From: a virus
Length of the DNA: 64,000 bases
IMG/VR virus record: IMGVR_UViG_3300042695_000536
Location: 1-64,000 of that record
Reading direction: 5' to 3' (one strand)
The translations under genes were made by a program, and so were the position numbers. Shown here piece by piece: positions 1-64,000 of this stretch (positions within the stretch are counted from its first letter, which is position 1; the number at the start of each line of letters is the position of its first letter). The notes beneath the pieces were generated by a model. The model saw nothing but the letters and a program-made list of their open reading frames with translations, searched no databases and was not told the origin of the DNA.

Positions 1-78
1 AGGCTTAAAGCAGCATTAGAAGCAGCAACTGAGTTTAATATGAGCGTAGCTGCCCCCTATACATACATTCAAGTTTAG
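1..78 (+). CDS. 3' end of a truncated upstream gene
   Basis: Frame 1 is open from the window edge to a TAG at 76-78 and gives 25 residues ending in APYTYIQV. The start lies outside the window. The Ala-rich helix-like stretch has no recognisable family. Confidence 0.6.
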   Translation, partial: RLKAALEAATEFNMSVAAPYTYIQV

Positions 79-80
79 TG

Positions 81-92
81 TATAATTAGTTA
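81..92 (+). promoter_or_regulatory. -10 element of a leaderless promoter
   Basis: A perfect TATAAT (81-86) is followed by six bases and then the ATG at 93, so transcription would begin at or next to the start codon. No good -35 is visible. The same spacing recurs before at least nine other genes in this window. Confidence 0.6.
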
Positions 93-305
93 ATGGATAT
101 AAACGACTTAAGACCAGACTATTCAAAATCAATGGACATAAGAGGTGTACCAACACATGTATGTCCATGCGGTTGTGAAATATGGAACCTTAAAGTTATT
201 TTTGATAGTTGTGAAATTGCAACTTATTTTTTAGATATGGAGTGTGCTAATTGTGGCACACTGGCAACAGCACCAACGCCACTGGATAGAGAAGAAGAAG
301 AATGA
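93..305 (+). CDS. small zinc-ribbon-like protein
   Basis: This 70-residue acidic protein has two cysteine clusters, CPCGC near residue 24 and CANC near residue 51, which suggest one bound zinc. It has no membrane segment. It starts six bases after a TATAAT box and its stop overlaps the next ATG (ATGA), so the two genes are probably co-translated. Function unknown. It belongs to the many Cys-pair small proteins of this phage. Confidence 0.75.
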   Translation: MDINDLRPDYSKSMDIRGVPTHVCPCGCEIWNLKVIFDSCEIATYFLDMECANCGTLATAPTPLDREEEE

Positions 306-481
306 GATCACAAAGAAGAATTGACATGCTAGAACTTGAACTGTACAAAATTAGAATTGAATTAGATATAATGCACGAAATAATGAGCAACGTTATAAAC
401 GTACAGACCCAAGCGGCGGAAGCAAGAAATATGGATTCTGGCAAGTGGTATCCACGCAAAAACCCAAATCAGAATTCCTGA
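302..481 (+). CDS. small helical protein, unknown
   Basis: ATG at 302 overlaps the preceding stop and the frame runs to TGA at 479-481, giving 59 residues. The first 45 residues look like one amphipathic or coiled-coil helix rich in Leu, Ile, Glu and Arg. The tail is basic and Asn-rich. No family is recognised. The tight coupling to the preceding gene and the short gap to the next promoter support a real gene. Confidence 0.6.
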   Translation: MRSQRRIDMLELELYKIRIELDIMHEIMSNVINVQTQAAEARNMDSGKWYPRKNPNQNS

Positions 482-485
482 TCTG

Positions 486-514
486 TTGACAAACACCACT
501 CTATTTAGTAAGAT
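486..514 (+). promoter_or_regulatory. sigma70-like promoter for the secreted protease
   Basis: TTGACA (486-491), a 17-base spacer and TAAGAT (509-514) form a near-consensus promoter. The ATG at 522 lies seven bases after the -10, which predicts a leaderless transcript. The TTG that opens the reading frame at 486 is part of the -35, which argues against using it as the start. Confidence 0.75.
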
Positions 515-521
515 TAGCTTT

Positions 522-1487
522 ATGAAAAAACTAATAGCTACTATGGCACTAATCGCCACAACAATCGCAATCACAGTAATGCCTGCACAGGCAAATCTAA
601 AGCCAAAAACAGTTGTACCAACATTGGCTATTTTAGACACAGCATTAGACACATCAATCCCATCAATTAAGTCAAGACTAGTTGCTGAGGTATGCATTTT
701 AGATTGGGCATCATGTCCCAACAAAACTAAATTTATGGAGGGAACAGGAGCATCAGTTCTTCCAATTAGCATGTTATCAACAAATAACTTTAACCATGGA
801 ACACAAATGGCTTCTGCAGCAATTGCAGCTAATCCAAACATTAATATCGTATTCATTAGAATTGTTGGCAATACATCAAAGGGCCAAGTACAAACTTATG
901 GACTCAATACTCTTGTCAATGCTTTAACATGGGTTAATAACAACAAAGCTAAGTACAATATTGTAGCAGTTGCATCAGCACATGCTACAAATGCTCCAGT
1001 TATTAAGAGAAGCGCTTCATCTGCTTATTGTCTGCCAACAGCAGTCGATACAGTAATTTCTAATTTAAATAACTCTGGCGTACCAGTATTCTTTCCTTCT
1101 GGAAATAGTGGTGGAAATACAAGCATGAATGGCAAGATCGAATGGCCAGCATGTATTAGCCAGTCAATTGCAGTTGGTGGAGTTGAAACTCTAAATCTAG
1201 ATAAGCCTCAAGTTTCTTTAACAAGCAACTATGATGTTAACCTTGTAGATCTATGGGGTGAAATTCAGCAGCCAACAATTTATCCTGGAAATGTTAGTGG
1301 ATATTCTTATGGAACATCTGTTTCTGTTCAAGTAATTGCTGCAAAGTACGTACAATTAAAGACCATGAAGCCAACGCTGACATCAACAGAGCTAATTTCA
1401 TTAATGAAGAAAGCTTCTGATCCAGTAGAAAACTCTTATGGACAAAACGTTTATCTGTTTAACTTGAGTAAAGTAATCAATGGATAG
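522..1487 (+). CDS. secreted subtilisin-like serine protease (S8 family)
   Basis: Predicted 321-residue serine protease. Residues 1-25 form a signal peptide (MKK, hydrophobic core, AQA cleavage site). The catalytic triad is visible: Asp39 in AILDTALD, His92 in NHGTQMASA and Ser266 in YSYGTSVS, with the oxyanion Asn in PSGNSGGN. The start at 522 is preferred over TTG 486 because a leaderless promoter ends just upstream. The family hydrolyses peptide bonds, usually outside the cell in Gram-positive bacteria. A secreted protease in a phage could act on host surface proteins or be processed with the neighbouring secreted protein at 2227. That role is inferred. Confidence 0.88.
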   Translation: MKKLIATMALIATTIAITVMPAQANLKPKTVVPTLAILDTALDTSIPSIKSRLVAEVCILDWASCPNKTKFMEGTGASVLPISMLSTNNFNHGTQMASAAIAANPNINIVFIRIVGNTSKGQVQTYGLNTLVNALTWVNNNKAKYNIVAVASAHATNAPVIKRSASSAYCLPTAVDTVISNLNNSGVPVFFPSGNSGGNTSMNGKIEWPACISQSIAVGGVETLNLDKPQVSLTSNYDVNLVDLWGEIQQPTIYPGNVSGYSYGTSVSVQVIAAKYVQLKTMKPTLTSTELISLMKKASDPVENSYGQNVYLFNLSKVING

Positions 1488-1689
1488 TAAGTTAACTATA
1501 CTTGAAGAAATAATCAAGGAGATTGGTGAGGAGTTGTACCAGAAATGGTACAACGCCCTCGCCATTGAAGATAGAACAGAAGAAGCATCAAAAGCAATGT
1601 CTACAAATGCTGGTGAGACAGCCTTGTGGGTAATCCAAACATTTATGAATAAGTTTAATAATGCAGCGGACGAACTAAAGGGAGAGTAA
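1480..1689 (+). CDS. small acidic helical protein, unknown
   Basis: This 69-residue, mostly helical acidic protein overlaps the protease gene end by eight bases. It contains no Cys pair, signal peptide or membrane segment. It is followed one base later by the thioredoxin gene, so the three are probably one operon. No family recognised. Confidence 0.65.
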   Translation: MDSKLTILEEIIKEIGEELYQKWYNALAIEDRTEEASKAMSTNAGETALWVIQTFMNKFNNAADELKGE

Positions 1690-1690
1690 G

Positions 1691-1993
1691 TTGATAGTTA
1701 CAGATGAAAGTTTCAATAGGGTTCTAGATTCTCATAATTTAGTCCTTATTGATTTTTGGGCTCCATGGTGCGGACCATGCTTAAAGGTGTCTCCCATACT
1801 AGATGAGATATCTAAAGAGCGTGGATTATGGGTCGGCAAGTTAAATGTTGATGAGAATCCTATAAAATCAGCAGAATACTCTGTAACATCTATCCCTTAT
1901 ATGGTACTATTTAAGTCTGGGAAGCCAGTAAAAACTATTACTGGTGCAAAACCTAAGCATGTTATGCTAGAAGAGCTTTCGGAATGGATCTAG
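1691..1993 (+). CDS. trxA-like: thioredoxin
   Basis: A 100-residue single-domain thioredoxin with the classic active site WAPWCGPC (Cys27 and Cys30), DFW before it and the cis-Pro motif SIPYMV about residue 74. It starts at TTG, with GGGAG placed correctly upstream. Thioredoxins reduce disulfides. The obvious phage partner is the class II ribonucleotide reductase at 32630, whose C-terminal Cys pair needs an external dithiol. An alternative is redox support for secreted or tail proteins. Confidence 0.93.
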   Translation: MIVTDESFNRVLDSHNLVLIDFWAPWCGPCLKVSPILDEISKERGLWVGKLNVDENPIKSAEYSVTSIPYMVLFKSGKPVKTITGAKPKHVMLEELSEWI

Positions 1994-2178
1994 AAAACAT
2001 AGGTTCAGATCATCTAGAGTTTGAAATATGGCTCAAAAGTGGTTACGACAGAGGCTGGATATCTGATGTATTTTGCGATACACATGATGGGCCACCTTTA
2101 ACAGATGAAGAAATGCAAGAATGGGAAGAAGGAGGAGATCCCTGCTCTTTCCATGTAAAAATAAATGCACTACATTAA
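1984..2178 (+). CDS. small acidic protein, unknown
   Basis: This 64-residue acidic protein overlaps the thioredoxin gene end by ten bases. Aromatic residues and a TDEEMQEWEEGGDP stretch suggest a compact soluble protein. Two isolated Cys are present. It is the last gene before the separately initiated secreted protein at 2227. Function unknown. Confidence 0.65.
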   Translation: MDLENIGSDHLEFEIWLKSGYDRGWISDVFCDTHDGPPLTDEEMQEWEEGGDPCSFHVKINALH

Positions 2179-2226
2179 ATTTCTGTAATCGCAAAGGTCA
2201 CAGAGGAAATAAGGAGAATAAATTAA

Positions 2227-3471
2227 ATGAACTCATTTAAAAAAATCGCTCTAGCCGTGGTTGCAGCCATGACTTTGGGCACAATGGTAGCAACACCTGC
2301 AAGTGCTAACACCATGTCAGTTGTAGCATCCACATGGAATGCTGCAAAAACAGGTGGCGCAGGGTACGACACTCCAGCAACTGCTGGAACAGCGCTAACG
2401 ACTGCAATCGTACGTCCAGTACCTGCAGACAACACTGTTGACAATACAGACGTTGTTCAGATCGTGGCAACAGTAGTAGCAGGAACATCAGTTACTGCAA
2501 CTTCAACAAATGCAACAATCGTATCTGCACTACACTCAACTGCTGCACCAGTAGGAGCAACATCAGGATCATCATCTTTGACAGTTGCAACTGGTACAGG
2601 AACAACAGCAACATTTTATGTCTACACAAAGACAACAGCAATTGGAACAATTGTAATTACAAATGGCCCAGTAACTTTGACATACTATGTTCAAGGTACT
2701 GCTGGTCTTATTAATAATCTAACAGTTTCTGCTCCTGCTACAGGCGCTGCAGGAACAAGACAAGATATTACAGTATCTGCAACAGATGTATTTGGCAACA
2801 AGGTGTCTGGCAAGTCAATTACTGCAACAGTGTTTGCTGCTACAGCAGTTATGGATACAGCAACAGCAACAACTGGTGCAACTCTTTCAGACTTTGGAGT
2901 TGCAACATTTAAGGCAACGCTTCCAGCTGCTGGAACACGATCACTAATCACATTTAGTCCAACAACTGCTGGAGATGCAACCACTACCGATGTAGTTGGT
3001 CTACCTGCTCGTGTACTAGCGCCATTCGCAGAGATTGCAGTTCGTGATCTAGTATCAGAACTTGCTGCTGAGAAGGCTGCAAAAGATGCAGCACTCGCCG
3101 CTAAGGCTGTATCAGATGCTGCAGTTGTAAAGGCTGCTGCGGATGCAGTTGCTGCTAAGGCTGTTTCAGATGCTGCTCTTGCAAAGGCTGCTGCGGATGC
3201 AGTTGCTGCCAAGACTGCCTCAGATAAAGCACTTGCAGATGCAAAGACTGCTTCAGATGCAGCACTTGCTGCTGAGAAGGCTGCTTCTGCTAAGGCACTT
3301 GCTGATGCAAAGACTGCACACGATGCAGTTGTCCTTGCTAAGGATGCAGCTATTGCTAAGCTGACAGCAGACAATGCTAAAGCACTTGCTTCTTTAAAGA
3401 AGTCATTCAATGCACTCGCTACAAAGTGGAATGCAAAGAATCCAAAAGCTAAGGTAACCCTAGTTAAGTAA
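2227..3471 (+). CDS. secreted Ala-rich surface-type protein with coiled-coil C-terminus
   Basis: 414 residues. Residues 1-27 form a signal peptide ending ATPASA. The middle (about 30-265) is rich in Thr, Ala and Val and looks like beta-sandwich or Ig-like domains. Residues about 270-395 form a long Ala/Lys/Asp coiled coil with imperfect repeats around KAVSDAALAKAAADAVAA. The end is LATKWNAKNPKAKVTLVK. The organisation and terminus resemble secreted surface or S-layer-like proteins I associate with freshwater acI actinobacteria, which suggests host origin. AAGGAGA precedes the ATG and a strong terminator follows. It could coat the host and block superinfection, or be a decoy. Role inferred. 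Confidence 0.8.
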   Translation: MNSFKKIALAVVAAMTLGTMVATPASANTMSVVASTWNAAKTGGAGYDTPATAGTALTTAIVRPVPADNTVDNTDVVQIVATVVAGTSVTATSTNATIVSALHSTAAPVGATSGSSSLTVATGTGTTATFYVYTKTTAIGTIVITNGPVTLTYYVQGTAGLINNLTVSAPATGAAGTRQDITVSATDVFGNKVSGKSITATVFAATAVMDTATATTGATLSDFGVATFKATLPAAGTRSLITFSPTTAGDATTTDVVGLPARVLAPFAEIAVRDLVSELAAEKAAKDAALAAKAVSDAAVVKAAADAVAAKAVSDAALAKAAADAVAAKTASDKALADAKTASDAALAAEKAASAKALADAKTAHDAVVLAKDAAIAKLTADNAKALASLKKSFNALATKWNAKNPKAKVTLVK

Positions 3472-3477
3472 TTTTTT

Positions 3478-3503
3478 AAGGGCAGTGGGAAACCACTGCC
3501 CTT
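3478..3503 (+). terminator. rho-independent terminator-type hairpin
   Basis: An 11-bp perfect stem (AAGGGCAGTGG with CCACTGCCCTT) and a GAAA loop lie directly after the surface-protein stop. The following run is only weakly T-rich. Confidence 0.8.
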
Positions 3504-3519
3504 AATTAGGGAAACTGAT

Positions 3520-4149
3520 ATGAATTTACTTTTAGAATTTAAAAAAGCAGCCATAAATGAAGAAGCTGTTTTGATTAAAGATTATTTTAAAACAGAATTT
3601 ACTTGGCAAAATGTTTTAGATTTTGTATACGATCAAACAAAAATAAATAACCCTGACCTGGAATCAAAAAATAAGGAACAGGGCCCAGGCGTAGACACAT
3701 ACGGTAATATTCTAGCCCAAAAACCTATGTGGCTTGCTCCTCAAACTGGATTAGTCTGGGAACATTTTCCTGAAATGAAAGATTTTTTAGTTAAGATAAA
3801 TAAAGAATCAGGTTTTAATGCAGACTTTTCAAATTGTAATTATTATAAAGAATGGGATGCCAGAGGATGTACCTGCGGAGCTTTGTGGCACACAGAAGGC
3901 ATAAAAGTTTCATTGGGAGAAAAATCTGTAGGAGAGCATAGCGACCCTTGGCCAGCTTGCTACCTTCAATCAATTGGTACTTCTTTTTGGGAAATAAAAG
4001 GAAAAAACTCAACAACAACTTATGAGTTAAAAGAGGGAGACCTATTGTTTTTCCCTAAAAAAACAACACATCGTGTTTGGGCCCCTGGCCCAAGGACAGG
4101 TTTTCTAGTAAATGCTGATAGAAATAATCCTATTGCGGATGATCTTTAA
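3520..4149 (+). CDS. 2OG-Fe(II) oxygenase or cupin-like protein
   Basis: 209 residues with a double-stranded beta-helix signature in the C-terminal half. The iron ligands would be His140 and Asp142 (GEHSDPW) and His184 (TTHRVW), with Arg192 (GPRTGF) to hold 2-oxoglutarate and a FFP strand before the distal His. It is more distant from the other eleven such genes and lacks the YLNDDYEGGE strand. Substrate unknown. A cupin without oxygenase activity is the main alternative. It is the first gene after the terminator at 3503. Confidence 0.65.
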   Translation: MNLLLEFKKAAINEEAVLIKDYFKTEFTWQNVLDFVYDQTKINNPDLESKNKEQGPGVDTYGNILAQKPMWLAPQTGLVWEHFPEMKDFLVKINKESGFNADFSNCNYYKEWDARGCTCGALWHTEGIKVSLGEKSVGEHSDPWPACYLQSIGTSFWEIKGKNSTTTYELKEGDLLFFPKKTTHRVWAPGPRTGFLVNADRNNPIADDL

Positions 4150-4151
4150 AA

Positions 4152-4319
4152 ATGGTACAATTAGATAATGAATGGGATCACTTTCATGTGATTCAAAAAA
4201 AAGTTCTAGAAGATCTAATTAAAGAATTAGAAAGTTTAGAGATCCCACCAGACTGGAGACCAAGAGAGGTTTTAAGTTTAGTACTTAGAAAATTAAAAGA
4301 AAAAGAGGCATCATGTTAA
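4152..4319 (+). CDS. small helical protein, unknown
   Basis: ATG at 4152 opens a 55-residue frame ending at TAA 4317-4319, and it overlaps the next start at 4313. It is charged and helical, with [19 protein letters not shown] near the end. A TACAAT at 4156-4161 lies inside the first codons. It has no recognised family. Confidence 0.6.
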
Positions 4320-4558
4320 ATAAGTTAAAAAATTTGTTAGGGTTCAAGTCAGTTGAATCAGAGATTGAATTGATCCTGAAAGAGCTAAGCTCACCAGCCA
4401 AGAAGGCACCAGCCAAGAAGGCACCAGCCAAGAAGGCACCAGCCAAGAAGTCACCAGCCAAGAAGGCACCAGCCAAGAAGGCACCAGCCAAGAAGGCACC
4501 AGCCAAGAAGGCACCAGCCAAGAAGGCTGGCGTTACTAAGAGCAAGTCAGTAAAGTGA
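4313..4558 (+). CDS. histone H1-like Lys/Ala/Pro repeat protein
   Basis: 81 residues. A 27-residue amphipathic N-terminus is followed by nine PAKK units (one with Ser in place of Ala before it) and a basic tail. The composition matches the disordered C-terminal tails of histone H1 and of actinobacterial HU proteins, which bind DNA by charge. It could compact or shield phage DNA, or interact with nucleic acid during packaging. It starts inside the preceding gene and its stop overlaps the next start. Confidence 0.8.
4393..4527 (+). repeat. nine tandem 15-bp repeats
   Basis: The unit ACCAGCCAAGAAGGC is repeated nine times, with one copy changed to give Ser instead of Ala. Near-identity at third positions shows recent expansion by slippage or unequal recombination rather than selection on protein sequence alone. 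Confidence 0.9.
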
Positions 4559-4779
4559 TAGATCCTAATAAGAAAAGCCTATACAAATCAATTACATGGC
4601 CATTTGTGCATGTATTTTTTGTAGGAGGGTTACTTTATATTGTAACTAAACTTCTTACAGGAGAAGCTGAATGGGAATATATTGGAATTGGAGCTATATC
4701 ATACTTGCTCGTAGAAATGTCATTCTATTATCTTCATGAAAAAATTTGGGAAAAGATTAAAGGTAAGCAATTAAATTAA
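4555..4779 (+). CDS. small membrane protein, DUF2061-like
   Basis: 74 residues starting at GTG, overlapping the previous stop. There are two hydrophobic segments (about 13-33 and 42-60) around [13 protein letters not shown], and the end is [13 protein letters not shown]. The K-S-x-T-W start and the YYLHEKIW motif match the DUF2061 membrane-protein family, whose function is not established. It probably sits in the host membrane. Confidence 0.7.
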
Positions 4780-4901
4780 TGACCGATTTAGATAAGTGTG
4801 AAATTAAAGATTGTTTTGGAGAAGCAAAATATATAACTTCTACAGAAACCAAAATGATTCAAGTATGTAAGACCTGTTATAATAAAATTTATAAAAGGTA
4901 A
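4779..4901 (+). CDS. Cys-rich micropeptide
   Basis: The 40-residue frame starts at the ATG overlapping the previous TAA. It has Cys7, Cys12 and a later CKTC pair, a plausible zinc knuckle. It is followed by the Dps-like gene after 16 bases. Function unknown. Confidence 0.6.
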   Translation: MTDLDKCEIKDCFGEAKYITSTETKMIQVCKTCYNKIYKR

Positions 4902-4917
4902 ATAGCAAAGGGATAAA

Positions 4918-5388
4918 ATGGAAAATTTAATTAATCTGTTAAAAACATTTCAAGCTAATTCTGTGGTATACACAAATTTAGTAAGAGGCTTTTTCTGGAA
5001 TACAGAATCTGTCTTGATGCGTCAATCACGCATTGTTTATGAAGATATCTATCTAGACTCTGAAGAGGGCGTACACAATACCTCAACATGGCTTCGCCGA
5101 TTAGGCGGAGAAGCGCCTTACACCCTAGAAGAGTATGCATCCAACCAAACTCTAGGAAATGTTAAGCCAGATACATACTGTGGCGTGGAAATGGCAATTC
5201 ACTTAGTTCCAATTAATAAGAAGATGATCGAAGAGATTAAAAACCTTATCTCTGTTGCAAATGAAAACAACGAGTACGGACTATCATCATATCTATCTGA
5301 ACGACTTTCAGCGCATCAAGAATGGAACTGGTTCTTGGAGTCAAGCCTAAAGCTTCCTCCTAACCCATGGAAGTCACTAAAAGACTAA
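4918..5388 (+). CDS. Dps/ferritin-like protein with atypical metal site
   Basis: 156 residues. The N-terminal helix pair (NSVVYTNLVRGFFWNTES, then ESVLMRQSRIVYEDIYLDSE, then WLRRLGGEAPYTLEEY) aligns with the Dps pattern of a Trp after the first helix and LGG-x-P at the helix junction. A C-terminal helix carries SAHQEWNWFLES. Dps proteins form 12-mers that oxidise iron and bind DNA. The usual His before the first Trp is Phe here and the second His is missing, so the ferroxidase site may be changed. AAAGGG lies about nine bases upstream of the ATG. Confidence 0.65.
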   Translation: MENLINLLKTFQANSVVYTNLVRGFFWNTESVLMRQSRIVYEDIYLDSEEGVHNTSTWLRRLGGEAPYTLEEYASNQTLGNVKPDTYCGVEMAIHLVPINKKMIEEIKNLISVANENNEYGLSSYLSERLSAHQEWNWFLESSLKLPPNPWKSLKD

Positions 5389-5389
5389 G

Positions 5390-6388
5390 TTGTCACAATA
5401 CAAGATCAGCGCAGTACAAATAGATGTAAACGGTCTATGTAATGCTGGATGTTGGTTTTGCCCAGTTTCTTATGAAGGAAACCCAAAATCTGCTATTAGA
5501 GATATGGAGTTGGGGGAGTTAGAAAATATACTCTCTCAACTTCATAATGGCAAAGGTGATTTTGTAGACCCTAATCTAAAAAACATTTATACAGCTAATT
5601 ACAACGAAGTGTTATTGTATAAAAACTTTGAAGAGATGTTTGATTTGTATAGAAAATATAACTTTACAATAAACATACTTACAAATGGTACTCCACTTAC
5701 CAAGAAAAAAGTTGATATAATTAAAAAAAATATCGATGTGATTGGTGGAATTCTTTTAAATATACCATCTGGAGATAAAACCAGATGGTCTAAGTATGTA
5801 AATTTAAATGAAAAAATGTTTGATAAAATGGTAGATAATGTTTTATATGCTGCAGAAGAACTAAATGAATTAGTTTTAGAAAATAGATTTTTTTTAATGG
5901 TTAATGGTCTAAATAATAATTCATTAGTTGAAAATGGTGGGTGGTTAGACATACTTCCTGGAGCCCCAGATTTAAATTTAGATGTAGAGTCTGGAGATTT
6001 AGCTCAAGAGGTTAAGCTATTAAAATCTATATTCCCTTCAATTGAAGTTTTCCCAGCCCACCATTTATACGACAGAGCAGGCCACCTTGCTGATTCAGGA
6101 ATAATTGATCAGACTTCAGCTATTAATAAATATTTGGCGGGAGAAGGCAAGAAGGTAATAGGATGCAATGGTGGATTAGGCGTAAGAAGCAGAACTAATG
6201 AGTGGATACATATTAACCCAAATGGTGACTTATTTATCTGCTGCGCTGATTTTGATTTTAAGACAGTGTACGGAAATTCTAATAAATCTACAATTAAAGA
6301 TATATGGTTTAGCAAAGAGAGAACAAACATGATAGAAGACTCATACTCTAATATGTGTACCAAGTGCTCAGCGGCCATCTGGGGCTAG
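5390..6388 (+). CDS. radical SAM enzyme with SPASM-type C-terminus
   Basis: 332 residues from TTG one base after the previous stop. The CNAGCWFC motif (Cys17, Cys21, Cys24) is the canonical CX3CX2C that binds the SAM-cleaving 4Fe-4S cluster. Additional Cys lie near the C-terminus (VIGCNGG, FICCADF and MCTKC), as in SPASM/twitch enzymes that carry auxiliary clusters. Such enzymes commonly modify peptides. The five short peptides directly downstream (6394-7081), three of them Cys-rich, are candidate substrates. That link is inferred. Confidence 0.85.
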   Translation: MSQYKISAVQIDVNGLCNAGCWFCPVSYEGNPKSAIRDMELGELENILSQLHNGKGDFVDPNLKNIYTANYNEVLLYKNFEEMFDLYRKYNFTINILTNGTPLTKKKVDIIKKNIDVIGGILLNIPSGDKTRWSKYVNLNEKMFDKMVDNVLYAAEELNELVLENRFFLMVNGLNNNSLVENGGWLDILPGAPDLNLDVESGDLAQEVKLLKSIFPSIEVFPAHHLYDRAGHLADSGIIDQTSAINKYLAGEGKKVIGCNGGLGVRSRTNEWIHINPNGDLFICCADFDFKTVYGNSNKSTIKDIWFSKERTNMIEDSYSNMCTKCSAAIWG

Positions 6389-6393
6389 CGCAG

Positions 6394-6498
6394 ATGTGTT
6401 GGATATGCGGATGTGCAGACCACGTGGGTCTTGGCAATGAGAGGCCCACAGAGGCAGAAGTTGATCCTAATCAACTAAATGATATAATAGATTCATAA
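6394..6498 (+). CDS. Cys-rich micropeptide (MCWICGC type)
   Basis: A 34-residue frame starts five bases after the radical SAM stop. The N-terminus MCWICGC carries three Cys and the rest is acidic (EAEVDPNQLNDIIDS). Two other downstream peptides share the MCxxCxC start. It could bind metal or be a RiPP precursor for the radical SAM enzyme. Confidence 0.65.
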   Translation: MCWICGCADHVGLGNERPTEAEVDPNQLNDIIDS

Positions 6499-6545
6499 GT
6501 GGAATACTAGTCCCGCTTAAATAAATAACCTATAGGAGCAATAAC

Positions 6546-6698
6546 ATGTCAGACGGAAAAGATTTAAACGGATTTACATCACCAAAAGTAAACGATTCAA
6601 CAGTATGGGGTAACAACGAGCAGTACGCAGCTGACCCAAAGGCAGCATTCCCATCAACAGACGTTTCAAACCAAGCGCAGGCTCAGGGTCCAAAGTAA
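6546..6698 (+). CDS. small hydrophilic protein, unknown
   Basis: 50 residues rich in Asn, Asp, Gln and Ala with no Cys. AGGAG lies about nine bases before the ATG, a strong ribosome site. It is probably unstructured. It lies between the Cys-rich peptides and may be a structural or scaffold-like micropeptide. No family recognised. Confidence 0.65.
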   Translation: MSDGKDLNGFTSPKVNDSTVWGNNEQYAADPKAAFPSTDVSNQAQAQGPK

Positions 6699-6699
6699 T

Positions 6700-6792
6700 A
6701 TGTGCTTTGAATGCGGTTGCGAAAGCGTAGGAAGCGAAACTGGAATTAAAGAAGTTAATATCCAGGATGTATCAGATCAAAGGGATCAATAA
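6700..6792 (+). CDS. Cys-rich micropeptide (MCFECGC type)
   Basis: 30 residues with the start MCFECGC, then a polar acidic tail. The stop overlaps the next ATG. It shares the three-Cys start with the peptides at 6394 and 6792. Confidence 0.65.
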   Translation: MCFECGCESVGSETGIKEVNIQDVSDQRDQ

Positions 6793-6899
6793 TGTGTAAA
6801 GATTGTGCATGCGGTAAAGACGAGCAAATTCAGTATGAATCAGCTCCATCACCAGCTAACAATAATGTTGTAACTATCTCACAAATTAAGGGAGCGTAG
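6792..6899 (+). CDS. Cys-rich micropeptide (MCKDCACG type)
   Basis: 35 residues starting MCKDCACG and ending ISQIKGA. It overlaps genes on both sides by one base, so it is translated within an operon. The three-Cys start is shared with 6394 and 6700. Confidence 0.65.
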   Translation: MCKDCACGKDEQIQYESAPSPANNNVVTISQIKGA

Positions 6900-7081
6900 T
6901 GTCAGAAAACGTTGTAAGCTCTGGAGAAGCAACAAAAAAGAATCCTTCTCAGGGTAAATTTAAATCTGGCGTACAGCCTAAAAGACCTCCAATGAAAATC
7001 GATGTCAACAAGCACGGTATTAGAAGAGAAACACCAGCTGTTCCTCAAGCACCTAGAAAAACTGGAAGAAAGAAAGTATAA
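6899..7081 (+). CDS. small basic protein, unknown
   Basis: 60 residues starting at GTG that overlaps the previous TAG. It is very basic and Pro-rich (VQPKRPPMKIDVNKHG, then APRKTGRKKV), probably disordered and nucleic-acid binding. The stop overlaps the next ATG. Confidence 0.6.
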   Translation: MSENVVSSGEATKKNPSQGKFKSGVQPKRPPMKIDVNKHGIRRETPAVPQAPRKTGRKKV

Positions 7082-7218
7082 TGCCTCCAAAAAAATTTGG
7101 CAGGCAAGTACCTTTTAACGACACGATTATTCGTGATGGTAAAATTGTGAGATTAAGAAAAGACGGTAGAATAAAAGCTATCGTAGGAGATTACTCTCCA
7201 AAACATCCAAAGAAATAG
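7081..7218 (+). CDS. small basic protein, unknown
   Basis: 45 residues, basic at both ends, with a central strand-turn-strand pattern (TIIRDGKIVRLRKDGRIKAI). It is coupled to the upstream gene by an ATG/stop overlap. Last gene of the micropeptide operon. Confidence 0.6.
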   Translation: MPPKKFGRQVPFNDTIIRDGKIVRLRKDGRIKAIVGDYSPKHPKK

Positions 7219-7254
7219 ACTATCTATTATCTTTCTAAAGGTAGGAACTATCAG

Positions 7255-8121
7255 TTGATTATAAATGGTAAAGAGATTGAGGTAGAAAAACTTCATGAAA
7301 AAGTTTGGGTGTTTAAAAATGCCCTAAGTAACTCTAATGAGATGCTAGAATACTACCTAAGTAACTATGAAGATAAGTCTGTACCTTGGTATACGTTTGG
7401 CTTTCATATATTAATACCAACATCCAGAGGATACTTTGAGTCATTTCCAAGCAAAGATGATTGGCAAAAGTTTATGGATGAAAATTTTTCTGATAAAGAA
7501 ATTGGAATTACAAATAATGAGTACGTTAAAGATTTGTTTAAAGTATTTCATGAATCTTCAGTTCAGTACTTTGGCTCAGTTAAAGTGGATTACGATAACT
7601 GGTGCTGGGATTCGGTTGATATAGCTTACTATAAAGACGGAATGGGCGTTAACGATTTCCAGGGCATGAACTACCACACTGATTTCCAAGAAGAAAGAAG
7701 AGAAGATCCTGGACTAAAGTTTGGAACAACATGCTTATTCTATTTGAATGATGATTATGAAGATGGTGGAGTAAACATTATAGAGCTAAGTGATGATAAG
7801 GAAGATCTACTCAGTCACGTATACTACAAGCCAAATGCTGGTGACTTAATAATGTTCCCTTCTGGTCACCCTTTTTACCATAGCCCAATGATTGCTAAGG
7901 GCGGATCTAAAGCGCTAATTAGAGCTTACTGGAGATACGAGTACCCAGGATCAGAAGCCTGGCATTCTGAAAAAGCTCAACACTCTGAAGAAGAGTGGAC
8001 AGAAATTCTTCGTGAAAGACACAAGGAAGGCTCTTATAATCAAGGAAGGAGCCTTAATAAGTGGAACGAGAAAATAATCGAGAACGGCTGGAACGAGAAC
8101 TTAATCAAGAAGGAAGTCTAA
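7255..8121 (+). CDS. 2OG-Fe(II) oxygenase, prolyl-hydroxylase type
   Basis: 288 residues from TTG, with AAAGGTAGG upstream. Iron ligands His141 and Asp143 (YHTDF) and His209 (FYHSP), with Arg223 as the likely 2OG anchor. The strand FYLNDDYEDGGVN and the PNAGDLIMFPSGHP segment are hallmarks of the P4H-like dioxygenase fold. These enzymes hydroxylate using O2 and 2-oxoglutarate. The C-terminal 60 residues are charged and extra to the core. The next gene starts within it, so the two are probably translated together. Confidence 0.85.
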   Translation: MIINGKEIEVEKLHEKVWVFKNALSNSNEMLEYYLSNYEDKSVPWYTFGFHILIPTSRGYFESFPSKDDWQKFMDENFSDKEIGITNNEYVKDLFKVFHESSVQYFGSVKVDYDNWCWDSVDIAYYKDGMGVNDFQGMNYHTDFQEERREDPGLKFGTTCLFYLNDDYEDGGVNIIELSDDKEDLLSHVYYKPNAGDLIMFPSGHPFYHSPMIAKGGSKALIRAYWRYEYPGSEAWHSEKAQHSEEEWTEILRERHKEGSYNQGRSLNKWNEKIIENGWNENLIKKEV

Positions 8122-8930
8122 AGCAGCTATATTTTTTGCACATACCAAAAACTGCTGGTAAATATGTATCTGCAAATATAAAGAAATCTTTAGATAAAAA
8201 TAATATACCTTACTACATAAGTACACACTATCCAAACAATAAAAATTTTGTTAACAAAGCCTACATATCTATGCATGCTGGTACCTATCCAATTGATCTA
8301 ATAGACTCTTTAGATGTTGCTGTTGTAGTAAGACACCCAGTTGAAGCTAGACTAAGCTATTTTAATTTTATATATAATCGTGCTCTTTTTTTAAGAGATG
8401 AGTATATTGAAAGAAAGTCCACGCTGGAAAAATTAAGATACTATCTTTTTGAAGATCCAAATTTTAAGCTACACAATAACTATCAATCCAGGTTTATTTG
8501 CAATTCAGCTGATGAGCGTTCATTTGATCCTAGAAGCTTTTACACAAAAAATCATGAAGAAATGATGGATCCATTTTTTAAAAAGGGAGAGGCGTTTACT
8601 TGGTTTGTTGGAAACGAAAAAACTTCTAAAGAAAATGCAATGGAAGCGATAAAAAAGTTTAAAATTGTAAACTCTTTAGACAATATTGCTATGTTTGAAA
8701 AAAATATCAGCGATTGGTTTAATAATAACTATCAAATAGAAATAGATTTTGACCAGAACAATCTTATAAACTACGGATCTTTTTCATACGGAGATGAGAA
8801 AAACATTACTACTGAATACCTGATGTCTCTTATATCTGAAGAAGACATTGATCTGATTATAAAAAATAATGATATTGATTACTTTATTTACAATTATGTG
8901 AAGGATAATGAGACAAATGGCATTTCTTAG
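8061..8930 (+). CDS. sulfotransferase-like protein
   Basis: 289 residues starting at GTG, preceded by AAGGAAGGAG nine bases upstream inside the previous gene. The motif LHIPKTAGK (26-34) matches the phosphosulfate-binding loop and VVRHPVEARLSYF (88-100) the second PAPS-binding motif of the Sulfotransfer_2-type families. These transfer sulfate from PAPS to sugars or proteins. The C-terminal half is acidic and diverged. Its neighbours on both sides are oxygenases, so an acceptor made by hydroxylation or glycosylation is possible. Confidence 0.75.
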   Translation: MERENNRERLERELNQEGSLKQLYFLHIPKTAGKYVSANIKKSLDKNNIPYYISTHYPNNKNFVNKAYISMHAGTYPIDLIDSLDVAVVVRHPVEARLSYFNFIYNRALFLRDEYIERKSTLEKLRYYLFEDPNFKLHNNYQSRFICNSADERSFDPRSFYTKNHEEMMDPFFKKGEAFTWFVGNEKTSKENAMEAIKKFKIVNSLDNIAMFEKNISDWFNNNYQIEIDFDQNNLINYGSFSYGDEKNITTEYLMSLISEEDIDLIIKNNDIDYFIYNYVKDNETNGIS

Positions 8931-9510
8931 AGGAGATCTGACTCCAAAAAAAGAGTTAGAAGATTTTAATTTTAGATTTAATAAAACTTATGATGTAGAT
9001 CATATTGCAGATGCTTTACAAAAATTTAGCTCTGAATGGCTAATTAATCAGAATAGGCAAAATGTGGTTTATGTAGGCAGAGCAAATCCACATGCACACA
9101 CACAAACATTTATAGTACAAGACCACAGCCTAGAGTGGGACTTTGGAACAAAGATAGATGCAGTCGTTAAAGACCAAAACATTTTTGATTTAGTCTCACC
9201 TATAGTAAAAGATCTAGAGTCAATCTACGGTGGCACTTCTGGAAGAGTCCTACTGATTAAGCTTGAATCCAATAAGGATGTTTCAGAGCATACCGATAGA
9301 GGAGATTACCTATCTACTGTAAAGAGATTTCATATACCGATTATAACAAATGATAGTGTTTATTATACTGTTAATGGAGAAAAAATTAACATGAAGTGCG
9401 GAGAATGTTGGGAGATAAATAACTTAAAGCCGCATTCTGTTTTAAATGATAGCAGCATAGATAGAGTTCATTTATTAATAGACATATTCCCAGATTCATC
9501 TAATAAATGA
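8908..9510 (+). CDS. aspartyl/asparaginyl beta-hydroxylase-like oxygenase
   Basis: 200 residues. The C-terminal half carries EHTDRGDY (His128, Asp130), RFHIPI, NLKPHSV (His176) and DRVHLLIDI (Arg186), the pattern of the Asp/Asn beta-hydroxylase family, which uses iron and 2-oxoglutarate. In other phages and bacteria this fold hydroxylates peptides. It overlaps the sulfotransferase-like gene by 23 bases and the next oxygenase by four. An internal ATG at 8917 is an alternative start. Confidence 0.8.
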   Translation: MRQMAFLRGDLTPKKELEDFNFRFNKTYDVDHIADALQKFSSEWLINQNRQNVVYVGRANPHAHTQTFIVQDHSLEWDFGTKIDAVVKDQNIFDLVSPIVKDLESIYGGTSGRVLLIKLESNKDVSEHTDRGDYLSTVKRFHIPIITNDSVYYTVNGEKINMKCGECWEINNLKPHSVLNDSSIDRVHLLIDIFPDSSNK

Positions 9511-10187
9511 AAAATATAAAATTAATTAACAACTTCATGTCTGAGGAAGACTCTTTGTTTTTAATAGACTGGATCGATAAAAATTCGGATGATGATTTAA
9601 AGTTTAAAAGTAGGGTCGGTATAGCCGTAAATAAAGGATTGGCATCTAGAGCAATATTCCCAGACCAAAAGCCCCCGTATTTGTTTAAAGATTTAGAGCC
9701 AATTATAAATAAGTATTCTAAAAAATTTATAGACATTGTTAAATCAGAATATAAAATAGATCAAGATTTATACTTTTATGGAGTTTCTATAACAAAACTA
9801 TCAAAAGATATACAGCTTAGAATACATCAGGACGTCCACAACGATTTCTCATCTTTAGTTTGGAGCTGTGTTATATACCTTAACGATAATTATTCAGACG
9901 GAGAAGTTGTTTTCTTGGAGAGCTTTGACGAAGCTGATTTCGAAGAATCTCCACATGCAGCGCGATACGGTAATACATTTTATTTATATAAAGATGGCGC
10001 AGGCGGTCTTGTGTGCAAGCCAAAAGCCTTGGACGCATTTGTTTTCCCAGCCGATCAATGGCACGGTGGCAGGATGATATCAGACGGAACTAAGTATGCT
10101 GTAATTCTATGGCTTGTTAAAGAAAAGGAATATGAATTTAAAGGTTTTGATTCTAGAGAAGTATTAAAAAATATATATAAGGATTGA
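9507..10187 (+). CDS. 2OG-Fe(II) oxygenase, prolyl-hydroxylase type
   Basis: 226 residues. Iron ligands His107 and Asp109 (RIHQDVH) and His186 (QWHGG), with Lys196 (GTKYAV) in the position that usually holds Arg to bind the 2OG carboxylate. The strand VIYLNDNYSDGE is present. A loop of about 30 residues (GAGGLVC region) is inserted before the distal His. It starts by an ATGA overlap with the previous gene. Confidence 0.82.
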   Translation: MKNIKLINNFMSEEDSLFLIDWIDKNSDDDLKFKSRVGIAVNKGLASRAIFPDQKPPYLFKDLEPIINKYSKKFIDIVKSEYKIDQDLYFYGVSITKLSKDIQLRIHQDVHNDFSSLVWSCVIYLNDNYSDGEVVFLESFDEADFEESPHAARYGNTFYLYKDGAGGLVCKPKALDAFVFPADQWHGGRMISDGTKYAVILWLVKEKEYEFKGFDSREVLKNIYKD

Positions 10188-10213
10188 CAGCTTTACCTAT
10201 AGTGCTGTATAAT
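10184..10213 (+). promoter_or_regulatory. consensus leaderless promoter
   Basis: TTGACA (10184-10189), 18-base spacer and TATAAT (10208-10213), then six bases to the ATG at 10220. Both hexamers are perfect. The frame opens earlier at 10184 but that codon lies in the -35. Confidence 0.85.
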
Positions 10214-10219
10214 ATAGAT

Positions 10220-10381
10220 ATGAATAACTTTATTATATTTGCCGCAGCTATATTTGCAGTGTGTGCTTACGTGGGAATAAAACTTTATAGAGAAATGTCT
10301 GTAATTTTAGATGCAAAAAGAATACAAGAGCAGTTCAAAAAAGATAGCTTTTGGGAAACACAAGAATCTTTTGAGGAGTAA
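10220..10381 (+). CDS. small single-pass membrane protein
   Basis: 53 residues. One hydrophobic segment (NNFIIFAAAIFAVCAYVGI) is followed by a charged helical tail. The ATG is chosen because a perfect promoter puts the transcript start on it. It is followed after six bases by the GroES gene. Function unknown. A membrane anchor or small lysis-related protein is possible. Confidence 0.7.
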   Translation: MNNFIIFAAAIFAVCAYVGIKLYREMSVILDAKRIQEQFKKDSFWETQESFEE

Positions 10382-10387
10382 TAACAA

Positions 10388-10684
10388 ATGATTAAGCCAT
10401 TTGGCAACCTGTTGTTAGTAAAAGAAGATAAAGTTGAGGACCGAACCACAACGTCTGGCATAGTTCTTATGGCATCATTAAGTGAATCTAACCTTAGAAC
10501 TGGTAAGATTCTAGAAATGGGAAACGGAGAATATAACTATAAAGGCGAGCTCATTCCTATAACGGGCCTCAATGTTAATGATATAGTTTATTACAACCAA
10601 AATAGCGGAACAGATATTGAAGATACAGATGGAGAAAAGTACTTACTTTTAAATACAAAAAGTGTGCTTGCAATAAAAGGATAA
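10388..10684 (+). CDS. groES-like: GroES-like co-chaperonin
   Basis: 98 residues, close to the usual 95-100. IKPFGNLLLVKEDKVEDRT and TSGIVL match the N-terminal strand and mobile loop that docks to GroEL, and the end has SVLAIK. No GroEL gene is visible here, so it would work with host GroEL. Phage T4 gp31 is the known precedent, needed to fold the major capsid protein. The gene is preceded by GAGGAGTAATAAC. Confidence 0.88.
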   Translation: MIKPFGNLLLVKEDKVEDRTTTSGIVLMASLSESNLRTGKILEMGNGEYNYKGELIPITGLNVNDIVYYNQNSGTDIEDTDGEKYLLLNTKSVLAIKG

Positions 10685-10873
10685 GTGTTGCGTAAACAAT
10701 TTAAGTTTAAAACAATTTTAAAATCTGTCAATTTAACTGTTAAAACTAAGTGTCCAGAAAAGTGGCTTCTTGTAGATAGAGAAACTGGTCAGGTTTACCA
10801 GGGAAGCGAAAAAGGACATTGGAACAGACTTGATCCAGTGATTAAAGACACAATAAATAAAGAAATGCTATAA
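10685..10873 (+). CDS. small basic protein, unknown
   Basis: 62 residues from GTG (TTG three bases later is an alternative). It is basic with a WLLVDRETGQVYQGSEKGHW stretch that looks like a small beta-sheet. It is directly after GroES with no gap and is probably in the same transcript. Its end contains the next gene's promoter. Confidence 0.6.
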   Translation: MLRKQFKFKTILKSVNLTVKTKCPEKWLLVDRETGQVYQGSEKGHWNRLDPVIKDTINKEML

Positions 10874-10874
10874 T
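10845..10874 (+). promoter_or_regulatory. leaderless promoter
   Basis: AAGACA (10845-10850), 18 bases and a perfect TATAAT (10869-10874), then six bases to the ATG at 10881. It lies at the end of the upstream gene. Confidence 0.65.
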
Positions 10875-10880
10875 TAATTC

Positions 10881-11681
10881 ATGACTACTCCAATAATTCA
10901 CGATATGCCTGGTGGCGTAATATACATTGAGAATGCATTTCCTAAATCTAAAGAGTTTTTAGATTTTGTGGAATCAAATGATCAAAACCCTGAAATTTTA
11001 AAAGTTTTTCCTTCATGGAGCACATGGATTAACGGTTATCCAGTTAGCTTAGATCCAAATGATTTGACAAAATGGGAACAGATATTCCCAGACAACGAGG
11101 GAGCTTTAGCGGGAGTTGCTAAACTGTTAGACTGGGACCTTTCTTATAATGAAAACAATGAATTTTGGCCCCGCAAAGACATTTCTAATTATGCTCAAGA
11201 AAGCAAAGCTCATCAATTGGCATTGCCAGCTATCAAAATGATAGAAGATGATTATATTAACGCTTTAAAAATTTGGTCAGAAAAGACAAACAATGATCTA
11301 CCGCATCACATAACCAGAAACTACTGTATTAGAAAGTATAGAATTGGTGGTTTCATGGGGCCACACATAGACAGAAACATTTTAAACCCAAAAAATTCTA
11401 TGGACTGGACATCTCTTATATACTTAAATGATGACTATGAAGGCGGAGAACTAGTGTTTGATCAGCTAGGATATTCAATAAAGCCTTCAGCTGGGAGCAT
11501 AGTTTTCCTTCCATGCTTGGTTTCTCATGAAGTTAGTGAAGTGATTTCTGGAAACAAAACTTATATATTTTTGTTTATGCATACTGGAACAGGAATAACT
11601 TCAGCTCTTGGAGAGCCTTACCAAAATATGGAAGAAAAGCTAATAAGTTTTAATAACAATAATACTATTGACAACATTTAG
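10881..11681 (+). CDS. 2OG-Fe(II) oxygenase, prolyl-hydroxylase type
   Basis: 266 residues. Iron ligands His162 and Asp164 (GPHIDRN) and His216 (LVSHEV), with Lys226 as the likely 2OG contact. LIYLNDDYEGGELVF and KPSAGSIVFLP are the typical core strands. The N-terminal 140 residues are a helical extension seen also in the enzyme at 49182 (PSWSTWINGYP resembles PSWKNWNSS). This suggests a distinct subfamily with shared substrate type. It is transcribed from its own leaderless promoter. Confidence 0.85.
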   Translation: MTTPIIHDMPGGVIYIENAFPKSKEFLDFVESNDQNPEILKVFPSWSTWINGYPVSLDPNDLTKWEQIFPDNEGALAGVAKLLDWDLSYNENNEFWPRKDISNYAQESKAHQLALPAIKMIEDDYINALKIWSEKTNNDLPHHITRNYCIRKYRIGGFMGPHIDRNILNPKNSMDWTSLIYLNDDYEGGELVFDQLGYSIKPSAGSIVFLPCLVSHEVSEVISGNKTYIFLFMHTGTGITSALGEPYQNMEEKLISFNNNNTIDNI

Positions 11682-11696
11682 TTCATGTTATATAAT
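11668..11696 (+). promoter_or_regulatory. consensus promoter
   Basis: TTGACA (11668-11673), 17 bases, TATAAT (11691-11696). Both hexamers are perfect. The ATG at 11705 is eight bases downstream. Confidence 0.8.
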
Positions 11697-11704
11697 GAAC
11701 TATA

Positions 11705-11836
11705 ATGATAAATAAAATAATTTGTCGCATCAAGGGACACATTCTCGTAGCAGCAGGCTCATGCCCATATACAGGATCAACTTATCAGTACTGCGAGAGA
11801 TGCAGATTAATGATACCAATTCAGGCGGCGCAATGA
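11705..11836 (+). CDS. zinc-knuckle micropeptide
   Basis: 43 residues with CPYTGSTYQYCERC, a likely metal site. It starts eight bases after a consensus -10 and its stop overlaps the next ATG. Too short to place in a family. Confidence 0.65.
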   Translation: MINKIICRIKGHILVAAGSCPYTGSTYQYCERCRLMIPIQAAQ

Positions 11837-11937
11837 AAGAGCCTAAGATAATGAAAATGGACTGGCGTCCTTTAGGATATTGGCCAGTATATAAAGATGG
11901 AAAGCTTACATGGGAAAAGGATCCAAAAGATGATTGA
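11833..11937 (+). CDS. micropeptide, unknown
   Basis: 34 residues from the ATG overlapping the previous TGA. It is basic then acidic, with the aromatic core WRPLGYWPVYKDGKLTW. The reading frame is open further upstream but the overlap favours this start. The next gene starts inside it. Confidence 0.55.
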   Translation: MKEPKIMKMDWRPLGYWPVYKDGKLTWEKDPKDD

Positions 11938-12196
11938 ATGGATAGCAAGGCGCATATTTAGCTGGACCAATCTCAGAGAATATATTTTTGATGAAGTTCA
12001 CCTTTATGATCATTTAGATACAATTGTTAATGACCCAGAAGGAATGAAGATTGCATCATGTAGCTGGATGGAAGGCGACATGTGGTATGGCTGGAACTAC
12101 GATAGTAACGCTAAGCGTTACTACTTTGATGACATTGGCAATAAGTCCCTCATTGGATTGTGGGAAGATCAATGGTTAAAAAAGGAAGATGCCTAA
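11930..12196 (+). CDS. small acidic aromatic protein, unknown
   Basis: 88 residues from the ATG at 11930, chosen because it overlaps the previous stop. It is rich in Trp and Asp (CSWMEGDMWYGWNYDSNAK) and has an N-terminal IEWIARRIFSW helix. No family recognised. The stop region overlaps the next gene. Confidence 0.6.
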   Translation: MIEWIARRIFSWTNLREYIFDEVHLYDHLDTIVNDPEGMKIASCSWMEGDMWYGWNYDSNAKRYYFDDIGNKSLIGLWEDQWLKKEDA

Positions 12197-12332
12197 ACAT
12201 TGGGAGGATAAATCTCAATGGATCACCAACTGTCCAATATGCTATTGTGCAGTAACACATCAACTAAGAGATTATCATATTCAGTATCATGAAAATCAAA
12301 TAAGAATGGCAATCCCAATAGATGAAGTATAA
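12189..12332 (+). CDS. C2H2-like zinc-finger micropeptide
   Basis: 47 residues with NCPICYCAV, then HQLRDYHIQYHENQ. The Cys-x2-Cys plus two His twelve or more residues later is a plausible single zinc finger. It overlaps both neighbours. A DNA- or RNA-binding role is possible. Confidence 0.65.
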   Translation: MPKHWEDKSQWITNCPICYCAVTHQLRDYHIQYHENQIRMAIPIDEV

Positions 12333-12693
12333 GAAATTAAAGATATTATTAAAGCCGTATAAGGCACAATTTGATAGATCACCAAGACACATAAAGGTTA
12401 TTTCTATCTTGTGTGTTGTCTGGCTGGCTTCACCAATTGACCCATTCGATATACTTTTCCCTTGGGCTGCATTTACCGATGATATATTTATTGCAGGTGT
12501 CCTTCTTAAAATGCTTTATAAATACGGCGGGCTGCCAGAAGATAAGGTTATCACCCCAGTTGAGCTACTGAAGAATCTGTTTGGAAAAGATAAAGAGCAT
12601 AAGCATACAGCAATGACATACGAAGAGCTTGCAATTTCAGCTAAAATATACTTAGAGCAAGTGTCAGAAGATAAATCTAAGAATATGATATAA
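12322..12693 (+). CDS. DUF1232 (YkvA-like) membrane protein
   Basis: 123 residues. The segment VVWLASPIDPFDILFPWAAF followed by TDDIFIAGVLLKML matches the DUF1232/YkvA signature (SPIDxxPD and a second hydrophobic stretch). The family is widespread in bacteria and its function is unknown. The C-terminal 50 residues are a charged helix. The end of the gene holds the next promoter. Confidence 0.8.
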   Translation: MKYKKLKILLKPYKAQFDRSPRHIKVISILCVVWLASPIDPFDILFPWAAFTDDIFIAGVLLKMLYKYGGLPEDKVITPVELLKNLFGKDKEHKHTAMTYEELAISAKIYLEQVSEDKSKNMI

Positions 12694-12694
12694 T
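12689..12694 (+). promoter_or_regulatory. -10 of a leaderless promoter
   Basis: Perfect TATAAT with six bases to the ATG at 12701. This decides the start over the ATG-like start at 12695. Confidence 0.65.
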
Positions 12695-12700
12695 ATGATT

Positions 12701-12928
12701 ATGGACAATAATGATATTAATTTAACAGATGAAGAGATCTCAAAGGGATATGAATCAGATAACCCAGATGAAGATAAATGGGACAACCTAGAAAAGGCTT
12801 GCTGGAGCGGATACAAGCAGGTTGGTATGAAAGATAAGGGCGGAAAGAAAGTCCCTAACTGTGTACCAGTAAAGAAGTCTCTATTCGGCACAGAAGGACC
12901 ACAGAGCCTCATCCCAAGGAATAAGTAG
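12701..12928 (+). CDS. small acidic protein, unknown
   Basis: 75 residues. Acidic N-terminal half (NLTDEEISKGYESDNPDEDK), then KACWSGYKQVGMKDKGGKKV and a Pro/Lys tail. The central motif resembles small conserved proteins seen in marine and freshwater phages (WSGYKQVGMKxKxGKxVPNC), whose function is not known. Confidence 0.7.
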   Translation: MDNNDINLTDEEISKGYESDNPDEDKWDNLEKACWSGYKQVGMKDKGGKKVPNCVPVKKSLFGTEGPQSLIPRNK

Positions 12929-12929
12929 C

Positions 12930-13097
12930 ATGGGCATACTAGATAACCTTGAAGCCTATTTAGAGGCGGAAGAGCCAGAAAAATGTTATTACTGCACTAA
13001 AGCAGCTAAGTATAATGATTTAGCAGAAGTAGATACATGTAGATATGATGTAGTAGGCGTATGTGAATGCCATTCATTTAAAGGATTAAGCTCATAA
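12930..13097 (+). CDS. Cys-rich small zinc-binding protein
   Basis: 55 residues from the ATG two bases after the preceding stop. It carries CYYC, a single C and CECH, which could bind one zinc. It has an acidic N-terminal helix. It is the last gene before a new promoter. Function unknown. Confidence 0.6.
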   Translation: MGILDNLEAYLEAEEPEKCYYCTKAAKYNDLAEVDTCRYDVVGVCECHSFKGLSS

Positions 13098-13145
13098 TAT
13101 AATCTAATATTGACCGAAAAGTGAAGTCGAAAAGTAGAGACCCCC

Positions 13146-13174
13146 TTGTCAGTACCTGACATAAATGCTATACT
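13146..13174 (+). promoter_or_regulatory. leaderless promoter
   Basis: TTGTCA (13146-13151), 17 bases, TATACT (13169-13174), then six bases to the ATG at 13181. Confidence 0.75.
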
Positions 13175-13180
13175 AAATAC

Positions 13181-13393
13181 ATGTTGCAGAGTTTAGAGAT
13201 ACCTGATCCATTTACTGCTTTTCGTATAGCAAAATACGCAAAACAAAAATATGGTGCTAGATATGACTTCTTTAGCGGTGAATGGGATATGGAATGCGGT
13301 GCATGCCAAGAGCCATTAAACGCTCCAACTAAAAAGATATTGACTAAGATCAGGCTATATCATACTCGTAATGAATGTCTTGGTGGATACTGA
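13181..13393 (+). CDS. small protein with a Cys pair, unknown
   Basis: 70 residues with ARYDFFSGEWDMECGACQEP and basic ends. It resembles small host-takeover-type proteins only in size. It begins a four-gene chain in which each start overlaps the previous stop. No family recognised. Confidence 0.65.
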   Translation: MLQSLEIPDPFTAFRIAKYAKQKYGARYDFFSGEWDMECGACQEPLNAPTKKILTKIRLYHTRNECLGGY

Positions 13394-13539
13394 TGAGCGA
13401 TATTGATCCTGACAGATCAATGCGTCTTAAATTAGTTATAGAAGAGATGCTTAAAGATATTGATATGAGCGGTGAAAAGTGGAATGATCGTGATAAAAAC
13501 GGGATCCCGTATTGGGAAAAAGAACGGGGTGACAAATAA
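13393..13539 (+). CDS. small charged protein, unknown
   Basis: 48 residues starting at the ATG overlapping the preceding TGA. It has an acidic helix followed by WNDRDKNGIPYWEKERGDK. It overlaps the next start by one base. Confidence 0.6.
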   Translation: MSDIDPDRSMRLKLVIEEMLKDIDMSGEKWNDRDKNGIPYWEKERGDK

Positions 13540-13766
13540 TGTGGTCATGGGTATTAGCTATTATAGGTGTAACAGGCATATTCTTTGTTGGTCGAAAGAC
13601 AATATGGGGATGGTGGGTTTTATTATTTAATGAGGCTTTGTGGATAGCATATGCCCTAATAACAAAGCAATATGGATTTATAGCCTCAGCAATAGCATAT
13701 GCAGCAGTTTATATTAGATCTTACATACACTGGTCGAAAGAGCCAGTAAATGAGATTCATCTATGA
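13539..13766 (+). CDS. small membrane protein
   Basis: 75 residues with three hydrophobic segments (WVLAIIGVTGIFFV, WWVLLFNEALWIAYALI and FIASAIAYAAVYI). The WGWWVLLFNEALWIAYA stretch resembles a fragment of PnuC-type transporters and small membrane proteins of actinophages. It could affect the membrane or nucleotide-precursor uptake. Coupled to genes on both sides. Confidence 0.7.
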   Translation: MWSWVLAIIGVTGIFFVGRKTIWGWWVLLFNEALWIAYALITKQYGFIASAIAYAAVYIRSYIHWSKEPVNEIHL

Positions 13767-14815
13767 ACAACGAAACAATTTATATATCTATAGCAGCATG
13801 CAAAGAAGAGTTTTTAGTTCAAACAATCAAAAGCGCACTAGCTAACGCAGACAATCCAGACCTATTGTATTTTGGAATAGCCAATATGGTTATAGATCAA
13901 AAAGACTTTTTGTCAGATCCAATATTTAATCATCCCAGACTAACCTATGTAGATATAAAGCATGAGCGCCCACTAGGCACTGGTATTGGTAGGATGATGG
14001 CCTCTATTATAAATTATAGAGACCATGAGTATTTGCTGCAAGTTGACGCACACAATGTTTTTGAAAAAGGATGGGACACTACCCTAAAGCAACACTATAA
14101 CGATCTGTTAAAGATTTGTGATAAGCCTATCATATCTACAAATCCTCTTAGATGGATAGATGGACCAAACAAAGAAGTATTTTTGCATAACAATTTGAGG
14201 GGTATGGCGGTAGACCCACTTGATTTTAAAACTGATGAAAATTTTGGTTCATTAAAAATACAGGTTATTTCCATAAATGCTTCCTCGTATGCAAACGCTC
14301 AAGTACCAAGCGAAGAAATGATGGATTATGCTTTTATTGAGGGTTGTCATGTGGATTGGCAAGAGGGTCAAGATTTTGTTGAGCACGGACTGATATTTGC
14401 TTCATTTATGTTTACAAAATTTGGTTTTACTCGTGAGCTGATGCATGATCCAGCAAACCCTTTCAACGGTGATCAAATTAATCTATCTTTTAGAGCGGGC
14501 ACTAGAGGATACAGAATGTTCTCAATCAAGAAGTGTATAATGTGGTCTAAAGACAAGTTTAACGATGGTAAGCTTTTGTCTGACGATGACTGGAGAACTC
14601 TTGATAGAGGCAAAATTGGAAAATTTAACGAAGTTAACTCTCAATTTGATCAAACTGAAATATTTTCTGGGGAATACCTAGGATATTGGGGAGCACCAAA
14701 CAAGGAATCAATTGCTGAGTATTATAATAAGATAGGGATAGATTTATCTAAATACTTTATATCAAAGAGAGAATACCTGGTTGGAAAAGGTGAGGGCGGG
14801 GGAACCAATGGATAA
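13763..14815 (+). CDS. GlcNAc-transferase-like glycosyltransferase (Gnt1-like)
   Basis: 350 residues. IYISIAACKEEFLVQTI and NPDLLYFGIANM are typical of the N-terminal nucleotide-sugar fold. LLQVDAHNVFEKGWD supplies the DxH/D metal motif (Asp95, His97). These match the GlcNAc glycosyltransferase family PF11397, which includes the Dictyostelium Gnt1 enzyme that adds GlcNAc to hydroxyproline of Skp1. It should use UDP-sugar in the cytoplasm. The many hydroxylase-like genes in the window make a hydroxylated protein a possible acceptor. Family assignment is from memory of the motifs. The acceptor is inference. Confidence 0.75.
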   Translation: MNNETIYISIAACKEEFLVQTIKSALANADNPDLLYFGIANMVIDQKDFLSDPIFNHPRLTYVDIKHERPLGTGIGRMMASIINYRDHEYLLQVDAHNVFEKGWDTTLKQHYNDLLKICDKPIISTNPLRWIDGPNKEVFLHNNLRGMAVDPLDFKTDENFGSLKIQVISINASSYANAQVPSEEMMDYAFIEGCHVDWQEGQDFVEHGLIFASFMFTKFGFTRELMHDPANPFNGDQINLSFRAGTRGYRMFSIKKCIMWSKDKFNDGKLLSDDDWRTLDRGKIGKFNEVNSQFDQTEIFSGEYLGYWGAPNKESIAEYYNKIGIDLSKYFISKREYLVGKGEGGGTNG

Positions 14816-14942
14816 GTTTCAATCATCCTATGAGAAGTATGTAAATACAGAGCCATATAAGGTAGCATGTACTCAATGTAAGCAACTCTATGTCAAGCAA
14901 GATGATGACCCATTTATATGCCTTACATGCTCAGCAAAATGA
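14808..14942 (+). CDS. zinc-ribbon micropeptide
   Basis: 44 residues with CTQC and CLTC about 17 residues apart, a compact zinc ribbon. The start overlaps the end of the glycosyltransferase gene by eight bases. Confidence 0.7.
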   Translation: MDKFQSSYEKYVNTEPYKVACTQCKQLYVKQDDDPFICLTCSAK

Positions 14943-15039
14943 GTGACAGCCCTACCCCATATCTTTAAGGCGGGGGAGACAAAGGAGTATAATAGTACTA
15001 TAGGGATAAACATCCTTGGTTACTAGAGAAAGATATAAC

Positions 15040-15225
15040 ATGAGTACTCCAATGTGCAAGACATGTTCAATAGAGACAAATAAGGCAGCATGGGCTAAAT
15101 ACCCAGATATGCTCGATCTCTGCAAAATGTGCAAATCCTTTCAACAATCAATTGAACATACCATAGATGCAGCAGATAAGGTGCGAAAGAAAGCTGCACA
15201 AATAGGCAGACAATTAGAGTCTTAA
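15040..15225 (+). CDS. small Cys-rich protein, unknown
   Basis: 61 residues from ATG with AGAAAG about ten bases upstream. CKTC and CKMC clusters 24 residues apart suggest a zinc ribbon, followed by a basic helix (ADKVRKKAAQIGRQ). A TATAAT lies at 14988-14993. The frame opens at TTG 15016 but the ATG is better placed. Last rightward gene of this region. Confidence 0.65.
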   Translation: MSTPMCKTCSIETNKAAWAKYPDMLDLCKMCKSFQQSIEHTIDAADKVRKKAAQIGRQLES

Positions 15226-15716
15226 AAGCTCTTACCCATTATATCCCCCCTCCTTTTATCTCCCTTGTATCAGCCTCCTAGAGGCTTATTTAGTGGAGTA
15301 TTGTGGAGTAAAGTGGAGAATCATACTATCAATTTAGATCCAAATACTATCATTATATATAGTTAAACATATCTATGTAATGGAACGTTACCATTTGATG
15401 GGTCATAATGTCAATAGGGCCTATATAAAGCATATTGGCCAATATTTGTCAATAGATATTCCAGGAAATTTTTTTATTTGTTCGTAAAGAGCAATTTTGG
15501 CCCATATTTATGGCAAAAAATTATGTCTAATTCTGTATAATTTGTCTCATATAATGAGATATTCTATACAGATTTTGACAGATTTTATTCAATATGCATA
15601 CAAATTCCAGCGTATTTTTACATGCGTCGTAAAGAAGAAATTTGGCCCATAAGATGGGCATACAAAAATGGGACATATAGCTAATTAAAGCCATATGCCC
15701 CATAGGGGAAGTTATA
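15226..15716. other. 491-bp non-coding convergence zone
   Basis: No credible gene on either strand. Rightward genes end at 15225 and a leftward operon ends at 15717. It holds GTGGAGTA repeats (15293-15318) and a palindrome ATATTGGCCAATAT (about 15433). It also has two copies of an element CGTAAAGA, then AAATTTGG or AATTTTGG, CCCATA (about 15482 and 15618), related to one at 16398. It resembles leftover pieces of the intergenic repeats found between the leftward operons. Confidence 0.5.
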
Positions 15717-16061
15717 TTAGAATGAATCTAGATCCATTATGTATTTGCTATCTCTTACTCTTGTTTCTTCAAGGGATTTAATAGTTAGGTTTCTATCCAC
15801 CGCCCCGTATTTTGCCTCAATCATATCGTTGAGAGCATCAGCCAGAAGCAATCCTTCGGATGTGTATCCCTTGTCCCATTCTGACTTTAATCTAAGGGAA
15901 TTGTATTGGATAATATATCTAACTAGTTCCATTAGCCTGTCTTGGGTGTATAAGGTATGTTCAGTTGTTAATACATTTGCCATTACGGCAGGGGAGAAGT
16001 TAGCATTGTTTAGATAGTCTGTTAGTTTTTCTGCTGCTTTGAATTCGTTCGCTTTAGCCAT
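15717..16061 (-). CDS. small helical protein, unknown
   Basis: 114 residues. Mostly helical and charged, with a central SLRLKSEWDKGYTSEGLLLADALNDMI. GGCGG lies ten bases before the ATG and the TGTCAG-type promoter at 16083-16104 is directly upstream. No family recognised. It is transcribed alone. Confidence 0.75.
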   Translation of the reverse strand: MAKANEFKAAEKLTDYLNNANFSPAVMANVLTTEHTLYTQDRLMELVRYIIQYNSLRLKSEWDKGYTSEGLLLADALNDMIEAKYGAVDRNLTIKSLEETRVRDSKYIMDLDSF

Positions 16062-16082
16062 TGAGTTCCGCCTTTCGTTTTG

Positions 16083-16104
16083 ATTATACCATTGACCACT
16101 GACA
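16083..16104 (-). promoter_or_regulatory. TGTCAG-N10-TATAAT promoter, copy 1
   Basis: Read on the minus strand: TGTCAG (16104-16099), ten bases, TATAAT (16088-16083), then a leader with AACGAAAGG and the ATG. One of 13 such 22-bp elements in 16-27.7 kb, all pointing left. Confidence 0.7.
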
Positions 16105-16120
16105 TTTGTAAATGAAGCGA

Positions 16121-16161
16121 GGTTCCTCCCCTTTCCCGTTTTCCCACAGAGAGGAGGAACC
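16121..16161 (-). terminator. possible terminator hairpin
   Basis: GGTTCCTCC (16121-16129) pairs with GGAGGAACC (16153-16161), 15 bases after the Lsr2-like gene. There is no T-run, so termination is uncertain. Confidence 0.4.
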
Positions 16162-16175
16162 CCACACTTAGTTTA

Positions 16176-16328
16176 TTACTTGACGTTCTTCTTGTCTGTG
16201 AAGACTACGCCCTCTTGTGCTGCCTTGCTGATAACGCCTAGAGCTGCAGCTGAAAAGCGGCCACGCTTGCCCACAGAAATTCCCTGGGTCTTGAGGTACT
16301 CACGAGTTGTTGTTGGTGTTGATGTCAT
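16176..16328 (-). CDS. Lsr2 C-terminal-domain-like DNA-binding mini-protein
   Basis: 50 residues with TREYLKTQGISVGKRGRFSA and AALGVISKAAQ. The R-E-x-x-K-x-x-G-x-x-V-x-x-x-G-R spacing and the RGR hook match the Lsr2 DNA-binding domain, which contacts AT-rich minor groove. The N-terminal oligomerisation domain of Lsr2 is absent. It could compete with host Lsr2 for silenced phage DNA, or bind phage AT-rich sites. AGAAAGGA lies upstream of the ATG. A TTACAA-16-TATAAT promoter lies further up (about 16363-16390). Confidence 0.75.
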   Translation of the reverse strand: MTSTPTTTREYLKTQGISVGKRGRFSAAALGVISKAAQEGVVFTDKKNVK

Positions 16329-16474
16329 TTGTTTGATCCTTTCTAGATCTTTGTTATATATATTATATCCGAATTTCGGCGATTTGTAAATAGGTGCCGT
16401 AAAGCAAAATTTTTGCCCGTGCCCTTAGATTATGACCGTTATGTCCGAATTGTCCATAACGGCCCAACCTATCT

Positions 16475-16657
16475 TTATTCAGTTGTTAGTTCTTCTACTT
16501 GGTATGGCTCTATCTTATCTTTACGATTGGCACCCTTTTGCCATTCTTTCTTAGGTGCGGCTACTGCCTTGTACCATGCCTCATCGCTGTCCTTGGCTTC
16601 TACTACAATGTAAAATTCCTGAATGGTGTCGCCATATACTTTAAACTGTTTAGTCAT
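16475..16657 (-). CDS. small conserved-type phage protein
   Basis: 60 residues beginning KQFKVYGDTIQEFYIVVEA, a beta-alpha pattern, then DSDEAWYKAVAAP. Last gene of a ten-gene leftward operon that starts at 19048. The preceding stop overlaps its start by four bases. Function unknown. Confidence 0.7.
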   Translation of the reverse strand: MTKQFKVYGDTIQEFYIVVEAKDSDEAWYKAVAAPKKEWQKGANRKDKIEPYQVEELTTE

Positions 16658-16791
16658 AGTTCCACCTGTTCTATCTTGTCTTTAATTAGTTTAGCAATGA
16701 TGTTGTGTGCCTCGATGTTTTCTGTTTCGGACCCACCCCACAAAAGCTTTTGGGCTTTACTAAGTTGATCGTTTAAGTACTTATCACTCAT
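16654..16791 (-). CDS. small helical protein, unknown
   Basis: 45 residues from ATG 16791 (MSDKYLNDQLSKAQKLLWGG). That start overlaps the previous gene end by eight bases, and the frame is open upstream only in the shadow of its neighbour. Charged and helical. Confidence 0.6.
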   Translation of the reverse strand: MSDKYLNDQLSKAQKLLWGGSETENIEAHNIIAKLIKDKIEQVEL

Positions 16792-17110
16792 CTTCATCTT
16801 CGTCGTCCTCCTCTTCTTCATCTTCCTCAAACATTGTGTCCACAATGTATTCACGATTCATCATCCATTCAAGGACATCTTCGTTGTGCTGTTCGGCACC
16901 GTACTCCAGAGAGAACCCCATACCAGCCTCCACAGCCTCACAGAGGTGGCCCCACATGTCATCTAGGGTGCAGTTCTGCTTGTAGGTCTCATCCTCAAAT
17001 ATGTTGTTAATTGTTGACCAAGTCCACAACCAAACTAATGATAGACCTAGGTCAGTGCTGTCTAGAATCTCTAAACACTTGTTTAGTTTATCTTTATCGT
17101 CAGGCTTCAT
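16784..17110 (-). CDS. acidic protein with Asp/Glu tail
   Basis: 108 residues from ATG 17110 (an ATG two codons earlier is possible). The core has TDLGLSLVWLWTWSTINNIF and WGHLCEAVEAGMGF. The last 15 residues are almost all Asp or Glu, as in DNA-mimic-type tails. A DNA-mimic or inhibitor role is only a guess. Sits mid-operon. Confidence 0.65.
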   Translation of the reverse strand: MKPDDKDKLNKCLEILDSTDLGLSLVWLWTWSTINNIFEDETYKQNCTLDDMWGHLCEAVEAGMGFSLEYGAEQHNEDVLEWMMNREYIVDTMFEEDEEEEDDEDEDE

Positions 17111-17390
17111 TAGCAAACTCCAAATCTATTCTTGATTGAATTGCAAATGATAGTTCATATGTTAGTTGATATAGTTCGACTAGAGTATCTAGTCGTCCTT
17201 CACATTCTGTTCGGACCATAGAATCCATTGCCTCTTCAGACAACTCCTCCTGTGCTAATGCGTCCTTTAAATCTTGCTCGGCAATTAGCATTAAGTTCTT
17301 TAGTTCTCCGTGCATTATATCTAATCCGCTAACACCCGCATTAACCAAACGCTGTAGGTGCGGAGGGAGCCCAATGTCTTCTTGATTCAT
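17100..17390 (-). CDS. helical protein, unknown
   Basis: 96 residues, acidic and alpha-helical, with a short Pro-Pro-His start and repeated Glu/Leu heptads. It overlaps both neighbours, so its translation is coupled. No family recognised. Confidence 0.65.
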   Translation of the reverse strand: MNQEDIGLPPHLQRLVNAGVSGLDIMHGELKNLMLIAEQDLKDALAQEELSEEAMDSMVRTECEGRLDTLVELYQLTYELSFAIQSRIDLEFANEA

Positions 17391-17593
17391 TATATTACCT
17401 CATAGTTCACTAGTGTTGATTCATTTAAGTTGTTTGCCCAATCAGGCTTTCCTTCTACCCAATCATATTCAATATCGATATCTCCTCCGCCTTCGGCAGG
17501 AGCACCAATTGTGATTACCAATTCTGTCCCGTCCTCAAAAAATATTTGTTCAACGGCGGAACGATAAGTAACTTCTCTAGATGATATGTTCAT
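17390..17593 (-). CDS. small beta-rich acidic protein, unknown
   Basis: 67 residues. EQIFFEDGTELVITIGAP then GGGDIDIEYDWVEGKPDWANN suggests a small antiparallel sheet. Starts and ends by one-base overlaps with neighbours. Confidence 0.65.
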   Translation of the reverse strand: MNISSREVTYRSAVEQIFFEDGTELVITIGAPAEGGGDIDIEYDWVEGKPDWANNLNESTLVNYEVI

Positions 17594-17778
17594 TAATATA
17601 CCCTTTCGTTATCAATCATTATATCAGTAGCCACTGACAAAATATGTTCCATAGTATCAATGGCACCCATATAATAACTATCTGATTCGAAGTATTCATC
17701 TTCAGGAATAGGAATATTATTTCTAGCATCTTCTAAATCTTGTTCTAAACTAATCTTATGTATCTTTAGATACTCCAT
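17593..17778 (-). CDS. small acidic helical protein, unknown
   Basis: 61 residues from ATG 17778 (MEYLKIHKISLEQDLEDAR). The frame is open to 17835 but that part overlaps another gene and looks less protein-like. One-base overlap with the next gene. Confidence 0.6.
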   Translation of the reverse strand: MEYLKIHKISLEQDLEDARNNIPIPEDEYFESDSYYMGAIDTMEHILSVATDIMIDNERVY

Positions 17779-17791
17779 AAAATGTGATGAC

Positions 17792-17965
17792 TTAGTCAAA
17801 ATAACCCTCCGCCCAAAGCCCCTGGAGGAAGTCATTTGTTTTTAACAAGCCTTCATTTAATATTGACTTGTCCATTAAATCGGACGGGGTTCTAAGATAA
17901 AATAACTTAGCATCATGTACTGAGTTAATCATCTCATCAAGATCATCTTTAGTATAACCTAGCAT
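17792..17965 (-). CDS. small protein, unknown
   Basis: 57 residues. The start ATG lies nine bases after GGAGG and overlaps the previous gene's end. Helical, with FLQGLWAEGYFD at the end. Function unknown. Confidence 0.65.
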   Translation of the reverse strand: MLGYTKDDLDEMINSVHDAKLFYLRTPSDLMDKSILNEGLLKTNDFLQGLWAEGYFD

Positions 17966-18105
17966 TCTATTGCCTCCATATATTTAATCATAGTATTAAG
18001 TGTTATATGAATGTGACAATCACAATCATCTGATGTATCTCTATCATCAAAATGGATTAAGTTGTCATCATAGATATAATCAATTAGTTCTTGGCTGGTA
18101 ATCAT
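17959..18105 (-). CDS. small acidic Cys/His protein, unknown
   Basis: 48 residues. CDCHIHITLN in the middle could bind a metal. Many Asp. The start overlaps the previous stop (ATGA). Confidence 0.6.
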   Translation of the reverse strand: MITSQELIDYIYDDNLIHFDDRDTSDDCDCHIHITLNTMIKYMEAIEC

Positions 18106-18314
18106 AGGAGGAATTCATCTCCTTCAATATAACCATAGTACTCATTGTATGATTGTTTTAAGTTATCAGGAGCAAATTGCATGAACATATATTCAGCATA
18201 ATCGCTGCCCTCATCTAAATTTTTGCTGTTCCATTGTTCAAAGAGATGTTGCTCAATATCTACTTGAATTGCTCCAAGGATATGTTCTCCTACTGTATCT
18301 GTAAATGCTTCCAT
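18102..18314 (-). CDS. small acidic protein, unknown
   Basis: 70 residues, acidic and aromatic (SYNEYYGYIEGDEF), helical N-terminus. It overlaps the preceding gene by one base and the next by four. Second gene of the operon driven from the promoter at 19076. Confidence 0.65.
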   Translation of the reverse strand: MEAFTDTVGEHILGAIQVDIEQHLFEQWNSKNLDEGSDYAEYMFMQFAPDNLKQSYNEYYGYIEGDEFLL

Positions 18315-19048
18315 TATGCTTCCGCCTTTCTATATTCGGGTACTTTAGTGTCTAAGTATATCTTATGGGTCTGACAAATTGCTACAGCCTCTAGGTCAGC
18401 ATTGCCTAGCCAGTTGCAGTTGCCACAGATTTCACCGCAGTCATTGTCGCAGTATTCCATTTGGTCAGTTGCATCACAATCACGGCACATGTTATCGTAT
18501 TCTGATTCTGATATAACTTCTCCACGGAGGAATTCCATTTCCCCACCCCAACCTGTTTCTTCTTCATATGATAAAGTAAATAGTAGTGTTGGGTATTGTG
18601 CAGATAGTTTAGAGATAGCACCAAGAGGTCGTGACCATGCAGTGTTAAAGTTGTAATGAACTACATAGTTCTCACCGTTTTCTGCTTCTTCAATAGTTGT
18701 ATCAGGATACTTATTACCCTCGGCTACAGCAACATCCCACTTGGTTCCCCACTCACGCACATTAAAGTTGTACCAGTCATTGGTCTCAAACTTCATTGCC
18801 TGAGAAAAGTCGGTGGAACGAGGAGGCTGTCCATGATATACCTCATCAGTAATACCAGCATCTCTATAGTTATAGATATTATGAAAAGCAAAGATAGGAT
18901 TAACATACTTAGTCTGCTTGACATCATATGATAAATCACCTACTGCAGTAATAGAATAAACAAATGGCTTATTCATTTGTTTGATTAGAGATTTTACTTG
19001 CTCAGGATTACCTTCAATAGTTAATCCATTAAATACCCAATTTGGCAT
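18314..19048 (-). CDS. Api92/DUF1281-like protein with Cys cluster
   Basis: 244 residues from ATG 19048, chosen because AAAGGATATAAA and a promoter precede it. The start PNWVFNGLTIEGNPEQV and the closing LSYEEETGWGGEMEF match the ferredoxin-like Api92/YubB (DUF1281) group found on phages and plasmids. An insertion near the end has eight Cys in CRDC, CDNDC and CGNC, a likely zinc site. Function of the family is unknown. First gene of the ten-gene operon that runs to 16475. Confidence 0.7.
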   Translation of the reverse strand: MPNWVFNGLTIEGNPEQVKSLIKQMNKPFVYSITAVGDLSYDVKQTKYVNPIFAFHNIYNYRDAGITDEVYHGQPPRSTDFSQAMKFETNDWYNFNVREWGTKWDVAVAEGNKYPDTTIEEAENGENYVVHYNFNTAWSRPLGAISKLSAQYPTLLFTLSYEEETGWGGEMEFLRGEVISESEYDNMCRDCDATDQMEYCDNDCGEICGNCNWLGNADLEAVAICQTHKIYLDTKVPEYRKAEA

Positions 19049-19075
19049 TTTATATCCTTTCGTTGATATGTTCCA

Positions 19076-19159
19076 ATTATACAATGGACCACTGACATTT
19101 GGAATAGCAAATAGGTGTGTTTCACACCACATTTTCCAAGCTATGTGGTCAAGATCACA
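19076..19159 (-). promoter_or_regulatory. TGTCAG-N10-TATAAT promoter, copy 2, with Crp-type site
   Basis: The minus-strand element is 19097-19076. About 70 bp upstream is TGTGG-TCAAGA-TCACA (19144-19159), one mismatch from the Crp/GlxR consensus. Confidence 0.65.
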
Positions 19160-19231
19160 CAAATTCCTGGGAAAATTAACTTGACGTCGTAAAACAAACA
19201 TGCTACCCTCAAGTCTTTGCGGGCAATAGAA

Positions 19232-19254
19232 AACCCCCAGCTATGCTGGGGGTT
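19232..19254. terminator. strong hairpin terminator
   Basis: A 10-bp perfect stem, AACCCCCAGC with GCTGGGGGTT, and a three-base loop. It stands between the operon ending at 19377 and the next promoter, so it should stop leftward transcripts. It is nearly symmetrical. Confidence 0.75.
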
Positions 19255-19376
19255 ATGAATATGGCTGCTGATTTCCAACGAAAGAAATAAACCGCTTTAC
19301 TTAGCGCCTGGCCCTAAAGACTAATAGACGCACCATTTCATTTCCTATTAAAACCAGGACCAAAGTCCTAGTCTAA

Positions 19377-19742
19377 TTATACCATAACTAGTCGACTGTA
19401 TTTATCTACGAATGCTGCAAGGGACGAGGTAAACACTACCGTGCTCAGGTCCTCTTCATACAGTGTAAAAGTTTGATTGGACCAATCAATAACAGGCACC
19501 TTATGCTCATTATCTCCTAATTGATTAATGTAGATACCCCAGCCTGTTTTTTCAGTCCAGTCTTCTCCAATTAGATTAGATATAGCAATGCGTGTTGCAT
19601 ATGATTCATCCTGCCAGCGAGGCTCTGCAGCCTGCACAGCATTGGCCAACTTGGCTAGCATATTATGCCCAGCCCAGTGTCCATATAGAAATAGTACATT
19701 CTCCTTGGAATCTCTGAATCCAAAGTTTGCTCTGTCGCCCAT
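19377..19742 (-). CDS. phage protein of MGDRANFGF type, unknown
   Basis: 121 residues. MGDRANFGFRDSKEN and LFLYGHWAGHNM form a motif that I recognise from other actinobacterial phages, but with no known function. The central ISNLIGEDWTEKTGWGIYINQ looks like a small alpha/beta domain. Last gene of the operon started near 20983. Confidence 0.7.
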   Translation of the reverse strand: MGDRANFGFRDSKENVLFLYGHWAGHNMLAKLANAVQAAEPRWQDESYATRIAISNLIGEDWTEKTGWGIYINQLGDNEHKVPVIDWSNQTFTLYEEDLSTVVFTSSLAAFVDKYSRLVMV

Positions 19743-19743
19743 T

Positions 19744-19953
19744 TTATTCCGCCGTTTCTAGTTGAGGGATTGCTTCTTCCGTTTTGTTTAATTCTATCAC
19801 TTCGTATGCGACCTTGTCAAGGCCACGCTTGCTTGCGTTGTAGTGGTGACCGCAAAAGAAAAGCTCACCATCTACTAGTTTAACCATATACATTGCTTGG
19901 GCTGTGCCACATTGGTCACATGCTATCCATCTTGTTAGATCTTCCATTGTCAT
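19744..19953 (-). CDS. zinc-ribbon protein, DUF7455-like
   Basis: 69 residues with IACDQCGTAQAMYMV and GELFFCGHHYNA. The CxxC plus CGHH arrangement is that of a small actinobacterial zinc-ribbon family. The start overlaps the previous stop (ATGA). Function unknown. Confidence 0.7.
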   Translation of the reverse strand: MTMEDLTRWIACDQCGTAQAMYMVKLVDGELFFCGHHYNASKRGLDKVAYEVIELNKTEEAIPQLETAE

Positions 19954-20096
19954 AGTGCTCCACCTTCAATCATCTCAGAAAGACGATCAAGGATCCAGGA
20001 ATCAATGTCGTTGATATCAATCTCTGATAACTTTTCCATGATTTCATCACGGGCAAACTTATACCCATCGTCCCAACCATCTTTATAGTCTGACAT
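19950..20096 (-). CDS. small acidic protein, unknown
   Basis: 48 residues from ATG 20096. KDGWDDGYKFARDEIMEKL followed by an acidic helix is a common small-phage pattern. AAGGAG lies eight bases upstream. Confidence 0.65.
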   Translation of the reverse strand: MSDYKDGWDDGYKFARDEIMEKLSEIDINDIDSWILDRLSEMIEGGAL

Positions 20097-20105
20097 AATT
20101 TCTCC

Positions 20106-20309
20106 TTAATAACCTGTGGTTTCGTAGTCTGATATGTAAGATTCAGTTAAGTTATACTTATCACGAATTCTACTTACTTTCTCAATACTACCAGTTCCAA
20201 TGTTGAATGTCAACGGTGACATTGCTTGCGGGTCCAGCCCAATAATTTGTGCATCCCAATAGGCCATCTCCATGGATAGCCTATCAGGAGCAGTCAACTC
20301 AAAATACAT
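20106..20309 (-). CDS. small protein, unknown
   Basis: 67 residues, mixed alpha/beta. The start overlaps the stop of the previous gene by one base. No family recognised. Confidence 0.65.
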   Translation of the reverse strand: MYFELTAPDRLSMEMAYWDAQIIGLDPQAMSPLTFNIGTGSIEKVSRIRDKYNLTESYISDYETTGY

Positions 20310-20983
20310 TAGCAGTTCTCCCTAATGTTGCAGATTTCTTGGTCAACAACTTCAATGTTGCCATTGTGTGAATCAGCATAAAGAGCATCTTCAATTTCTG
20401 AATCTAAGTCAAAATGAGTATCCTCAAGTAGGTTGACTGAAATAGTTCCGCTAACTTCAATAGATGCAGACCATTCAATCTCTCTAATTAATTCAATCTC
20501 AAGCGCTTCTGCAATTGCTTGCAAAGTTTCTTGGTCTTCTGAATCAGCATATGCCTCTGAAATAATATCTTTAACTAAGCCAATCTTATTCTGTAAAGAT
20601 GAGACTGCCTTAGAATTTGTGCGACCATTATGCAGTTCGTATTCAATGTTGCGAACTTTATCTGTAGCATATTCAGCATCCGAATAACCACGGATTACTT
20701 TGTATGTAACTAATTGGTCAGGGTTGTACTTCTCTGCATCTGATAGAGGCAGGTTTTCTACTGTCATTCCGTCCATATTGCTTCCTTCTTTCGTTTGGTT
20801 TAAGGATGTAATTGTAGCATGCTCCACTGACACTAATGTGGTCTTACGGCCACACGGGCATGTGAGTTCTGTCACACCTGATGGAAAGCCAAATCCATCA
20901 GATGATGTTAATTGGATTAAACAATCACACTCATCTGGGTCACAGACAAATGTGTACACGCTTGATACTAGTTCGTTGGTCAT
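20309..20983 (-). CDS. zinc-ribbon protein with internal second promoter
   Basis: 224 residues from ATG 20983, which is seven bases after the -10 of the promoter at 20991, so the long form is probably leaderless. Its N-terminus has a Cys cluster (CDPDECDC, then TCPCGRK). An internal TGTCAG-type promoter at 20811-20832, the AACGAAAGAAGG leader and ATG 20776 would give a short form of 155 residues lacking the zinc ribbon. The C-terminal part (SASIEVSGTISVNLLEDT) looks beta-rich. Function unknown. Confidence 0.7.
   Translation of the reverse strand: MTNELVSSVYTFVCDPDECDCLIQLTSSDGFGFPSGVTELTCPCGRKTTLVSVEHATITSLNQTKEGSNMDGMTVENLPLSDAEKYNPDQLVTYKVIRGYSDAEYATDKVRNIEYELHNGRTNSKAVSSLQNKIGLVKDIISEAYADSEDQETLQAIAEALEIELIREIEWSASIEVSGTISVNLLEDTHFDLDSEIEDALYADSHNGNIEVVDQEICNIRENC
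20811..20832 (-). promoter_or_regulatory. internal TGTCAG-N10-TACAAT promoter, copy 3
   Basis: Read on the minus strand: TGTCAG (20832-20827), TGGAGCATGC, TACAAT (20816-20811). It lies inside the open frame of the gene at 20309-20983 and is followed by a ribosome site and ATG 20776. Confidence 0.65.
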
Positions 20984-20990
20984 GTACAGA

Positions 20991-21055
20991 ATTATACAGG
21001 ACCCCACTGACATTTACAATAGATTCCAGGGAATTTAAATGTGAGTCGTAACACA
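20991..21055 (-). promoter_or_regulatory. TGTCAG-N10-TATAAT promoter, copy 4, with Crp-type half match
   Basis: The element is 21012-20991 with ATG 20983 seven bases beyond. TGTGA-GTCGTA-ACACA (21040-21055) is one mismatch from the Crp consensus. Confidence 0.6.
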
Positions 21056-21084
21056 CTTTTTGCCCCCTTAGCTTTGAGGGCGCT

Positions 21085-21161
21085 TGGCGATCCATAACGG
21101 ACTTGAACCGTCGGCCTCTACCGTGACAGGGTAGCGCTCTAACCAACTGAGCTAATGGACC
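21085..21161 (-). tRNA. tRNA-Asp (anticodon GUC)
   Basis: A full cloverleaf of 77 nt on the minus strand. Acceptor GGTCCAT pairs with ATGGATC, with one G-U. The anticodon stem CTACC/GGTAG surrounds the loop CTGTCAC (anticodon GTC) and the T-loop is TTCAAGT. The discriminator is G and the CCA end is encoded. It sits between two leftward genes in the early-type region. Phage tRNAs commonly supply codons used more by the phage than by the host. Confidence 0.93.
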
Positions 21162-21208
21162 AAGAAAAAATGTGAGCAGTTTTAAATCTTGCTCAGGATT
21201 ATTTTTAT

Positions 21209-22216
21209 TTAGAAAGCAGAAATCAATTTCTTGATTTTGTTTTTCTCAGCGGTTAGCACTGGGTCAAATCCTGATGCGCCAGCCATAAGCGTTTCAGAAT
21301 TTCCACGACCTGAGCGATAGTAATCAAGGCGTTCGGTGAGAGCATTAAACGCACCCCATTTAGTTCCCTTGATGTTAGCATTAGTTGGTGAGTTATGGTA
21401 AAGGTCATCAAGTAGCACGACCTTATTCTCCCATTTAGTTAGCGCAACTTTAGCAGCATCATCAGCAGGCTTTGGATAAATTGTGTGAATTAACTTTGAG
21501 AATTCAGCATCAGTAATTGACTGAGAATAAAGTGCTTGCGCTTCCTTCTCGAATTCATCAAAGTAACCAAGAGCAAGCCCAAGAGTTTCACGAGCAACTT
21601 GAATGCGACCTTCAACAGATTGCGTATGACGAATCTTGAAAGATTGCTTAGCGTTACGCATGGCAAGATTCAATGTGTTTTGGCATACAACACGAACAGG
21701 AGTAACAGCAGCCTGAACAGCAACTGACCCGTCATGTGATGTCCATACAATTAAATAGAGTTTAGTTTCATCGTTGGCACCTTGTGGGTCAAGAACCATT
21801 GTGCGAGGAATATCAACAGTGCCGAATACAACTTTGCCCTTTTTCAATGAGCCAGCAGATTCCCAACGGCAGTCAGCGTTCGCATCATGAATAGCATCAG
21901 CGAATGCGAATAATTCTTCATTCTGTACAGGCTTGTAACGCTTGCCAACAGTGGCAAGAACATCAGTTCCCTTATTGAATGGATTGTCACGAATGACAAG
22001 AGATGCGGTAGAGACATCATTCCAAGATTCTGGAATGTGCTCAGTGATTGGAGATAGACGAACATTCCAATTTGCCAACTTTGCTTCTTCAAGCATTAGG
22101 GCGGTAGTAACTTCTTCATCTTTTGTGAAGATGCGATTTGCTAGGTTGTGCCAAGCAGGTGCGCCACGGAGAGCGAAAGCAACTTCGCCGTTTTCCATTT
22201 CTAGATTGTGAGCCAT
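21209..22216 (-). CDS. DUF932 (phage/plasmid-like) protein
   Basis: 335 residues from ATG 22216, preceded by AACGAAAGG. The N-terminus FALRGAPAWHNLANRI and the middle VWTSHDGSVAVQAAVTPVRVVCQNTL match the DUF932/TIGR03299 family carried by phages and plasmids. A LVIRDNPFNKGTDVLATVGKR strand pair is also typical. The function is not established. Ordered and abundant expression is likely because it has its own promoter and Crp-type site. The frame opens earlier but those codons lie over the -10. Confidence 0.85.
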   Translation of the reverse strand: MAHNLEMENGEVAFALRGAPAWHNLANRIFTKDEEVTTALMLEEAKLANWNVRLSPITEHIPESWNDVSTASLVIRDNPFNKGTDVLATVGKRYKPVQNEELFAFADAIHDANADCRWESAGSLKKGKVVFGTVDIPRTMVLDPQGANDETKLYLIVWTSHDGSVAVQAAVTPVRVVCQNTLNLAMRNAKQSFKIRHTQSVEGRIQVARETLGLALGYFDEFEKEAQALYSQSITDAEFSKLIHTIYPKPADDAAKVALTKWENKVVLLDDLYHNSPTNANIKGTKWGAFNALTERLDYYRSGRGNSETLMAGASGFDPVLTAEKNKIKKLISAF

Positions 22217-22247
22217 ATATTTTTTACCTTTCGTTTGATTAGTCATA

Positions 22248-22269
22248 AGTATAACAGGTGCCACTGACA
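22248..22269 (-). promoter_or_regulatory. TGTCAG-N10-TATACT promoter, copy 5
   Basis: TGTCAG (22269-22264), ten bases, TATACT (22253-22248), leader AACGAAAGG, then the DUF932 gene. Confidence 0.7.
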
Positions 22270-22307
22270 TTGTCTAGGATTAGATACAATATGTCCGAAT
22301 TGATCCA

Positions 22308-22404
22308 TGTGATTAATCTCACAAAATTCCAGGGATATCCACAGGCAGTCGTAACCCTGTGGATAACCCCTTACCTTTACGGGCCAGCTGCAGGATATGC
22401 AGCT
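22308..22404. repeat. intergenic repeat block 1: Crp-type site, DnaA boxes, hairpin
   Basis: TGTGA-TTAATC-TCACA (22308-22323), then ATATCCACA (22335-22343, one mismatch), the DnaA box TGTGGATAA (22358-22366) and the hairpin AGCTGCA-GGATA-TGCAGCT near 22386-22404. Related blocks occur at 24087, 25341 and 26342. Confidence 0.75.
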
Positions 22405-22416
22405 AGTGTTAGATCT

Positions 22417-22671
22417 TTACAGACCTAACTCATCCCTGGTTAATTGATTCTTTCGATTGAAGTTAATAACTTCGGCGGGAAGATAAAGAGCAGTTGTCTT
22501 AGTCTTCTTCAATGTATCATACACATAAGCACGAACATCACCAAAAAAGTTACGGCGATTAGAGAATGCTAATTCAGTTAAGTATTCCTTATCAACGCCT
22601 TGCTCTGAATAAATTGTTACATCATTTAACTTGTTCTCATCATAGATTTCTACTCTGAAACGATTTTTCAT
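22417..22671 (-). CDS. small beta-rich protein, unknown
   Basis: 84 residues. RVEIYDENKLNDVTIYSEQG and a Tyr-rich centre suggest an alpha/beta fold. It follows the gene at 22743 by 71 bases and probably shares its promoter. No family recognised. Confidence 0.65.
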   Translation of the reverse strand: MKNRFRVEIYDENKLNDVTIYSEQGVDKEYLTELAFSNRRNFFGDVRAYVYDTLKKTKTTALYLPAEVINFNRKNQLTRDELGL

Positions 22672-22742
22672 TTTGTTGCCTTTGTTAGTAGTTGTCCCAA
22701 AAGGGAGAGCAGTTTGGCGACATACTCAGGTCGTTGGATTAT

Positions 22743-23165
22743 TTACAGATAACGAGCAACCGCATTGTAAGTGCTGGTATTAACAACTTCCTCATCTGTC
22801 ATTTTAAGAATACGAATTGCGTTTTCCATTTCCTCTTTCATCTCATTGTATGAGTGGCGGTGGATTACTTCGTAGTCCTTCTCAGGTTCAGCAGGGAAGT
22901 TTCCTTCCTTTGTGATGATGTCAAAATCAACATTGAGAGTGTTGTTCCAGTTGCGATAGTTTGTGCGTAGGTTTTCAGCCTTTGAGAAGTTAGCAATAGC
23001 CCACTTTCCAATTTCCTTTTTCCACGCTTCTACCTGCTTGTTATACTTTGCTTCGTTTGCTTCTTGTGATGCGAAGTCTTTATTTAGTTGTGCCAACTTT
23101 GTTTCCAAAGCCTTGATTACTCGCTGAGTTGGGATTTTCACCGAGATTGCTTTTCCTCTAGCCAT
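22743..23165 (-). CDS. basic coiled-coil protein, unknown
   Basis: 140 residues. The N-terminus KAISVKIPTQRVIKALETKLAQL begins a long helix (KDFASQEANEAKYNKQVEAW). It resembles small coiled-coil proteins of unknown function. Preceded by AACGAAAGAAGG and promoter copy 6. Confidence 0.7.
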   Translation of the reverse strand: MARGKAISVKIPTQRVIKALETKLAQLNKDFASQEANEAKYNKQVEAWKKEIGKWAIANFSKAENLRTNYRNWNNTLNVDFDIITKEGNFPAEPEKDYEVIHRHSYNEMKEEMENAIRILKMTDEEVVNTSTYNAVARYL

Positions 23166-23204
23166 TTGTTTCCTTCTTTCGTTGTGGGTTGGGTTGATGA
23201 AGTA

Positions 23205-23226
23205 ATTATAGCAGGGAGGTCTGACA
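23205..23226 (-). promoter_or_regulatory. TGTCAG-N10-TATAAT promoter, copy 6
   Basis: TGTCAG (23226-23221), ACCTCCCTGC, TATAAT (23210-23205). ACC follows the box, the second subclass of the 13 elements. Confidence 0.7.
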
Positions 23227-23251
23227 TTTCTGCGACCCCCCTGCCTTTAGA

Positions 23252-23434
23252 TTATACGCCTAGTAGTGTTTGAGCGGATACGGAAGTCCAACGAGTTTCC
23301 TTGTTTGGCATTTCCAATAGCACACGCACCGAGCCAGATGTTTGTGGGTGGATTTCTTTAATCACACCTGTTTTCTTTGACTTAAGGGTAGTGAATAAAT
23401 CGCCTACCTGATACAACTTGTCGTTGATTGTCAT
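23252..23434 (-). CDS. small SH3/KOW-like protein
   Basis: 60 residues, all predicted strand: YQVGDLFTTLKSKKTGVIKEI, then VRVLLEMPNKETRWTSVSA. The pattern is that of small beta-barrel proteins of the KOW/SH3 type found in phages. Possible nucleic-acid binding. Confidence 0.65.
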   Translation of the reverse strand: MTINDKLYQVGDLFTTLKSKKTGVIKEIHPQTSGSVRVLLEMPNKETRWTSVSAQTLLGV

Positions 23435-23464
23435 TTATTGCCTCTTTTCTTTGTTAGGTTGGTA

Positions 23465-23486
23465 ATTATAGCATTGGGGTCTGACA
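23465..23486 (-). promoter_or_regulatory. TGTCAG-N10-TATAAT promoter, copy 7
   Basis: TGTCAG (23486-23481), ACCCCAATGC, TATAAT (23470-23465), followed by a leader with AAAGAGG and the ATG at 23434. Confidence 0.7.
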
Positions 23487-23531
23487 TTAGTCTAGCCCTA
23501 TCTCATTATTTGAGAAAGTTATTGTGTGACC

Positions 23532-23795
23532 TTAGTCACTTTCAGGTAGCCAAGCGTCTAAGTGGTGCTGTTCGATAATAGCCCACGCTGGCGCATGAGA
23601 GTCACCCTTATAAGATACGCCTTCAGGCATTTCGATCAACTTATTATAATCCTCATCATAGTAAGCATCAATAGCCTCGATACAAGGCTGTACCATAGAA
23701 AGTGGGACGGGCGGGTAATGATTACCCTGTAAGTGATAACCTAGTGCTACCTCTAAATCTAATTCAGTTAAATCTAATGCTGTATTGTATCCCAT
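23532..23795 (-). CDS. small acidic protein, unknown
   Basis: 87 residues, with YDEDYNKLIEMPEGVSYKG and HAPAWAIIEQHHLDAWLPESD. Acidic and aromatic. It starts inside the end of the upstream gene at 23795. No family recognised. Confidence 0.65.
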   Translation of the reverse strand: MGYNTALDLTELDLEVALGYHLQGNHYPPVPLSMVQPCIEAIDAYYDEDYNKLIEMPEGVSYKGDSHAPAWAIIEQHHLDAWLPESD

Positions 23796-23998
23796 TATTC
23801 TGCCACCTTAAGAATTGCGTATGAGCCATTAGCATTTATCTCATCAAGAATTGGTTGTAGTCGGCTACCGACTAAATCTTTTAGCATTGACTCTAGCATA
23901 AAGATACGAGTATCCTCATCAAGCATTTCTATTTGCTTAGTTACTGGATGGCCGTCCTTAAACTCTGTTACGAACTTCAGGTTGTGTTCTATTCTCAT
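23795..23998 (-). CDS. small helical protein, unknown
   Basis: 67 residues, beta then alpha (HNLKFVTEFKDGHPVTKQIEM, then IFMLESMLKDLVGSRLQPILD). AACGAAAGG upstream. First gene after promoter copy 8. Confidence 0.65.
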   Translation of the reverse strand: MRIEHNLKFVTEFKDGHPVTKQIEMLDEDTRIFMLESMLKDLVGSRLQPILDEINANGSYAILKVAE

Positions 23999-24027
23999 TT
24001 GTTGCCTTTCGTTGTTGGTATAAGAGT

Positions 24028-24049
24028 ATTATAGCCTATGCCACTGACA
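24028..24049 (-). promoter_or_regulatory. TGTCAG-N10-TATAAT promoter, copy 8
   Basis: TGTCAG (24049-24044), TGGCATAGGC, TATAAT (24033-24028). Confidence 0.7.
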
Positions 24050-24086
24050 AATTGCTCAACACGCCCAAGCTTTATCTAATTTATTT

Positions 24087-24166
24087 TGTGATTAATCTCA
24101 CAAATTCCAGGGGGTTGTGGATAACGCCCGTAACCCTGTGGATAACCCCGCAGCTTTACGGGCGGG
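24087..24166. repeat. intergenic repeat block 2: Crp-type site and paired DnaA boxes
   Basis: TGTGA-TTAATC-TCACA (24087-24102), DnaA boxes TGTGGATAA at 24116-24124 and 24137-24145 (21 bp apart), then a CCCG/CGGG hairpin. The plus-strand box orientation is TGTGGATAA in both cases. Confidence 0.8.
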
Positions 24167-24277
24167 CAGCGTCATTGATCAAATTTATTTTTATGTTTTA
24201 TTTTTCTAAAATATTTTTTCTTATTGCGTACAGGTTGCGCCGCATTACTGCGACGCAATTCCTGTATGCGTTTAACT

Positions 24278-24469
24278 TTATCTCGAAGTGAATTTTGTGA
24301 CATGGTATCCACACGCTTTATGAAATCGGTTTACATCAAATCGCTCATTATCTTTTGCGAACATAACTGCGAAATCATTTACAATTTTAGAAAATAAAGC
24401 AGGGTGCGCCTTATCACTAGCAAAGTTTAAAATTTCTGCTACTGCGACATAATCTTTTCTTGTCATCAT
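24278..24469 (-). CDS. small protein homologous to the C-terminal part of the gene at 51113
   Basis: 63 residues. VNDFAVMFAKDNERFDVNRFHKACG aligns with MTSFAKDNWRFDPERFLSNLG near the end of the 51113 protein. It overlaps the next upstream gene by four bases. Unknown function. Confidence 0.7.
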   Translation of the reverse strand: MMTRKDYVAVAEILNFASDKAHPALFSKIVNDFAVMFAKDNERFDVNRFHKACGYHVTKFTSR

Positions 24470-24672
24470 TTTGTTACGACCTTTCGACCTTCACGATAAA
24501 ATGTTTTTGTGTACATCTTGCCAGTTGGCGTCATTAAATTTACAGTTGAGTATTCGTTAGCAAATCCCCAATCGGTAAATGAAAGAAATGCGGTGAACGC
24601 TTCTAAAGCGTCATCATAGTTTTTATTCCAATGGATAGGCTTGCTATCGTAGGAAATTGTTATTTGGTACAT
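24466..24672 (-). CDS. small protein homologous to the N-terminal part of the gene at 51113
   Basis: 68 residues. DWGFANEYSTVNLMTPTGKM is close to DWGFAKQYLTVRLYEPNGRI of the 51113 protein. Together with the gene at 24278 it forms a split version of that protein, in the same order. Beta-rich. Confidence 0.75.
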   Translation of the reverse strand: MYQITISYDSKPIHWNKNYDDALEAFTAFLSFTDWGFANEYSTVNLMTPTGKMYTKTFYREGRKVVTK

Positions 24673-24812
24673 TAGTCATTTTCCCCGTTCTTAAATAAAG
24701 AGCCATCTTGACAATCGCAAGGCTCGCAATCAAAATCATTATCATCACCAAAAAAGATTACGCCATGACCTAAGCAATCTTGGCAATCTATTGTTAATAC
24801 TGAGTTAATCAT
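24672..24812 (-). CDS. DnaJ-type Cys-rich micropeptide
   Basis: 46 residues with CQDCLGHG and CEPCDCQDG, an arrangement like one zinc repeat of DnaJ. Acidic tail. Stop and start overlap neighbours. Confidence 0.7.
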   Translation of the reverse strand: MINSVLTIDCQDCLGHGVIFFGDDNDFDCEPCDCQDGSLFKNGEND

Positions 24813-24976
24813 TAGTGTTGTTCCTCGCAATCTTTGTCATAGTCAAATCCGCAAAAGTAGCAACCCATAAATTCTAGGTGTTCGATACAGTAATACTTAA
24901 ATTGACTTTCATCACAACAAAAATGTTGCTCGTCTGCGATTTCATAGAAATCGGTTTTGTCGATTATGTTTAACAT
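24812..24976 (-). CDS. Cys-rich acidic protein, unknown
   Basis: 54 residues. Cys pairs CC and CYFC with His (HFCC, CIEH) suggest zinc binding. AACGAAAGG upstream. First gene after promoter copy 9. Confidence 0.65.
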   Translation of the reverse strand: MLNIIDKTDFYEIADEQHFCCDESQFKYYCIEHLEFMGCYFCGFDYDKDCEEQH

Positions 24977-25004
24977 AGTTTTCCTTTCGTTTGTTTATTC
25001 TGTA

Positions 25005-25026
25005 ATTATAGCGGATAGCACTGACA
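25005..25026 (-). promoter_or_regulatory. TGTCAG-N10-TATAAT promoter, copy 9
   Basis: TGTCAG (25026-25021), TGCTATCCGC, TATAAT (25010-25005). Confidence 0.7.
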
Positions 25027-25028
25027 AA

Positions 25029-25238
25029 TTAGTCAGATACCCTAACCGCAATGGTTGCCCAAAAGTTTTTGATCCCACGGGTTGGGCGAACCTCGATAGC
25101 GTAAGCCTCTAGGTTTTCTCCGTACCAAATTGCGTCACGCTTTGTTGCGTATACGATAGTTCCCTCGTCATGGCGAGAGTGTGAGCGATAGTGTTTTCCC
25201 TCTAAGAGGCTTTCGATAGTGTATGCTTTTGCTGACAT
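25029..25238 (-). CDS. small protein, unknown
   Basis: 69 residues. SKAYTIESLLEG-type helix then strands (GTIVYATKRDAIWYGENLEAY, AIEVRPTRG). Has its own promoter and AACGAAAGG ribosome site. No family recognised. Confidence 0.7.
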   Translation of the reverse strand: MSAKAYTIESLLEGKHYRSHSRHDEGTIVYATKRDAIWYGENLEAYAIEVRPTRGIKNFWATIAVRVSD

Positions 25239-25270
25239 GAGTTGTCACCTTTCGTTTGTTGATACTGGCA

Positions 25271-25292
25271 ATTATAGCCTATGCCACTGACA
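25271..25292 (-). promoter_or_regulatory. TGTCAG-N10-TATAAT promoter, copy 10
   Basis: TGTCAG (25292-25287), TGGCATAGGC, TATAAT (25276-25271). Identical to copy 8 over this core. Confidence 0.75.
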
Positions 25293-25340
25293 TTTTCACA
25301 TTACTGGCGAGTAATTCCACATTTTGAGACGCTCAAGTCG

Positions 25341-25436
25341 TGTGATAAAAATCACAAAATCTCGGGCGTGTCGCAAATTCCAGGGGTTGTGGATAACCCC
25401 CGTAACCCTGTGGATAACCCCGCTCTTTTGCGGGCG
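25341..25436. repeat. intergenic repeat block 3: Crp-type site and paired DnaA boxes
   Basis: TGTGA-TAAAAA-TCACA (25341-25356), DnaA boxes at 25388-25396 and 25409-25417 (21 bp apart), then hairpin CCCGC-TCTTTT-GCGGG. Confidence 0.8.
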
Positions 25437-25468
25437 CATCAACTTTTGTCAAGTCGACACGCCGCTGT

Positions 25469-25564
25469 TTATTCGAAATCTTTAAAAATTTCTTCAAGCT
25501 TTAGAATTTGCTCATCTGTTAAATGATCAATTTCAATTGCTTTTTCAAATCCAAAAAAATCCAT
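25469..25564 (-). CDS. micropeptide, unknown
   Basis: 31 residues (FGFEKAIEIDHLTDEQILKL helix). The start overlaps the stop of the next gene up. Terminal gene of the operon. Confidence 0.55.
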   Translation of the reverse strand: MDFFGFEKAIEIDHLTDEQILKLEEIFKDFE

Positions 25565-25758
25565 TATTCGTTTTCCATTTCTGCTAAATAATCTTCATGT
25601 TCAATTAGTCCGATTGAAAAAGCGATTGGGTCGCAACATTCCAAAATTTCGGCGGGAGTAAAAGTAGAGTAACCAATTTTTACAGTAGGGTAAACATCAT
25701 TTAGTAAATCAATAAAGCTTTCTTTAATTTCTAAATCTTTTTCGAAATCTGATTTCAT
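25564..25758 (-). CDS. small acidic protein, unknown
   Basis: 64 residues. A charged N-terminal helix, then PTVKIGYSTFTPAEILECCD and a helix. Overlaps both neighbours. Confidence 0.6.
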   Translation of the reverse strand: MKSDFEKDLEIKESFIDLLNDVYPTVKIGYSTFTPAEILECCDPIAFSIGLIEHEDYLAEMENE

Positions 25759-25895
25759 TCGCTTAACTCCAATTCGGTATAATCAACAACAATAAAATCA
25801 AGTCGCTCTAATGGAACAACCTTTAACCATGATAAGGCAGACTCAAAATCATCTGCCTCAACAGTAACGGATAAATCAAAATTAAATACAGCCAT
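25755..25895 (-). CDS. small beta-alpha protein, unknown
   Basis: 46 residues. FNFDLSVTVEADDFESALSW then LERLDFIVVDYTELELSE. A ferredoxin-like half fold is possible. Stop overlaps the next start. Confidence 0.6.
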   Translation of the reverse strand: MAVFNFDLSVTVEADDFESALSWLKVVPLERLDFIVVDYTELELSE

Positions 25896-26057
25896 TTAGT
25901 TAGTTTCCTTATCTTTTAGTATGTTTAGAATAATCTCTAATTGCTTAGTGCTTAGTAACGCTTGAGCGCAACCCCACTTAAAGGCTAAATCCATTTCGCC
26001 ATAGTGCTTTTTAGCAAGAGTTGTTATTTCTTGCGTTACCTCAAAATTAGTTTTCAT
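25896..26057 (-). CDS. small helical protein, unknown
   Basis: 53 residues, two helices (VTQEITTLAKKHYGEMDLAF, LSTKQLEIILNILKD). The start overlaps the previous gene by four bases. Confidence 0.6.
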   Translation of the reverse strand: MKTNFEVTQEITTLAKKHYGEMDLAFKWGCAQALLSTKQLEIILNILKDKETN

Positions 26058-26239
26058 TTAGTTAAACTCCAATCGGAATAAAATGGTAAGCGGTCATAGT
26101 CATCATAGAAATAGACTCTATCTATGTTCTGCTCGCATGTTTCGCAGAAAGTGTATTCGACATCTACACCCATGCCATAGGTAGTAGATACGCTCTCCAT
26201 GTGTGGAGTGTGTGTATGTGTATTTGTTAGTGTAGTCAT
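26054..26239 (-). CDS. small Cys-pair protein, unknown
   Basis: 61 residues from ATG 26239, with AAAGGTGG before it (the GTG three codons up lies in that ribosome site). TFCETCEQN with an upstream His-rich THTHTPHMES could bind metal. First gene after promoter copy 11. Confidence 0.65.
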   Translation of the reverse strand: MTTLTNTHTHTPHMESVSTTYGMGVDVEYTFCETCEQNIDRVYFYDDYDRLPFYSDWSLTK

Positions 26240-26270
26240 AGTGACCACCTTTCTTTTTCGTTATGGTAGT

Positions 26271-26292
26271 ATTTTACCACGGGGGTCTGACA
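26271..26292 (-). promoter_or_regulatory. TGTCAG-N10-TAAAAT promoter, copy 11
   Basis: TGTCAG (26292-26287), ACCCCCGTGG, TAAAAT (26276-26271). Confidence 0.65.
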
Positions 26293-26341
26293 TTTATCTA
26301 CCTACTAGCCAGTAATTCCAAATAATGAGACGCTCAGCCTA

Positions 26342-26460
26342 TGTGATAGTAATCACAAAATCTCGGGCGTGTCGCAAAACCTGGGGGTTGTGGATAACCC
26401 CCGTAACCCTGTGGATAACTCCCGCAAGTACTTGCGGGCCAGCTTGACAATGTCAAGCCG
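26342..26460. repeat. intergenic repeat block 4: Crp-type site, paired DnaA boxes, hairpins
   Basis: TGTGA-TAGTAA-TCACA (26342-26357), DnaA boxes at 26389-26397 and 26410-26418 (21 bp apart), the palindrome CCCGCAAGTACTTGCGGG (about 26421-26438) and CTTGACAATGTCAAG. Confidence 0.8.
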
Positions 26461-26473
26461 ACACGCCGTTAGG

Positions 26474-26593
26474 CTAGTGTGAGTTAGCCCACTCTCGGTA
26501 ATCCGCTACGATCTCACGCCATACAAGGCGGAGCATAATTAGGGCGGGAATACCAATACCTAATTGGACTAGTGTAGTAAGTAGTCTATTCAT
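26474..26593 (-). CDS. small membrane peptide
   Basis: 39 residues. Hydrophobic helix LVQLGIGIPALIMLRLVW then a charged tail. Sits next to another single-pass membrane protein. Function unknown. Confidence 0.6.
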   Translation of the reverse strand: MNRLLTTLVQLGIGIPALIMLRLVWREIVADYREWANSH

Positions 26594-26784
26594 TACTCTC
26601 CCCATGTATCATTAGTATTAGTAGGCAAGCAATTGCCTAGTGTTCGATTATTCTTTACTCTTTTATAAATCTTATAACCGATAAAAACAACGGAGGACAA
26701 GATAAGGAAAGCCCATGATAGGGATAAGTAAATAAAATCACCCATGTCAAGCATAAAGCCGTATTCATTTAGTTCGATAGTCAT
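26593..26784 (-). CDS. single-pass membrane protein
   Basis: 63 residues. One segment DFIYLSLSWAFLILSSVVFI with a positively charged cytoplasmic tail. Coupled by overlaps with both neighbours. Confidence 0.65.
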   Translation of the reverse strand: MTIELNEYGFMLDMGDFIYLSLSWAFLILSSVVFIGYKIYKRVKNNRTLGNCLPTNTNDTWGE

Positions 26785-26939
26785 TACTTATTTACCTCTA
26801 CTTCTCTAATGTTGTAAGTGAAACCCTTACCTAGTTTATTTAGTTCGTTCATTACTGTTAGCAATTCATCTGCGCTAGTAGCCTTGTTATTAACGCTTAG
26901 TAGTTGGCTACCTTGCCAAAGTGTGTAAGTGATTATCAT
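26784..26939 (-). CDS. small protein, unknown
   Basis: 51 residues. Beta-alpha-beta pattern (TYTLWQGSQLLSVNNKATSA, then helix, then FTYNIREVEV). Coupled by overlaps. Confidence 0.6.
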   Translation of the reverse strand: MIITYTLWQGSQLLSVNNKATSADELLTVMNELNKLGKGFTYNIREVEVNK

Positions 26940-27058
26940 TAGTAAGTATCCTCTACGCCTAGTTCATAGGACTTGTTTAGTAGTGTTAGTAGTTCAGGTG
27001 TTACAGTAAATCCGTTAGCCTTAGCCATGTCGGCTAGTGTATCCATTGGGTACATCAT
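26939..27058 (-). CDS. micropeptide, unknown
   Basis: 39 residues, one amphipathic helix, from ATG 27058 (the second ATG is equally possible). Confidence 0.55.
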   Translation of the reverse strand: MMYPMDTLADMAKANGFTVTPELLTLLNKSYELGVEDTY

Positions 27059-27060
27059 TA

Positions 27061-27243
27061 TTAGTTCTCCCATGTTAGTTGGTAAAGTTTTGCTAGTGCC
27101 TCATCATCTGAGTCATCAAATTCATCTAGTGGAGGTTGTTCCTCATCTACCTCATCAAGGTATGCGTATGCGTCTGCGACATCTGATTGGATAGTATCCC
27201 ATTTAGATACGCTATTAGTTTCGTATGAGTATGCGTATGACAT
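27061..27243 (-). CDS. very acidic small protein, unknown
   Basis: 60 residues with a run of Asp and Glu (LDEVDEEQPPLDEFDDSDDE). It could mimic DNA or be an inhibitor. The gene above overlaps its start. Confidence 0.6.
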   Translation of the reverse strand: MSYAYSYETNSVSKWDTIQSDVADAYAYLDEVDEEQPPLDEFDDSDDEALAKLYQLTWEN

Positions 27244-27356
27244 TATTTATTCATCTCCTTAGCGATTGTATCGGACTTACGCAAAGCCTCTAGGGCTATT
27301 GCTAGGGAGGCAAGGCGTTGCGCCTCTACCATTTGCTTGTATTCATCTAGTGTCAT
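27243..27356 (-). CDS. micropeptide, unknown
   Basis: 37 residues, helical and charged. AACGAAAGG upstream. First gene after promoter copy 12 and of a six-gene overlapping chain to 26474. Confidence 0.6.
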   Translation of the reverse strand: MTLDEYKQMVEAQRLASLAIALEALRKSDTIAKEMNK

Positions 27357-27388
27357 TTATTCTGACCTTTCGTTGTTGTTATTCTGTA

Positions 27389-27454
27389 ATTGTAGCATGG
27401 GGGTCTGACAAATTGGGGAGGTTGGGCTAGCGTGTCGCTGTGAGGTGTGTCACA
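27389..27454 (-). promoter_or_regulatory. TGTCAG-N10-TACAAT promoter, copy 12, with Crp-type site
   Basis: TGTCAG (27410-27405), ACCCCCATGC, TACAAT (27394-27389). TGTGA-GGTGTG-TCACA at 27439-27454 overlaps the end of the gene above. Confidence 0.7.
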
Positions 27455-27620
27455 TGCCTCTCTTGAGGCGAATAGCCTCGACCTGTGCTAATTGCTCAGG
27501 TGTAGCGTTGCGGAAAGCCTGTACGCTCTCTCTAATCCAAGGTGACTTAGCCATAGCCTTTTCGTGAGCGATAGCGTTTCGCTCTTGTTGTTCTTTTCTA
27601 ATTCGTTCTAGTGTATTCAT
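27450..27620 (-). CDS. small basic helical protein, unknown
   Basis: 56 residues from ATG 27620, preceded by AACGAAAGG. Two helices with SPWIRESVQAFRNATPEQLA. First leftward gene of the region. Confidence 0.65.
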   Translation of the reverse strand: MNTLERIRKEQQERNAIAHEKAMAKSPWIRESVQAFRNATPEQLAQVEAIRLKRGM

Positions 27621-27655
27621 TAGATGATTACCTTTCGTTTGTTTGTTATACCTTA

Positions 27656-27752
27656 AGCATAGCATGGGGGTCTGACAAATGTCTAATCCAAAATGCGTAT
27701 AATTCGGACATTGTGAGATGTATCACAAAAAAATCGTGTGAGATGAGTCACA
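27656..27752 (-). promoter_or_regulatory. TGTCAG-N10-TATGCT promoter, copy 13, with two Crp-type sites
   Basis: TGTCAG (27677-27672), ACCCCCATGC, TATGCT (27661-27656). Two perfect palindromes lie upstream: TGTGA-GATGTA-TCACA (27712-27727) and TGTGA-GATGAG-TCACA (27737-27752), 25 bp apart. Confidence 0.7.
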
Positions 27753-27777
27753 AATGACCATTCATTATGGGCGCACT

Positions 27778-28152
27778 ATCCGAAATGTCCGTTTTGCCTA
27801 AATTGTGTATCATACATGTAAAAAATATATTAACATTTTCTTAAATCTGAAAAAGCAGTCAACTAGAATAAATGGCGGGGAATATGGTAAGATACTACTT
27901 GATCAACATAGCTGTTATATAAGCTATTGACTTTGGTAAAAGTAAAATGCTACACTTAGTTTGCTTTGTGGGGGGCTTACCCTGAAACTCAATATGTACC
28001 AGATAACATCTGTGGATATATGTTCCAGGAATTGCTTTCTCTATCTTTCCAAAAAGAAAAAATTTGGGGGGTAGGGGGGCTTTCCTAAAATCTAATATAC
28101 CCAGATAAAAAGTTAAAAAAGATAAAGAATATAAGACAAATAGGTGATAAGT
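27778..28152. other. non-coding divergence zone
   Basis: No credible gene. It lies between the first leftward gene and the rightward micropeptides and is AT-rich. It holds a plausible rightward promoter, TTGACT (27927-27932), 18 bases, TACACT (27951-27956), and a near DnaA box TGTGGATAT at about 28010. A replication-origin role is possible but not shown. Confidence 0.4.
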
Positions 28153-28260
28153 ATGTGTAGAGAATGTGGAAACTGTTCAAGACAACATACTAGAACGATA
28201 GATGATTCTATGGATGAAGTCCTAGATTCAATTTTTAAAAAAACGGGGGTAGAACAGTGA
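28153..28260 (+). CDS. Cys-rich micropeptide (MCRECGNC type)
   Basis: 35 residues with the start MCRECGNC, like the peptides at 6394, 6700 and 6792. The stop overlaps the next GTG. Confidence 0.65.
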   Translation: MCRECGNCSRQHTRTIDDSMDEVLDSIFKKTGVEQ

Positions 28261-28334
28261 AACTTCTTTTGGCTATAGCCATAGTAACTGTAATGACTTT
28301 TACCCTTGGTATCATATATCAGATAATAGGCTAA
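28257..28334 (+). CDS. 25-residue membrane peptide
   Basis: GTG start overlapping the previous stop. KLLLAIAIVTVMTFTLGII is a single membrane segment. Too short to classify. It could be a lysis or regulatory peptide. Confidence 0.5.
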   Translation: MKLLLAIAIVTVMTFTLGIIYQIIG

Positions 28335-28339
28335 TATAA

Positions 28340-28414
28340 GGGCCTATAGCTTAACCTGGTTAAAGCAATTGTCTTATATGCAATCGACTTTGGGTTCAAA
28401 TCCCAATAGGCCTA
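28340..28414 (+). tRNA. tRNA-Ile (anticodon UAU)
   Basis: 75 nt. Acceptor GGGCCTA pairs with TAGGCCT (one G-U at the end), followed by T8 and A9. D stem GCTT/AAGC, anticodon stem ATTGT/GCAAT around loop CTTATAT (anticodon TAT), T stem with loop TTCAAAT. The discriminator is A and CCA is not encoded. It reads ATA, a codon that is frequent in this AT-rich genome and often rare in hosts. Confidence 0.85.
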
Positions 28415-28426
28415 CTTGGAGGAAAT

Positions 28427-28531
28427 ATGGATAATGTAAGAGTGCCAGATGAATGGCCAAAAACTAAGAAGGCTAAATTCCTTCTTGTATGCTTTGGCGT
28501 TATAGTACTATTTCTTTTTTTTAATTTATAG
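28427..28531 (+). CDS. small single-pass membrane protein
   Basis: 34 residues. TTGGAGGAAAT gives a strong ribosome site. A polar charged N-terminus precedes one membrane segment (LLVCFGVIVLFLFF). Function unknown. Confidence 0.6.
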   Translation: MDNVRVPDEWPKTKKAKFLLVCFGVIVLFLFFNL

Positions 28532-28539
28532 ATCTACTT

Positions 28540-28555
28540 GGTTTCACGTGAAACA
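28540..28555. promoter_or_regulatory. parS-like centromere site
   Basis: GTTTCACGTGAAAC (28541-28554) is the perfect 14-bp parS palindrome used by chromosomal ParB proteins. The 16-mer matches the broader consensus except for the first base. No parA or parB is seen here. Confidence 0.75.
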
Positions 28556-28560
28556 TGGAG

Positions 28561-28566
28561 TATAAT
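28561..28566 (+). promoter_or_regulatory. -10 of a leaderless promoter beside parS
   Basis: TATAAT, then six bases to the ATG at 28573. The parS site lies directly upstream, over the spacer/-35 area, so ParB binding could regulate it. Confidence 0.55.
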
Positions 28567-28572
28567 ATTACT

Positions 28573-28716
28573 ATGCTAGCCTATGATGTTCCTCTTTCCG
28601 CCCTCCTTTTTATCGTATATGCTGGTGTACCAGCAGAAAATAATATAGGGCCTACTGAGGAGCAATTGGACGAGTATATAGCGATGTTAAAAAGAATTCA
28701 GGACTATGGTCTCTAA
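28573..28716 (+). CDS. small acidic protein, unknown
   Basis: 47 residues. A hydrophobic start (YDVPLSALLFIVYAGV) and then an acidic helix. Leaderless from the promoter next to parS. Function unknown. Confidence 0.6.
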   Translation: MLAYDVPLSALLFIVYAGVPAENNIGPTEEQLDEYIAMLKRIQDYGL

Positions 28717-28813
28717 TTTTCGGCTCACTTTTCGCCGCACTTTTTAGGACATTGAATCTGTAGAATATGTAGGGTATAATATACTTATTCTTAAAAATTA
28801 AAGGAGATACACG

Positions 28814-29107
28814 ATGAGATTTTTTAGTACAATTGACTCTGAAAGAGTAAACGCAATCTGGAACAAGTTCGATCTTTTTCTAGTTAAAGAATTCAAAGAA
28901 GCAAACCCATCTTTATCAGACGAAGAAATCTTGGAAGCAACAAAAGATGGCAAGCTAACAATTAAATACCAAGAAGATCAAAACTACGATGTATTGGTTT
29001 ATGAAACAGCAAATCTAAAGCTAGAAGAGTCTGAAGAGTATCTAGTAACAAACTTCGGCACAGAGTCTGACATAGCAGATCTTGAATCTTGGAAGGCTGC
29101 AAATTAA
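28814..29107 (+). CDS. small acidic protein, unknown
   Basis: 97 residues. A TATAAT at about 28772 and AAAGGAG before the ATG mark a normal leader. The sequence looks like an alpha/beta domain (IWNKFDLFLVKEFKEANPSL). The end overlaps the next ATG. No family recognised. Confidence 0.7.
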   Translation: MRFFSTIDSERVNAIWNKFDLFLVKEFKEANPSLSDEEILEATKDGKLTIKYQEDQNYDVLVYETANLKLEESEEYLVTNFGTESDIADLESWKAAN

Positions 29108-29643
29108 TGGGAATCCTTGATGACGTAACCCATGCTGAAGAGCAACCAGTAATTACTCTTCCTGCAAGCTCACAAAAAAAATTTATTTCTTTTGAAATTA
29201 CAGACGAAGAAGTTCTTGAAATTAAAAATTGGCTAAATTCTGCTACAGATGAGGAAAAAGAAACAATTGAGCATTCTAATATAACTAGAATTAATTACTC
29301 TCATCCAAGACTTCCAGTAAGACCTACTTTAACTGAAATAAGAGAAAAGTTTGTAGAGTTGTCTGATTTAAAAAGCCTACTCAGCATAAAAAATTATTAC
29401 ACAATGGCTTACTCTAACGCCGAGCCTTTTGAACATACTCATACAATGTCTGTAGAGCTAGATCCAGATGCAATATTTGTAAAAGCTTATATTGTATTAG
29501 ATGGTAGCTTAAAAATAAATGGAATTTCTTCTAAAGTGTTTGCACCAAAAGAAATTGTGTTTTTTGTATCAGATTCTGAAAATGAAAACATCATGAGTTC
29601 AGGAGAAGAAGATTCTCTTATTTTGGGACTCACTTTAGCATAA
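29107..29643 (+). CDS. beta-rich protein, cupin-like possible
   Basis: 178 residues from ATG 29107. The C-terminal half has EHTHTMSVELDPDAIFVKAY then IVLDGSLKINGISSKVFAP, the run of strands and His of a cupin-like barrel. The HxD-H ligand set of the 2OG oxygenases is not clear. It may be a degraded or related member. It converges with the oxygenase at 29650. Confidence 0.5.
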   Translation: MGILDDVTHAEEQPVITLPASSQKKFISFEITDEEVLEIKNWLNSATDEEKETIEHSNITRINYSHPRLPVRPTLTEIREKFVELSDLKSLLSIKNYYTMAYSNAEPFEHTHTMSVELDPDAIFVKAYIVLDGSLKINGISSKVFAPKEIVFFVSDSENENIMSSGEEDSLILGLTLA

Positions 29644-29649
29644 CAAAGA

Positions 29650-30300
29650 TTAATTTTTGTAAAAGTTAGGTATTTTTATAAAAGCTGGAAGTACATATCT
29701 TGTAGGTCCTTCTGTTACAAATCTTACTCCATGCTCCCATTCTGGATCCCCACCAAATAGTAAAAGATCTCCAGGTTCTGGTTTCATTTCAAATCCTTTT
29801 TTAGCCCAAAAAATTTCACCACCGTTATAATCATTATTTATGTATATAACTCCAGCGTGTTGTATGGATTCATCTGTATTTTGATCATGATGAGATACTA
29901 GCTGTACCCCATCATACATTCTCTGTATAAAATAAAATCCACTTAGTAAAAGCCCTTCTTTGGTTTTTTCAAGCACATCATTAAATCTTTTATCTATTCT
30001 TCTATGTATATCTGAGTTAATGAAGGATACGTTTTTATCATTCCAGTTTAATGTTACTTCGTATAAACCTTCTTTAACTAAATTTTCTATATCTTCCCTG
30101 CCAAATTTTTCTTTTGTAAAAACCTTTAGCTGGTCTGTATACCACTTATCCCATTGTTCTTCAGAGGTGTTATTTATTATACCCATGTATTCTTCAATGT
30201 CTTCTTTCGTTATAAAGTTTTTAACAACAAGCAATCCATCAATAGGAGTTTCTACGGTATATCCGCTTTCTTCAAATTCTTTTTTCATCCAAGTGGTCAT
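29650..30300 (-). CDS. 2OG-Fe(II) oxygenase, prolyl-hydroxylase type
   Basis: 216 residues on the minus strand. Iron ligands His137 and Asp139 (SHHDQN) and His190 (EWEHGV), with Arg201 (GPTRYVLP) for 2OG. VIYINNDYNGGEIFW and KPEPGDLLLFGG are the core strands. It is the only such gene on the minus strand, paired with a TylF-like methyltransferase just upstream in its operon (12-base gap), which suggests joint action on one product. Confidence 0.85.
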   Translation of the reverse strand: MTTWMKKEFEESGYTVETPIDGLLVVKNFITKEDIEEYMGIINNTSEEQWDKWYTDQLKVFTKEKFGREDIENLVKEGLYEVTLNWNDKNVSFINSDIHRRIDKRFNDVLEKTKEGLLLSGFYFIQRMYDGVQLVSHHDQNTDESIQHAGVIYINNDYNGGEIFWAKKGFEMKPEPGDLLLFGGDPEWEHGVRFVTEGPTRYVLPAFIKIPNFYKN

Positions 30301-30312
30301 AGTATTATTGTA

Positions 30313-30945
30313 TCATTCCTTCCACATAATAGCTTGGCCAGTAGGTAGCTCAAGTATATTGTGATCTTCAAAAGCGTCTTTTACAGCTTTTCTAGATCCT
30401 TCTGTTTTGTAAGAACCGTAGTCATCACATATTAATACTCCGCCAGAAACTATTTTAGGCCAAAAATATTCTATTGATTCTTTTGTTGGCTCGTATAAAT
30501 CTACATCTACATGTACAAATGAATACTGTTTTTCTTCAAGGTCTTTAAATACTTCTGGTATCCAGCCTTTTTTTAATTCTATATTTTTGTATCTAGATAG
30601 GTTATTTTTTGCCCACGCCATTTCAGATTTTAGTTTTACTGTTTTAAAGTATTCTGTATCAAACTCTCCTGGCTCAGAAACGCCTTCCCAAGAATCAATT
30701 CCTATAAAAGATTTGTTGCAAAACTCGGCGGTAAAGAACATTGTCATTCCAGCATAAACACCAGTCTCAGCAAAGTTTAAATTTGGATTGATTACAGATT
30801 GATGTTTTGCCAGCTGTCTTAATATAGATATTCTTCCGTACTGAGCATTGTCCATAGAATTCTGTATGTTACATATTAAATTAAAATCATTATGTAGTTT
30901 TACAAAATCTTGGTCTTCAGTCCATCTGCTTAAATATGAGTCCAT
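30313..30945 (-). CDS. TylF/MycF-like O-methyltransferase
   Basis: 210 residues. NFAETGVYAGMTMFF (SAM loop, about 58-71), IGIDSWEG, FVHVDVDLYEPTKESIEYF (144-161) and GGVLICDDYGSY match the macrocin O-methyltransferase (TylF) family, which methylates sugar hydroxyls on metal-bound substrates. It could methylate a phage-made glycan. It shares an operon with the 2OG oxygenase at 29650. Confidence 0.82.
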   Translation of the reverse strand: MDSYLSRWTEDQDFVKLHNDFNLICNIQNSMDNAQYGRISILRQLAKHQSVINPNLNFAETGVYAGMTMFFTAEFCNKSFIGIDSWEGVSEPGEFDTEYFKTVKLKSEMAWAKNNLSRYKNIELKKGWIPEVFKDLEEKQYSFVHVDVDLYEPTKESIEYFWPKIVSGGVLICDDYGSYKTEGSRKAVKDAFEDHNILELPTGQAIMWKE

Positions 30946-30959
30946 TTTGCTCCTTAAAC

Positions 30960-30992
30960 AAAAAACCCCAAAGGAGGCGGATCCTTTAGGGT
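30960..30992 (-). terminator. rho-independent terminator
   Basis: On the minus strand: a stem of TCCTTT/AAAGGA type extended by GGG/CCC, then a run of six T. It ends the operon that stops at 31071. Confidence 0.7.
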
Positions 30993-31070
30993 CTTTGTTG
31001 CGTTATATCCGCATAGTGTAATTAATATCACACACTTATATTGTAGTATATTTTTTTTGACAAAGCAATA

Positions 31071-31256
31071 CTATTTTACGAGTTCTTTTTCAAGAAGCAC
31101 ATCGTATACAGCAGTCAATGCATGATTAATAGAAGGAGTGCTTTGCTCAATAAACTTATCTACTTCAGCTTCTTCCATACCGCTTGCTAGAGCCATGCTC
31201 TTATTTGTTTCGCTAAAAACCTCAGTCATGAGGTTGATTATTTCTTCTCTATCCAT
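31071..31256 (-). CDS. small acidic helical protein, unknown
   Basis: 61 residues, helical with two acidic halves. Starts inside the end of the gene above. Last gene before the terminator. Confidence 0.65.
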   Translation of the reverse strand: MDREEIINLMTEVFSETNKSMALASGMEEAEVDKFIEQSTPSINHALTAVYDVLLEKELVK

Positions 31257-31452
31257 TATTCTCCTCAGAAATAAATGCTGGGGAAGGTCCCAGCAAGAAT
31301 CCTTCTTTATGATATTCTACCATTTTCTCTATTTCTTTTACATCCCCGCCTTGCTTGGCTATCAGGCATAATACGTCATATATTCTATGAAGCATTATAT
31401 AATTTACCATAGGCAGATTGTCTTCTAGGTTGCTAGAATTAGTTTCAGTCAT
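31249..31452 (-). CDS. small helical protein, unknown
   Basis: 67 residues. MLHRIYDVLCLIAKQGGDV is the core helix. Overlaps both neighbours. Confidence 0.65.
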   Translation of the reverse strand: MTETNSSNLEDNLPMVNYIMLHRIYDVLCLIAKQGGDVKEIEKMVEYHKEGFLLGPSPAFISEENNG

Positions 31453-31639
31453 TTTTTACTTTTATGTCTTCAAGCACTTCGTCAATTGTATTTAGGCCGC
31501 GAACTTTAGCTAGCTCTAAATATGACTGAATAACATTTAATGCTTTTTCAGCAAGAAATGCTCTGGGTATGTGTGCACATGGAATATTAGAAGACATGTC
31601 TAGAACTAAGTCTTTGTTAAACTTGCTTTCTATTTGCAT
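31445..31639 (-). CDS. small helical protein, unknown
   Basis: 64 residues with AFLAEKALNVIQSYLELA as the central helix. Overlaps both neighbours. Confidence 0.65.
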   Translation of the reverse strand: MQIESKFNKDLVLDMSSNIPCAHIPRAFLAEKALNVIQSYLELAKVRGLNTIDEVLEDIKVKND

Positions 31640-31826
31640 TTTCTATTTCTTTCACCATTTTGCTATAAAGGGCTATACCGATATAGCTTTTGTATTTACA
31701 AGAAACACAATAAATAAAAATTTTATCTTCGTTGTCTGTGTTAGAAAAGAGAAGGCCTTGATCTAATGGACAAGCCATTTCTGAAACAAGACCTTCTCTT
31801 GAAAGGCTCAGATATTCAGATACCAA
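31617..31826 (-). CDS. small Cys-pair protein, unknown
   Basis: 69 residues. ACPLDQGL and YCVSC suggest a zinc site. Its end overlaps the next gene by 23 bases. An internal ATG near 31778 is an alternative start. Confidence 0.55.
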   Translation of the reverse strand: MVSEYLSLSREGLVSEMACPLDQGLLFSNTDNEDKIFIYCVSCKYKSYIGIALYSKMVKEIENANRKQV

Positions 31827-31850
31827 TTGTATCTTAATAGTAAATCCTTT

Positions 31851-32411
31851 CTAACTTCTAGATGGAAATTTGTTTAGCCACTCTTTTGTTCGAGGAGTTA
31901 AACCTTTCCATGACGACCAATCTTGACCGCCATTGGTCATATAATACGTTATCTCTGCGTTGATTGCTGGATCAAATAACGAATAGTTACTGTCCAGTTT
32001 GAACTTTTCTTTACGATTATCACCTAGGTTTCCCAACATGTTAATCTGAAAAATTCCATAAGAGCTGTCTCCAGTTTTTATGTTGCCGTTATAAGCCATT
32101 GGGCGTCCATTAGACTCCTTTTTAGCTACGGCCCACGCCATTTTAAGGGCGCTACCCTCAAAGCCTACAGCTTTGAGAAGTTCAACCAATTCTTTATCTG
32201 TTAAAGACTCAGATGGTTTCCACACAGTATTACTGAATTGCTTCAGCGTTTCCTTGTCAAGTTGTGCTTCGGTTTTTACATCTGGTTTTACAACCAGTGC
32301 AGATGCTGATTGAATCATTTCTGGTTGACCAGTAAATAAAAACAATACAGCTACTGCTATTGCAACATAGTGATGTAAAACATCGCTAAGTTTTTCTTTT
32401 ATATTCTCCAT
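31851..32411 (-). CDS. lysozyme-like/transglycosylase protein with membrane anchor
   Basis: 186 residues from ATG 32411, eight bases after GGAGG (the frame opens at 32426, within that ribosome site). Residues about 12-35 form a membrane or signal segment. The C-terminal domain has WAVAKKESNGRPMAYNG with a catalytic Glu (KKES), SSYGIFQINM and LFDPAINAEITYYM, the pattern of goose-type or SLT lysozyme folds. It probably cleaves peptidoglycan and takes part in lysis or entry. It is not next to the holin-like gene. Confidence 0.78.
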   Translation of the reverse strand: MENIKEKLSDVLHHYVAIAVAVLFLFTGQPEMIQSASALVVKPDVKTEAQLDKETLKQFSNTVWKPSESLTDKELVELLKAVGFEGSALKMAWAVAKKESNGRPMAYNGNIKTGDSSYGIFQINMLGNLGDNRKEKFKLDSNYSLFDPAINAEITYYMTNGGQDWSSWKGLTPRTKEWLNKFPSRS

Positions 32412-32629
32412 AGGCATTTCCTCCAATAGAGATAACGAACTATAAGAATACCATTAAAAAGTTTAATCTGTCAACCTAGAGTTCATGTTATATTTGTTTT
32501 AGTTAACTAATAATAAAGCTGTTTTCTTTACTTTTAATTTAATGCTCTTCCCATGCGTAAAAAAGTTTGGTAGAATAGGACTCTACTTAAATTAAATTAG
32601 ACCGCTAGGCGGAGAAACAGGTACTATAA

Positions 32630-34564
32630 ATGTCAAATACTATTGCAAACCCTTACGAAAATTTTATTGCGTTATCGCGTTACGCTAGATGGATTCCAGA
32701 AGAGAACCGTCGTGAAACGTGGGGTGAAACAGTAGATAGATATTTTGACTATATGCTGAATCACCTAAAGCAAAACCACAATTATATTCCAACTGAAAAG
32801 CTTGTAGCGGAATTAAAAGACGGTGTATTCAAAAGAAATGTCATGCCCTCAATGCGCTCCGTAATGACTTCAGGAGCAGCACTAGAACGAGATAATGTTG
32901 CAGGATACAATTGTGCTTTTTTGCCAGTTGACTCACCACGTTCATTTGATGAAACAATGTATATCCTTATGTGTGGAACGGGTGTAGGGTTTTCTGTTGA
33001 ATACAAGTACATTAATAAACTTCCTGCCGTCCCAGAATCTTTAGAGAAATCAACTACAGTTATTACTGTAGAAGATTCAAAGCAAGGGTGGGCAAAAGCA
33101 TATCGTGAGTTGCTAGCCCTTCTTTGGTCGGGTCAGATTCCAGCAATAGATGTTTCTAGGGTTCGTCCTGCAGGCGCAAGACTTAAGACAATGGGCGGAA
33201 GATCATCTGGCCCGCAGCCATTGGTTAACTTGTTTGATTTTACAATTGCAAAATTTAAAAATGCCGCAGGAAGAACTCTTAAGCCAATTGAATGCCATGA
33301 TATTATGTGCAAGATTGGTGAAGTAGTTGTTGTAGGAGGAGTTCGTCGCTCAGCAATGATTTCTCTTTCTAACATTAATGATATTGAAATGGCACAGGCT
33401 AAATCAGGAAACTGGTGGGAGCAAAGCCCTCAGAGAGCGTTGTCTAATAATTCTGTTGCATACTCACGCAAGCCAGATATGGAGCAATTTATTGCAGAAT
33501 GGAAATCTCTATATGACTCAAAGTCGGGAGAACGAGGGATATACAATGTGGCCGCAGCTCAAACCCAAGCAGCCAAATATGGAAGAAGAGATCCAGATAT
33601 ACACTATGGCACTAACCCGTGTTCAGAAATTATTTTACGTCCTTATCAGTTTTGCAATCTTTCAGAAGTCGTATTACGTGAAGGTGATACAAAGAAAGAT
33701 ATTGAACGCAAGGTAGAGCTAGCTACAATCCTTGGCACATGGCAATCTACGCTTACTGATTTTAAATATCTTAGAAAAATCTGGAAAGATAATACAGAAG
33801 AAGAACGCTTGCTGGGAGTATCTTTAACAGGACAATTTGGAAATAAGTTTATGTCAGGAAAAGAAGATCTGGTTTCCCTCGAAGCCTTTTTAATGAATCT
33901 TCGTGAATCAGCAAGAGAAGCAAATAAAAAAGAAGCAGGAAAAATTGGAATTCCCGAGTCTGCAGCTATTACATGTGTAAAGCCATCTGGAACTGTTTCC
34001 CAATTAGTTGGAGTGTCTTCTGGCATGCATGCGTGGCACTCTCCATACTACATTAGAACTGTTCGTGGTTCTAAGGGGGATCCTATTTCTGTATTTCTTA
34101 AAGAAGTTGGAATTCCAGTAGAAGATGATGTAATGAAGCCAAATGAAACTTATGTTTTTTCTTTTCCAGTAAAGGCACCAGAAGGTGCAATTGTTAGAAA
34201 TGATTTGACAGCTATTGAGCACCTTAATATTTGGTTGGTTTACCAACGTGCATGGTGTGAGCATAAGCCATCTATTACAGTTTCTGTAAAAGAAGATGAG
34301 TGGATGGAAGTTGGCGCCTGGGTGTACAAGCATTTTGATGAAGTGTCTGGAATTTCATTTCTACCACATTCAGATCACTCTTATAAGCAAGCTCCTTATC
34401 AAGAAGTAAGCAAGGAGGAGTACGAGGCCCTTGTTGCAAAGATGCCAAAGGAAATTCGCTGGGAAGATCTATCTTTTTATGAAACAGAAGATGGAACTTC
34501 AACAAATGCTACTCTTGCTTGCAGCTCTGACGGCAATTGTGAATTGGTAGATATTAGCGCATAG
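32630..34564 (+). CDS. nrdJ-like: class II (cobalamin-dependent) ribonucleotide reductase
   Basis: 644 residues. RYARWIPEENRRETW, YNCAFLPVDSPRSFDE (Cys95), CGTGVGFSVE, GTNPCSEI (Cys331) and CVKPSGTVSQLVGVSSG match the adenosylcobalamin-dependent monomeric reductase. The C-terminus ACSSDGNC holds the redox Cys pair that must be reduced by thioredoxin. It makes dNTPs from rNTPs without oxygen and needs host B12. The thioredoxin at 1691 is the natural partner. Length is a little shorter than the bacterial enzymes. Confidence 0.9.
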   Translation: MSNTIANPYENFIALSRYARWIPEENRRETWGETVDRYFDYMLNHLKQNHNYIPTEKLVAELKDGVFKRNVMPSMRSVMTSGAALERDNVAGYNCAFLPVDSPRSFDETMYILMCGTGVGFSVEYKYINKLPAVPESLEKSTTVITVEDSKQGWAKAYRELLALLWSGQIPAIDVSRVRPAGARLKTMGGRSSGPQPLVNLFDFTIAKFKNAAGRTLKPIECHDIMCKIGEVVVVGGVRRSAMISLSNINDIEMAQAKSGNWWEQSPQRALSNNSVAYSRKPDMEQFIAEWKSLYDSKSGERGIYNVAAAQTQAAKYGRRDPDIHYGTNPCSEIILRPYQFCNLSEVVLREGDTKKDIERKVELATILGTWQSTLTDFKYLRKIWKDNTEEERLLGVSLTGQFGNKFMSGKEDLVSLEAFLMNLRESAREANKKEAGKIGIPESAAITCVKPSGTVSQLVGVSSGMHAWHSPYYIRTVRGSKGDPISVFLKEVGIPVEDDVMKPNETYVFSFPVKAPEGAIVRNDLTAIEHLNIWLVYQRAWCEHKPSITVSVKEDEWMEVGAWVYKHFDEVSGISFLPHSDHSYKQAPYQEVSKEEYEALVAKMPKEIRWEDLSFYETEDGTSTNATLACSSDGNCELVDISA

Positions 34565-34580
34565 TGGTACAATAATAGAA

Positions 34581-34596
34581 TTGGGCTAAAGCCCAA
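34581..34596 (+). terminator. short hairpin after nrdJ-like gene
   Basis: TTGGGCT-AA-AGCCCAA, followed by a second stem CTAGG/CCTAG (34602-34618). No long T-run. Terminator or mRNA-stability element. Confidence 0.4.
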
Positions 34597-34636
34597 AATT
34601 CCTAGGCTACCCGCCTAGAAATAAGGAGGATCAAAA

Positions 34637-34870
34637 ATGGCAAAAGCTAAAGAAGATCTTAATGGAGATGGAAAGGTTACAATGCAAGAGAAAATTCTAG
34701 CAGCACTAGCAAGTTATGGACGTCATTTTTTAGGAGCAGCAATTGCCCTATATATGACTGGCAACACTAGTCCAAGAGACCTACTATTGGGCGGATTTGC
34801 TGCCACAGCACCCGTAATTTTGAAAGCACTTAATCCAAACGAACCATCGTTCGGTTTCACAAACAAGTAA
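34637..34870 (+). CDS. holin-like small membrane protein
   Basis: 77 residues. A polar start with DLNGDGKVTMQEK (EF-hand-like), then two hydrophobic helices (ILAALASYGRHFLGAAIALY and LLLGGFAATAPVILKAL). The arrangement resembles holin-type proteins of actinophages. AAGGAGGA lies about six bases before the ATG. It would control timing of lysis. Confidence 0.65.
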   Translation: MAKAKEDLNGDGKVTMQEKILAALASYGRHFLGAAIALYMTGNTSPRDLLLGGFAATAPVILKALNPNEPSFGFTNK

Positions 34871-34941
34871 ATATAGTCGATTAGAAATACTCCTGTGCTA
34901 AAATTAGTACAGGAGTATTCCTATTTAGGAGACTATGGCAA

Positions 34942-35289
34942 ATGGCAGGACAAAAGAATTTCGAAGTAGATCAGAATGCAACATTTAGCTTTGTAGTAGA
35001 ATATAAAGACGACAATGGTAATGCGATTGATCTCACTGGCGCATCTGCAAAAATGCAGGTTCGTGATGTAAAAGGTGGAACAAAGCTAGCAGTAACTTTA
35101 ACATCTCCAAGCGGCGGTATAGTAATAAACGGCCCACTTGGAAAAGTAACTGTAACACTTACACCAACTCAAACAAATAAACTCTTTTACCCAAAGTCTG
35201 TATATGACATCATGGTCGTAGATTCTAATGCGAATAAAATAAAACTCCTTGAAGGGTTTATAACCCTAAATAGGTCGGTGACCATATAA
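34942..35289 (+). CDS. Ig-like tail or baseplate protein
   Basis: 115 residues, all beta: QNATFSFVVEYKDDNGNAID then LTGASAKMQVRDVKGGTKLA. The pattern is that of small tail-associated Ig-like domains common in marine and actinobacterial phages. Starts the tail-fibre cluster. Its stop overlaps the next ATG. Confidence 0.7.
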   Translation: MAGQKNFEVDQNATFSFVVEYKDDNGNAIDLTGASAKMQVRDVKGGTKLAVTLTSPSGGIVINGPLGKVTVTLTPTQTNKLFYPKSVYDIMVVDSNANKIKLLEGFITLNRSVTI

Positions 35290-35729
35290 TGGTAGAATCC
35301 GTAGTTGTTAAAGAACAAATAAACAAAGTCATAATTTCTTCACCTGGACCACAAGGCCCAAGAGGAAGAACTATTCTAAATGGATCTGGAGATCCTGCAG
35401 CAAATTTAGGACTTACTGGAGATTTTTATTACGACACGGTATCTTCTGCTTTTCACGGACCAAAAGTTTCTGATTTAACATGGTCAGGATCTACTAAAAT
35501 ATTTTTAACAAATAATACATTAGCTTATTCTTGGGAGCTCGCTCAGGTCACTGGGCCAACCCTAGGTGTGTATTCTGTTGTTATTAGCCATGGGCTTGGG
35601 TATCAACCAAACGTTACAGTTAAATCAAGCGCAGGAGATATTTTAGAAACTGGAATAGATTACAATAGTAATAACCAAATAACACTGACAATGGCTCAAC
35701 CATTTTCAGGGACAGCATACCTGTCATAA
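35289..35729 (+). CDS. short tail-fibre protein with collagen-like GPQGPRG
   Basis: 146 residues. An N-terminal ISSPGPQGPRGRT stretch is a mini collagen-like (Gly-X-Y) segment, a classic prolyl-hydroxylase target. The C-terminal region (VVISHGLGYQPNVTVKSSAG) resembles a tail-tip or knob domain also present at the end of the next protein. Confidence 0.7.
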   Translation: MVESVVVKEQINKVIISSPGPQGPRGRTILNGSGDPAANLGLTGDFYYDTVSSAFHGPKVSDLTWSGSTKIFLTNNTLAYSWELAQVTGPTLGVYSVVISHGLGYQPNVTVKSSAGDILETGIDYNSNNQITLTMAQPFSGTAYLS

Positions 35730-35740
35730 GGAGATAGCAA

Positions 35741-37036
35741 ATGGCAAGAAAATTTTTAGTTAGCGTTGATCTCAACAAGAATGAGTTGCTCAATGCTAGA
35801 ATCCAAAACTTAGGTTCAGCACCTTCAAATCCAGTAGTTGGACAGATTTACTACGATACATCAAATAACACAATGTATTACTATAATGGACTATCATCAC
35901 CTAATGGTCCATGGATGCCAATGTCTGGCTCTACAGAAGTTATACAAGATGTAATCGGTTCATCTATTGTTGGCGGAGTTGGCTTAACAGCAACATACGG
36001 AGACCCAGCTGGAACAACAACAATTGATTTAGACGATACCGCTGTAACTGCTGGTTCATATGGATCAACAACAGCAATTCCTACATTTACAGTTGACGCT
36101 CAAGGTCGTTTAACTGCAGCAGGAACAGTTAGCGTAGCAACTAATCTTTCAGTTGCTGGAGACACTGGAACAGACACAGTCGATCTTCTTACAGACACTC
36201 TTACAGTATCTGGCGGAGAAGGAATTGATGTAGCGGTAACAAATAACACAATTACGGTATCTGCAGAAGATGCAACTTATACAAATAAGGGTGTTGCTTC
36301 ATTTAATTCAACAGATTTTACAGTTACAGCAGGAGCAGTATCTCTCAATAAAGATCCAGTAATTACACTTTCAGGAGATGTAACTGGTTCTGCAACAATG
36401 ACCAATTTGGGAGACGTAACAATATCAACCACAATTGAGCCAAACTCAATTGCCCTTGGAACAGATACAACTGGAGATTATGTAGCAACAATTGTTGGCA
36501 CAGCCAATGAAGTTACTGTTTCTCCAAATAGCGGAGAGTCAGCAGCCGTAACAATTGGATTGCCAGATGACGTAACAATTACTAATAATTTAACAGTTGG
36601 CGGTAATTTGAATGTAACTGGAACAATTAACTCAGTAAATACTACTCAGGTAAATATTGTTGACAATAAGATTAACCTAAATACCGATTTTGCAGGAGCA
36701 CCAACAGTAGATGCTGGAATCCGTGTAGAACGAGGAACATCTGCAGATGCAGAAATATTGTGGAATGAAACATCAGATCAGTGGACACTAACTAATGATG
36801 GAACAAATTATCATGAGATAACAAGAAAGTATAAGACAACTCTTAATACTTCAGCAACATCTTATACAGTAACTCACAATTTAGGAACAAAAGATGTTGT
36901 GACTGCTATATATGAAGTTGCTTCTCCATATGCACAAATTGAGGCAGATATTGAGCATACATCAGATTCAGTTGTAACTATTAGATTTGCAGTTGCACCA
37001 GCAATTGGAGAATATAGAGTAGTTGTAATAGGATAA
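35741..37036 (+). CDS. tail-fibre protein
   Basis: 431 residues. [20 protein letters not shown], then long stretches of Thr/Val/Gly repeats, then the typical trimeric-fibre motif [20 protein letters not shown], and a C-terminal beta domain with [16 protein letters not shown] virion adhesin built as a trimer is the likely role. Confidence 0.8.
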
Positions 37037-37045
37037 GGATTTCAA

Positions 37046-37420
37046 ATGGCCAAAAAGTTTAAGTCATTATTAAATCTGCTTACACTTCCAGAAGATCCTA
37101 TAATTGGATCAACTGGAGATGTGTATTTTAATGTAACAAGCAAAAACATTAAGATATACAATGGTGCAGTGTGGGTTGACTTAACTCCTGGCTCTACCGA
37201 TCCCGCTCCATTTTATATGCACACTCACTCTTATGATGGAAATGTACATACAGTTAATTTACAAGAAACAATTGATTTTTCTGATATTAACAATAACGCA
37301 GGAGTTGTAGAAACAAGTCCTGCTATAATAGGCATAGACGGTGGTACTCCAACATCATCGTATACAAATGCAAGTTACACGCAGTTAACATTGTTGGATG
37401 GAGGCCAAATTGGCGACTAA
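37046..37420 (+). CDS. small tail-fibre protein
   Basis: 124 residues. LTLPEDPIIGSTGDVYFNV then a His-rich loop (MHTHSYDGNVHT) that might bind metal ions. Its last 23 bases overlap the next gene. Confidence 0.7.
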   Translation: MAKKFKSLLNLLTLPEDPIIGSTGDVYFNVTSKNIKIYNGAVWVDLTPGSTDPAPFYMHTHSYDGNVHTVNLQETIDFSDINNNAGVVETSPAIIGIDGGTPTSSYTNASYTQLTLLDGGQIGD

Positions 37421-37961
37421 TTATCCTACATCAAAAGATAACTTTACTAATCCTGCCGCAACTGAATCAATGGAAGGCCATGCGTCTCTGCATGGCAACG
37501 TCAATGATGCAATTGAAGCAATTGAAAACAAGCTAGGCGTAAACGGATCATCAGATGTAAATTCAATAGACTATAAGGTTTCTCAGCTAGAAACAAACTT
37601 AGCTAACCTTGATGCAGAAAACGCTTCAGAACTTTTGGGGCTAGATGGCAATAATGATTTAACTATAAACGGTATAGAGAACAAAACAACTATTGATTCG
37701 TTTTCTAAAAATGTTTACAAAACAGTTGAGTATAAAATTCAGATTGATAAGCAGGTTGGAAACTTAACTACAAGCTCAACAGTACTGATTCTAAACGATG
37801 GAGCAAATGTCTACATGTCCGAATCTAATGTTATTTCAAATACAAATGATGTTTTGGGTAATATAACTTTTGAAGAAAATAGCGGTATAATAAGTCTATG
37901 TGTTGCGCCGATATCAGGCTCCATAAGAGTAAGATATTCTAGAACAGCACTAAAAGCATAA
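37398..37961 (+). CDS. tail-fibre/adhesin protein
   Basis: 187 residues. ESMEGHASLHGNVNDAIEAI starts a coiled-coil trunk, and the C-terminal part is beta-rich (ITFEENSGIISLCVAPISGS), probably a trimeric tip. The start overlaps the previous gene. Confidence 0.7.
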   Translation: MEAKLATNYPTSKDNFTNPAATESMEGHASLHGNVNDAIEAIENKLGVNGSSDVNSIDYKVSQLETNLANLDAENASELLGLDGNNDLTINGIENKTTIDSFSKNVYKTVEYKIQIDKQVGNLTTSSTVLILNDGANVYMSESNVISNTNDVLGNITFEENSGIISLCVAPISGSIRVRYSRTALKA

Positions 37962-37986
37962 AAAGCAGTAAAAGGGAGTCATATCA

Positions 37987-39477
37987 ATGGCAACAGTAAA
38001 TAAGAATTTTAGAGTTAAAAATGGTCTTATCGTTGAAGGTGGTTCAGCCACCGTCAATGGTTTTGATGTATTAACAAAGGCACAAGCGGACCAAGACTAC
38101 ATTGTTAGTATTATTGGTGGTACAGCAACCTCAGCCAATACAGCTAATACTGTTGTAAAAAGAGATGCCAACGGAAATTTTGCTGCAGGAACAATTACTG
38201 CAACATTTACGGGTAACCTTACTGGTAACGTAACTGGTGATGTAACTGGTAACGTAAGCGGTCAAGCTGGAACAGTATCAAGCCTTTCAGGACATAGTTC
38301 AGACGAGATCTCAGAAGGATCAACAAATAAATATTACACAGATGAAAGAGCTCAAGATGCTATAGGTAATTCTTTAGGTACTGGTCTTTCATACAATGAT
38401 ACAACAGGTGCAATATCTGTAACTGCAAATACTTATGATGCATACGGTGCAGCTTCAGCAGCACAGACTGCAGCAGCAACAGATGCTACTACAAAGGCTA
38501 ACGCAGCCCAGGCAGCAGCAGAGGCCACAGCAGCAGCAGATGCTACTACAAAAGCTAACGCAGCCCAGGCAGCAGCAATTTCAGCAGCAGCAACAGCAGC
38601 AAACTCAGCATTAACCTCTGCAATTTCAACAGAAGTTTCAAACCGAAATACAGCAATTTCAACAGCGGTAGATAACCTTGTTGCAGGAGCACCAAATTTA
38701 CTTAACACACTTGATGAATTAGCAGCAGCAATTGCAGACGATGCAAACTACGCAACAACTATGACATCAGCTTTGGCGACAAAGGCTCCTCTTGCTTCAC
38801 CAGCACTTACTGGTGTGCCAACAGCACCTACTGCAGCAGCAAACACTGACACAACTCAGATTGCAACTACAGCATTCGCAAAAGCAGAAGCAGATGCAGC
38901 TCAAGCAGCAGCAGAAGCCACAGCAGCAGCAGATGCTACTACAAAAGCTAATGCAGCTCAGTCAGCAGCAACAACTGCAGCAGCAACAGATGCTACTACA
39001 AAAGCTAATGCAGCTCAGTCAGCAGCAACTACAGCAGCAGCAACAGATGCTACTACAAAAGCTAACGCAGCTCAGGCAGCAGCAGAGGCTACAGCAGCAT
39101 CAGCACTTACTGCAGTAAAGAATGGTACTACAAAGTTTACAGCAGTAAACGTAAATGACCTGGTTTCACAACGGGCAGCCCAGGCAGTTCTTGCTTCAAT
39201 AGCAACAGGCTCTTCTGTAATGTCATGGGCTAAGTCAGACTATCCAACAGCTAAATTGTGGGTAAAGTTTGCAACAGCAACACATTCACAAATTTCAGAA
39301 ATTCTACTAACTACAGACTCATCAAATAACATAGCAATTACTGATTTTGCTGAGACTGGCACAAATGGTTCCCTTGGAACAATTACTGCCTCATATGTGG
39401 CGGGAAACATTGGAATAGAAGTAAATACTGTTTATGCAAATACAACAGTAACCGTAGTAGCAACACTTATTAAATAA
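37987..39477 (+). CDS. large tail-fibre protein with Ala-rich coiled coils
   Basis: 496 residues. NKNFRVKNGLIVEGGSATV is a fibre N-terminal motif. A long region repeats DATTKANAAQAAAE in several copies (coiled-coil stalk). The C-terminus is beta-rich. Paralogous with the gene at 39547. A hairpin terminator follows. Confidence 0.8.
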   Translation: MATVNKNFRVKNGLIVEGGSATVNGFDVLTKAQADQDYIVSIIGGTATSANTANTVVKRDANGNFAAGTITATFTGNLTGNVTGDVTGNVSGQAGTVSSLSGHSSDEISEGSTNKYYTDERAQDAIGNSLGTGLSYNDTTGAISVTANTYDAYGAASAAQTAAATDATTKANAAQAAAEATAAADATTKANAAQAAAISAAATAANSALTSAISTEVSNRNTAISTAVDNLVAGAPNLLNTLDELAAAIADDANYATTMTSALATKAPLASPALTGVPTAPTAAANTDTTQIATTAFAKAEADAAQAAAEATAAADATTKANAAQSAATTAAATDATTKANAAQSAATTAAATDATTKANAAQAAAEATAASALTAVKNGTTKFTAVNVNDLVSQRAAQAVLASIATGSSVMSWAKSDYPTAKLWVKFATATHSQISEILLTTDSSNNIAITDFAETGTNGSLGTITASYVAGNIGIEVNTVYANTTVTVVATLIK

Positions 39478-39493
39478 TTAAATAACAAGGTTA

Positions 39494-39516
39494 TGGGGTT
39501 CCTTTTAAAAACCCCA
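39494..39516 (+). terminator. possible hairpin terminator
   Basis: TGGGGTT (39494-39500) pairs with AACCCCA (39510-39516) after the fibre gene. No clear T-run. Confidence 0.45.
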
Positions 39517-39546
39517 CCAAAACACTTAGGGGATATGTGAACTTAA

Positions 39547-39912
39547 ATGGCAACAGAAAATAAGAATTTTAAAGTAAAGAACGGACTCAATGTAGCAGGT
39601 ACTGCCACATTTGGGTCTAATGTCGTTTTAGGCGAAACACCCCTTAGATTTGATACAGCAACAAATAAGCTACAAATTCAGCTAAATGGGACATGGACCC
39701 CAATAGCTTTTAATTCAGATATACCAGATCCAGCTTCACAAATTAGCTTTATGGACATCGGATTGGCCATTGATTATAACGGAGAACCAATCTACACAGT
39801 GCAGGCAAATGGAGTTACTCCTGAAGTAACAAGCAAGTTTGTAGATGGTGGATCTCCATCTTCTACAGATGCCGATGTTTCTATGGTTTTTGACTCTGGA
39901 GTCATATCTTAA
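39547..39912 (+). CDS. short tail-fibre protein, paralogue of 37987
   Basis: 121 residues. The start NKNFKVKNGLNVAGTAT repeats the fibre N-terminus of 37987 almost unchanged. It ends in a short beta domain (SSTDADVSMVFDSG). Probably an interchangeable tip or a truncated copy. Confidence 0.7.
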   Translation: MATENKNFKVKNGLNVAGTATFGSNVVLGETPLRFDTATNKLQIQLNGTWTPIAFNSDIPDPASQISFMDIGLAIDYNGEPIYTVQANGVTPEVTSKFVDGGSPSSTDADVSMVFDSGVIS

Positions 39913-39965
39913 AGCAATAAATGATACAATAAGCAGTATAAATAAAATATATAAGGGGTAACAAA

Positions 39966-42900
39966 ATGGCAACAGTAAGATTACAATTAAGAAGAGGCGA
40001 AGCAGATCAATGGGTTGCCGCCAACCCAACACTAGCACCAGGAGAAATTGGTATTGAAACAGATACTAATACATTTAAATTTGGAGATGGAAGCACCCCT
40101 TGGAATTCACTAAGCTATGCTCTCTCACAAACAGTAGACGATTATATTCTTTTAAGCACTAAAGGTGTTGCAAATGGTGTTGCGTCATTAGACTCATCAG
40201 GATTTATTCCATCAGCACAGCTACCCCCATTAGCAAAAGTTACAGTTTCTTCAGCAGCAAATCAAGCTGCACGTTTGGCTTTAACCGCAGAACCTGGCGA
40301 TATTGCAATCCAGTCAGACAATGGAACAACATATGTACTTGCCTCTTCCCCTGCAAGCACAAATGGCAACTGGAGAGAAATATCCGCTACAGCAGCAATC
40401 TCAGCAGCAATTGCTACTCACGAAGCAGATACAACAAGCGTACACGGAATTGCTGACACTTCGCTTCTAGCAACTACAGCAAACGTAGCAACTGCTAAAT
40501 CAGAAGCAATTTCTGCAGCCGCTACTGCAGCAGGAACCGCACTTTCAACTCACGAAGCAGATACAACAAGCGTACACGGAATTGCTGACACTTCGCTTCT
40601 AGCAACTACAGCAAACGTAGCAACTGCTAAATCAGAAGCAATTTCTGCAGCCGCTACTGCAGCAGGAACCGCACTTTCAACTCACGATGTTGACACAACA
40701 GGAGTACACGGCATTGCAGATACAGCAGAGCTTGCTACAAAAACATATGCAAATTCAGCAGTGACAACCGCAGTATCTGCCCTTACAAAATCTTCAGTTG
40801 GGCTTTCAAATGTAGATAATACTTCAGACTTATCTAAGCCAGTTTCTTCTGCCACACTTACAGCGTTAGACTTAAAAGCACCACTATCTTCACCAGCTCT
40901 TACTGGCGATGCAACTGCAGTTAATTTAACTCTTTCTGGAAATTTGACAGTAAATGGAACAACTTCAACTATTAATTCAACTACACTTACAGTTCAAGAT
41001 AAAGATATTGTTTTGGGACAGACATCAAGCCCAACAGATGCCGCTGCAGATAACGGCGGAATTATATTAAAGGGAACAACTGATAAATCAATCAAATATA
41101 GCGTTGCAAAATCAGCATGGGATGTTTCAGAAAATATTAATATCCCTGCAGATAAATCTATTAAAATAAACAACATTGAAGTATTAACATTGACTACTAT
41201 TTTTGGAAAAAGCCTTCCAGATGTAGTCGTTGGAACAACAGAAACTCAAAATCTTACAAATAAAACTTTGAACTCGCCAATAATTAACACACCTACTGGT
41301 ATTACAAAATCAGATGTTGGACTTTCAAATGTAGACAATACAGCTGATTCTGCAAAGCCAGTTTCAACTGCTGCTCAGTCAGCTCTTGATCTAAAGGCCC
41401 CACTAGCCTCACCAACATTTACAGGAACAGTAACTCTTCCAGTCGGAACAGTTACATCTGGAATGATTGCCGACGGATCAATCATGAATGCAGATATTAA
41501 TGCAGCCGCAGAAATTGCTACATCAAAGATTGCAGGCCTCGACACAGCGCTTGGGCTAAAGGCCCCGCTAGCCTCACCTACATTTACAGGAACCGTAACT
41601 CTTCCAGCTGGAACAGTTACATCTGGAATGATTGCCGACGGAGCAATTCTAGATTCAGACATTAGCGGAGCAGCAGCAATTGCAACATCTAAGATCTCAG
41701 GCCTCGACACAGCTCTTGACCTAAAGGCTCCACTAGCCTCACCAACATTTACTGGTACAGTATCTGGTATTACAAAGTCTATGGTTGGACTAGGGTCTGT
41801 TGATAACACAACAGATGCAGAAAAGCCAGTTTCAACTGCTGCTCAGTCAGCTCTTGATCTAAAGGCCCCACTAGCCTCACCAACATTTACTGGTACAGTG
41901 TCTGGTATTACAAAGGCAATGGTAGGCTTAACAAACGCTAACGACACTTCAGATTTAGCTAAACCAATTTCTACTGCTACTCAAGCAGCCTTGGATCTAA
42001 AAGCACCGCTAAATTCTCCAACATTTACTGGCACGGTTGTATTGCCTTCAACAACATCAATAGGCTTAGTTGATTTATCAGAGCTTGGATATGTAAATGG
42101 AGTTACATCATCTATTCAGACTCAGATTGATAGCAAAGCCCCTCTAGCCTCACCAACATTTACAGGTACAGTAACTCTTCCATCTGGAACAGTTACATCT
42201 GGAATGATTGCTGACGGAGCAGTTGCAACAGCAGATGTTGCAGATTTAGCAATATCAACTGGTAAAATTGCAGATGCAGCAGTTACTACTGCTAAAATTG
42301 CAGATGATTCAATTACATCAGCAAAAATTGTTTCTGGCACAATTGTTAATAGCGATATTAATGCATCAGCAGCAATTGACTGGACTAAACTTGCAATATC
42401 TTCAACAGTTGATTCAACTGAAATTGGATATGTTAATGGAGTAACTTCAGCAATTCAAACTCAGCTTACAGCAGGGGTAACAGCGCTTTCAACACACGAA
42501 GCCGATACAACAAATATTCACGGAATTGCAGACACTAGTTTGCTTGTTACAACAACTGGCACACAAACCCTAACTAATAAGACAATTACTTCTCCATCGG
42601 GATTAGTAAAAGCAGATGTCGGCCTTGCTAATGTTGATAATACAGCAGACTCAGCAAAGCCAGTTTCAACAGCACAGGCTACCGCAATTGCAACTGCAAA
42701 AGCAGAAGCAATCTCAGATGCAACATCGCAAGTAAACGCACTGCTATCTGGTGCGCCAGCAGCATTAAACACACTTGATGAGCTTGCTGCAGCACTTGGT
42801 GATGACGCAAACTTTGCGGCATCAGTAACAACTAGCCTTGGACTTAAGGTAGATTCCTTAACACCAATTTCACAAAAGACAGCATCATACACACTTTCAT

Positions 42901-43169
42901 CATTAACTGAAAGAGATGATCTAATTGAAATGGGTTCAGCATCACCAATTACCCTTACAATTCCAACAGATGCTACACTAAATTATCCAATTGGAACATC
43001 AATTGATATTCTTCAAACTGGAGCGGGACAAGTAACAATTGCCCCAGTATCTGGAACAGTTACAGTAAATGCAACACCTGGCTTGAAGCTTCGCACAACT
43101 TGGTCATCTGCAACTCTCTTAAAGAGAGCAGCAAATACATGGGTTGTCTTTGGAGACTTGACAGCGTAA
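39966..43169 (+). CDS. very long tail-fibre protein with Mtd-N-like head
   Basis: 1067 residues. The start VRLQLRRGEADQWVAANPTL, then ETDTNTFKFGDGSTPWNSL, matches the N-terminal tropism-determinant (Mtd-N) domain that joins fibres to tails. The rest contains many PLASPTFTGTVTLP and GIADTSLLATTANVATAKSE repeats, plus coiled coils. A 132-bp perfect tandem duplication lies at 40417-40680. The C-terminus is a beta domain (SPITLTIPTDATLN). Host-binding adhesin. AAGGGG precedes the ATG. Confidence 0.85.
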   Translation: MATVRLQLRRGEADQWVAANPTLAPGEIGIETDTNTFKFGDGSTPWNSLSYALSQTVDDYILLSTKGVANGVASLDSSGFIPSAQLPPLAKVTVSSAANQAARLALTAEPGDIAIQSDNGTTYVLASSPASTNGNWREISATAAISAAIATHEADTTSVHGIADTSLLATTANVATAKSEAISAAATAAGTALSTHEADTTSVHGIADTSLLATTANVATAKSEAISAAATAAGTALSTHDVDTTGVHGIADTAELATKTYANSAVTTAVSALTKSSVGLSNVDNTSDLSKPVSSATLTALDLKAPLSSPALTGDATAVNLTLSGNLTVNGTTSTINSTTLTVQDKDIVLGQTSSPTDAAADNGGIILKGTTDKSIKYSVAKSAWDVSENINIPADKSIKINNIEVLTLTTIFGKSLPDVVVGTTETQNLTNKTLNSPIINTPTGITKSDVGLSNVDNTADSAKPVSTAAQSALDLKAPLASPTFTGTVTLPVGTVTSGMIADGSIMNADINAAAEIATSKIAGLDTALGLKAPLASPTFTGTVTLPAGTVTSGMIADGAILDSDISGAAAIATSKISGLDTALDLKAPLASPTFTGTVSGITKSMVGLGSVDNTTDAEKPVSTAAQSALDLKAPLASPTFTGTVSGITKAMVGLTNANDTSDLAKPISTATQAALDLKAPLNSPTFTGTVVLPSTTSIGLVDLSELGYVNGVTSSIQTQIDSKAPLASPTFTGTVTLPSGTVTSGMIADGAVATADVADLAISTGKIADAAVTTAKIADDSITSAKIVSGTIVNSDINASAAIDWTKLAISSTVDSTEIGYVNGVTSAIQTQLTAGVTALSTHEADTTNIHGIADTSLLVTTTGTQTLTNKTITSPSGLVKADVGLANVDNTADSAKPVSTAQATAIATAKAEAISDATSQVNALLSGAPAALNTLDELAAALGDDANFAASVTTSLGLKVDSLTPISQKTASYTLSSLTERDDLIEMGSASPITLTIPTDATLNYPIGTSIDILQTGAGQVTIAPVSGTVTVNATPGLKLRTTWSSATLLKRAANTWVVFGDLTA
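40417..40680 (+). repeat. perfect 132-bp tandem duplication in the fibre gene
   Basis: The sequence 40417-40548 is repeated exactly at 40549-40680, and a third diverged copy begins at 40681. The unit is 44 codons, so frame is kept. Identity shows a recent event and lets stalk length vary. Confidence 0.9.
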
Positions 43170-43202
43170 TACAAATATTTAATAAGAAATGGGAGATTAA
43201 GA

Positions 43203-44747
43203 ATGGCATCAGGCAAGAGAATAGGTAAAAAGTCCCAAGCGTCAAATGACTTCTTGGAGCCATTAGCACCAACAGGTGTTGTTGGAACAAACGTTGGAAC
43301 AGGAAGAGCATTTAATGACGGTGCCGTATCTGTAGCGTTTTCTTTACCAGCCCTTTCTCCTAATGCCACTTCTTTTACAGTAACAGCAAGCACAGGACAG
43401 ACAGCAAGTGGAGCAGCATCTCCCTTGACAGTAACTGGAATTGCTTCAGGAGCAACTCCAACATTTACAGTAACAGCAACTAATGCTGCAGGAACTTCTG
43501 CTGCATCTGCTGCTTCTGCTGCAGTAACCGTAACAACAGTTCCACAAGCACCAACCGTAACAGCGGTTAACGTAGGAACAGGCCGCCCATATAACAATGG
43601 TGCAGCTACTATTACAATAACAGGTGGATCAAATGGTGGTTCTGCAATTGGTGGCTTTACTGCTACATCGAGCCCAGGTTCTTTTACTGCTTCTAGCGGT
43701 TCTCCACTAACCGTAACGGGACTTGCATCAGCAACAGCTTATACTTTCAGCGTAACAGCAACAAACGCTAACGGAACTTCAACATCTACAACATCAAACT
43801 CGATTACAGCAACTACAGTTCCACAGGCACCTACAGTAACAGTAGCAGACGTAGGAACAGCACGACCATATAATAATGGTGCAGCTACTATTACAGCAAC
43901 AGGCGGGGCAACTGGTGGTTCTGCAATCACATCTTACACTGCTACATCTGGCTCCTTTTCAGGGTCTGGATCTTCTCCAGTAACTGTTCAATCTCTTCTT
44001 TCAGCAACCTCTTATGCTTTTACCGTAACAGCAACAAATGCCAACGGAACTTCAGCAGCTACAACATCGTCATCAATTACAGCAACTACAGTTCCTCAAG
44101 CCCCACAATCACTCACTGCAACTGCTGGTGTTAATCAAAATACAATTAACTGGCAAATAGGAGCTTCTGGAGGATCTGCATTAACACGACATAATGTTAC
44201 TGGATCAGATGGATCTTCATCTGGAGATTTAGCGGCTAATGCAACTTCTGTAGTTATTGCTGATACAGCAAATACTTCTCAAACATATTCAGCTACAGCA
44301 ACTAATGCTAATGGAACTTCCTTGGCTTCAAATAATAGTGCTAATATTACTACCATAGCACCGTTCTTCCCATTCTTCCCGCCGTTCTTCCCACCGTTCT
44401 TCCCGTTCTTCCCACCGTTCTTCCCACCATTCTTCCCACCGTTCTTCCCACCGTTCTTCCCGTTCTTCCCACCATTCTTCCCACCGTTCTTCCCACCGTT
44501 CTTCCCACCGTTCTTCCCATTCTTCCCACCGTTCTTCCCACCATTCTTCCCACCGTTCTTCCCACCGTTCTTCCCACCATACTTCCCATTCTTTAAGGGC
44601 CCGTCCTTCCCATTCTTCCCACTATTCGGACCGTTCTTCCCACCATCATTCGGACCGTTCTTCCCATCATTCGGACCGTTCTTCCCATCATTCGGACCGT
44701 TCTTCCCACCGTTCTTCCCATCATTCGGTGGCTGGGGCGGATACTAA
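43203..44747 (+). CDS. adhesin-like protein with Ig/Fn-type repeats and a long Phe/Pro tail
   Basis: 514 residues. Four Fn3/Ig-like repeats, three with the phrase TVPQAPTV and PYNNGAATITI or similar, and the fourth different, occupy about 1-380. The last about 125 residues are almost only Phe and Pro in FFPPFFP patterns with a few Gly, Ser and Tyr, ending GGWGGY. The tail is unlike the rest in composition. It is the last fibre gene before the oxygenase cluster, so its prolines are candidate substrates. Confidence 0.8.
   Translation: MASGKRIGKKSQASNDFLEPLAPTGVVGTNVGTGRAFNDGAVSVAFSLPALSPNATSFTVTASTGQTASGAASPLTVTGIASGATPTFTVTATNAAGTSAASAASAAVTVTTVPQAPTVTAVNVGTGRPYNNGAATITITGGSNGGSAIGGFTATSSPGSFTASSGSPLTVTGLASATAYTFSVTATNANGTSTSTTSNSITATTVPQAPTVTVADVGTARPYNNGAATITATGGATGGSAITSYTATSGSFSGSGSSPVTVQSLLSATSYAFTVTATNANGTSAATTSSSITATTVPQAPQSLTATAGVNQNTINWQIGASGGSALTRHNVTGSDGSSSGDLAANATSVVIADTANTSQTYSATATNANGTSLASNNSANITTIAPFFPFFPPFFPPFFPFFPPFFPPFFPPFFPPFFPFFPPFFPPFFPPFFPPFFPFFPPFFPPFFPPFFPPFFPPYFPFFKGPSFPFFPLFGPFFPPSFGPFFPSFGPFFPSFGPFFPPFFPSFGGWGGY
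44360..44737 (+). repeat. TTCTTCCCA-type tandem repeats encoding FFP
   Basis: About 40 near-identical TTCTTCCCA, TTCTTCCCG and CCGTTC units form the Phe/Pro-rich tail. Later copies become FGPFFPSFGPFF. The high identity at third positions points to recent expansion. Confidence 0.9.
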
Positions 44748-44771
44748 TCAATTGTAAATTTATGATTATAA

Positions 44772-44796
44772 ATACTTTTCTTTTCTAGAAAAGTAT
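44772..44796 (+). terminator. hairpin after the Phe/Pro-rich gene
   Basis: ATACTTTTC (44772-44780) pairs with GAAAAGTAT (44788-44796). AT-rich stem, so terminator function is uncertain. Confidence 0.45.
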
Positions 44797-44826
44797 GATA
44801 AGATTGCATAGTCGAAATGAGATAAT

Positions 44827-45531
44827 ATGGAATGGTACGACCTACCAAGAATTGAAAAAACAAGTTCAAGAGTTGAGTCAAAAAAAATTGACGATAATAT
44901 ACTTGTTGAGAACCTAGACTACGGCATAAACCTTTATAGAAATGCAATAAGTCAAGAAGACTGTCAAAGAGTAATCACTATGCTTGAAGAAGAAATATCT
45001 TTAGGCAAAAACGGAATTCAATGGCATGGCGCAAAAGTTAATGGAAAAGAAAGAACTACTCACGCTAGAAATTGCTATGATTTAAAATTTAAAAAAGATC
45101 AGCTGGGTAAATATATTTCTGACAGCGATGTTTTAAAAGAATGCTACGATATTGTTGATGTAGGTTTAAATAAATCATTAAGACATTATGAATCAGTGTG
45201 GAATTTTACCATTAACTATAAAGAAGCATTCAACTTTGTAAAGTATTTGCCAGGAGAATTCTTTAAGATACATGCTGATCATGGTCCTTATTACACATGT
45301 ACAGTATCTGCAGTTGTTTATTTAAATGATGATTATGAAGGTGGAGAAATTGAATTTCCTCGCCATAATCTTACATTAAAACCAAAGGCGGGGGACATAA
45401 TTTTGTTCCCCTCTAACTTTGTTTATGAGCATGCTTCTTTAAATGTATCCTCTGGAACAAAATACTCTGTAGTTGTTATGATGGACTATAATGATCTTTA
45501 TCATAAAGAAGAGACTGGAGAAACTTATTAA
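44827..45531 (+). CDS. 2OG-Fe(II) oxygenase, prolyl-hydroxylase type
   Basis: 234 residues. Iron ligands His149 and Asp151 (KIHADHGPYY) and His202 (VYEHAS), with Lys212 (GTKYSV) in the 2OG site. YLNDDYEGGEIEF and KPKAGDIILFPSNF are textbook P4H-like strands. First gene of six such enzymes after the Phe/Pro-rich tail protein. It shares features with the enzyme at 46285 (KYSVV/KYSIV and DHGPYY/DHGYSY), so the two are close paralogues. Confidence 0.87.
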   Translation: MEWYDLPRIEKTSSRVESKKIDDNILVENLDYGINLYRNAISQEDCQRVITMLEEEISLGKNGIQWHGAKVNGKERTTHARNCYDLKFKKDQLGKYISDSDVLKECYDIVDVGLNKSLRHYESVWNFTINYKEAFNFVKYLPGEFFKIHADHGPYYTCTVSAVVYLNDDYEGGEIEFPRHNLTLKPKAGDIILFPSNFVYEHASLNVSSGTKYSVVVMMDYNDLYHKEETGETY

Positions 45532-46288
45532 AATATTATTTCAGCCATTTAGACCATGGCTAAATAAGTTCAGCTCATCTTTGCCCAAGCCTACACAGAG
45601 TACTATACCAGATTGGTATAAAGAAGCGGATAGGTTTGCAAAAATGCCAAACGGAGAATACTATAAGGCAACAAAAGAAATTTGTCCAGTTCCAAGAGAA
45701 GGAACATCAAATGACTATGGTAAAATTCCAACATGGAAAGCTTGTCCAGCTATACTAGATGCTTTTATGACAGGATATGTATTAAGCACTCCGTGCGATT
45801 TAGAATTTAAAAAAGACAAATATGGTAAAATAAGAGTTGACGTAAAAGATAAAAAGCATATCGGTTTTGTTTCAGAAAGAACTCCAATGGATCAGTTTCC
45901 ATCTCCAATTGGGTACTACGAAGAGCATTTTGCTTGGTACCCAGAGTGGGGCATTCAGGTTCCAGAAGGATACAGCGCTTTGTTTATGACACCTATGAAC
46001 AGATTTGACTTACCCTTTTTGAATACAAGCGGAGTTGTAGATACAGATAAGGTTCATCTACTAGGAACATTTCCATTTTTTATTGCAAAGGATTGGGAAG
46101 GAACAGTGCCAAAAGGCACCCCATTTTTACAAATATTACCGTTTAAAAGAGAAGACTGGGATCACGATATAGAGTTTTTAAGTGTAAACGAAATGCAAAA
46201 AAGATTAATAGACAATGCAAAATTTTATCGTCAGCCTGACGGTGGAGTTTATAAATCAAAAATTTGGAAAAAGAGAGAGTATAAATGA
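45491..46288 (+). CDS. beta-rich protein, DUF6065-like possible
   Basis: 265 residues, overlapping the preceding gene by 41 bases. STIPDWYKEADRFAKMPNGE, KACPAILDAFMTGYVLSTP and LLGTFPFFIAKDWEG recall a phage family I associate with DUF6065, but I am not certain. It is interleaved between two oxygenases and shares a beta-sandwich pattern with the gene at 46976. It might present a substrate or be a partner. The first 20 residues are basic and hydrophobic. Confidence 0.55.
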   Translation: MIFIIKKRLEKLIKILFQPFRPWLNKFSSSLPKPTQSTIPDWYKEADRFAKMPNGEYYKATKEICPVPREGTSNDYGKIPTWKACPAILDAFMTGYVLSTPCDLEFKKDKYGKIRVDVKDKKHIGFVSERTPMDQFPSPIGYYEEHFAWYPEWGIQVPEGYSALFMTPMNRFDLPFLNTSGVVDTDKVHLLGTFPFFIAKDWEGTVPKGTPFLQILPFKREDWDHDIEFLSVNEMQKRLIDNAKFYRQPDGGVYKSKIWKKREYK

Positions 46289-46995
46289 CAACAGAAACTA
46301 AAAGCATAGCCTCTACTTGGAGCAGCAAAGAGCAGCTAGCCCCAGGTATATTTGTTTATAGAGACGTACTTAAAAAAGAACTTGATATTATCAATAGGCT
46401 TGAAAGTTCTGTTGGGCCAGTAGGAACTAAAGAAAAAAGATATACTTTCCAGCCAGCTTATGTTGGATATCAGCAATTAATGCCAGACTATAGAGATTGT
46501 GTAGATTTTAAATTTAAAAAAAGTGATATTGCTTTAGATAAAAGTGAAGATGCAATGAAGCTAAAAGAATTGTGGCAGGATGTGTATGATGTTCAATATC
46601 CAGCAGTTGTAGACTATTGCAAAGCACACAATATAATGGAGCTTAAATATTGGGAAGCTTTTAATTTTATTAAATATGGAGAAAGCCAACATTTTATGGA
46701 GCACCAAGACCACGGATATTCTTATAATTGCGTTGTGTCCTTGGTTGGTTATGTTAACGATGACTATGATGATGGAGGATTGTATTTTAGACTTCAGGGC
46801 CTAGATATTAAGCCAAGAGCTGGAGACCTTTATATTTTCCCATCTAACTTTATGTACCCTCATCAAGCAAAAGCTGTAACCAAAGGAACAAAATATTCTA
46901 TAGTAACTATGCTTGACTATAGTAAAAAATTTCATACTCAAGAGATGTATGATCCAAAATGGGATAACGAAATCAATGAAAATAACAGCCTATAA
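46285..46995 (+). CDS. 2OG-Fe(II) oxygenase, prolyl-hydroxylase type
   Basis: 236 residues. Iron ligands His140 and Asp142 (MEHQDHGY) and His193 (YPHQAK), with Lys203 (GTKYSI). The strand YVNDDYDDGGLYF replaces the usual YLNDDYEGGE. Start overlaps the previous gene by four bases (ATGA). Close paralogue of 44827. Confidence 0.85.
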   Translation: MTTETKSIASTWSSKEQLAPGIFVYRDVLKKELDIINRLESSVGPVGTKEKRYTFQPAYVGYQQLMPDYRDCVDFKFKKSDIALDKSEDAMKLKELWQDVYDVQYPAVVDYCKAHNIMELKYWEAFNFIKYGESQHFMEHQDHGYSYNCVVSLVGYVNDDYDDGGLYFRLQGLDIKPRAGDLYIFPSNFMYPHQAKAVTKGTKYSIVTMLDYSKKFHTQEMYDPKWDNEINENNSL

Positions 46996-47698
46996 AAATA
47001 AACAGACTAGGTCTAAAATAGAACAAACTAAAGTTAAAAGAGACTGGATGGATGAAACTCTAAATGCCCATGCATACAAATGTTTTCCAGTTTCTTTGGC
47101 AAATACAATTGGTTGGTCAATCTCATTTTTAGATGATATTGAGTTCAGTTGGGATGGTATTTCAGATACGACTCCAGATCATGTAAAGATAATATCGGAT
47201 CCAGCACAAGTCGCTACTGGCCAAAGAGCAAATGGCACAATTAGTTTTTACTCTGGGTTTTTCTTTGAGACGGATCCAAATGTTTCAATGCTTCAAATAG
47301 TTCCTCCTAATTTTTTTGTAGATGGAGCTACTCCGTTTACAACAATTATTTCAACATCTGTTTTGACAGAAGGAATACCAATTGCATGGAAAATAACAAG
47401 ACCAAATACAGTTATTAAAATTCCAGCAGGTATGCCTGTAGCAACATTTATTCCCATATCTTTGTCAGAGTATCAAAATGTAGAGCTTGAAATAAAAGAT
47501 AAAGTTTTTTCAGATTTAGAGCATAAACGTAGAAATGAAAGATTAAAGGTTTGGGACGAAATTACTCAGGCAGGCGAATTTACAAATTTTTATAGGGATG
47601 CAGTAGATTACGATGGCACTCCTATGGGAAGCGGCCATCATGAGGTTAAGTCTTTAAAGTTGAAGATTACAGACCTTACTTCAGGCAATAAGAAATGA
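46976..47698 (+). CDS. beta-rich protein, DUF6065-like
   Basis: 240 residues from ATG 46976, chosen because earlier ATGs lie inside the preceding oxygenase. The sequence HAYKCFPVSLANTIGWSISF and SWDGISDTTPDHV is of the DUF6065 type (assignment from memory, moderate). It is probably a distant relative of the 45491 protein, since both have a Cys-Pro start and a Trp-rich core. Its end contains the next promoter. Confidence 0.6.
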   Translation: MKITAYKNKQTRSKIEQTKVKRDWMDETLNAHAYKCFPVSLANTIGWSISFLDDIEFSWDGISDTTPDHVKIISDPAQVATGQRANGTISFYSGFFFETDPNVSMLQIVPPNFFVDGATPFTTIISTSVLTEGIPIAWKITRPNTVIKIPAGMPVATFIPISLSEYQNVELEIKDKVFSDLEHKRRNERLKVWDEITQAGEFTNFYRDAVDYDGTPMGSGHHEVKSLKLKITDLTSGNKK

Positions 47699-47704
47699 TA
47701 TAAT
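47699..47704 (+). promoter_or_regulatory. -10 of a leaderless promoter
   Basis: TATAAT, then six bases to the ATG at 47711. It gives the last four oxygenases a separate start of transcription. Confidence 0.65.
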
Positions 47705-47710
47705 AATAAT

Positions 47711-48442
47711 ATGAATCAGACAAATCAAGACGCTTCAGTCGTATACAAAACCCCTTCCTTAACCCCTTCTGGGTTTTTTGGGTCAAGCAAAGACATGATA
47801 GTTGAGATAGAAAACTTTATGACCGAGGAAGAGATAGAGTTTCTCGAATCAGCTGCCAGAAAGATTACTATTTGGGATGTAACAGAAAGCCATGTAAATG
47901 AAAATGGTACAACTGTATACGACGCTAACTACTGGAAAGATAGAGTTTGCACAAGCCCTTCTTTAGACAAAAATGACCCAGCAATTAGGCCAGTTCTTCA
48001 AGGTTTGTTTGAAAGGCTAAAGCCTATTGTTGAAGATTTTTATAAAGTTAAAGTAACTCCAACAGGCACAACAATTGTTCGCTGGCTTCCTGGCCAATTT
48101 CAAAAGCCTCATGCCGACAAAGAGCTTCACGAGCTGCCAGATATTGGAATGCCAAATGATTTTCCTTATTATGATCTTTCAAGTTTATTTTATTTAAATG
48201 ATGAATACGAAGGTGGAGAATTATATTTTCCACTACAGGGAGTTCAATTTAAACCTAAAAAGGGAGCAGCTTATTTTTTCCCAGGCGATATGAATTATAT
48301 CCACGGAGTAACTGAAATTAAAGGTGCTATAAGATACACTTGTCCATTTTTCTGGGAAATCTTAGAGCATACTGGAGAAAACCAACCAGATCCAAATAAA
48401 AAATATCATAGAATACTACTAGATGGAGATATAAATAAATGA
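47711..48442 (+). CDS. 2OG-Fe(II) oxygenase, prolyl-hydroxylase type
   Basis: 243 residues. Iron ligands His134 and Asp136 (KPHADKEL) and His198 (YIHGV), with Arg208 (AIRYTC). SLFYLNDEYEGGELYF is the P4H core strand. The N-terminus (SGFFGSSKDMIVEIENFMTE) ends in the IENFMTEEEIEFL helix seen across this group. Overlaps the next gene by four bases. Confidence 0.87.
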   Translation: MNQTNQDASVVYKTPSLTPSGFFGSSKDMIVEIENFMTEEEIEFLESAARKITIWDVTESHVNENGTTVYDANYWKDRVCTSPSLDKNDPAIRPVLQGLFERLKPIVEDFYKVKVTPTGTTIVRWLPGQFQKPHADKELHELPDIGMPNDFPYYDLSSLFYLNDEYEGGELYFPLQGVQFKPKKGAAYFFPGDMNYIHGVTEIKGAIRYTCPFFWEILEHTGENQPDPNKKYHRILLDGDINK

Positions 48443-49182
48443 GTACTTCAGAAAGATTAACGCCAGACATTTTAGTATTTAAAAACTTTTTAACAAAAGA
48501 AGAATCTAAAAAAGTTATAGATGTTTTAGAGGCGCAGGTTGCAAATGAAAAACTATCTTGGACACCTATCACTTTCTATGAATCATACTCATCAGTTTTG
48601 CCCCAAGACGGGGATGAAGAGCTAGAGCAGTTCGGCTTGCCATCAGATTTCTTTTCAGTTCTTCAAAATAGAATTATTGATGCTGTAGCTGAGGTGCATG
48701 GAAATTCTTCATCTGATATTCATAAAATTGGATTTCATGCTCAAAAGTGGGAGCCAGGAGCTTATGCTAAAGAGCATTCTGACAATACAGATTTAGAAGG
48801 AAAAACAGGCCCGTTTGAAAGAAGTAGATACGCAGCTTTCTTGTATCTAAATGATGATTTTGAAGGTGGCAATCTAATATTTAATAAACAAAACCATACA
48901 CTAGTTCCAGAGACTGGCACACTTGCATCTTTTGCAGGTGGCTTTGATAATACTCATGAGGTTACAATGATAACTTCTGGCATAAGATATACACTCGGAT
49001 CATTTTGGGATAATCGGTCACCAGAGTCATATCCTCAAGAAACAATAGATGCCTGGGATGCAGAAATGAAAAAGATTAGAGAAGAGCAAGAAGTAATAAA
49101 GTCGGAATGGCAAGATGCATTAAAAGAAGGATACAGAATAGATCTATACGGAAATAAATACAAAATAGAGGAGAACGACTAA
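48439..49182 (+). CDS. 2OG-Fe(II) oxygenase, prolyl-hydroxylase type
   Basis: 247 residues. Iron ligands His113 and Asp115 (KEHSDN) and His173 (NTHEV), with Arg183 (SGIRYTL). FLYLNDDFEGGNLIF and PETGTLASFAGG are core. The C-terminal 50 residues are a charged helix unique to it. Starts by ATGA overlap. Confidence 0.87.
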   Translation: MSTSERLTPDILVFKNFLTKEESKKVIDVLEAQVANEKLSWTPITFYESYSSVLPQDGDEELEQFGLPSDFFSVLQNRIIDAVAEVHGNSSSDIHKIGFHAQKWEPGAYAKEHSDNTDLEGKTGPFERSRYAAFLYLNDDFEGGNLIFNKQNHTLVPETGTLASFAGGFDNTHEVTMITSGIRYTLGSFWDNRSPESYPQETIDAWDAEMKKIREEQEVIKSEWQDALKEGYRIDLYGNKYKIEEND

Positions 49183-49940
49183 TGAAGCTAGAAGAAAAAT
49201 TACATGAAAATGTTTACATGTACTCAGATGTAATTGAGAATCCACAAGCAATTATTGATTTGATAAATAAGCTAGATTCTGATGAAAGAGTTCACAAGGT
49301 TATTCCAAGCTGGAAAAACTGGAATTCAAGCAGCAGAGACGGTAACATCTTCGGAAAGAAAAAGGACTTTAATCTTTCTGAAGTAGAAAATTTAGATGAA
49401 GATATAAGAAAAGACGTAGACTTTATAATATCAACAATTAGAAATGCTATTAAAAATATATCAGAATCTTTTATTGTTGACAGAGGACTTAAGGGAGTTC
49501 CAAACGTATCACCATTTGTAGGTATCCAAAAATATATTGAAGGTTGTGCAATGGGCGCACACTTTGATAGACAGGCTGGAGATAACAGCTTAGAGTGGTC
49601 GATTATTATTTATTGGAATGATGACTACGAAGGCGGAGAGATATCATTCGTTATCAGACCAGAAGATCTGAGATTAGAAATGAATGGTCATCTTAGACCA
49701 CCAGATGATGCGCTAGATCCAAGAACAAAAGACATGGTTACATTTACTGCAAAGCCAAAGGCTGGAAGCGCATTGATATTCCCGTCCACAGATCCATACA
49801 AGCACCAAGTTCATATCATGAAATCGGGAGAGAAGTTTATTACTCCTGGATTCATTTTTGTTGATGGGTATGTTGTTGGAGGTCCAGGAGGACCATCAGA
49901 AGAATATATCAAGGCCTATCACGAACAAAATCAGGAATGA
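49182..49940 (+). CDS. 2OG-Fe(II) oxygenase, prolyl-hydroxylase type
   Basis: 252 residues. Iron ligands His127 and Asp129 (GAHFDRQ) and His208 (YKHQVH), with Lys218 (SGEKFIT). IIYWNDDYEGGEISF is present, followed by an unusual about-40-residue insertion (HLRPPDDALDPRTKDMV) before the distal His. Related to the enzyme at 10881 by its N-terminal PSWKNWN region. One-base overlap with the previous gene. Confidence 0.85.
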   Translation: MKLEEKLHENVYMYSDVIENPQAIIDLINKLDSDERVHKVIPSWKNWNSSSRDGNIFGKKKDFNLSEVENLDEDIRKDVDFIISTIRNAIKNISESFIVDRGLKGVPNVSPFVGIQKYIEGCAMGAHFDRQAGDNSLEWSIIIYWNDDYEGGEISFVIRPEDLRLEMNGHLRPPDDALDPRTKDMVTFTAKPKAGSALIFPSTDPYKHQVHIMKSGEKFITPGFIFVDGYVVGGPGGPSEEYIKAYHEQNQE

Positions 49941-49948
49941 TTTAACCA

Positions 49949-50536
49949 TTGCCAGATTATAAAATTGCAAAGTTATCTGATCAAGTTTATGAAATACAAA
50001 ACTTTTTAACAAAAGAAGAACTTGATCAGGTAATGCAATTTATAAAAGCAAGGGGCGATTCAGACTGGCATGAAGAAAACATTACTTACGATTTCTGGAA
50101 AGATAAAGTTTTAAATAGCAGTTTTATAAATGAAGACCCAATGTTTATTAAGATTTATGATAGAGTCTGTAGATTGTTTACTGGTTACGTACAAGTGACT
50201 GGAATAAATTTACAAAGATACTTGATAAACGATGCCCTAGGAGAGCATACTGACGATCATGAGGGCCATAGAATTAACGATGAAAAAATTTTTTATGGTG
50301 TAGTTATTTACTATAACGATGACTATAAGGGTGGAGAACTAAATTATCCAGATCTTAAAATAATTCATAAACCAACTGCAGGGTCATTGCTTTTACATGG
50401 AGGAGAAATACTTCACGGAACGCTTCCAGTTCAAGATAATATAACTAGATATATGTCTACAATGTTTGTAAAGCATAAACTAAATGAAGTTGTGTCTTTA
50501 AATAAAGATGTTTTTGGAGAAATAAATGGAATATAA
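49949..50536 (+). CDS. 2OG-Fe(II) oxygenase, prolyl-hydroxylase type
   Basis: 195 residues from TTG, the smallest of the group. Iron ligands His100 and Asp102 (GEHTDDH) and His156 (ILHGTL), with Arg167 (NITRYMS). IYYNDDYKGGELNYP and KPTAGSLLLHGG are core. Last of six enzymes. The next gene, a methyltransferase, starts inside it. Confidence 0.85.
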   Translation: MPDYKIAKLSDQVYEIQNFLTKEELDQVMQFIKARGDSDWHEENITYDFWKDKVLNSSFINEDPMFIKIYDRVCRLFTGYVQVTGINLQRYLINDALGEHTDDHEGHRINDEKIFYGVVIYYNDDYKGGELNYPDLKIIHKPTAGSLLLHGGEILHGTLPVQDNITRYMSTMFVKHKLNEVVSLNKDVFGEINGI

Positions 50537-51113
50537 AGGAACTAGCGGTCAAGAAAGATTTGTCACCCAATTGCTCAAAAATAAAGAAAATGGTTTTTAT
50601 GTAGAGCTTGGTGCTTTTGATTCTAAGCAAGGAAGCAACACATATCATTTGGAAACAGATTATAATTGGAACGGCGTATCATTTGAGATAGACAAGCAAA
50701 GACATGCTGAATTTGTTGCAAACAGAAAGAACCCATGTATCCTTGGAGATGCTACACATTTTAATTATCTGTCCTACTTTGAAGAAAACAACTTCCCAAA
50801 ACAAATTGATTATTTACAAGTAGATATTGATGCTGGATACACCCAGCAGGGAAATGCTGTTGGAAATCCTTATTTAACATTGCATGGACTATTAGCAGTG
50901 CCTCTGAGCAAGTACAGATATTCTATAATAACTTTTGAACATGATGCACAAATTGAATATAACAATAAGGGCATGAGAGAAGCTCAAAGAGAAATCCTGT
51001 CCTCACTTGGCTACAAATTAGTTGTAAGACAATGGCATGAAGACTGGTGGGTAGACCCATACGCAATTGATTATCTAGAATATAGAGAACACTTTAATAT
51101 GGGATGGACATAA
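50526..51113 (+). CDS. FkbM-like methyltransferase
   Basis: 195 residues. GFYVELGAFDSKQGSNTYHL (SAM loop), VSFEID and DYLQVDIDAG match the FkbM methyltransferase type, which methylates sugar or peptide hydroxyls. It overlaps the oxygenase gene by 11 bases, so it is translated with the cluster. It is a candidate to cap hydroxylated or glycosylated residues. Substrate unknown. Confidence 0.75.
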   Translation: MEYKGTSGQERFVTQLLKNKENGFYVELGAFDSKQGSNTYHLETDYNWNGVSFEIDKQRHAEFVANRKNPCILGDATHFNYLSYFEENNFPKQIDYLQVDIDAGYTQQGNAVGNPYLTLHGLLAVPLSKYRYSIITFEHDAQIEYNNKGMREAQREILSSLGYKLVVRQWHEDWWVDPYAIDYLEYREHFNMGWT

Positions 51114-51577
51114 TGAGTGGTCAGCTAAAGCAAGAGCATCACGATGTAGTTAAAGATTATCTTGAAACGGTAGCCAGTAAAAAAAGTGATGCGTACATGC
51201 TTACGATTGCAAGAGACGGGGAAGAGCCAGCAAGATCAATTATATTTTTCCCTAATGCCATTGAAGCAGCAGAAGCATATAACATGTATAAGGACTGGGG
51301 ATTTGCAAAGCAATATTTAACGGTTAGGCTGTATGAGCCAAATGGAAGAATTAACGAGAAGGTATTCAAGAGAAATCAAGCAGGGGATCCTACATTTTTA
51401 AGAACAAATTATATTGATATTACAGAAACCCTATTAAAGCTAAAGCCTTTAATTTCAATCGAATCATACGAAGATGCATGCATGGAAATAATGACCTCAT
51501 TTGCCAAGGATAATTGGAGATTTGACCCAGAAAGATTCCTATCAAATCTGGGAATTGACAAAAAGCTAGACTCTTGA
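51113..51577 (+). CDS. protein fused from two small phage domains
   Basis: 154 residues from ATG 51113, overlapping the previous stop. The middle (KDWGFAKQYLTVRLYEPNGR) is homologous to the protein at 24466, and the end (MTSFAKDNWRFDPERFLSNL) to that at 24278. Fusion and split copies are thus in the same genome. Function unknown. It closes the oxygenase operon. Confidence 0.75.
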   Translation: MSGQLKQEHHDVVKDYLETVASKKSDAYMLTIARDGEEPARSIIFFPNAIEAAEAYNMYKDWGFAKQYLTVRLYEPNGRINEKVFKRNQAGDPTFLRTNYIDITETLLKLKPLISIESYEDACMEIMTSFAKDNWRFDPERFLSNLGIDKKLDS

Positions 51578-51595
51578 TTTTAGTAGTTGTTGTAG

Positions 51596-51601
51596 TATAA
51601 T
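51596..51601 (+). promoter_or_regulatory. -10 of a leaderless promoter
   Basis: TATAAT, then seven bases to the ATG at 51609. A weak TTGATT lies 16 bases upstream. Confidence 0.6.
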
Positions 51602-51608
51602 ATTAAAT

Positions 51609-51776
51609 ATGACTCCTTATAAAAGAATCCCTAGAAGACATTTTACAGATCTTCAGTTTAACCCATACTTTAAGAGTCATGCCTTTATTGAAAGAACAGA
51701 TGCCGCACACGAAAAGAATAAGCAGTCTGCCTCTAAGATAATAAAGAAATTAAAAAAACTATTTTTTAGGAAATAA
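51609..51776 (+). CDS. small basic protein, unknown
   Basis: 55 residues. A basic end (IIKKLKKLFFRK) and Pro/Arg-rich start (MTPYKRIPRRHF). Leaderless start. Its stop overlaps the next start. Could bind DNA or belong to the virion. Confidence 0.6.
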   Translation: MTPYKRIPRRHFTDLQFNPYFKSHAFIERTDAAHEKNKQSASKIIKKLKKLFFRK

Positions 51777-53539
51777 TGTCATACTACCTTTCTACAATAA
51801 AAGATTCTCCTACGGGACTATGGAAGCTTGATGAGACTTCTGGCTCTGTTGCCTACGATATTTCTGGTTGCGGTAACAATGGATCTTATGTGGGTGGAAT
51901 TGAGATATCTGGAATGCCAATAGTCTCTGGAGGTCGGCATTCAAATAAAATAGATAGCACTAAATCAATTCAGTTTGTTATTTCAAAAGATTTTTCTGGA
52001 ACGACTGGTACGGGAGGATTTGGAACCCCATCAACCTACGACAACGACTTTACGCTTGAAGCATGGTTTCATCCAAAAACGTTAACATCTATAACTCCAA
52101 TATTTGCAGATATAGATGGAATTGGTTTATATTGGGACAACGGCAACGTAGTTTTTAAATTAGAAAATGAAAGACTTGATTACTCTGTCCCTAATCCAAG
52201 CAGAGTGCTTCATGTTGTTGGAGTATATTCTGTAAGCTCAATGAGTTTGTATATAGATGGAGTTTTGGTTGAAAGCAAGCCCATATCTATATCTTTTACA
52301 AATCCAAGCATAACGTTATCATCTGGGCCAGCCCCAGCAGGAGAACATTTTATAATTGACTGTCCAGCAGTTTACAGATATGCTCTTTCTGGAAATTCAA
52401 TATTATCGCATTACAATAATTTATTTTTAAATAATGATGAGCAGGTTTCAGTTCCAGAGCTAGGTGAGTTATTTATAGGGGCAGAAAGATATCAAGACAT
52501 AGCAACAAAATATGTTTATCCTGTTCAGGTACCCTGGAGAGACCTTGTATACGATAATGCAGCATTGTCATATAGCCAAAATAATAACAGTATTTATTTA
52601 AATTCAGGATTTACTAGCGGAGAGTTTATAGAAGATCTAGTTTTAAACATTACAAATCAATATGTATCTTCAAGGATAGAGTGGGTATCTTCAAAAGGAG
52701 TTTCAGTATATGTATCAGAAACATCTGAATCTGGCCCCTGGACACCGTGTGTAAATGGATCATCTATACCAGGATTTTCTCAAGGTTCTGGATTTTCTTC
52801 AAATAAAATACTATATTTTAAATTTGTGTTTACCTCTACAAACTCAGACATTTACTTGCCAGAGCTTTACTCTTTAAAAATTTACTTCCATTCTGAAAAG
52901 AAAGTGTTTTCTCATAATGGAGGAAGCACATTGGCTACTTCGCAACCAACTATTGGAAGCACTTGGGACTTTGATGTATCAAACAATAAATATCCAATTA
53001 GAACCAGAAACTCTGATAATGGAATAAGGCCAAAATCTTCAGCATTTTTTATAAACTCAGTAGAGGATGTTAGAAACATTGAAATGATACTTACTCCAAA
53101 ATCATTATCTAGTGGTAACCTTATATTTAATAAAACTGGAGAAGTAGAAACATCGTTTTCCTGGGCGGCAGGAGGGGCAATATCAAAATCTAATATTAGC
53201 AATGTATACGTAAATGGTCAGGACATTTCTTCGGCAACAAACATATCTTCTTATTTATATATAGGTGAGCCAAATTATATATTAATAAAAACAGCTTCAA
53301 CAATAACTGGACCCATTTGGTTTAATGGCAAGCAGCTTTTAGGAGTAAGGTCTGGAGTCCTTGACGATAACCAGTATCAGAATATTGCACTGTACCCAGA
53401 TCCATCAATTAGCCACCAAGAGCATTATGACCTTTATATAGGCAAATCTTTATCTGTTGGGCAAGGATCGTCAATGTCAATGACACAAGGGCCTGTGTCA
53501 ACATACTCAAGAGACAGGGTAGTGTTCCAAACTCTGTAA
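51776..53539 (+). CDS. LamG/concanavalin-like tail protein
   Basis: 587 residues. GLWKLDETSGSVAYDISGCG, DNDFTLEAWFHPKTLTS and LHVVGVYSVSSMSLYIDGVLV are the classic LamG-type beta-jelly-roll motifs (about 10-200). The rest is beta-rich. It is probably a minor tail protein or adhesin that binds glycans. It is the last gene before the head genes. Confidence 0.8.
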   Translation: MSYYLSTIKDSPTGLWKLDETSGSVAYDISGCGNNGSYVGGIEISGMPIVSGGRHSNKIDSTKSIQFVISKDFSGTTGTGGFGTPSTYDNDFTLEAWFHPKTLTSITPIFADIDGIGLYWDNGNVVFKLENERLDYSVPNPSRVLHVVGVYSVSSMSLYIDGVLVESKPISISFTNPSITLSSGPAPAGEHFIIDCPAVYRYALSGNSILSHYNNLFLNNDEQVSVPELGELFIGAERYQDIATKYVYPVQVPWRDLVYDNAALSYSQNNNSIYLNSGFTSGEFIEDLVLNITNQYVSSRIEWVSSKGVSVYVSETSESGPWTPCVNGSSIPGFSQGSGFSSNKILYFKFVFTSTNSDIYLPELYSLKIYFHSEKKVFSHNGGSTLATSQPTIGSTWDFDVSNNKYPIRTRNSDNGIRPKSSAFFINSVEDVRNIEMILTPKSLSSGNLIFNKTGEVETSFSWAAGGAISKSNISNVYVNGQDISSATNISSYLYIGEPNYILIKTASTITGPIWFNGKQLLGVRSGVLDDNQYQNIALYPDPSISHQEHYDLYIGKSLSVGQGSSMSMTQGPVSTYSRDRVVFQTL

Positions 53540-53562
53540 TTTTGTCAGGTTGAGTGACAAAA
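53540..53562 (+). terminator. short hairpin terminator
   Basis: TTTTGTCA (53540-53547) pairs with TGACAAAA (53555-53562). The stem is AT-rich and no T-run follows. It separates tail and head transcripts. Confidence 0.5.
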
Positions 53563-53602
53563 AGCTGGACTTATGTATATAAGAATGGTAAAATAATTAA
53601 CT

Positions 53603-53947
53603 ATGGACATAAAAAGAATTAATGCTCAAATGAAATCTGGGGATACCAGATTGGGTGTTTATGTCTGGGAGATGCCAGATGGCAGATGGGTTGGAGATGA
53701 AGACAACAACTTCCTATCAATAGCATCAATGATTGGTAATAAAGAAAGAATTGCTCTGCTAGCATCAGCAGTTGCTCACTATGGAATTGACGTCGGCCAG
53801 CCTAAGTTTATTGAGGGAAGCAGACAAATTGACGACGAAGAGTTTGAGTATCAAAAGCAAAGATTAAGATGGGGACTTACTCCAGATCCTTTAGATATTA
53901 GTGTACATAAAGAAGAGATGGCTAAGCTGAATGGTGGTAAAAAATGA
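53603..53947 (+). CDS. small protein before portal, unknown
   Basis: 114 residues. SGDTRLGVYVWEMPDGRWVG is a strand pair, followed by helices ending YQKQRLRWGLTPDPLD. TAAAAT lies eight bases before the ATG, and the stop overlaps the portal ATG (ATGA). It may help packaging or the portal. No family recognised. Confidence 0.65.
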   Translation: MDIKRINAQMKSGDTRLGVYVWEMPDGRWVGDEDNNFLSIASMIGNKERIALLASAVAHYGIDVGQPKFIEGSRQIDDEEFEYQKQRLRWGLTPDPLDISVHKEEMAKLNGGKK

Positions 53948-55524
53948 TTGAGAATGAAGACGATATGCTTATTAATAACATAGAGGTTTCTAACGTGGCG
54001 GACTGGATGAGATTTAATAATCCAACCACTCAAAAATCAGACGATCTATTTGATATAGAGGGCGAAGATATTTTAAAGCTTTCAGGACTGGGAGCTTCAT
54101 TTAGAAGAAAAGTTTCTAGAGATCTGCAAAAATCTTTTGTTGGAAAAGACGGCGCAGTAAGCCAGCAGCTTCAACATCAACAAGCAGTTAGCGGGTACGC
54201 TACGTTTGATCTAATTCAACCAGAATACAACTTAGATTATCTATCAACAATTTATGAAATTTCTCCATACAACTACGCTGCTATAAATGCAAAGGTAGCA
54301 AACATAGTCGGTCTTGGATTTGATTTTATTGAATCAAAAAAGACAACGGATGCCTTAGATGAAATTAATGATGAAAAGCAATTAGAAAGAGCACGTAAGA
54401 AGCTGAATAGAATTAAGCAAGACTTGCATAAATGGCTTGAAGATTGTAACGAAGATGAAACTTTTAAAGAAACACTTATTAAGTTCTATACTGACGTAGA
54501 GGCTACTGGTAATGGCTATCTGGAGGTCGGTAGAACGACGGCTGGAAAGATTGGGTACATTGGCCACATACCCTCAAAGACAATGCGTGTGAGACGCCTT
54601 AGAGACGGTTTTATACAGCTTCTTTACGGCAAGGCTGTATTCTTCAGAAACTTTGGGGATACAGAAACAATAAACCCTATAGCAGGACAAGAAGATAGAC
54701 CTAACGAAATTATTCATTTAAAAAAGTACACCCCAAAAAATAACTATTATGGAATCCCAGATATAATTGCTGCACAAAATGCAATGGCTGGAAACGAATT
54801 TGCTGGTAAATATAACTTAGATTATTTTGAAAATAAAGCGGTCCCTCGATACATTATTACAGTAAAGGGAGCAAAGCTTTCTCCAGAATCTGAAAGAAAA
54901 TTGCTTGAATTTTTCCAGGTCGGATTAAAGGGAAAGAACCACAGATCTTTATATATACCACTTCCACCAGACTCCCCAGACTCAAAAACTGAATTTAAAA
55001 TGGAGCCAATTGAAGCAGGGGCGCAAGAAGGCTCATTTGAAAAGTATAGGAATTCAAATAGAGATGAAATATTAATGGCTCACAGAGTACCAATTAATAA
55101 AATTGGCACCCCAGCAGGGATTAACTTGGCTGCAGCTAGAGACGCAGATAAGACATTTAAAGAGCAAGTTTGTCTTCCAGCACAGCAAAATCTAGAAAAA
55201 AAGCTAAGTAAAATAATTCAAGAAATGACTGATGCAATGGATCTAAAGTTCAATGAACTTTCTCTAACAGATGCAGATACTCAGTCTAAAATAGATGAAA
55301 GATATCTTAGATTCCAGGTAATTACTCCAAATGAAATTAGAGTAAGAATGGGAATGGTCCCACGAGAAGGTGGAGATGTCCCAGTAGACCTTGCAGCCCA
55401 GGCAGCCGAAATTAAGGCTCAGGCTACTCAAAGTAGAACTCGTGACCAAGAGAGATCAGCAAATTCCCCAGATAAATCTGGGGAGGGCAGAAATGCAAAA
55501 GGAGATGGAAGACAAGTCAACTAG
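53944..55524 (+). CDS. portal protein
   Basis: 526 residues. YLSTIYEISPYNYAAINAKV, HKWLEDCNEDETF, IIHLKKYTPKNNYYGIP and YIITVKGAKLSP, with a C-terminal disordered Gln/Arg/Ser-rich tail, match HK97-type portals (Phage_portal). It forms the 12-mer ring at the head vertex through which DNA enters. Start ATG 53944 overlaps the previous stop, though an ATG at 53965 is also possible. Confidence 0.9.
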   Translation: MIENEDDMLINNIEVSNVADWMRFNNPTTQKSDDLFDIEGEDILKLSGLGASFRRKVSRDLQKSFVGKDGAVSQQLQHQQAVSGYATFDLIQPEYNLDYLSTIYEISPYNYAAINAKVANIVGLGFDFIESKKTTDALDEINDEKQLERARKKLNRIKQDLHKWLEDCNEDETFKETLIKFYTDVEATGNGYLEVGRTTAGKIGYIGHIPSKTMRVRRLRDGFIQLLYGKAVFFRNFGDTETINPIAGQEDRPNEIIHLKKYTPKNNYYGIPDIIAAQNAMAGNEFAGKYNLDYFENKAVPRYIITVKGAKLSPESERKLLEFFQVGLKGKNHRSLYIPLPPDSPDSKTEFKMEPIEAGAQEGSFEKYRNSNRDEILMAHRVPINKIGTPAGINLAAARDADKTFKEQVCLPAQQNLEKKLSKIIQEMTDAMDLKFNELSLTDADTQSKIDERYLRFQVITPNEIRVRMGMVPREGGDVPVDLAAQAAEIKAQATQSRTRDQERSANSPDKSGEGRNAKGDGRQVN

Positions 55525-55580
55525 TCCTACTCAACTACTTATTTGCCTTTTGATACAACAATCTCTATAATATATAACAT

Positions 55581-56900
55581 ATGATCATAGAAAAGTCACA
55601 TTGGTCTTCTAATGGAAATGCTATTAATTTATCAGTTCCATTTACGAAGGTCAATAGAGAAAAAAGAACAGTCTCAGGATTCGCAACACTAGATAACCTG
55701 GATCAGACTGGTGATGTCGTTACTCAAGAAGCTAGCATGAAAGCATTTGAAAGCTTTAGAGGTAATCTAAGAGAAATGCATCAGCCACTTGCAGTAGGCA
55801 AGGTGGCATCATTTAGACCAGAAACTTTTTATGACCCTGCAACAAAAGAATTTTACAATGGTGTTTACGTTGATGCATACATTTCTAAGGGCGCTCAAGA
55901 TACTTGGGAAAAGGTTCTAGACGGAACACTAACAGGATTTTCCATCGGCGGAAAGATTATTGAATCAGATAACGAAGTAAACAAATCAACAGGAGCATCA
56001 GTAAGGTTTATTAAAGACTATGCACTAGTTGAACTATCAATCGTTGATTCACCAGCAAATGAACTATGTAACATTTTATCTATTGAAAAAGTAAATGGAC
56101 AAATGATTTTTAAAGGCATCGCAGCAGATGTTAAAATGGAAAATATTTTTTATTGTGCAGAAAGTGATTCTGTATTTATGTCAACAGAATCAGAATACAT
56201 ATCTCCAGTTACTGGTAAAAAAACAGAACTCATTGGATGGGTAGAATCAAACGACGTAAACAAAGGAAAAGAAATAGAGAAGATTCTTGATTCACGTAGA
56301 TCAAGATTGCAAACATTGCCTGAAACACAAAATATAAATACGGCAATTGCAGAAGGAGGAAATGAAGTGGAAAAGCTTAATGTAACAGAAGCAACTCCAG
56401 TAGTAGAAGAAGCAGTAGCTCCAGAAGCACCTGCAGAAATTATTGAAGAAGTTGCCCCAGTAGAACAAGATTCTGCTGAAATTGTAGCTGAAGTAACTTC
56501 TGCCGAAGTTCTGGAAAAATCAGCAGAACTAACAGCTCAGGAAACACCTGACTTTGTTAAAATGCTAGGCGACCTTAAAGGTTTCTTCTCAGAGACTTTG
56601 GAAAAGGCCTCTGAGGCAAACGCTGCTCAGGTTTCAACAATCAAGGAGACAGTCGAAGCTTTTAGCAAGAATGTCGATTTGAGAATTTCAGAATTAGCAG
56701 AAAAGCACACAGAGCTCTCAACAGCAGTTGATTCAATCAAGTCCATCATGGACACAGTTGAAAAAAGAGTAGACGCAGTAGAATCAGACACTGCAATCAA
56801 GAAGTCCTCTGACCTTGGCGGGTCAGTTGGAGTAACAACAATCAAAAAATCAAAATGGAACGGCACTTTCCTCGGTTCCGTTAGCGAATTAACAAAATAA
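55581..56900 (+). CDS. prohead protease fused to scaffold
   Basis: 439 residues. The N-terminal half (1-175) has PFTKVNREKRTVSGFATLDN, a catalytic His in REMHQPLA and Ser in TGFSIGG, and VELSIVDSPANE, the HK97 prohead protease fold (U35 type). The C-terminal half is acidic, Glu/Ala-rich and coiled coil (SETLEKASEANAAQVSTIKE), typical of a scaffold. Fusion of the two is known in HK97-like phages. A TATAAT lies nine bases before the ATG. Confidence 0.88.
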   Translation: MIIEKSHWSSNGNAINLSVPFTKVNREKRTVSGFATLDNLDQTGDVVTQEASMKAFESFRGNLREMHQPLAVGKVASFRPETFYDPATKEFYNGVYVDAYISKGAQDTWEKVLDGTLTGFSIGGKIIESDNEVNKSTGASVRFIKDYALVELSIVDSPANELCNILSIEKVNGQMIFKGIAADVKMENIFYCAESDSVFMSTESEYISPVTGKKTELIGWVESNDVNKGKEIEKILDSRRSRLQTLPETQNINTAIAEGGNEVEKLNVTEATPVVEEAVAPEAPAEIIEEVAPVEQDSAEIVAEVTSAEVLEKSAELTAQETPDFVKMLGDLKGFFSETLEKASEANAAQVSTIKETVEAFSKNVDLRISELAEKHTELSTAVDSIKSIMDTVEKRVDAVESDTAIKKSSDLGGSVGVTTIKKSKWNGTFLGSVSELTK

Positions 56901-56918
56901 GGGTATGGTGAAAAACTA

Positions 56919-57968
56919 ATGAGTAATGAACTATTAGCAAAAGCAGCTGAAGTCGGTACAACAGTAACAACTGGAATGACTGGTTCAGCAAACCCTACCG
57001 ACGGAATTCACGTAGGTTCCGAGGGTAAGGGAGGCTTGCTCAATCCTGAGCAATCCGCAAGATTCCTCGATTACATGTTCGATGCAACAGTAATCGGTAA
57101 AGTAGCACGTACAGTTCGAATGAGAGCTGACACTACAGAGATTGATCGTATTGGCGTCGGTGAGAAGCTCATGAAGCTTGCAGCTGAAGCAGAGAACACT
57201 GGCTCAAATGCAGCTGTACAGTTCTCAAAGATTTCTCTCACAACAAAGAAGCTTCGTCTAGATTGGGAACTTTCAACTGAGTCTCTAGAAGACAATATTG
57301 AAGGTGCAGATCTAGAAGATCACATTGCAAGACTTATGGCAACACAGGCTGGTAACGACCTTGAGGACGTAGTCCTTAACGGTAATACAGCTCTAACTGG
57401 AGATGCACTTTATAAGTCATTCGACGGTGTTGTTAAGATTGCAAAGGCAAACGGCCACGTAGTAGCTGGAGCGGGTGCAGTAATTTCCCGTGACATCTTC
57501 AATAAGGCTCTTAAGGCAATGCCACGTAAGTACAAGCAGCGTCGTCCAGACCTACGCTTCCTTGCAGGCTCAAACCTAATTCAAGACTACTTGTACTCAA
57601 CATCACAGAACATCCAGAACGTCAACCCACAAGATATTGCTTCAAGCATTATCCGTGGTGACCAGGGTGGTCTAGGTGGTCCAGCAGGGTATGTAGCACC
57701 ATTCGCATTTGGTATTCCAATTGTTGAAGTTCCGCTACTAAAAGAAACTCAGACTGGTTCATATGCAACACCAACAGGAGAGCACGGAGACGTCCACTTG
57801 ACATTCCCAAATAACGTTGTTATTGGTATCAAGCGTGATGTAACTGTTTACCGCTTCTTCTGGCCAAAGAAGGACTCAATCGAATATACAATGTATACTC
57901 GTGTTGGTACCCAAATTGAGCAGGCAGATGCATGGGTAGTCGTAAAAGACGTTAAGGTTGCTTCTTAA
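56919..57968 (+). CDS. major capsid protein (HK97 fold)
   Basis: 349 residues. LLNPEQSARFLDYMFDATVI, LRLDWELSTESLEDNIEG, IARLMATQAGNDLEDVVLNG and MPRKYKQRRPDLRF are the usual strands and the P-domain. It builds the icosahedral shell. Codon bias is more GC-rich than its neighbours, typical of a highly expressed gene. Terminator after it at 57993. Confidence 0.93.
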   Translation: MSNELLAKAAEVGTTVTTGMTGSANPTDGIHVGSEGKGGLLNPEQSARFLDYMFDATVIGKVARTVRMRADTTEIDRIGVGEKLMKLAAEAENTGSNAAVQFSKISLTTKKLRLDWELSTESLEDNIEGADLEDHIARLMATQAGNDLEDVVLNGNTALTGDALYKSFDGVVKIAKANGHVVAGAGAVISRDIFNKALKAMPRKYKQRRPDLRFLAGSNLIQDYLYSTSQNIQNVNPQDIASSIIRGDQGGLGGPAGYVAPFAFGIPIVEVPLLKETQTGSYATPTGEHGDVHLTFPNNVVIGIKRDVTVYRFFWPKKDSIEYTMYTRVGTQIEQADAWVVVKDVKVAS

Positions 57969-57992
57969 TTTAAGAAATAACTTGCTGGAAAG

Positions 57993-58014
57993 GCCCCCAA
58001 TTAATTTTGGGGGC
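57993..58014 (+). terminator. rho-independent terminator
   Basis: GCCCCCAA-(TTAATT)-TTGGGGGC, then CTTTTCATTTT. It ends the capsid gene transcript. Confidence 0.9.
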
Positions 58015-58068
58015 TTTTCATTTTAATTTTCTAGTGCTATAATTTATATACATACCAAAGGAGTATAT

Positions 58069-58467
58069 ATGTCATTTGACACACTTAAGGTCAAGGATCT
58101 AAAGACATTAGCAGCAAACTTTGCAGTTGATGTCGATGGACTAAAAAATAAAGCAGATGTAATTGCGGCACTTGCAGAAGAGGGAGTTACTTGGTCAGTT
58201 TACCAAGGAACACTCAAGAATATTGAAAGCGCAAAAGAAGATGCAGATGAGATTCTTCCTAGACTGGATCCAAATCAAAAACTTGATGAAGATATGATTC
58301 TAGTAAAGATGGACAGACCAAATGCTAGATATGATGCCCTAGGCTTCACATTTACAAGAGATCATCCATTTGTAGCAATGAAGCCCGATGTGGCGCAAGA
58401 AATTTTTGATAAGGAGGAAGGGTTTAGACTAGCTACCCCTAGAGAAGTACAGGAGTACTACAACTAA
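58069..58467 (+). CDS. head-tail region protein with HeH/SAP-like start
   Basis: 132 residues. KVKDLKTLAANFAVDVDGLK is a SAP/HeH-type helical motif, common in small capsid-associated or connector proteins. The second half has ARYDALGFTFTRDHPFVAMK. A TATAAT with an extended TGC lies at about 58040 and AAAGGAG before the ATG. Probably a head decoration or connector protein. Confidence 0.75.
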   Translation: MSFDTLKVKDLKTLAANFAVDVDGLKNKADVIAALAEEGVTWSVYQGTLKNIESAKEDADEILPRLDPNQKLDEDMILVKMDRPNARYDALGFTFTRDHPFVAMKPDVAQEIFDKEEGFRLATPREVQEYYN

Positions 58468-58476
58468 GCCTAACAA

Positions 58477-59460
58477 ATGGCAGAGATATATGTAAACACA
58501 AGCACACCTGCAACAACAAAGATTTATGTAAAGGGTGAGGCTGTAACACCTAGCTCTCCAGTAACTGTCAAAGTTTATGACATAACTGGCGATCCAGTTA
58601 TATCTCCACCAATTAATTCAACATCAATACTTACAACTCTTACGGCGGAGCAAAGCGAAGTTGATATAGGGTCATACAAAGTTTATCTACCTATCTCGTA
58701 CACAGCAAGATCAAGAAAGTTCAAGTTGGTATGGGAATGGCAATATGAAGGATCTTCTTATTCTAATACAACTATGCTTGATATTGTAACACCTTATGTA
58801 GATATACAGGAGGCTGCACAAGAAATGGGATTGGGATCAGATTCAAATGATCCAAACCATAAGACATATCAAGAGCTCAAGCTTGCTGAAAGATATGCAA
58901 GAAATATAATTGATGGGTACACTGGTCAAAAATTTTTCCTACACGATGGTTATTTTTCTTCAGTAGGAAATGATTCTGACACTATGCCTCTTACTAAAAA
59001 GGTAAATAGATTGCATACTCTTCACGCAAATGATCAGATCCTTATCGATAATTTAAATGAAGTTAACAACCTAGGCCTTACTATTGATATCACGCCAAGC
59101 GGCTTTGGATTAAAGGTAAACATAGCGTCTATTTTAGACAATGATGTTTATATATCTAACGGAATGGTCCCTCCATCAATTCACGACTCTTCTCCAGATA
59201 TATTTAGAAGGTCTAAGAATTATAAAGTCTACGCTAGATTTGGTTGGGAGTATGTTCCAAATGAGGTTCGTGACGCAGCTGTAGAAATAATGAAGATGTA
59301 CTTTGCAAAAGATCGTGTTTGGAAAGACAGATATGTTAAAAAGGTTTCCACAACAGATTGGGATTTTGAATATTCTTCAGAAGCATTTAGTGGAACTGGC
59401 TCCTCATATGCAGACAAGCTACTTGCAGACTATGTAATAACACAAATGGTTCTGGTGTAA
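58477..59460 (+). CDS. head-tail connector protein
   Basis: 327 residues. The first 110 are beta-rich (VKVYDITGDPVISPP). The rest has VDIQEAAQEMGLGSD, KLAERYARNIIDGYTGQKF and VRDAAVEIMKMYFAKDRVW, as in gp6/Ad1-type head-tail connectors. It links the portal to the tail. It overlaps the next start by one base. Confidence 0.8.
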   Translation: MAEIYVNTSTPATTKIYVKGEAVTPSSPVTVKVYDITGDPVISPPINSTSILTTLTAEQSEVDIGSYKVYLPISYTARSRKFKLVWEWQYEGSSYSNTTMLDIVTPYVDIQEAAQEMGLGSDSNDPNHKTYQELKLAERYARNIIDGYTGQKFFLHDGYFSSVGNDSDTMPLTKKVNRLHTLHANDQILIDNLNEVNNLGLTIDITPSGFGLKVNIASILDNDVYISNGMVPPSIHDSSPDIFRRSKNYKVYARFGWEYVPNEVRDAAVEIMKMYFAKDRVWKDRYVKKVSTTDWDFEYSSEAFSGTGSSYADKLLADYVITQMVLV

Positions 59461-59885
59461 TGTTTGATTTAGTAGACGGCCTCATGACAATGAAGATGGA
59501 CGTATATCGACAAACTGAGCAGCAGGATAAAGATACTGGTGCAATGATAAGAGAGTTTTCTTTTATAAAAACAATTGATTGCTATGCTAGAGGAGTAATT
59601 ACCGAAAGCAGAAATAGGTCTAACGATAGTCAGAAGTTTTCAAATAAGTATTCAAATAACCAGTATATTGAGGCTAGAACATCTGACAGATTAACTGCAA
59701 GAGATAAAGTTAAAAACATTAGGGATGTAAATGGAAAGCCTATCTGGTATGAGTTAAACTATCCAAGCGATACAGATACAGTTTTTGATGTTGTTGGAAC
59801 TACACCAATATCAGATCCATTTGGAAATGTTGTAGGATATAACTCTTCATTGCAAAGAGCGGAGAATCAGCAAATTGGCGTCTGA
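59460..59885 (+). CDS. head-closure (stopper-like) protein
   Basis: 141 residues. MKMDVYRQTEQQDKDTGAMI and TIDCYARGVI are typical of the small SPP1-gp16/Hc1-like closure proteins. Beta-barrel pattern. It seals the packaged head and joins to the tail. Overlaps the next gene by 11 bases. Confidence 0.75.
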   Translation: MFDLVDGLMTMKMDVYRQTEQQDKDTGAMIREFSFIKTIDCYARGVITESRNRSNDSQKFSNKYSNNQYIEARTSDRLTARDKVKNIRDVNGKPIWYELNYPSDTDTVFDVVGTTPISDPFGNVVGYNSSLQRAENQQIGV

Positions 59886-60666
59886 AATTTTAGCGATTAA
59901 GGCAGCAAGCGGATTAGTTAATTTAATGACTAATAAGCCAGTAAGTGGTGCAATAAAAGATAGTACAGTTGCACAAATATCTGCTGCATTGTTCTATAAA
60001 ACAAATGTAATGGCTAAACTAGCTGCCAATCCGCAATTCCAATCAGCATTTAGAAGCGTAATCTTTGATCAACTTCAAGTTGATTTTGGAGACTATATTG
60101 ATGCAAAAGCAAGAACATCTCCAAAGTCTTTTCACCATGTTTACGAATGGGGAAGAGTGGGAGATAGCGAGGCAAGACTATTTAAATTAAATAAGCTTCC
60201 TGCAGATGGACTATCATTAAAAATTAATTACGAACTAACTGACTCAAAGTCTTTTGTACCATCTGAAAACTCTAACAATAAACACGTCTTTGTAAAAAAA
60301 GCTTCTGTTATGGAAGAGGGAAAGACTGTAGTCATAAGGCCAAGATTTTCTGAAAGGCTGGTATTTGATGTAGACGGATACACAATATTTATGCCAAAAG
60401 GCGAATCCGTTACTGTTAGAAAACCAGGAGGGGCGGCAACCAAAAACGCCTTCTTTGCACAGTATAGATATTTCTTTACTGGACAGCTAGTCAATATGTC
60501 TATAAAAAAATCGGGATTCCAGAGATTATTTAATTCATCATTGTCTAGAGCGCTAGGTGTACCAGCACAAGTTAAATCAGTTAAATATAGTTTCTCACCA
60601 AATCAATTGGCAAGTGAAGCTGAGGCTGCAACATCAGCAGAATTTGCGAGGTTAGCACATGGCTAA
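59875..60666 (+). CDS. neck protein, HK97 gp10-like possible
   Basis: 263 residues from TTG overlapping the previous gene. Long alpha/beta body with FHHVYEWGRVGDSEARLFKL, and a basic end (FSPNQLASEAEAAT). Size and position fit a neck or tail-joining protein, but no family is certain. Confidence 0.65.
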   Translation: MASEILAIKAASGLVNLMTNKPVSGAIKDSTVAQISAALFYKTNVMAKLAANPQFQSAFRSVIFDQLQVDFGDYIDAKARTSPKSFHHVYEWGRVGDSEARLFKLNKLPADGLSLKINYELTDSKSFVPSENSNNKHVFVKKASVMEEGKTVVIRPRFSERLVFDVDGYTIFMPKGESVTVRKPGGAATKNAFFAQYRYFFTGQLVNMSIKKSGFQRLFNSSLSRALGVPAQVKSVKYSFSPNQLASEAEAATSAEFARLAHG

Positions 60667-61168
60667 TTATAAATTAGATGCAATGTTTGAAATAAGAAAG
60701 TTCCTATGGAGCAGACTTACAGCACTTAATATATTCAATCAAGAAGACTACTACTCAGACAATCTAAATGAGACACTTGTCCCAATTGTTCCAGTCCAGC
60801 AACAGCCAGAGATGAATCAGTTCTTGAGCGGAAAGAAGCACATAGTCTACGATAAGATAGGAATGTCTTATGAGAACAACTGGATGATATGCTGCGAACA
60901 GATTCTATTAACCCTATATTCACCAGATCTCCTTGATATTGTTGAGATAAGAAACTTCCTAACTGATGAGTTTAGAAGAATGGATGAGTCTGCAAGGGAT
61001 GTCAATAAATGGGCGGGGTTATCAGATAAATTCAAGTTTCATAGTATCCACATAGCAGACATATCATCTACAGCCCCATCAGAAGAAATCCAAGGATTCT
61101 ATGCAGCAGATGTCATATTAGAGGTCAAATATTCAAGGATAACAAATGGCCAGGGCAGGTTTGCCTAA
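60659..61168 (+). CDS. tail terminator/completion protein
   Basis: 169 residues. EIRKFLWSRLTALNIFNQED then EQILLTLYSPDLLDIVEIRN. Its place between neck and major tail gene fits the terminator that caps the tail tube. Overlaps the preceding gene by eight bases. Confidence 0.7.
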   Translation: MANYKLDAMFEIRKFLWSRLTALNIFNQEDYYSDNLNETLVPIVPVQQQPEMNQFLSGKKHIVYDKIGMSYENNWMICCEQILLTLYSPDLLDIVEIRNFLTDEFRRMDESARDVNKWAGLSDKFKFHSIHIADISSTAPSEEIQGFYAADVILEVKYSRITNGQGRFA

Positions 61169-61271
61169 TTTGCCTTTTATAATATAGTAGAGTAAAATTA
61201 GAACAGAGGAAAGGGCCTAGCCAGCCAAAATATATATATTAATTTCATATGAAATCAGGAGGCAATACATC

Positions 61272-62039
61272 ATGGCATATCAAAATACAGGAGACGCCCG
61301 CAACATTCTTGTTGGAGCATCACCACTATTTTTATCAGTAGAAGATTCAACTGTAGATGGTTACGATAACAGCATGGAAGCAGGGGCAACCCCAGAAAAC
61401 GCTTTTGTTGCAAACAAAAACCGTTTCGTACCAGCATTTTTGGCAGGAGAGTCTTATACTACAACATTAAACAAAGTTCTAACAACAACAGGTGCTACAC
61501 AAACAGCAACACCTTCAGAATCAACACCAAAGATTGGTGGAGCTTATCGTAACGTAGGTTACACAAATAACGGTCTTCAGATCAGTTATCAGCCAACATT
61601 CGATTCAGTAACTGTAGACCAGTTGCTAGATACAGCTAAGCTTTTCAAGTCTGCTATGCAGGTTCAAATTTCAACAGAAATGGCAGAAGGCACACTAGAG
61701 AATATCCTAGCAGTATTTGGACAAAAGGGATCAACCCTAGCAAAGGGTGCTGAGATTGACGTACTAGGTTTGGAAGCAGGTGCACTAGGTGCAGCTCCAA
61801 CAGAGCGTCAGCTAATTGCAGTTGGACAGGCTCCAACAAGAGATGATTCAGGTGCTAATATCACATCAGAGCGTGTATACTATGCACGTCGTGTTTTGTC
61901 TGTTGAGCAGTCACAGTTCTCTTTGGCTCGTACAGCAGCAACAACATTCCCAGTGACATTCCGTCTTCTCCCATCAGGTGAAGCAAGTCACACTGGTTCA
62001 GAGTACGGTAAAATTATTGACCGTGTTCTATCAGCTTAA
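61272..62039 (+). CDS. major tail tube protein
   Basis: 255 residues. NTGDARNILVGASPLFLSVE then GLQISYQPTFDSVTVDQLLD are those of long-tailed-phage tube proteins. It is expressed strongly, as its codons and the strong terminator after it suggest. Its hexamers make the tube around the tape measure. GAGG lies upstream of the ATG. Confidence 0.85.
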   Translation: MAYQNTGDARNILVGASPLFLSVEDSTVDGYDNSMEAGATPENAFVANKNRFVPAFLAGESYTTTLNKVLTTTGATQTATPSESTPKIGGAYRNVGYTNNGLQISYQPTFDSVTVDQLLDTAKLFKSAMQVQISTEMAEGTLENILAVFGQKGSTLAKGAEIDVLGLEAGALGAAPTERQLIAVGQAPTRDDSGANITSERVYYARRVLSVEQSQFSLARTAATTFPVTFRLLPSGEASHTGSEYGKIIDRVLSA

Positions 62040-62058
62040 TTATATTAATAATTAATAT

Positions 62059-62086
62059 CAAAGCCCCCAAGAAATTGGGGGCTTTG
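62059..62086 (+). terminator. rho-independent terminator
   Basis: A 12-bp perfect stem, CAAAGCCCCCAA with TTGGGGGCTTTG, and a GAAA loop. Ends the major tail protein transcript. Confidence 0.9.
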
Positions 62087-62146
62087 CTGTTGTACCCTTA
62101 CAATGGTTATGCTATAATAATTTAGACGATCCTTAAGGAGGATACA

Positions 62147-62479
62147 ATGGCAACAACAGTATATGACGTAGAAGAGATTGAACTACAAAGCGGAGCTAAA
62201 GTAAAGCTCAAGCCATTATCAATCAAGCAACTACGAAAGTTTATGGAAGTAATTAAGAAAGTTCAAGATGCAGAAGATGAAGCTGCAACACTTGGTATTT
62301 TGGTAGAAGCATGCGGAGTTGCAATAGAAACTCAGCTACCAGATCTAGTTGCAGACCTAGACAAGCTAGAAGAAGCATTAGACGTTCCAACAATTAACCG
62401 CATCCTTGAAGTTTGCGGAGGAATTAAGATGGACGACCCAAACCTGATAGCGGCAGCAGTACTGGCTGGTCAGAACTAG
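62147..62479 (+). CDS. tail assembly chaperone (gpG-like)
   Basis: 110 residues. Beta start (VEEIELQSGAKVKLKPLSIK) and helices, like small chaperones before the tape measure. TGCTATAAT and AAGGAGG precede it. It also makes a longer product by a -1 frameshift at 62437. Confidence 0.85.
   Translation: MATTVYDVEEIELQSGAKVKLKPLSIKQLRKFMEVIKKVQDAEDEAATLGILVEACGVAIETQLPDLVADLDKLEEALDVPTINRILEVCGGIKMDDPNLIAAAVLAGQN
62437..62443 (+). other. programmed -1 ribosomal frameshift site
   Basis: CCCAAAC, an X-XXY-YYZ heptamer in the correct frame. A stop in frame 0 lies 12 codons later. Confidence 0.8.
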
Positions 62480-62814
62480 ATTTAGCCGCTTTAGAAGGCC
62501 AAGTTTTTCTTCTGGGACACTGGAAGAATTATGAAGAGCTAGAAGAAAATTTATCGATGCCAGAGTTGGTTCAAACCATAACAGCGATAAACCTAAAAGA
62601 GCACAACCAAAGAAAGTTTGCAGCATCACTAAAAGGAATACAATTAGATGATGATGTAGAAGAAGAAAAAAAAGGTTCTACCTTTGAAGATATCCAAAGA
62701 AGAGCACTTGGTATAACGGCATCAGCAGATGATGTTGTTGGATTACAAGGGCCATTCGCAGCACAAGCTGGATTTGGAATTGGCGCAGGGTTAGGATATT
62801 CTAGGAGTAATTAA
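62437..62814 (+). CDS. tail assembly chaperone extension (gpT-like, by -1 frameshift)
   Basis: The slippery heptamer CCCAAAC (62437-62443) is in the frame C CCA AAC. A -1 shift continues without a stop to TAA 62812-62814. The fused product has about 222 residues (99 plus 123). The ATG at 62557 in this frame is probably not used. The G/GT pair chaperones the tape measure in lambda and most long-tailed phages. Confidence 0.85.
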   Translation, partial: PKPDSGSSTGWSELDLAALEGQVFLLGHWKNYEELEENLSMPELVQTITAINLKEHNQRKFAASLKGIQLDDDVEEEKKGSTFEDIQRRALGITASADDVVGLQGPFAAQAGFGIGAGLGYSRSN

Positions 62815-64000
62815 TGGCTGACGAACAAATTGTAACCAGTATAGTCGCCAAAGCCGACTTGTCTAGCCTTGTGTCTGAAGTACACAGGGCTAGTGCTAGT
62901 CTCCAGCAACTACAAAGAGAACTCCTTGCATCAAACAAAGCAATATCTTCTTCAACAAAATTAGCAAATAATCTATTCAGAGATACCTTAACTGGAAGCG
63001 GACAGTTCTCCAGCCACTTTGTAAACCTTAATTCTGATGTAGATAAATTTGGTAAAAACTTAGATGCTGGTAGACTAAAGCTTAAGAACTATTTCCAAAC
63101 ATTTAGAGAGCACTCTACAACTCAAAAGGGTATGATCAGGGAGCTTGCCAAAGAACAGGTAATGCTTCAAAATTCAGTACTGCAACCTCTGGGCAGAAAT
63201 GCTCAAGGTTTAATGCAATACAATGTAATGATTCCTAGAGGATTAGATGCAATAGCAAATAGCGGAAAATTAGCTCGCATGGAAATGCAGATTATGAATC
63301 GTGCATTATCTGAAGGAGCAGGGTCTTTAATTAACTGGGGTAAAAATACTCAGTGGGCAGGTAGACAGCTTACCGTAGGACTTACCGTTCCTCTTACTAT
63401 GTTTGGAGCGGCAGCTGGAAAAGCATTTAGAGAAGCAGACGCAGAGCTTGTAAGATTAACAAAAGTTTATGGCGGTCTTGCAGCTACATCCGCTTCAGAT
63501 TTAAGAGCAATTAGAGAAGAAGTTGTTGAAACAGCAAAGGTTTTATCTAAGACAATGGGTGCATCTTTTAAAGAAACTATTGCGCTAGGTGCTGATATTG
63601 CGGCAACAGGACAAACTGGTGACGAGCTTCTTGGATCAATTGCAGAAACAACAAGACTAGCAATACTCGGTGAAGTTGATAGACAAGATGCAATGAAAGC
63701 AACTCTATCAATTCAAACAGCTTTTAAGCAAAATACAGAACAGCTAACAGAATCAATTAACTTTCTTAACGCAGTTGAAAACCAAACATCAACAACTCTT
63801 AACGATTTAGTAGAAGCTATTCCAAAAGCTGGTCCAGTAATTCAGCAATTAGGTGGTGACGTTAAAGATTTAGCTCTTTATCTAACCGCAATGAGAGAAG
63901 GTGGAATCAGCGCATCAGAAGGTGCTAACGCTTTAAAGTCTGGTCTAGCATCTCTTATTAATCCAACAAAGCAAACCGTTGGAATGATGTCAGAATTTGG
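62814..64000 (+). CDS. tape measure protein (5' part)
   Basis: The frame is open from ATG 62814, which overlaps the previous stop, to the window end: about 395 residues of a longer protein. ADEQIVTSIVAKADLSSLVS, long coiled coils, WAGRQLTVGLTVPLTMFGAA and TTLNDLVEAIPKAG are typical. A hydrophobic helix near 185-205 may help cross the membrane. It sets tail length. Confidence 0.9.
   Translation, partial: MADEQIVTSIVAKADLSSLVSEVHRASASLQQLQRELLASNKAISSSTKLANNLFRDTLTGSGQFSSHFVNLNSDVDKFGKNLDAGRLKLKNYFQTFREHSTTQKGMIRELAKEQVMLQNSVLQPLGRNAQGLMQYNVMIPRGLDAIANSGKLARMEMQIMNRALSEGAGSLINWGKNTQWAGRQLTVGLTVPLTMFGAAAGKAFREADAELVRLTKVYGGLAATSASDLRAIREEVVETAKVLSKTMGASFKETIALGADIAATGQTGDELLGSIAETTRLAILGEVDRQDAMKATLSIQTAFKQNTEQLTESINFLNAVENQTSTTLNDLVEAIPKAGPVIQQLGGDVKDLALYLTAMREGGISASEGANALKSGLASLINPTKQTVGMMSEF

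What the first reader, a model, noticed from the sequence alone, without database searches (positions are those of the whole stretch)
13763..14815. Gnt1-type GlcNAc-transferase could act on hydroxyproline
The 13763 protein shows the DxH motif and N-terminal pattern of PF11397. The characterised eukaryotic member of that family, Dictyostelium Gnt1, adds GlcNAc to hydroxyproline of Skp1. With many P4H-type enzymes in this phage, plus sulfotransferase (8061), TylF (30313) and FkbM (50526) genes, a hydroxylate-glycosylate-decorate chain is suggested.
Basis: partly seen in the sequence, partly recalled or inferred. Interest (0 to 1): 0.78.

Follow-up and report, generated by a model that had tools for sequence, protein, structure and literature searches.

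The report
Phage fibre hydroxylation-glycosylation genes with Gnt1-like enzyme
This virus of freshwater actinobacteria carries an enzyme related to the one that puts a sugar on hydroxylated proline in slime moulds, and relatives of that enzyme in other phages sit in one gene cluster with proline-hydroxylating enzymes and a strange phenylalanine-proline-rich fibre protein, which gives phage proline hydroxylases a likely, testable target.

Summary
The 13763-14815 protein is a PF11397 (Gnt1/GT60-type) member (77.7 bits, cut-off 21). Its model's nearest solved folds are polypeptide GalNAc-transferases, enzymes that glycosylate proteins. The window has ten PF13640 oxygenases with HxD motifs, plus one PF05118. 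Phe-Pro repeats predict P4H genes: 47/50 viral records against 3/35 random ones; downstream within 1 kb 30/64, upstream 0/54; sister phages mostly have both or neither. In three deeply separate PF11397 lineages the gene itself sits between or just after the Phe-Pro fibre and P4H genes, once inside a cluster orthologous to the window's. That supports a hydroxylate-then-glycosylate route on phage fibres. Against a firm claim: the window's own Gnt1-like gene lies 28 kb from the fibre, among small shuffling genes; its clade lacks the third metal-ligand His; most phage PF11397 genes have no P4H nearby; and this family also glycosylates Thr. Hydroxyproline is the leading but unproven acceptor. The sulfotransferase and FkbM labels found no profile support.

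The parts
13763..14815 (+). Gnt1-like glycosyltransferase, PF11397; DxH at residues 95-97; acidic/amide D237-Q238 where most members have GEE; Ser in place of the conserved His of 'YHxY'
43203..44747 (+). fn3 fibre-type protein with C-terminal Phe-Pro repeat tail (129 aa: 59 F, 50 P, 0 T); proposed hydroxylation substrate
44827..45531 (+). P4H-type 2OG-Fe(II) oxygenase, first gene after the fibre; conserved orthologue group in about 40 divergent phages; model nearest to solved prolyl hydroxylases
45491..46288 (+). phrog_7084 protein of unknown function within the oxygenase island
46285..46995 (+). P4H-type oxygenase, PF13640
46913..47698 (+). DUF6065 protein within the oxygenase island
47711..48442 (+). 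P4H-type oxygenase, PF13640
48439..49182 (+). P4H-type oxygenase, PF13640
49182..49940 (+). P4H-type oxygenase, PF13640
49949..50536 (+). P4H-type oxygenase, PF13640
7255..8121 (+). 2OG-Fe(II) oxygenase, PF13640, second island nearer to the Gnt1-like gene
8061..8930 (+). protein with sulfotransferase-like motifs by eye only; no profile match
8908..9510 (+). Asp/Asn beta-hydroxylase-type oxygenase, PF05118
9507..10187 (+). 2OG-Fe(II) oxygenase, PF13640
10881..11681 (+). 2OG-Fe(II) oxygenase, PF13640; nearest one to the Gnt1-like gene, 2.1 kb upstream
29650..30300 (-). 2OG-Fe(II) oxygenase, PF13640, next to the TylF-type methyltransferase
30313..30945 (-). TylF-type O-methyltransferase, PF05711/PF13578

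Best explanation
The gene encodes a GT-A glycosyltransferase of the PF11397 (GT60-type) polypeptide sugar-transferase group. It works in a phage route that decorates virion proteins. Step 1 (inferred from strong linkage): the P4H-type oxygenases hydroxylate prolines in Phe-Pro repeat tails of fn3 fibre-type proteins, as at 43203-44747. Step 2 (inferred from gene order in relatives): a PF11397 enzyme transfers a HexNAc-type sugar onto the hydroxylated fibre, hydroxyproline being the most likely acceptor there because the window's tail has no Thr and only 5 Ser. In the window the transferase is encoded apart from the fibre island, so it may act on this fibre or on a product of its own nearby oxygenases at 7255-11681.
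For: PF11397 membership. Model of pLDDT 87.5 whose best PDB matches are ppGalNAc-transferases, E 7e-9. Phe-Pro repeats with P4H in 47/50 viral records against 3/35 random, Fisher 1.4e-16. P4H within 1 kb downstream 30/64, upstream 0/54; 198 same strand against 11. Sister phages: both in 23, neither in 10, P4H only in 5 (p 6e-6). The first P4H is closest to solved prolyl hydroxylases by profile and by fold, the viral PBCV-1 enzyme first by fold. Fibre, P4H and PF11397 in one same-strand cluster in L249/L473-481, L291/L264/L398-403, and L484-485; PF11397 proteins of different lineages are only 19-32% identical where aligned. L485 matches the window's island gene for gene (best pairs 44-62%) with the PF11397 gene inside it. 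Phage PF11397 clusters with P4H within 2.5 kb: 16/50, against 65/1680 random windows.
Against: In the window the transferase lies 28 kb from the fibre. It overlaps the stop of a small membrane-protein gene (13539-13766) and sits among small genes whose order shuffles in relatives. PF11397 is found in only 6/50 Phe-Pro records and in 0/16 P4H-bearing sister records, while one P4H-free sister has it. The window clade has Ser/Thr where other members have the His expected to bind metal, and two clade members have DxQ. The L485/L177 lineage has CGH instead of DxH. Thr-rich linkers in the L291 and L249 fibres offer a different acceptor. No donor or acceptor was assayed.
Confidence: 0.45

Rival explanations
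1. The enzyme is a protein O-glycosyltransferase for virion or other phage proteins, but the acceptor is Thr/Ser, as in the Trypanosoma cruzi and Dictyostelium Golgi members; the P4H genes are a separate modification of the same fibre.
For: GT60 includes the T. cruzi Thr-specific enzyme (PMC3769586, PMC6939170). The nearest folds are mucin-type transferases. The L291 and L249 fibres have Thr- and Thr-Pro-rich stretches, and the part of the window's fibre before the tail is 34% Ser+Thr. One sister phage has PF11397 and no PF13640.
Against: Repeated tight clustering of PF11397 with P4H genes in phages. The Phe-Pro tail itself has no Thr.
Confidence: 0.27
2. The enzyme modifies a host surface glycan or another host target, for example to block superinfection; its company with P4H genes reflects freshwater phages that collect both.
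For: The window gene lies among small shuffling genes away from the structural region. 34/50 phage PF11397 clusters have no P4H within 2.5 kb. For glycosyltransferases of isolated Nanopelagicales phages, a role against superinfection or in DNA protection was proposed (PMC10202952).
Against: In three lineages the gene is inside fibre clusters. The fold is closest to polypeptide transferases.
Confidence: 0.18
3. The window clade is a degenerate or metal-independent offshoot that no longer has the ancestral activity.
For: Loss of the conserved His in the whole clade and DxQ in two members.
Against: Strong purifying selection, dN/dS 0.10-0.33; well-predicted fold; DxH kept in the window protein.
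Confidence: 0.1

Closest known systems
Skp1 PhyA-Gnt1 pathway (Dictyostelium, Toxoplasma, Pythium)
   Same: A prolyl 4-hydroxylase followed by a GT60/PF11397 transferase on the same protein; in a Pythium-type plant pathogen the two are one dual-function protein (title of a reference cited in PMC8724618), here neighbouring genes in some phages.
   Different: Eukaryotic single-site modification of Skp1 used for oxygen sensing; here a phage fibre with dozens of candidate prolines and up to ten oxygenases. Hydroxyproline as acceptor is shown for Skp1 (PMC6939170), not here.
Trypanosoma cruzi / Dictyostelium Golgi polypeptide alpha-GlcNAc-transferases (GT60)
   Same: Same CAZy family, acting on proteins (PMC3769586, PMC8724618).
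   Different: They act on Thr in the Golgi, and the T. cruzi activity needs Mn2+; the window clade lacks one expected metal ligand.
Polypeptide GalNAc-transferases (GT27)
   Same: Best fold matches in the PDB and, from general knowledge, a DxH motif.
   Different: The 350-aa phage protein is too short to hold the extra ricin-type lectin domain; no sequence-level PDB match by profile.
Chlorovirus PBCV-1 prolyl 4-hydroxylase
   Same: Viral protein P4H; the top fold match to the window's 44827 protein.
   Different: From an algal virus; no paired transferase or Phe-Pro substrate is known to me.
Phage-encoded P4H called auxiliary metabolic genes in aquatic viruses
   Same: Same enzyme kind; PMC9301287 says how viruses use it 'remains cryptic'.
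   Different: Collagen in tail fibres was mentioned there as a general substrate; the Phe-Pro fibre is proposed here, and the window has no collagen repeats.

Membership tests
PF11397 (Gnt1/GT60-type glycosyltransferase) | Score above the curated Pfam cut-off | tested here: met
   77.7 bits against 21
PF11397 (Gnt1/GT60-type glycosyltransferase) | DxH metal motif | tested here: met
   D95-A-H97; but DxQ in two close relatives
PF11397 (Gnt1/GT60-type glycosyltransferase) | C-terminal GEE ... YHxY signature seen in most aligned members | tested here: not met
   GDQ and WSKD in the window protein; His replaced by Ser/Thr throughout the clade. This is a signature of the alignment made here, not a curated criterion of the family.
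Skp1-type hydroxyproline GlcNAc-transferase (Gnt1) | Transfers alpha-GlcNAc to hydroxyproline of a protein | not testable with these tools
   Needs an enzyme assay
Skp1-type hydroxyproline GlcNAc-transferase (Gnt1) | Works downstream of a dedicated prolyl hydroxylase | tested here: inconclusive
   Gene neighbours in three related lineages; in the window the nearest oxygenase is 2.1 kb away and the fibre 28 kb
Prolyl 4-hydroxylase (protein 44827-45531) | 2OG-Fe(II) HxD...H fold related to solved protein prolyl hydroxylases | tested here: met
   Invariant H149, D151, H202, K212 over 40 sequences; PDB profile and fold matches to prolyl hydroxylases
Prolyl 4-hydroxylase (protein 44827-45531) | Hydroxylates proline in a peptide | not testable with these tools
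   Needs an assay with a Phe-Pro peptide
   Only PF11397 matched at E <= 0.01

The most novel reading that the evidence does not exclude
Phages of freshwater actinobacteria run a prolyl-hydroxylation and sugar-transfer pathway on Phe-Pro repeat fibres, a viral, prokaryotic counterpart of the Skp1 PhyA-Gnt1 route, with hydroxyproline-linked sugar on virions.
Probability: 0.4. Interest if true: 0.9.

Novelty: new variant of a known kind. Interest (0 to 1): 0.74.

Why it matters
Prolyl hydroxylase genes are abundant in aquatic phages, and a paper read here says their use 'remains cryptic' (PMC9301287). The Phe-Pro fibre gives them a specific, testable substrate, and the PF11397 clusters suggest what follows hydroxylation. 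If shown, hydroxyproline-linked glycosylation would extend from eukaryotes to phage particles and may bear on how these very common viruses meet their hosts. No paper of the held library mentions the Phe-Pro repeat in a phage.

Tried and rejected
No collagen Gly-X-Y runs in the window, so the usual P4H substrate was dropped. No match to the transferase in 50,697 phage records. PDB sequence searches with the protein and its profile gave nothing meaningful. The genome scan with the single protein found no relative; an alignment with plasmid homologues did. The claim that PF11397 as a whole is tied to P4H was rejected: 16/50 phage and 5/44 bacterial clusters only. The claim that PF11397 is part of every Phe-Pro island was rejected: 6/50 records, 0/16 P4H-bearing sisters. 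Random k-mer control contigs are not habitat-matched, so two other controls were added: upstream versus downstream of the repeat, and phages sharing the portal gene. Five P4H-positive portal loci showed no Phe-Pro repeat within the held flank; in one of them (L544) the repeat lies beyond it. Relatives cannot be drawn for a virus record.

Full report
Observation. ORF 13763-14815 encodes 350 aa and matches PF11397 at 77.7 bits, E 1.5e-21, against a cut-off of 21; no other Pfam family matches. A search of the whole 72,284-base virus record finds this one PF11397 gene, in two pieces of one frame. The DxH motif is D95-A-H97. The portal protein is 57% identical to Streptomyces phage portals, so an actinobacterial host is likely; the freshwater setting is inferred.

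Other claims of the finding. Ten window proteins match PF13640 and one PF05118, and all ten have HxD. TylF at 30313 is confirmed. No profile supports a sulfotransferase at 8061 or FkbM at 50526.

Fold. AlphaFold2 on 38 aligned relatives gave pLDDT 87.5. The best PDB matches are polypeptide GalNAc-transferases, E 7e-9, TM about 0.5 on the query, 12-14% identity. This says protein O-glycosyltransferase fold, not which acceptor or sugar. Across the alignment, most members have GEE and a later YHxY; the window clade has GDQ and WS/WT-K. From general knowledge, in GalNAc-transferases the D and H of DxH and a later His bind the metal, and the later acidic-amide pair touches the sugar; so the clade keeps an acidic-amide pair and loses one ligand. 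dN/dS is 0.10-0.33 within the clade, so the gene is maintained.

A substrate for the hydroxylases. The protein at 43203-44747 has fn3 repeats and a 129-residue tail of 59 Phe, 50 Pro, 9 Gly, 5 Ser and no Thr. Six PF13640 genes follow on the same strand. Of 50 such records over 15 kb, 47 have PF13640, often 6 or more copies, against 3 of 35 random viral records (Fisher 1.4e-16). Within the loci, P4H genes lie within 1 kb downstream in 30/64 cases and upstream in 0/54; 198 are on the same strand, 11 opposite. Among phages sharing the window's portal gene with 9 kb upstream held, 23 have both the P4H island and a Phe-Pro (or FFxPP) repeat, 10 have neither and 5 have P4H only. The first P4H after the fibre forms one orthologue group in about 40 divergent phages with invariant H149, D151, H202 and K212. 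Its PDB profile matches are prolyl and lysyl hydroxylases, and its model's best fold match is the chlorovirus prolyl hydroxylase. I take the Phe-Pro tail as the likely P4H substrate (about 0.8). Some of these proteins carry a Hint-like C-terminus (weak Pfam matches; others by eye).

PF11397 with that island. Alignment-based scans found 500 or more PF11397 relatives in viral contigs. In L249 the order is fibre, P4H, a second gene, PF11397. In L291 it is fibre, P4H, DUF6171, a GT2-like gene, an epimerase, PF11397. In L264 it is fibre, P4H, PF11397. In L485 it is fibre, an unassigned gene, PF11397, another unassigned gene, then P4H genes, and that island matches the window's gene by gene, best pairs 44-62% identical. 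PF11397 proteins of different lineages share 19-32% identity where aligned, and in the tree those of Phe-Pro phages fall in separate places, at least 3 changes on starred branches. Clustering by 60% identity, 16/50 phage clusters have a P4H within 2.5 kb against 65/1680 random windows, and 4/50 have a Phe-Pro gene too.

Limits. The window's transferase lies 28 kb from the fibre and 2.1 kb from the nearest oxygenase, overlapping a small membrane-protein gene. In its relatives the small neighbours move about, but a 2OG oxygenase stays within about 2.5 kb. In L019 the transferase (75%) and the 8061 and 8908 proteins (69%, 58%) differ more from the window's than the ferritin, radical-SAM and most small neighbours do (about 90-99%), as might be expected of surface-decoration genes. 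PF11397 is in 6/50 Phe-Pro records (0/35 random; p 0.04) and in 0/16 P4H-bearing sister records, while one P4H-free sister has it. So the link is recurrent but optional.

Acceptor. Published members act on hydroxyproline of Skp1 or on Thr of mucins (PMC6939170, PMC8724618, PMC3769586). Thr-rich stretches occur in the L291 and L249 fibres, and the window's Phe-Pro tail has none. Hydroxyproline is favoured for that tail, not proven. The donor sugar is unknown.

Verdict. Observation confirmed; interpretation partly supported, mainly by evidence outside the stated coordinates.

Noticed in passing
window 43203-44747 and loci L181-L300: Phe-Pro repeat fibre proteins are common in viral contigs and usually precede P4H islands; the tails end variously in Lys, Cys-rich, chaperone-like or Hint-like ends.
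   Followed up: partly
L249 2140-3861, L291 3566-6481, also L187, L210, L211, L221, L236, L257: Intein/Hint-like domains follow the Phe-Pro tail; Pfam support is weak (E about 0.002) in the two tested.
   Followed up: partly
window 45491-46288 and 46913-47698: Two related proteins (phrog_7084; DUF6065) lie inside the oxygenase island and are kept in L485; role unknown.
   Followed up: partly
window 4918-6388: Dps/ferritin-like gene next to a radical-SAM/SPASM gene, 95-99% identical in L019, upstream of the second oxygenase island.
   Followed up: no
L010 7998-9221: Azospirillum plasmid PF11397 gene lies beside phage-tail-sheath and VgrG-type genes, possibly another decorated injection particle.
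   Followed up: no
L095: A 3-kb contig filed as a Flavobacteriaceae MAG holds a close relative (62%) of the window transferase; probably phage sequence binned there.
   Followed up: no
window 2227-3471: Predicted secreted Ala-rich coiled-coil protein with signal-like N-terminus, no Pfam match.
   Followed up: no
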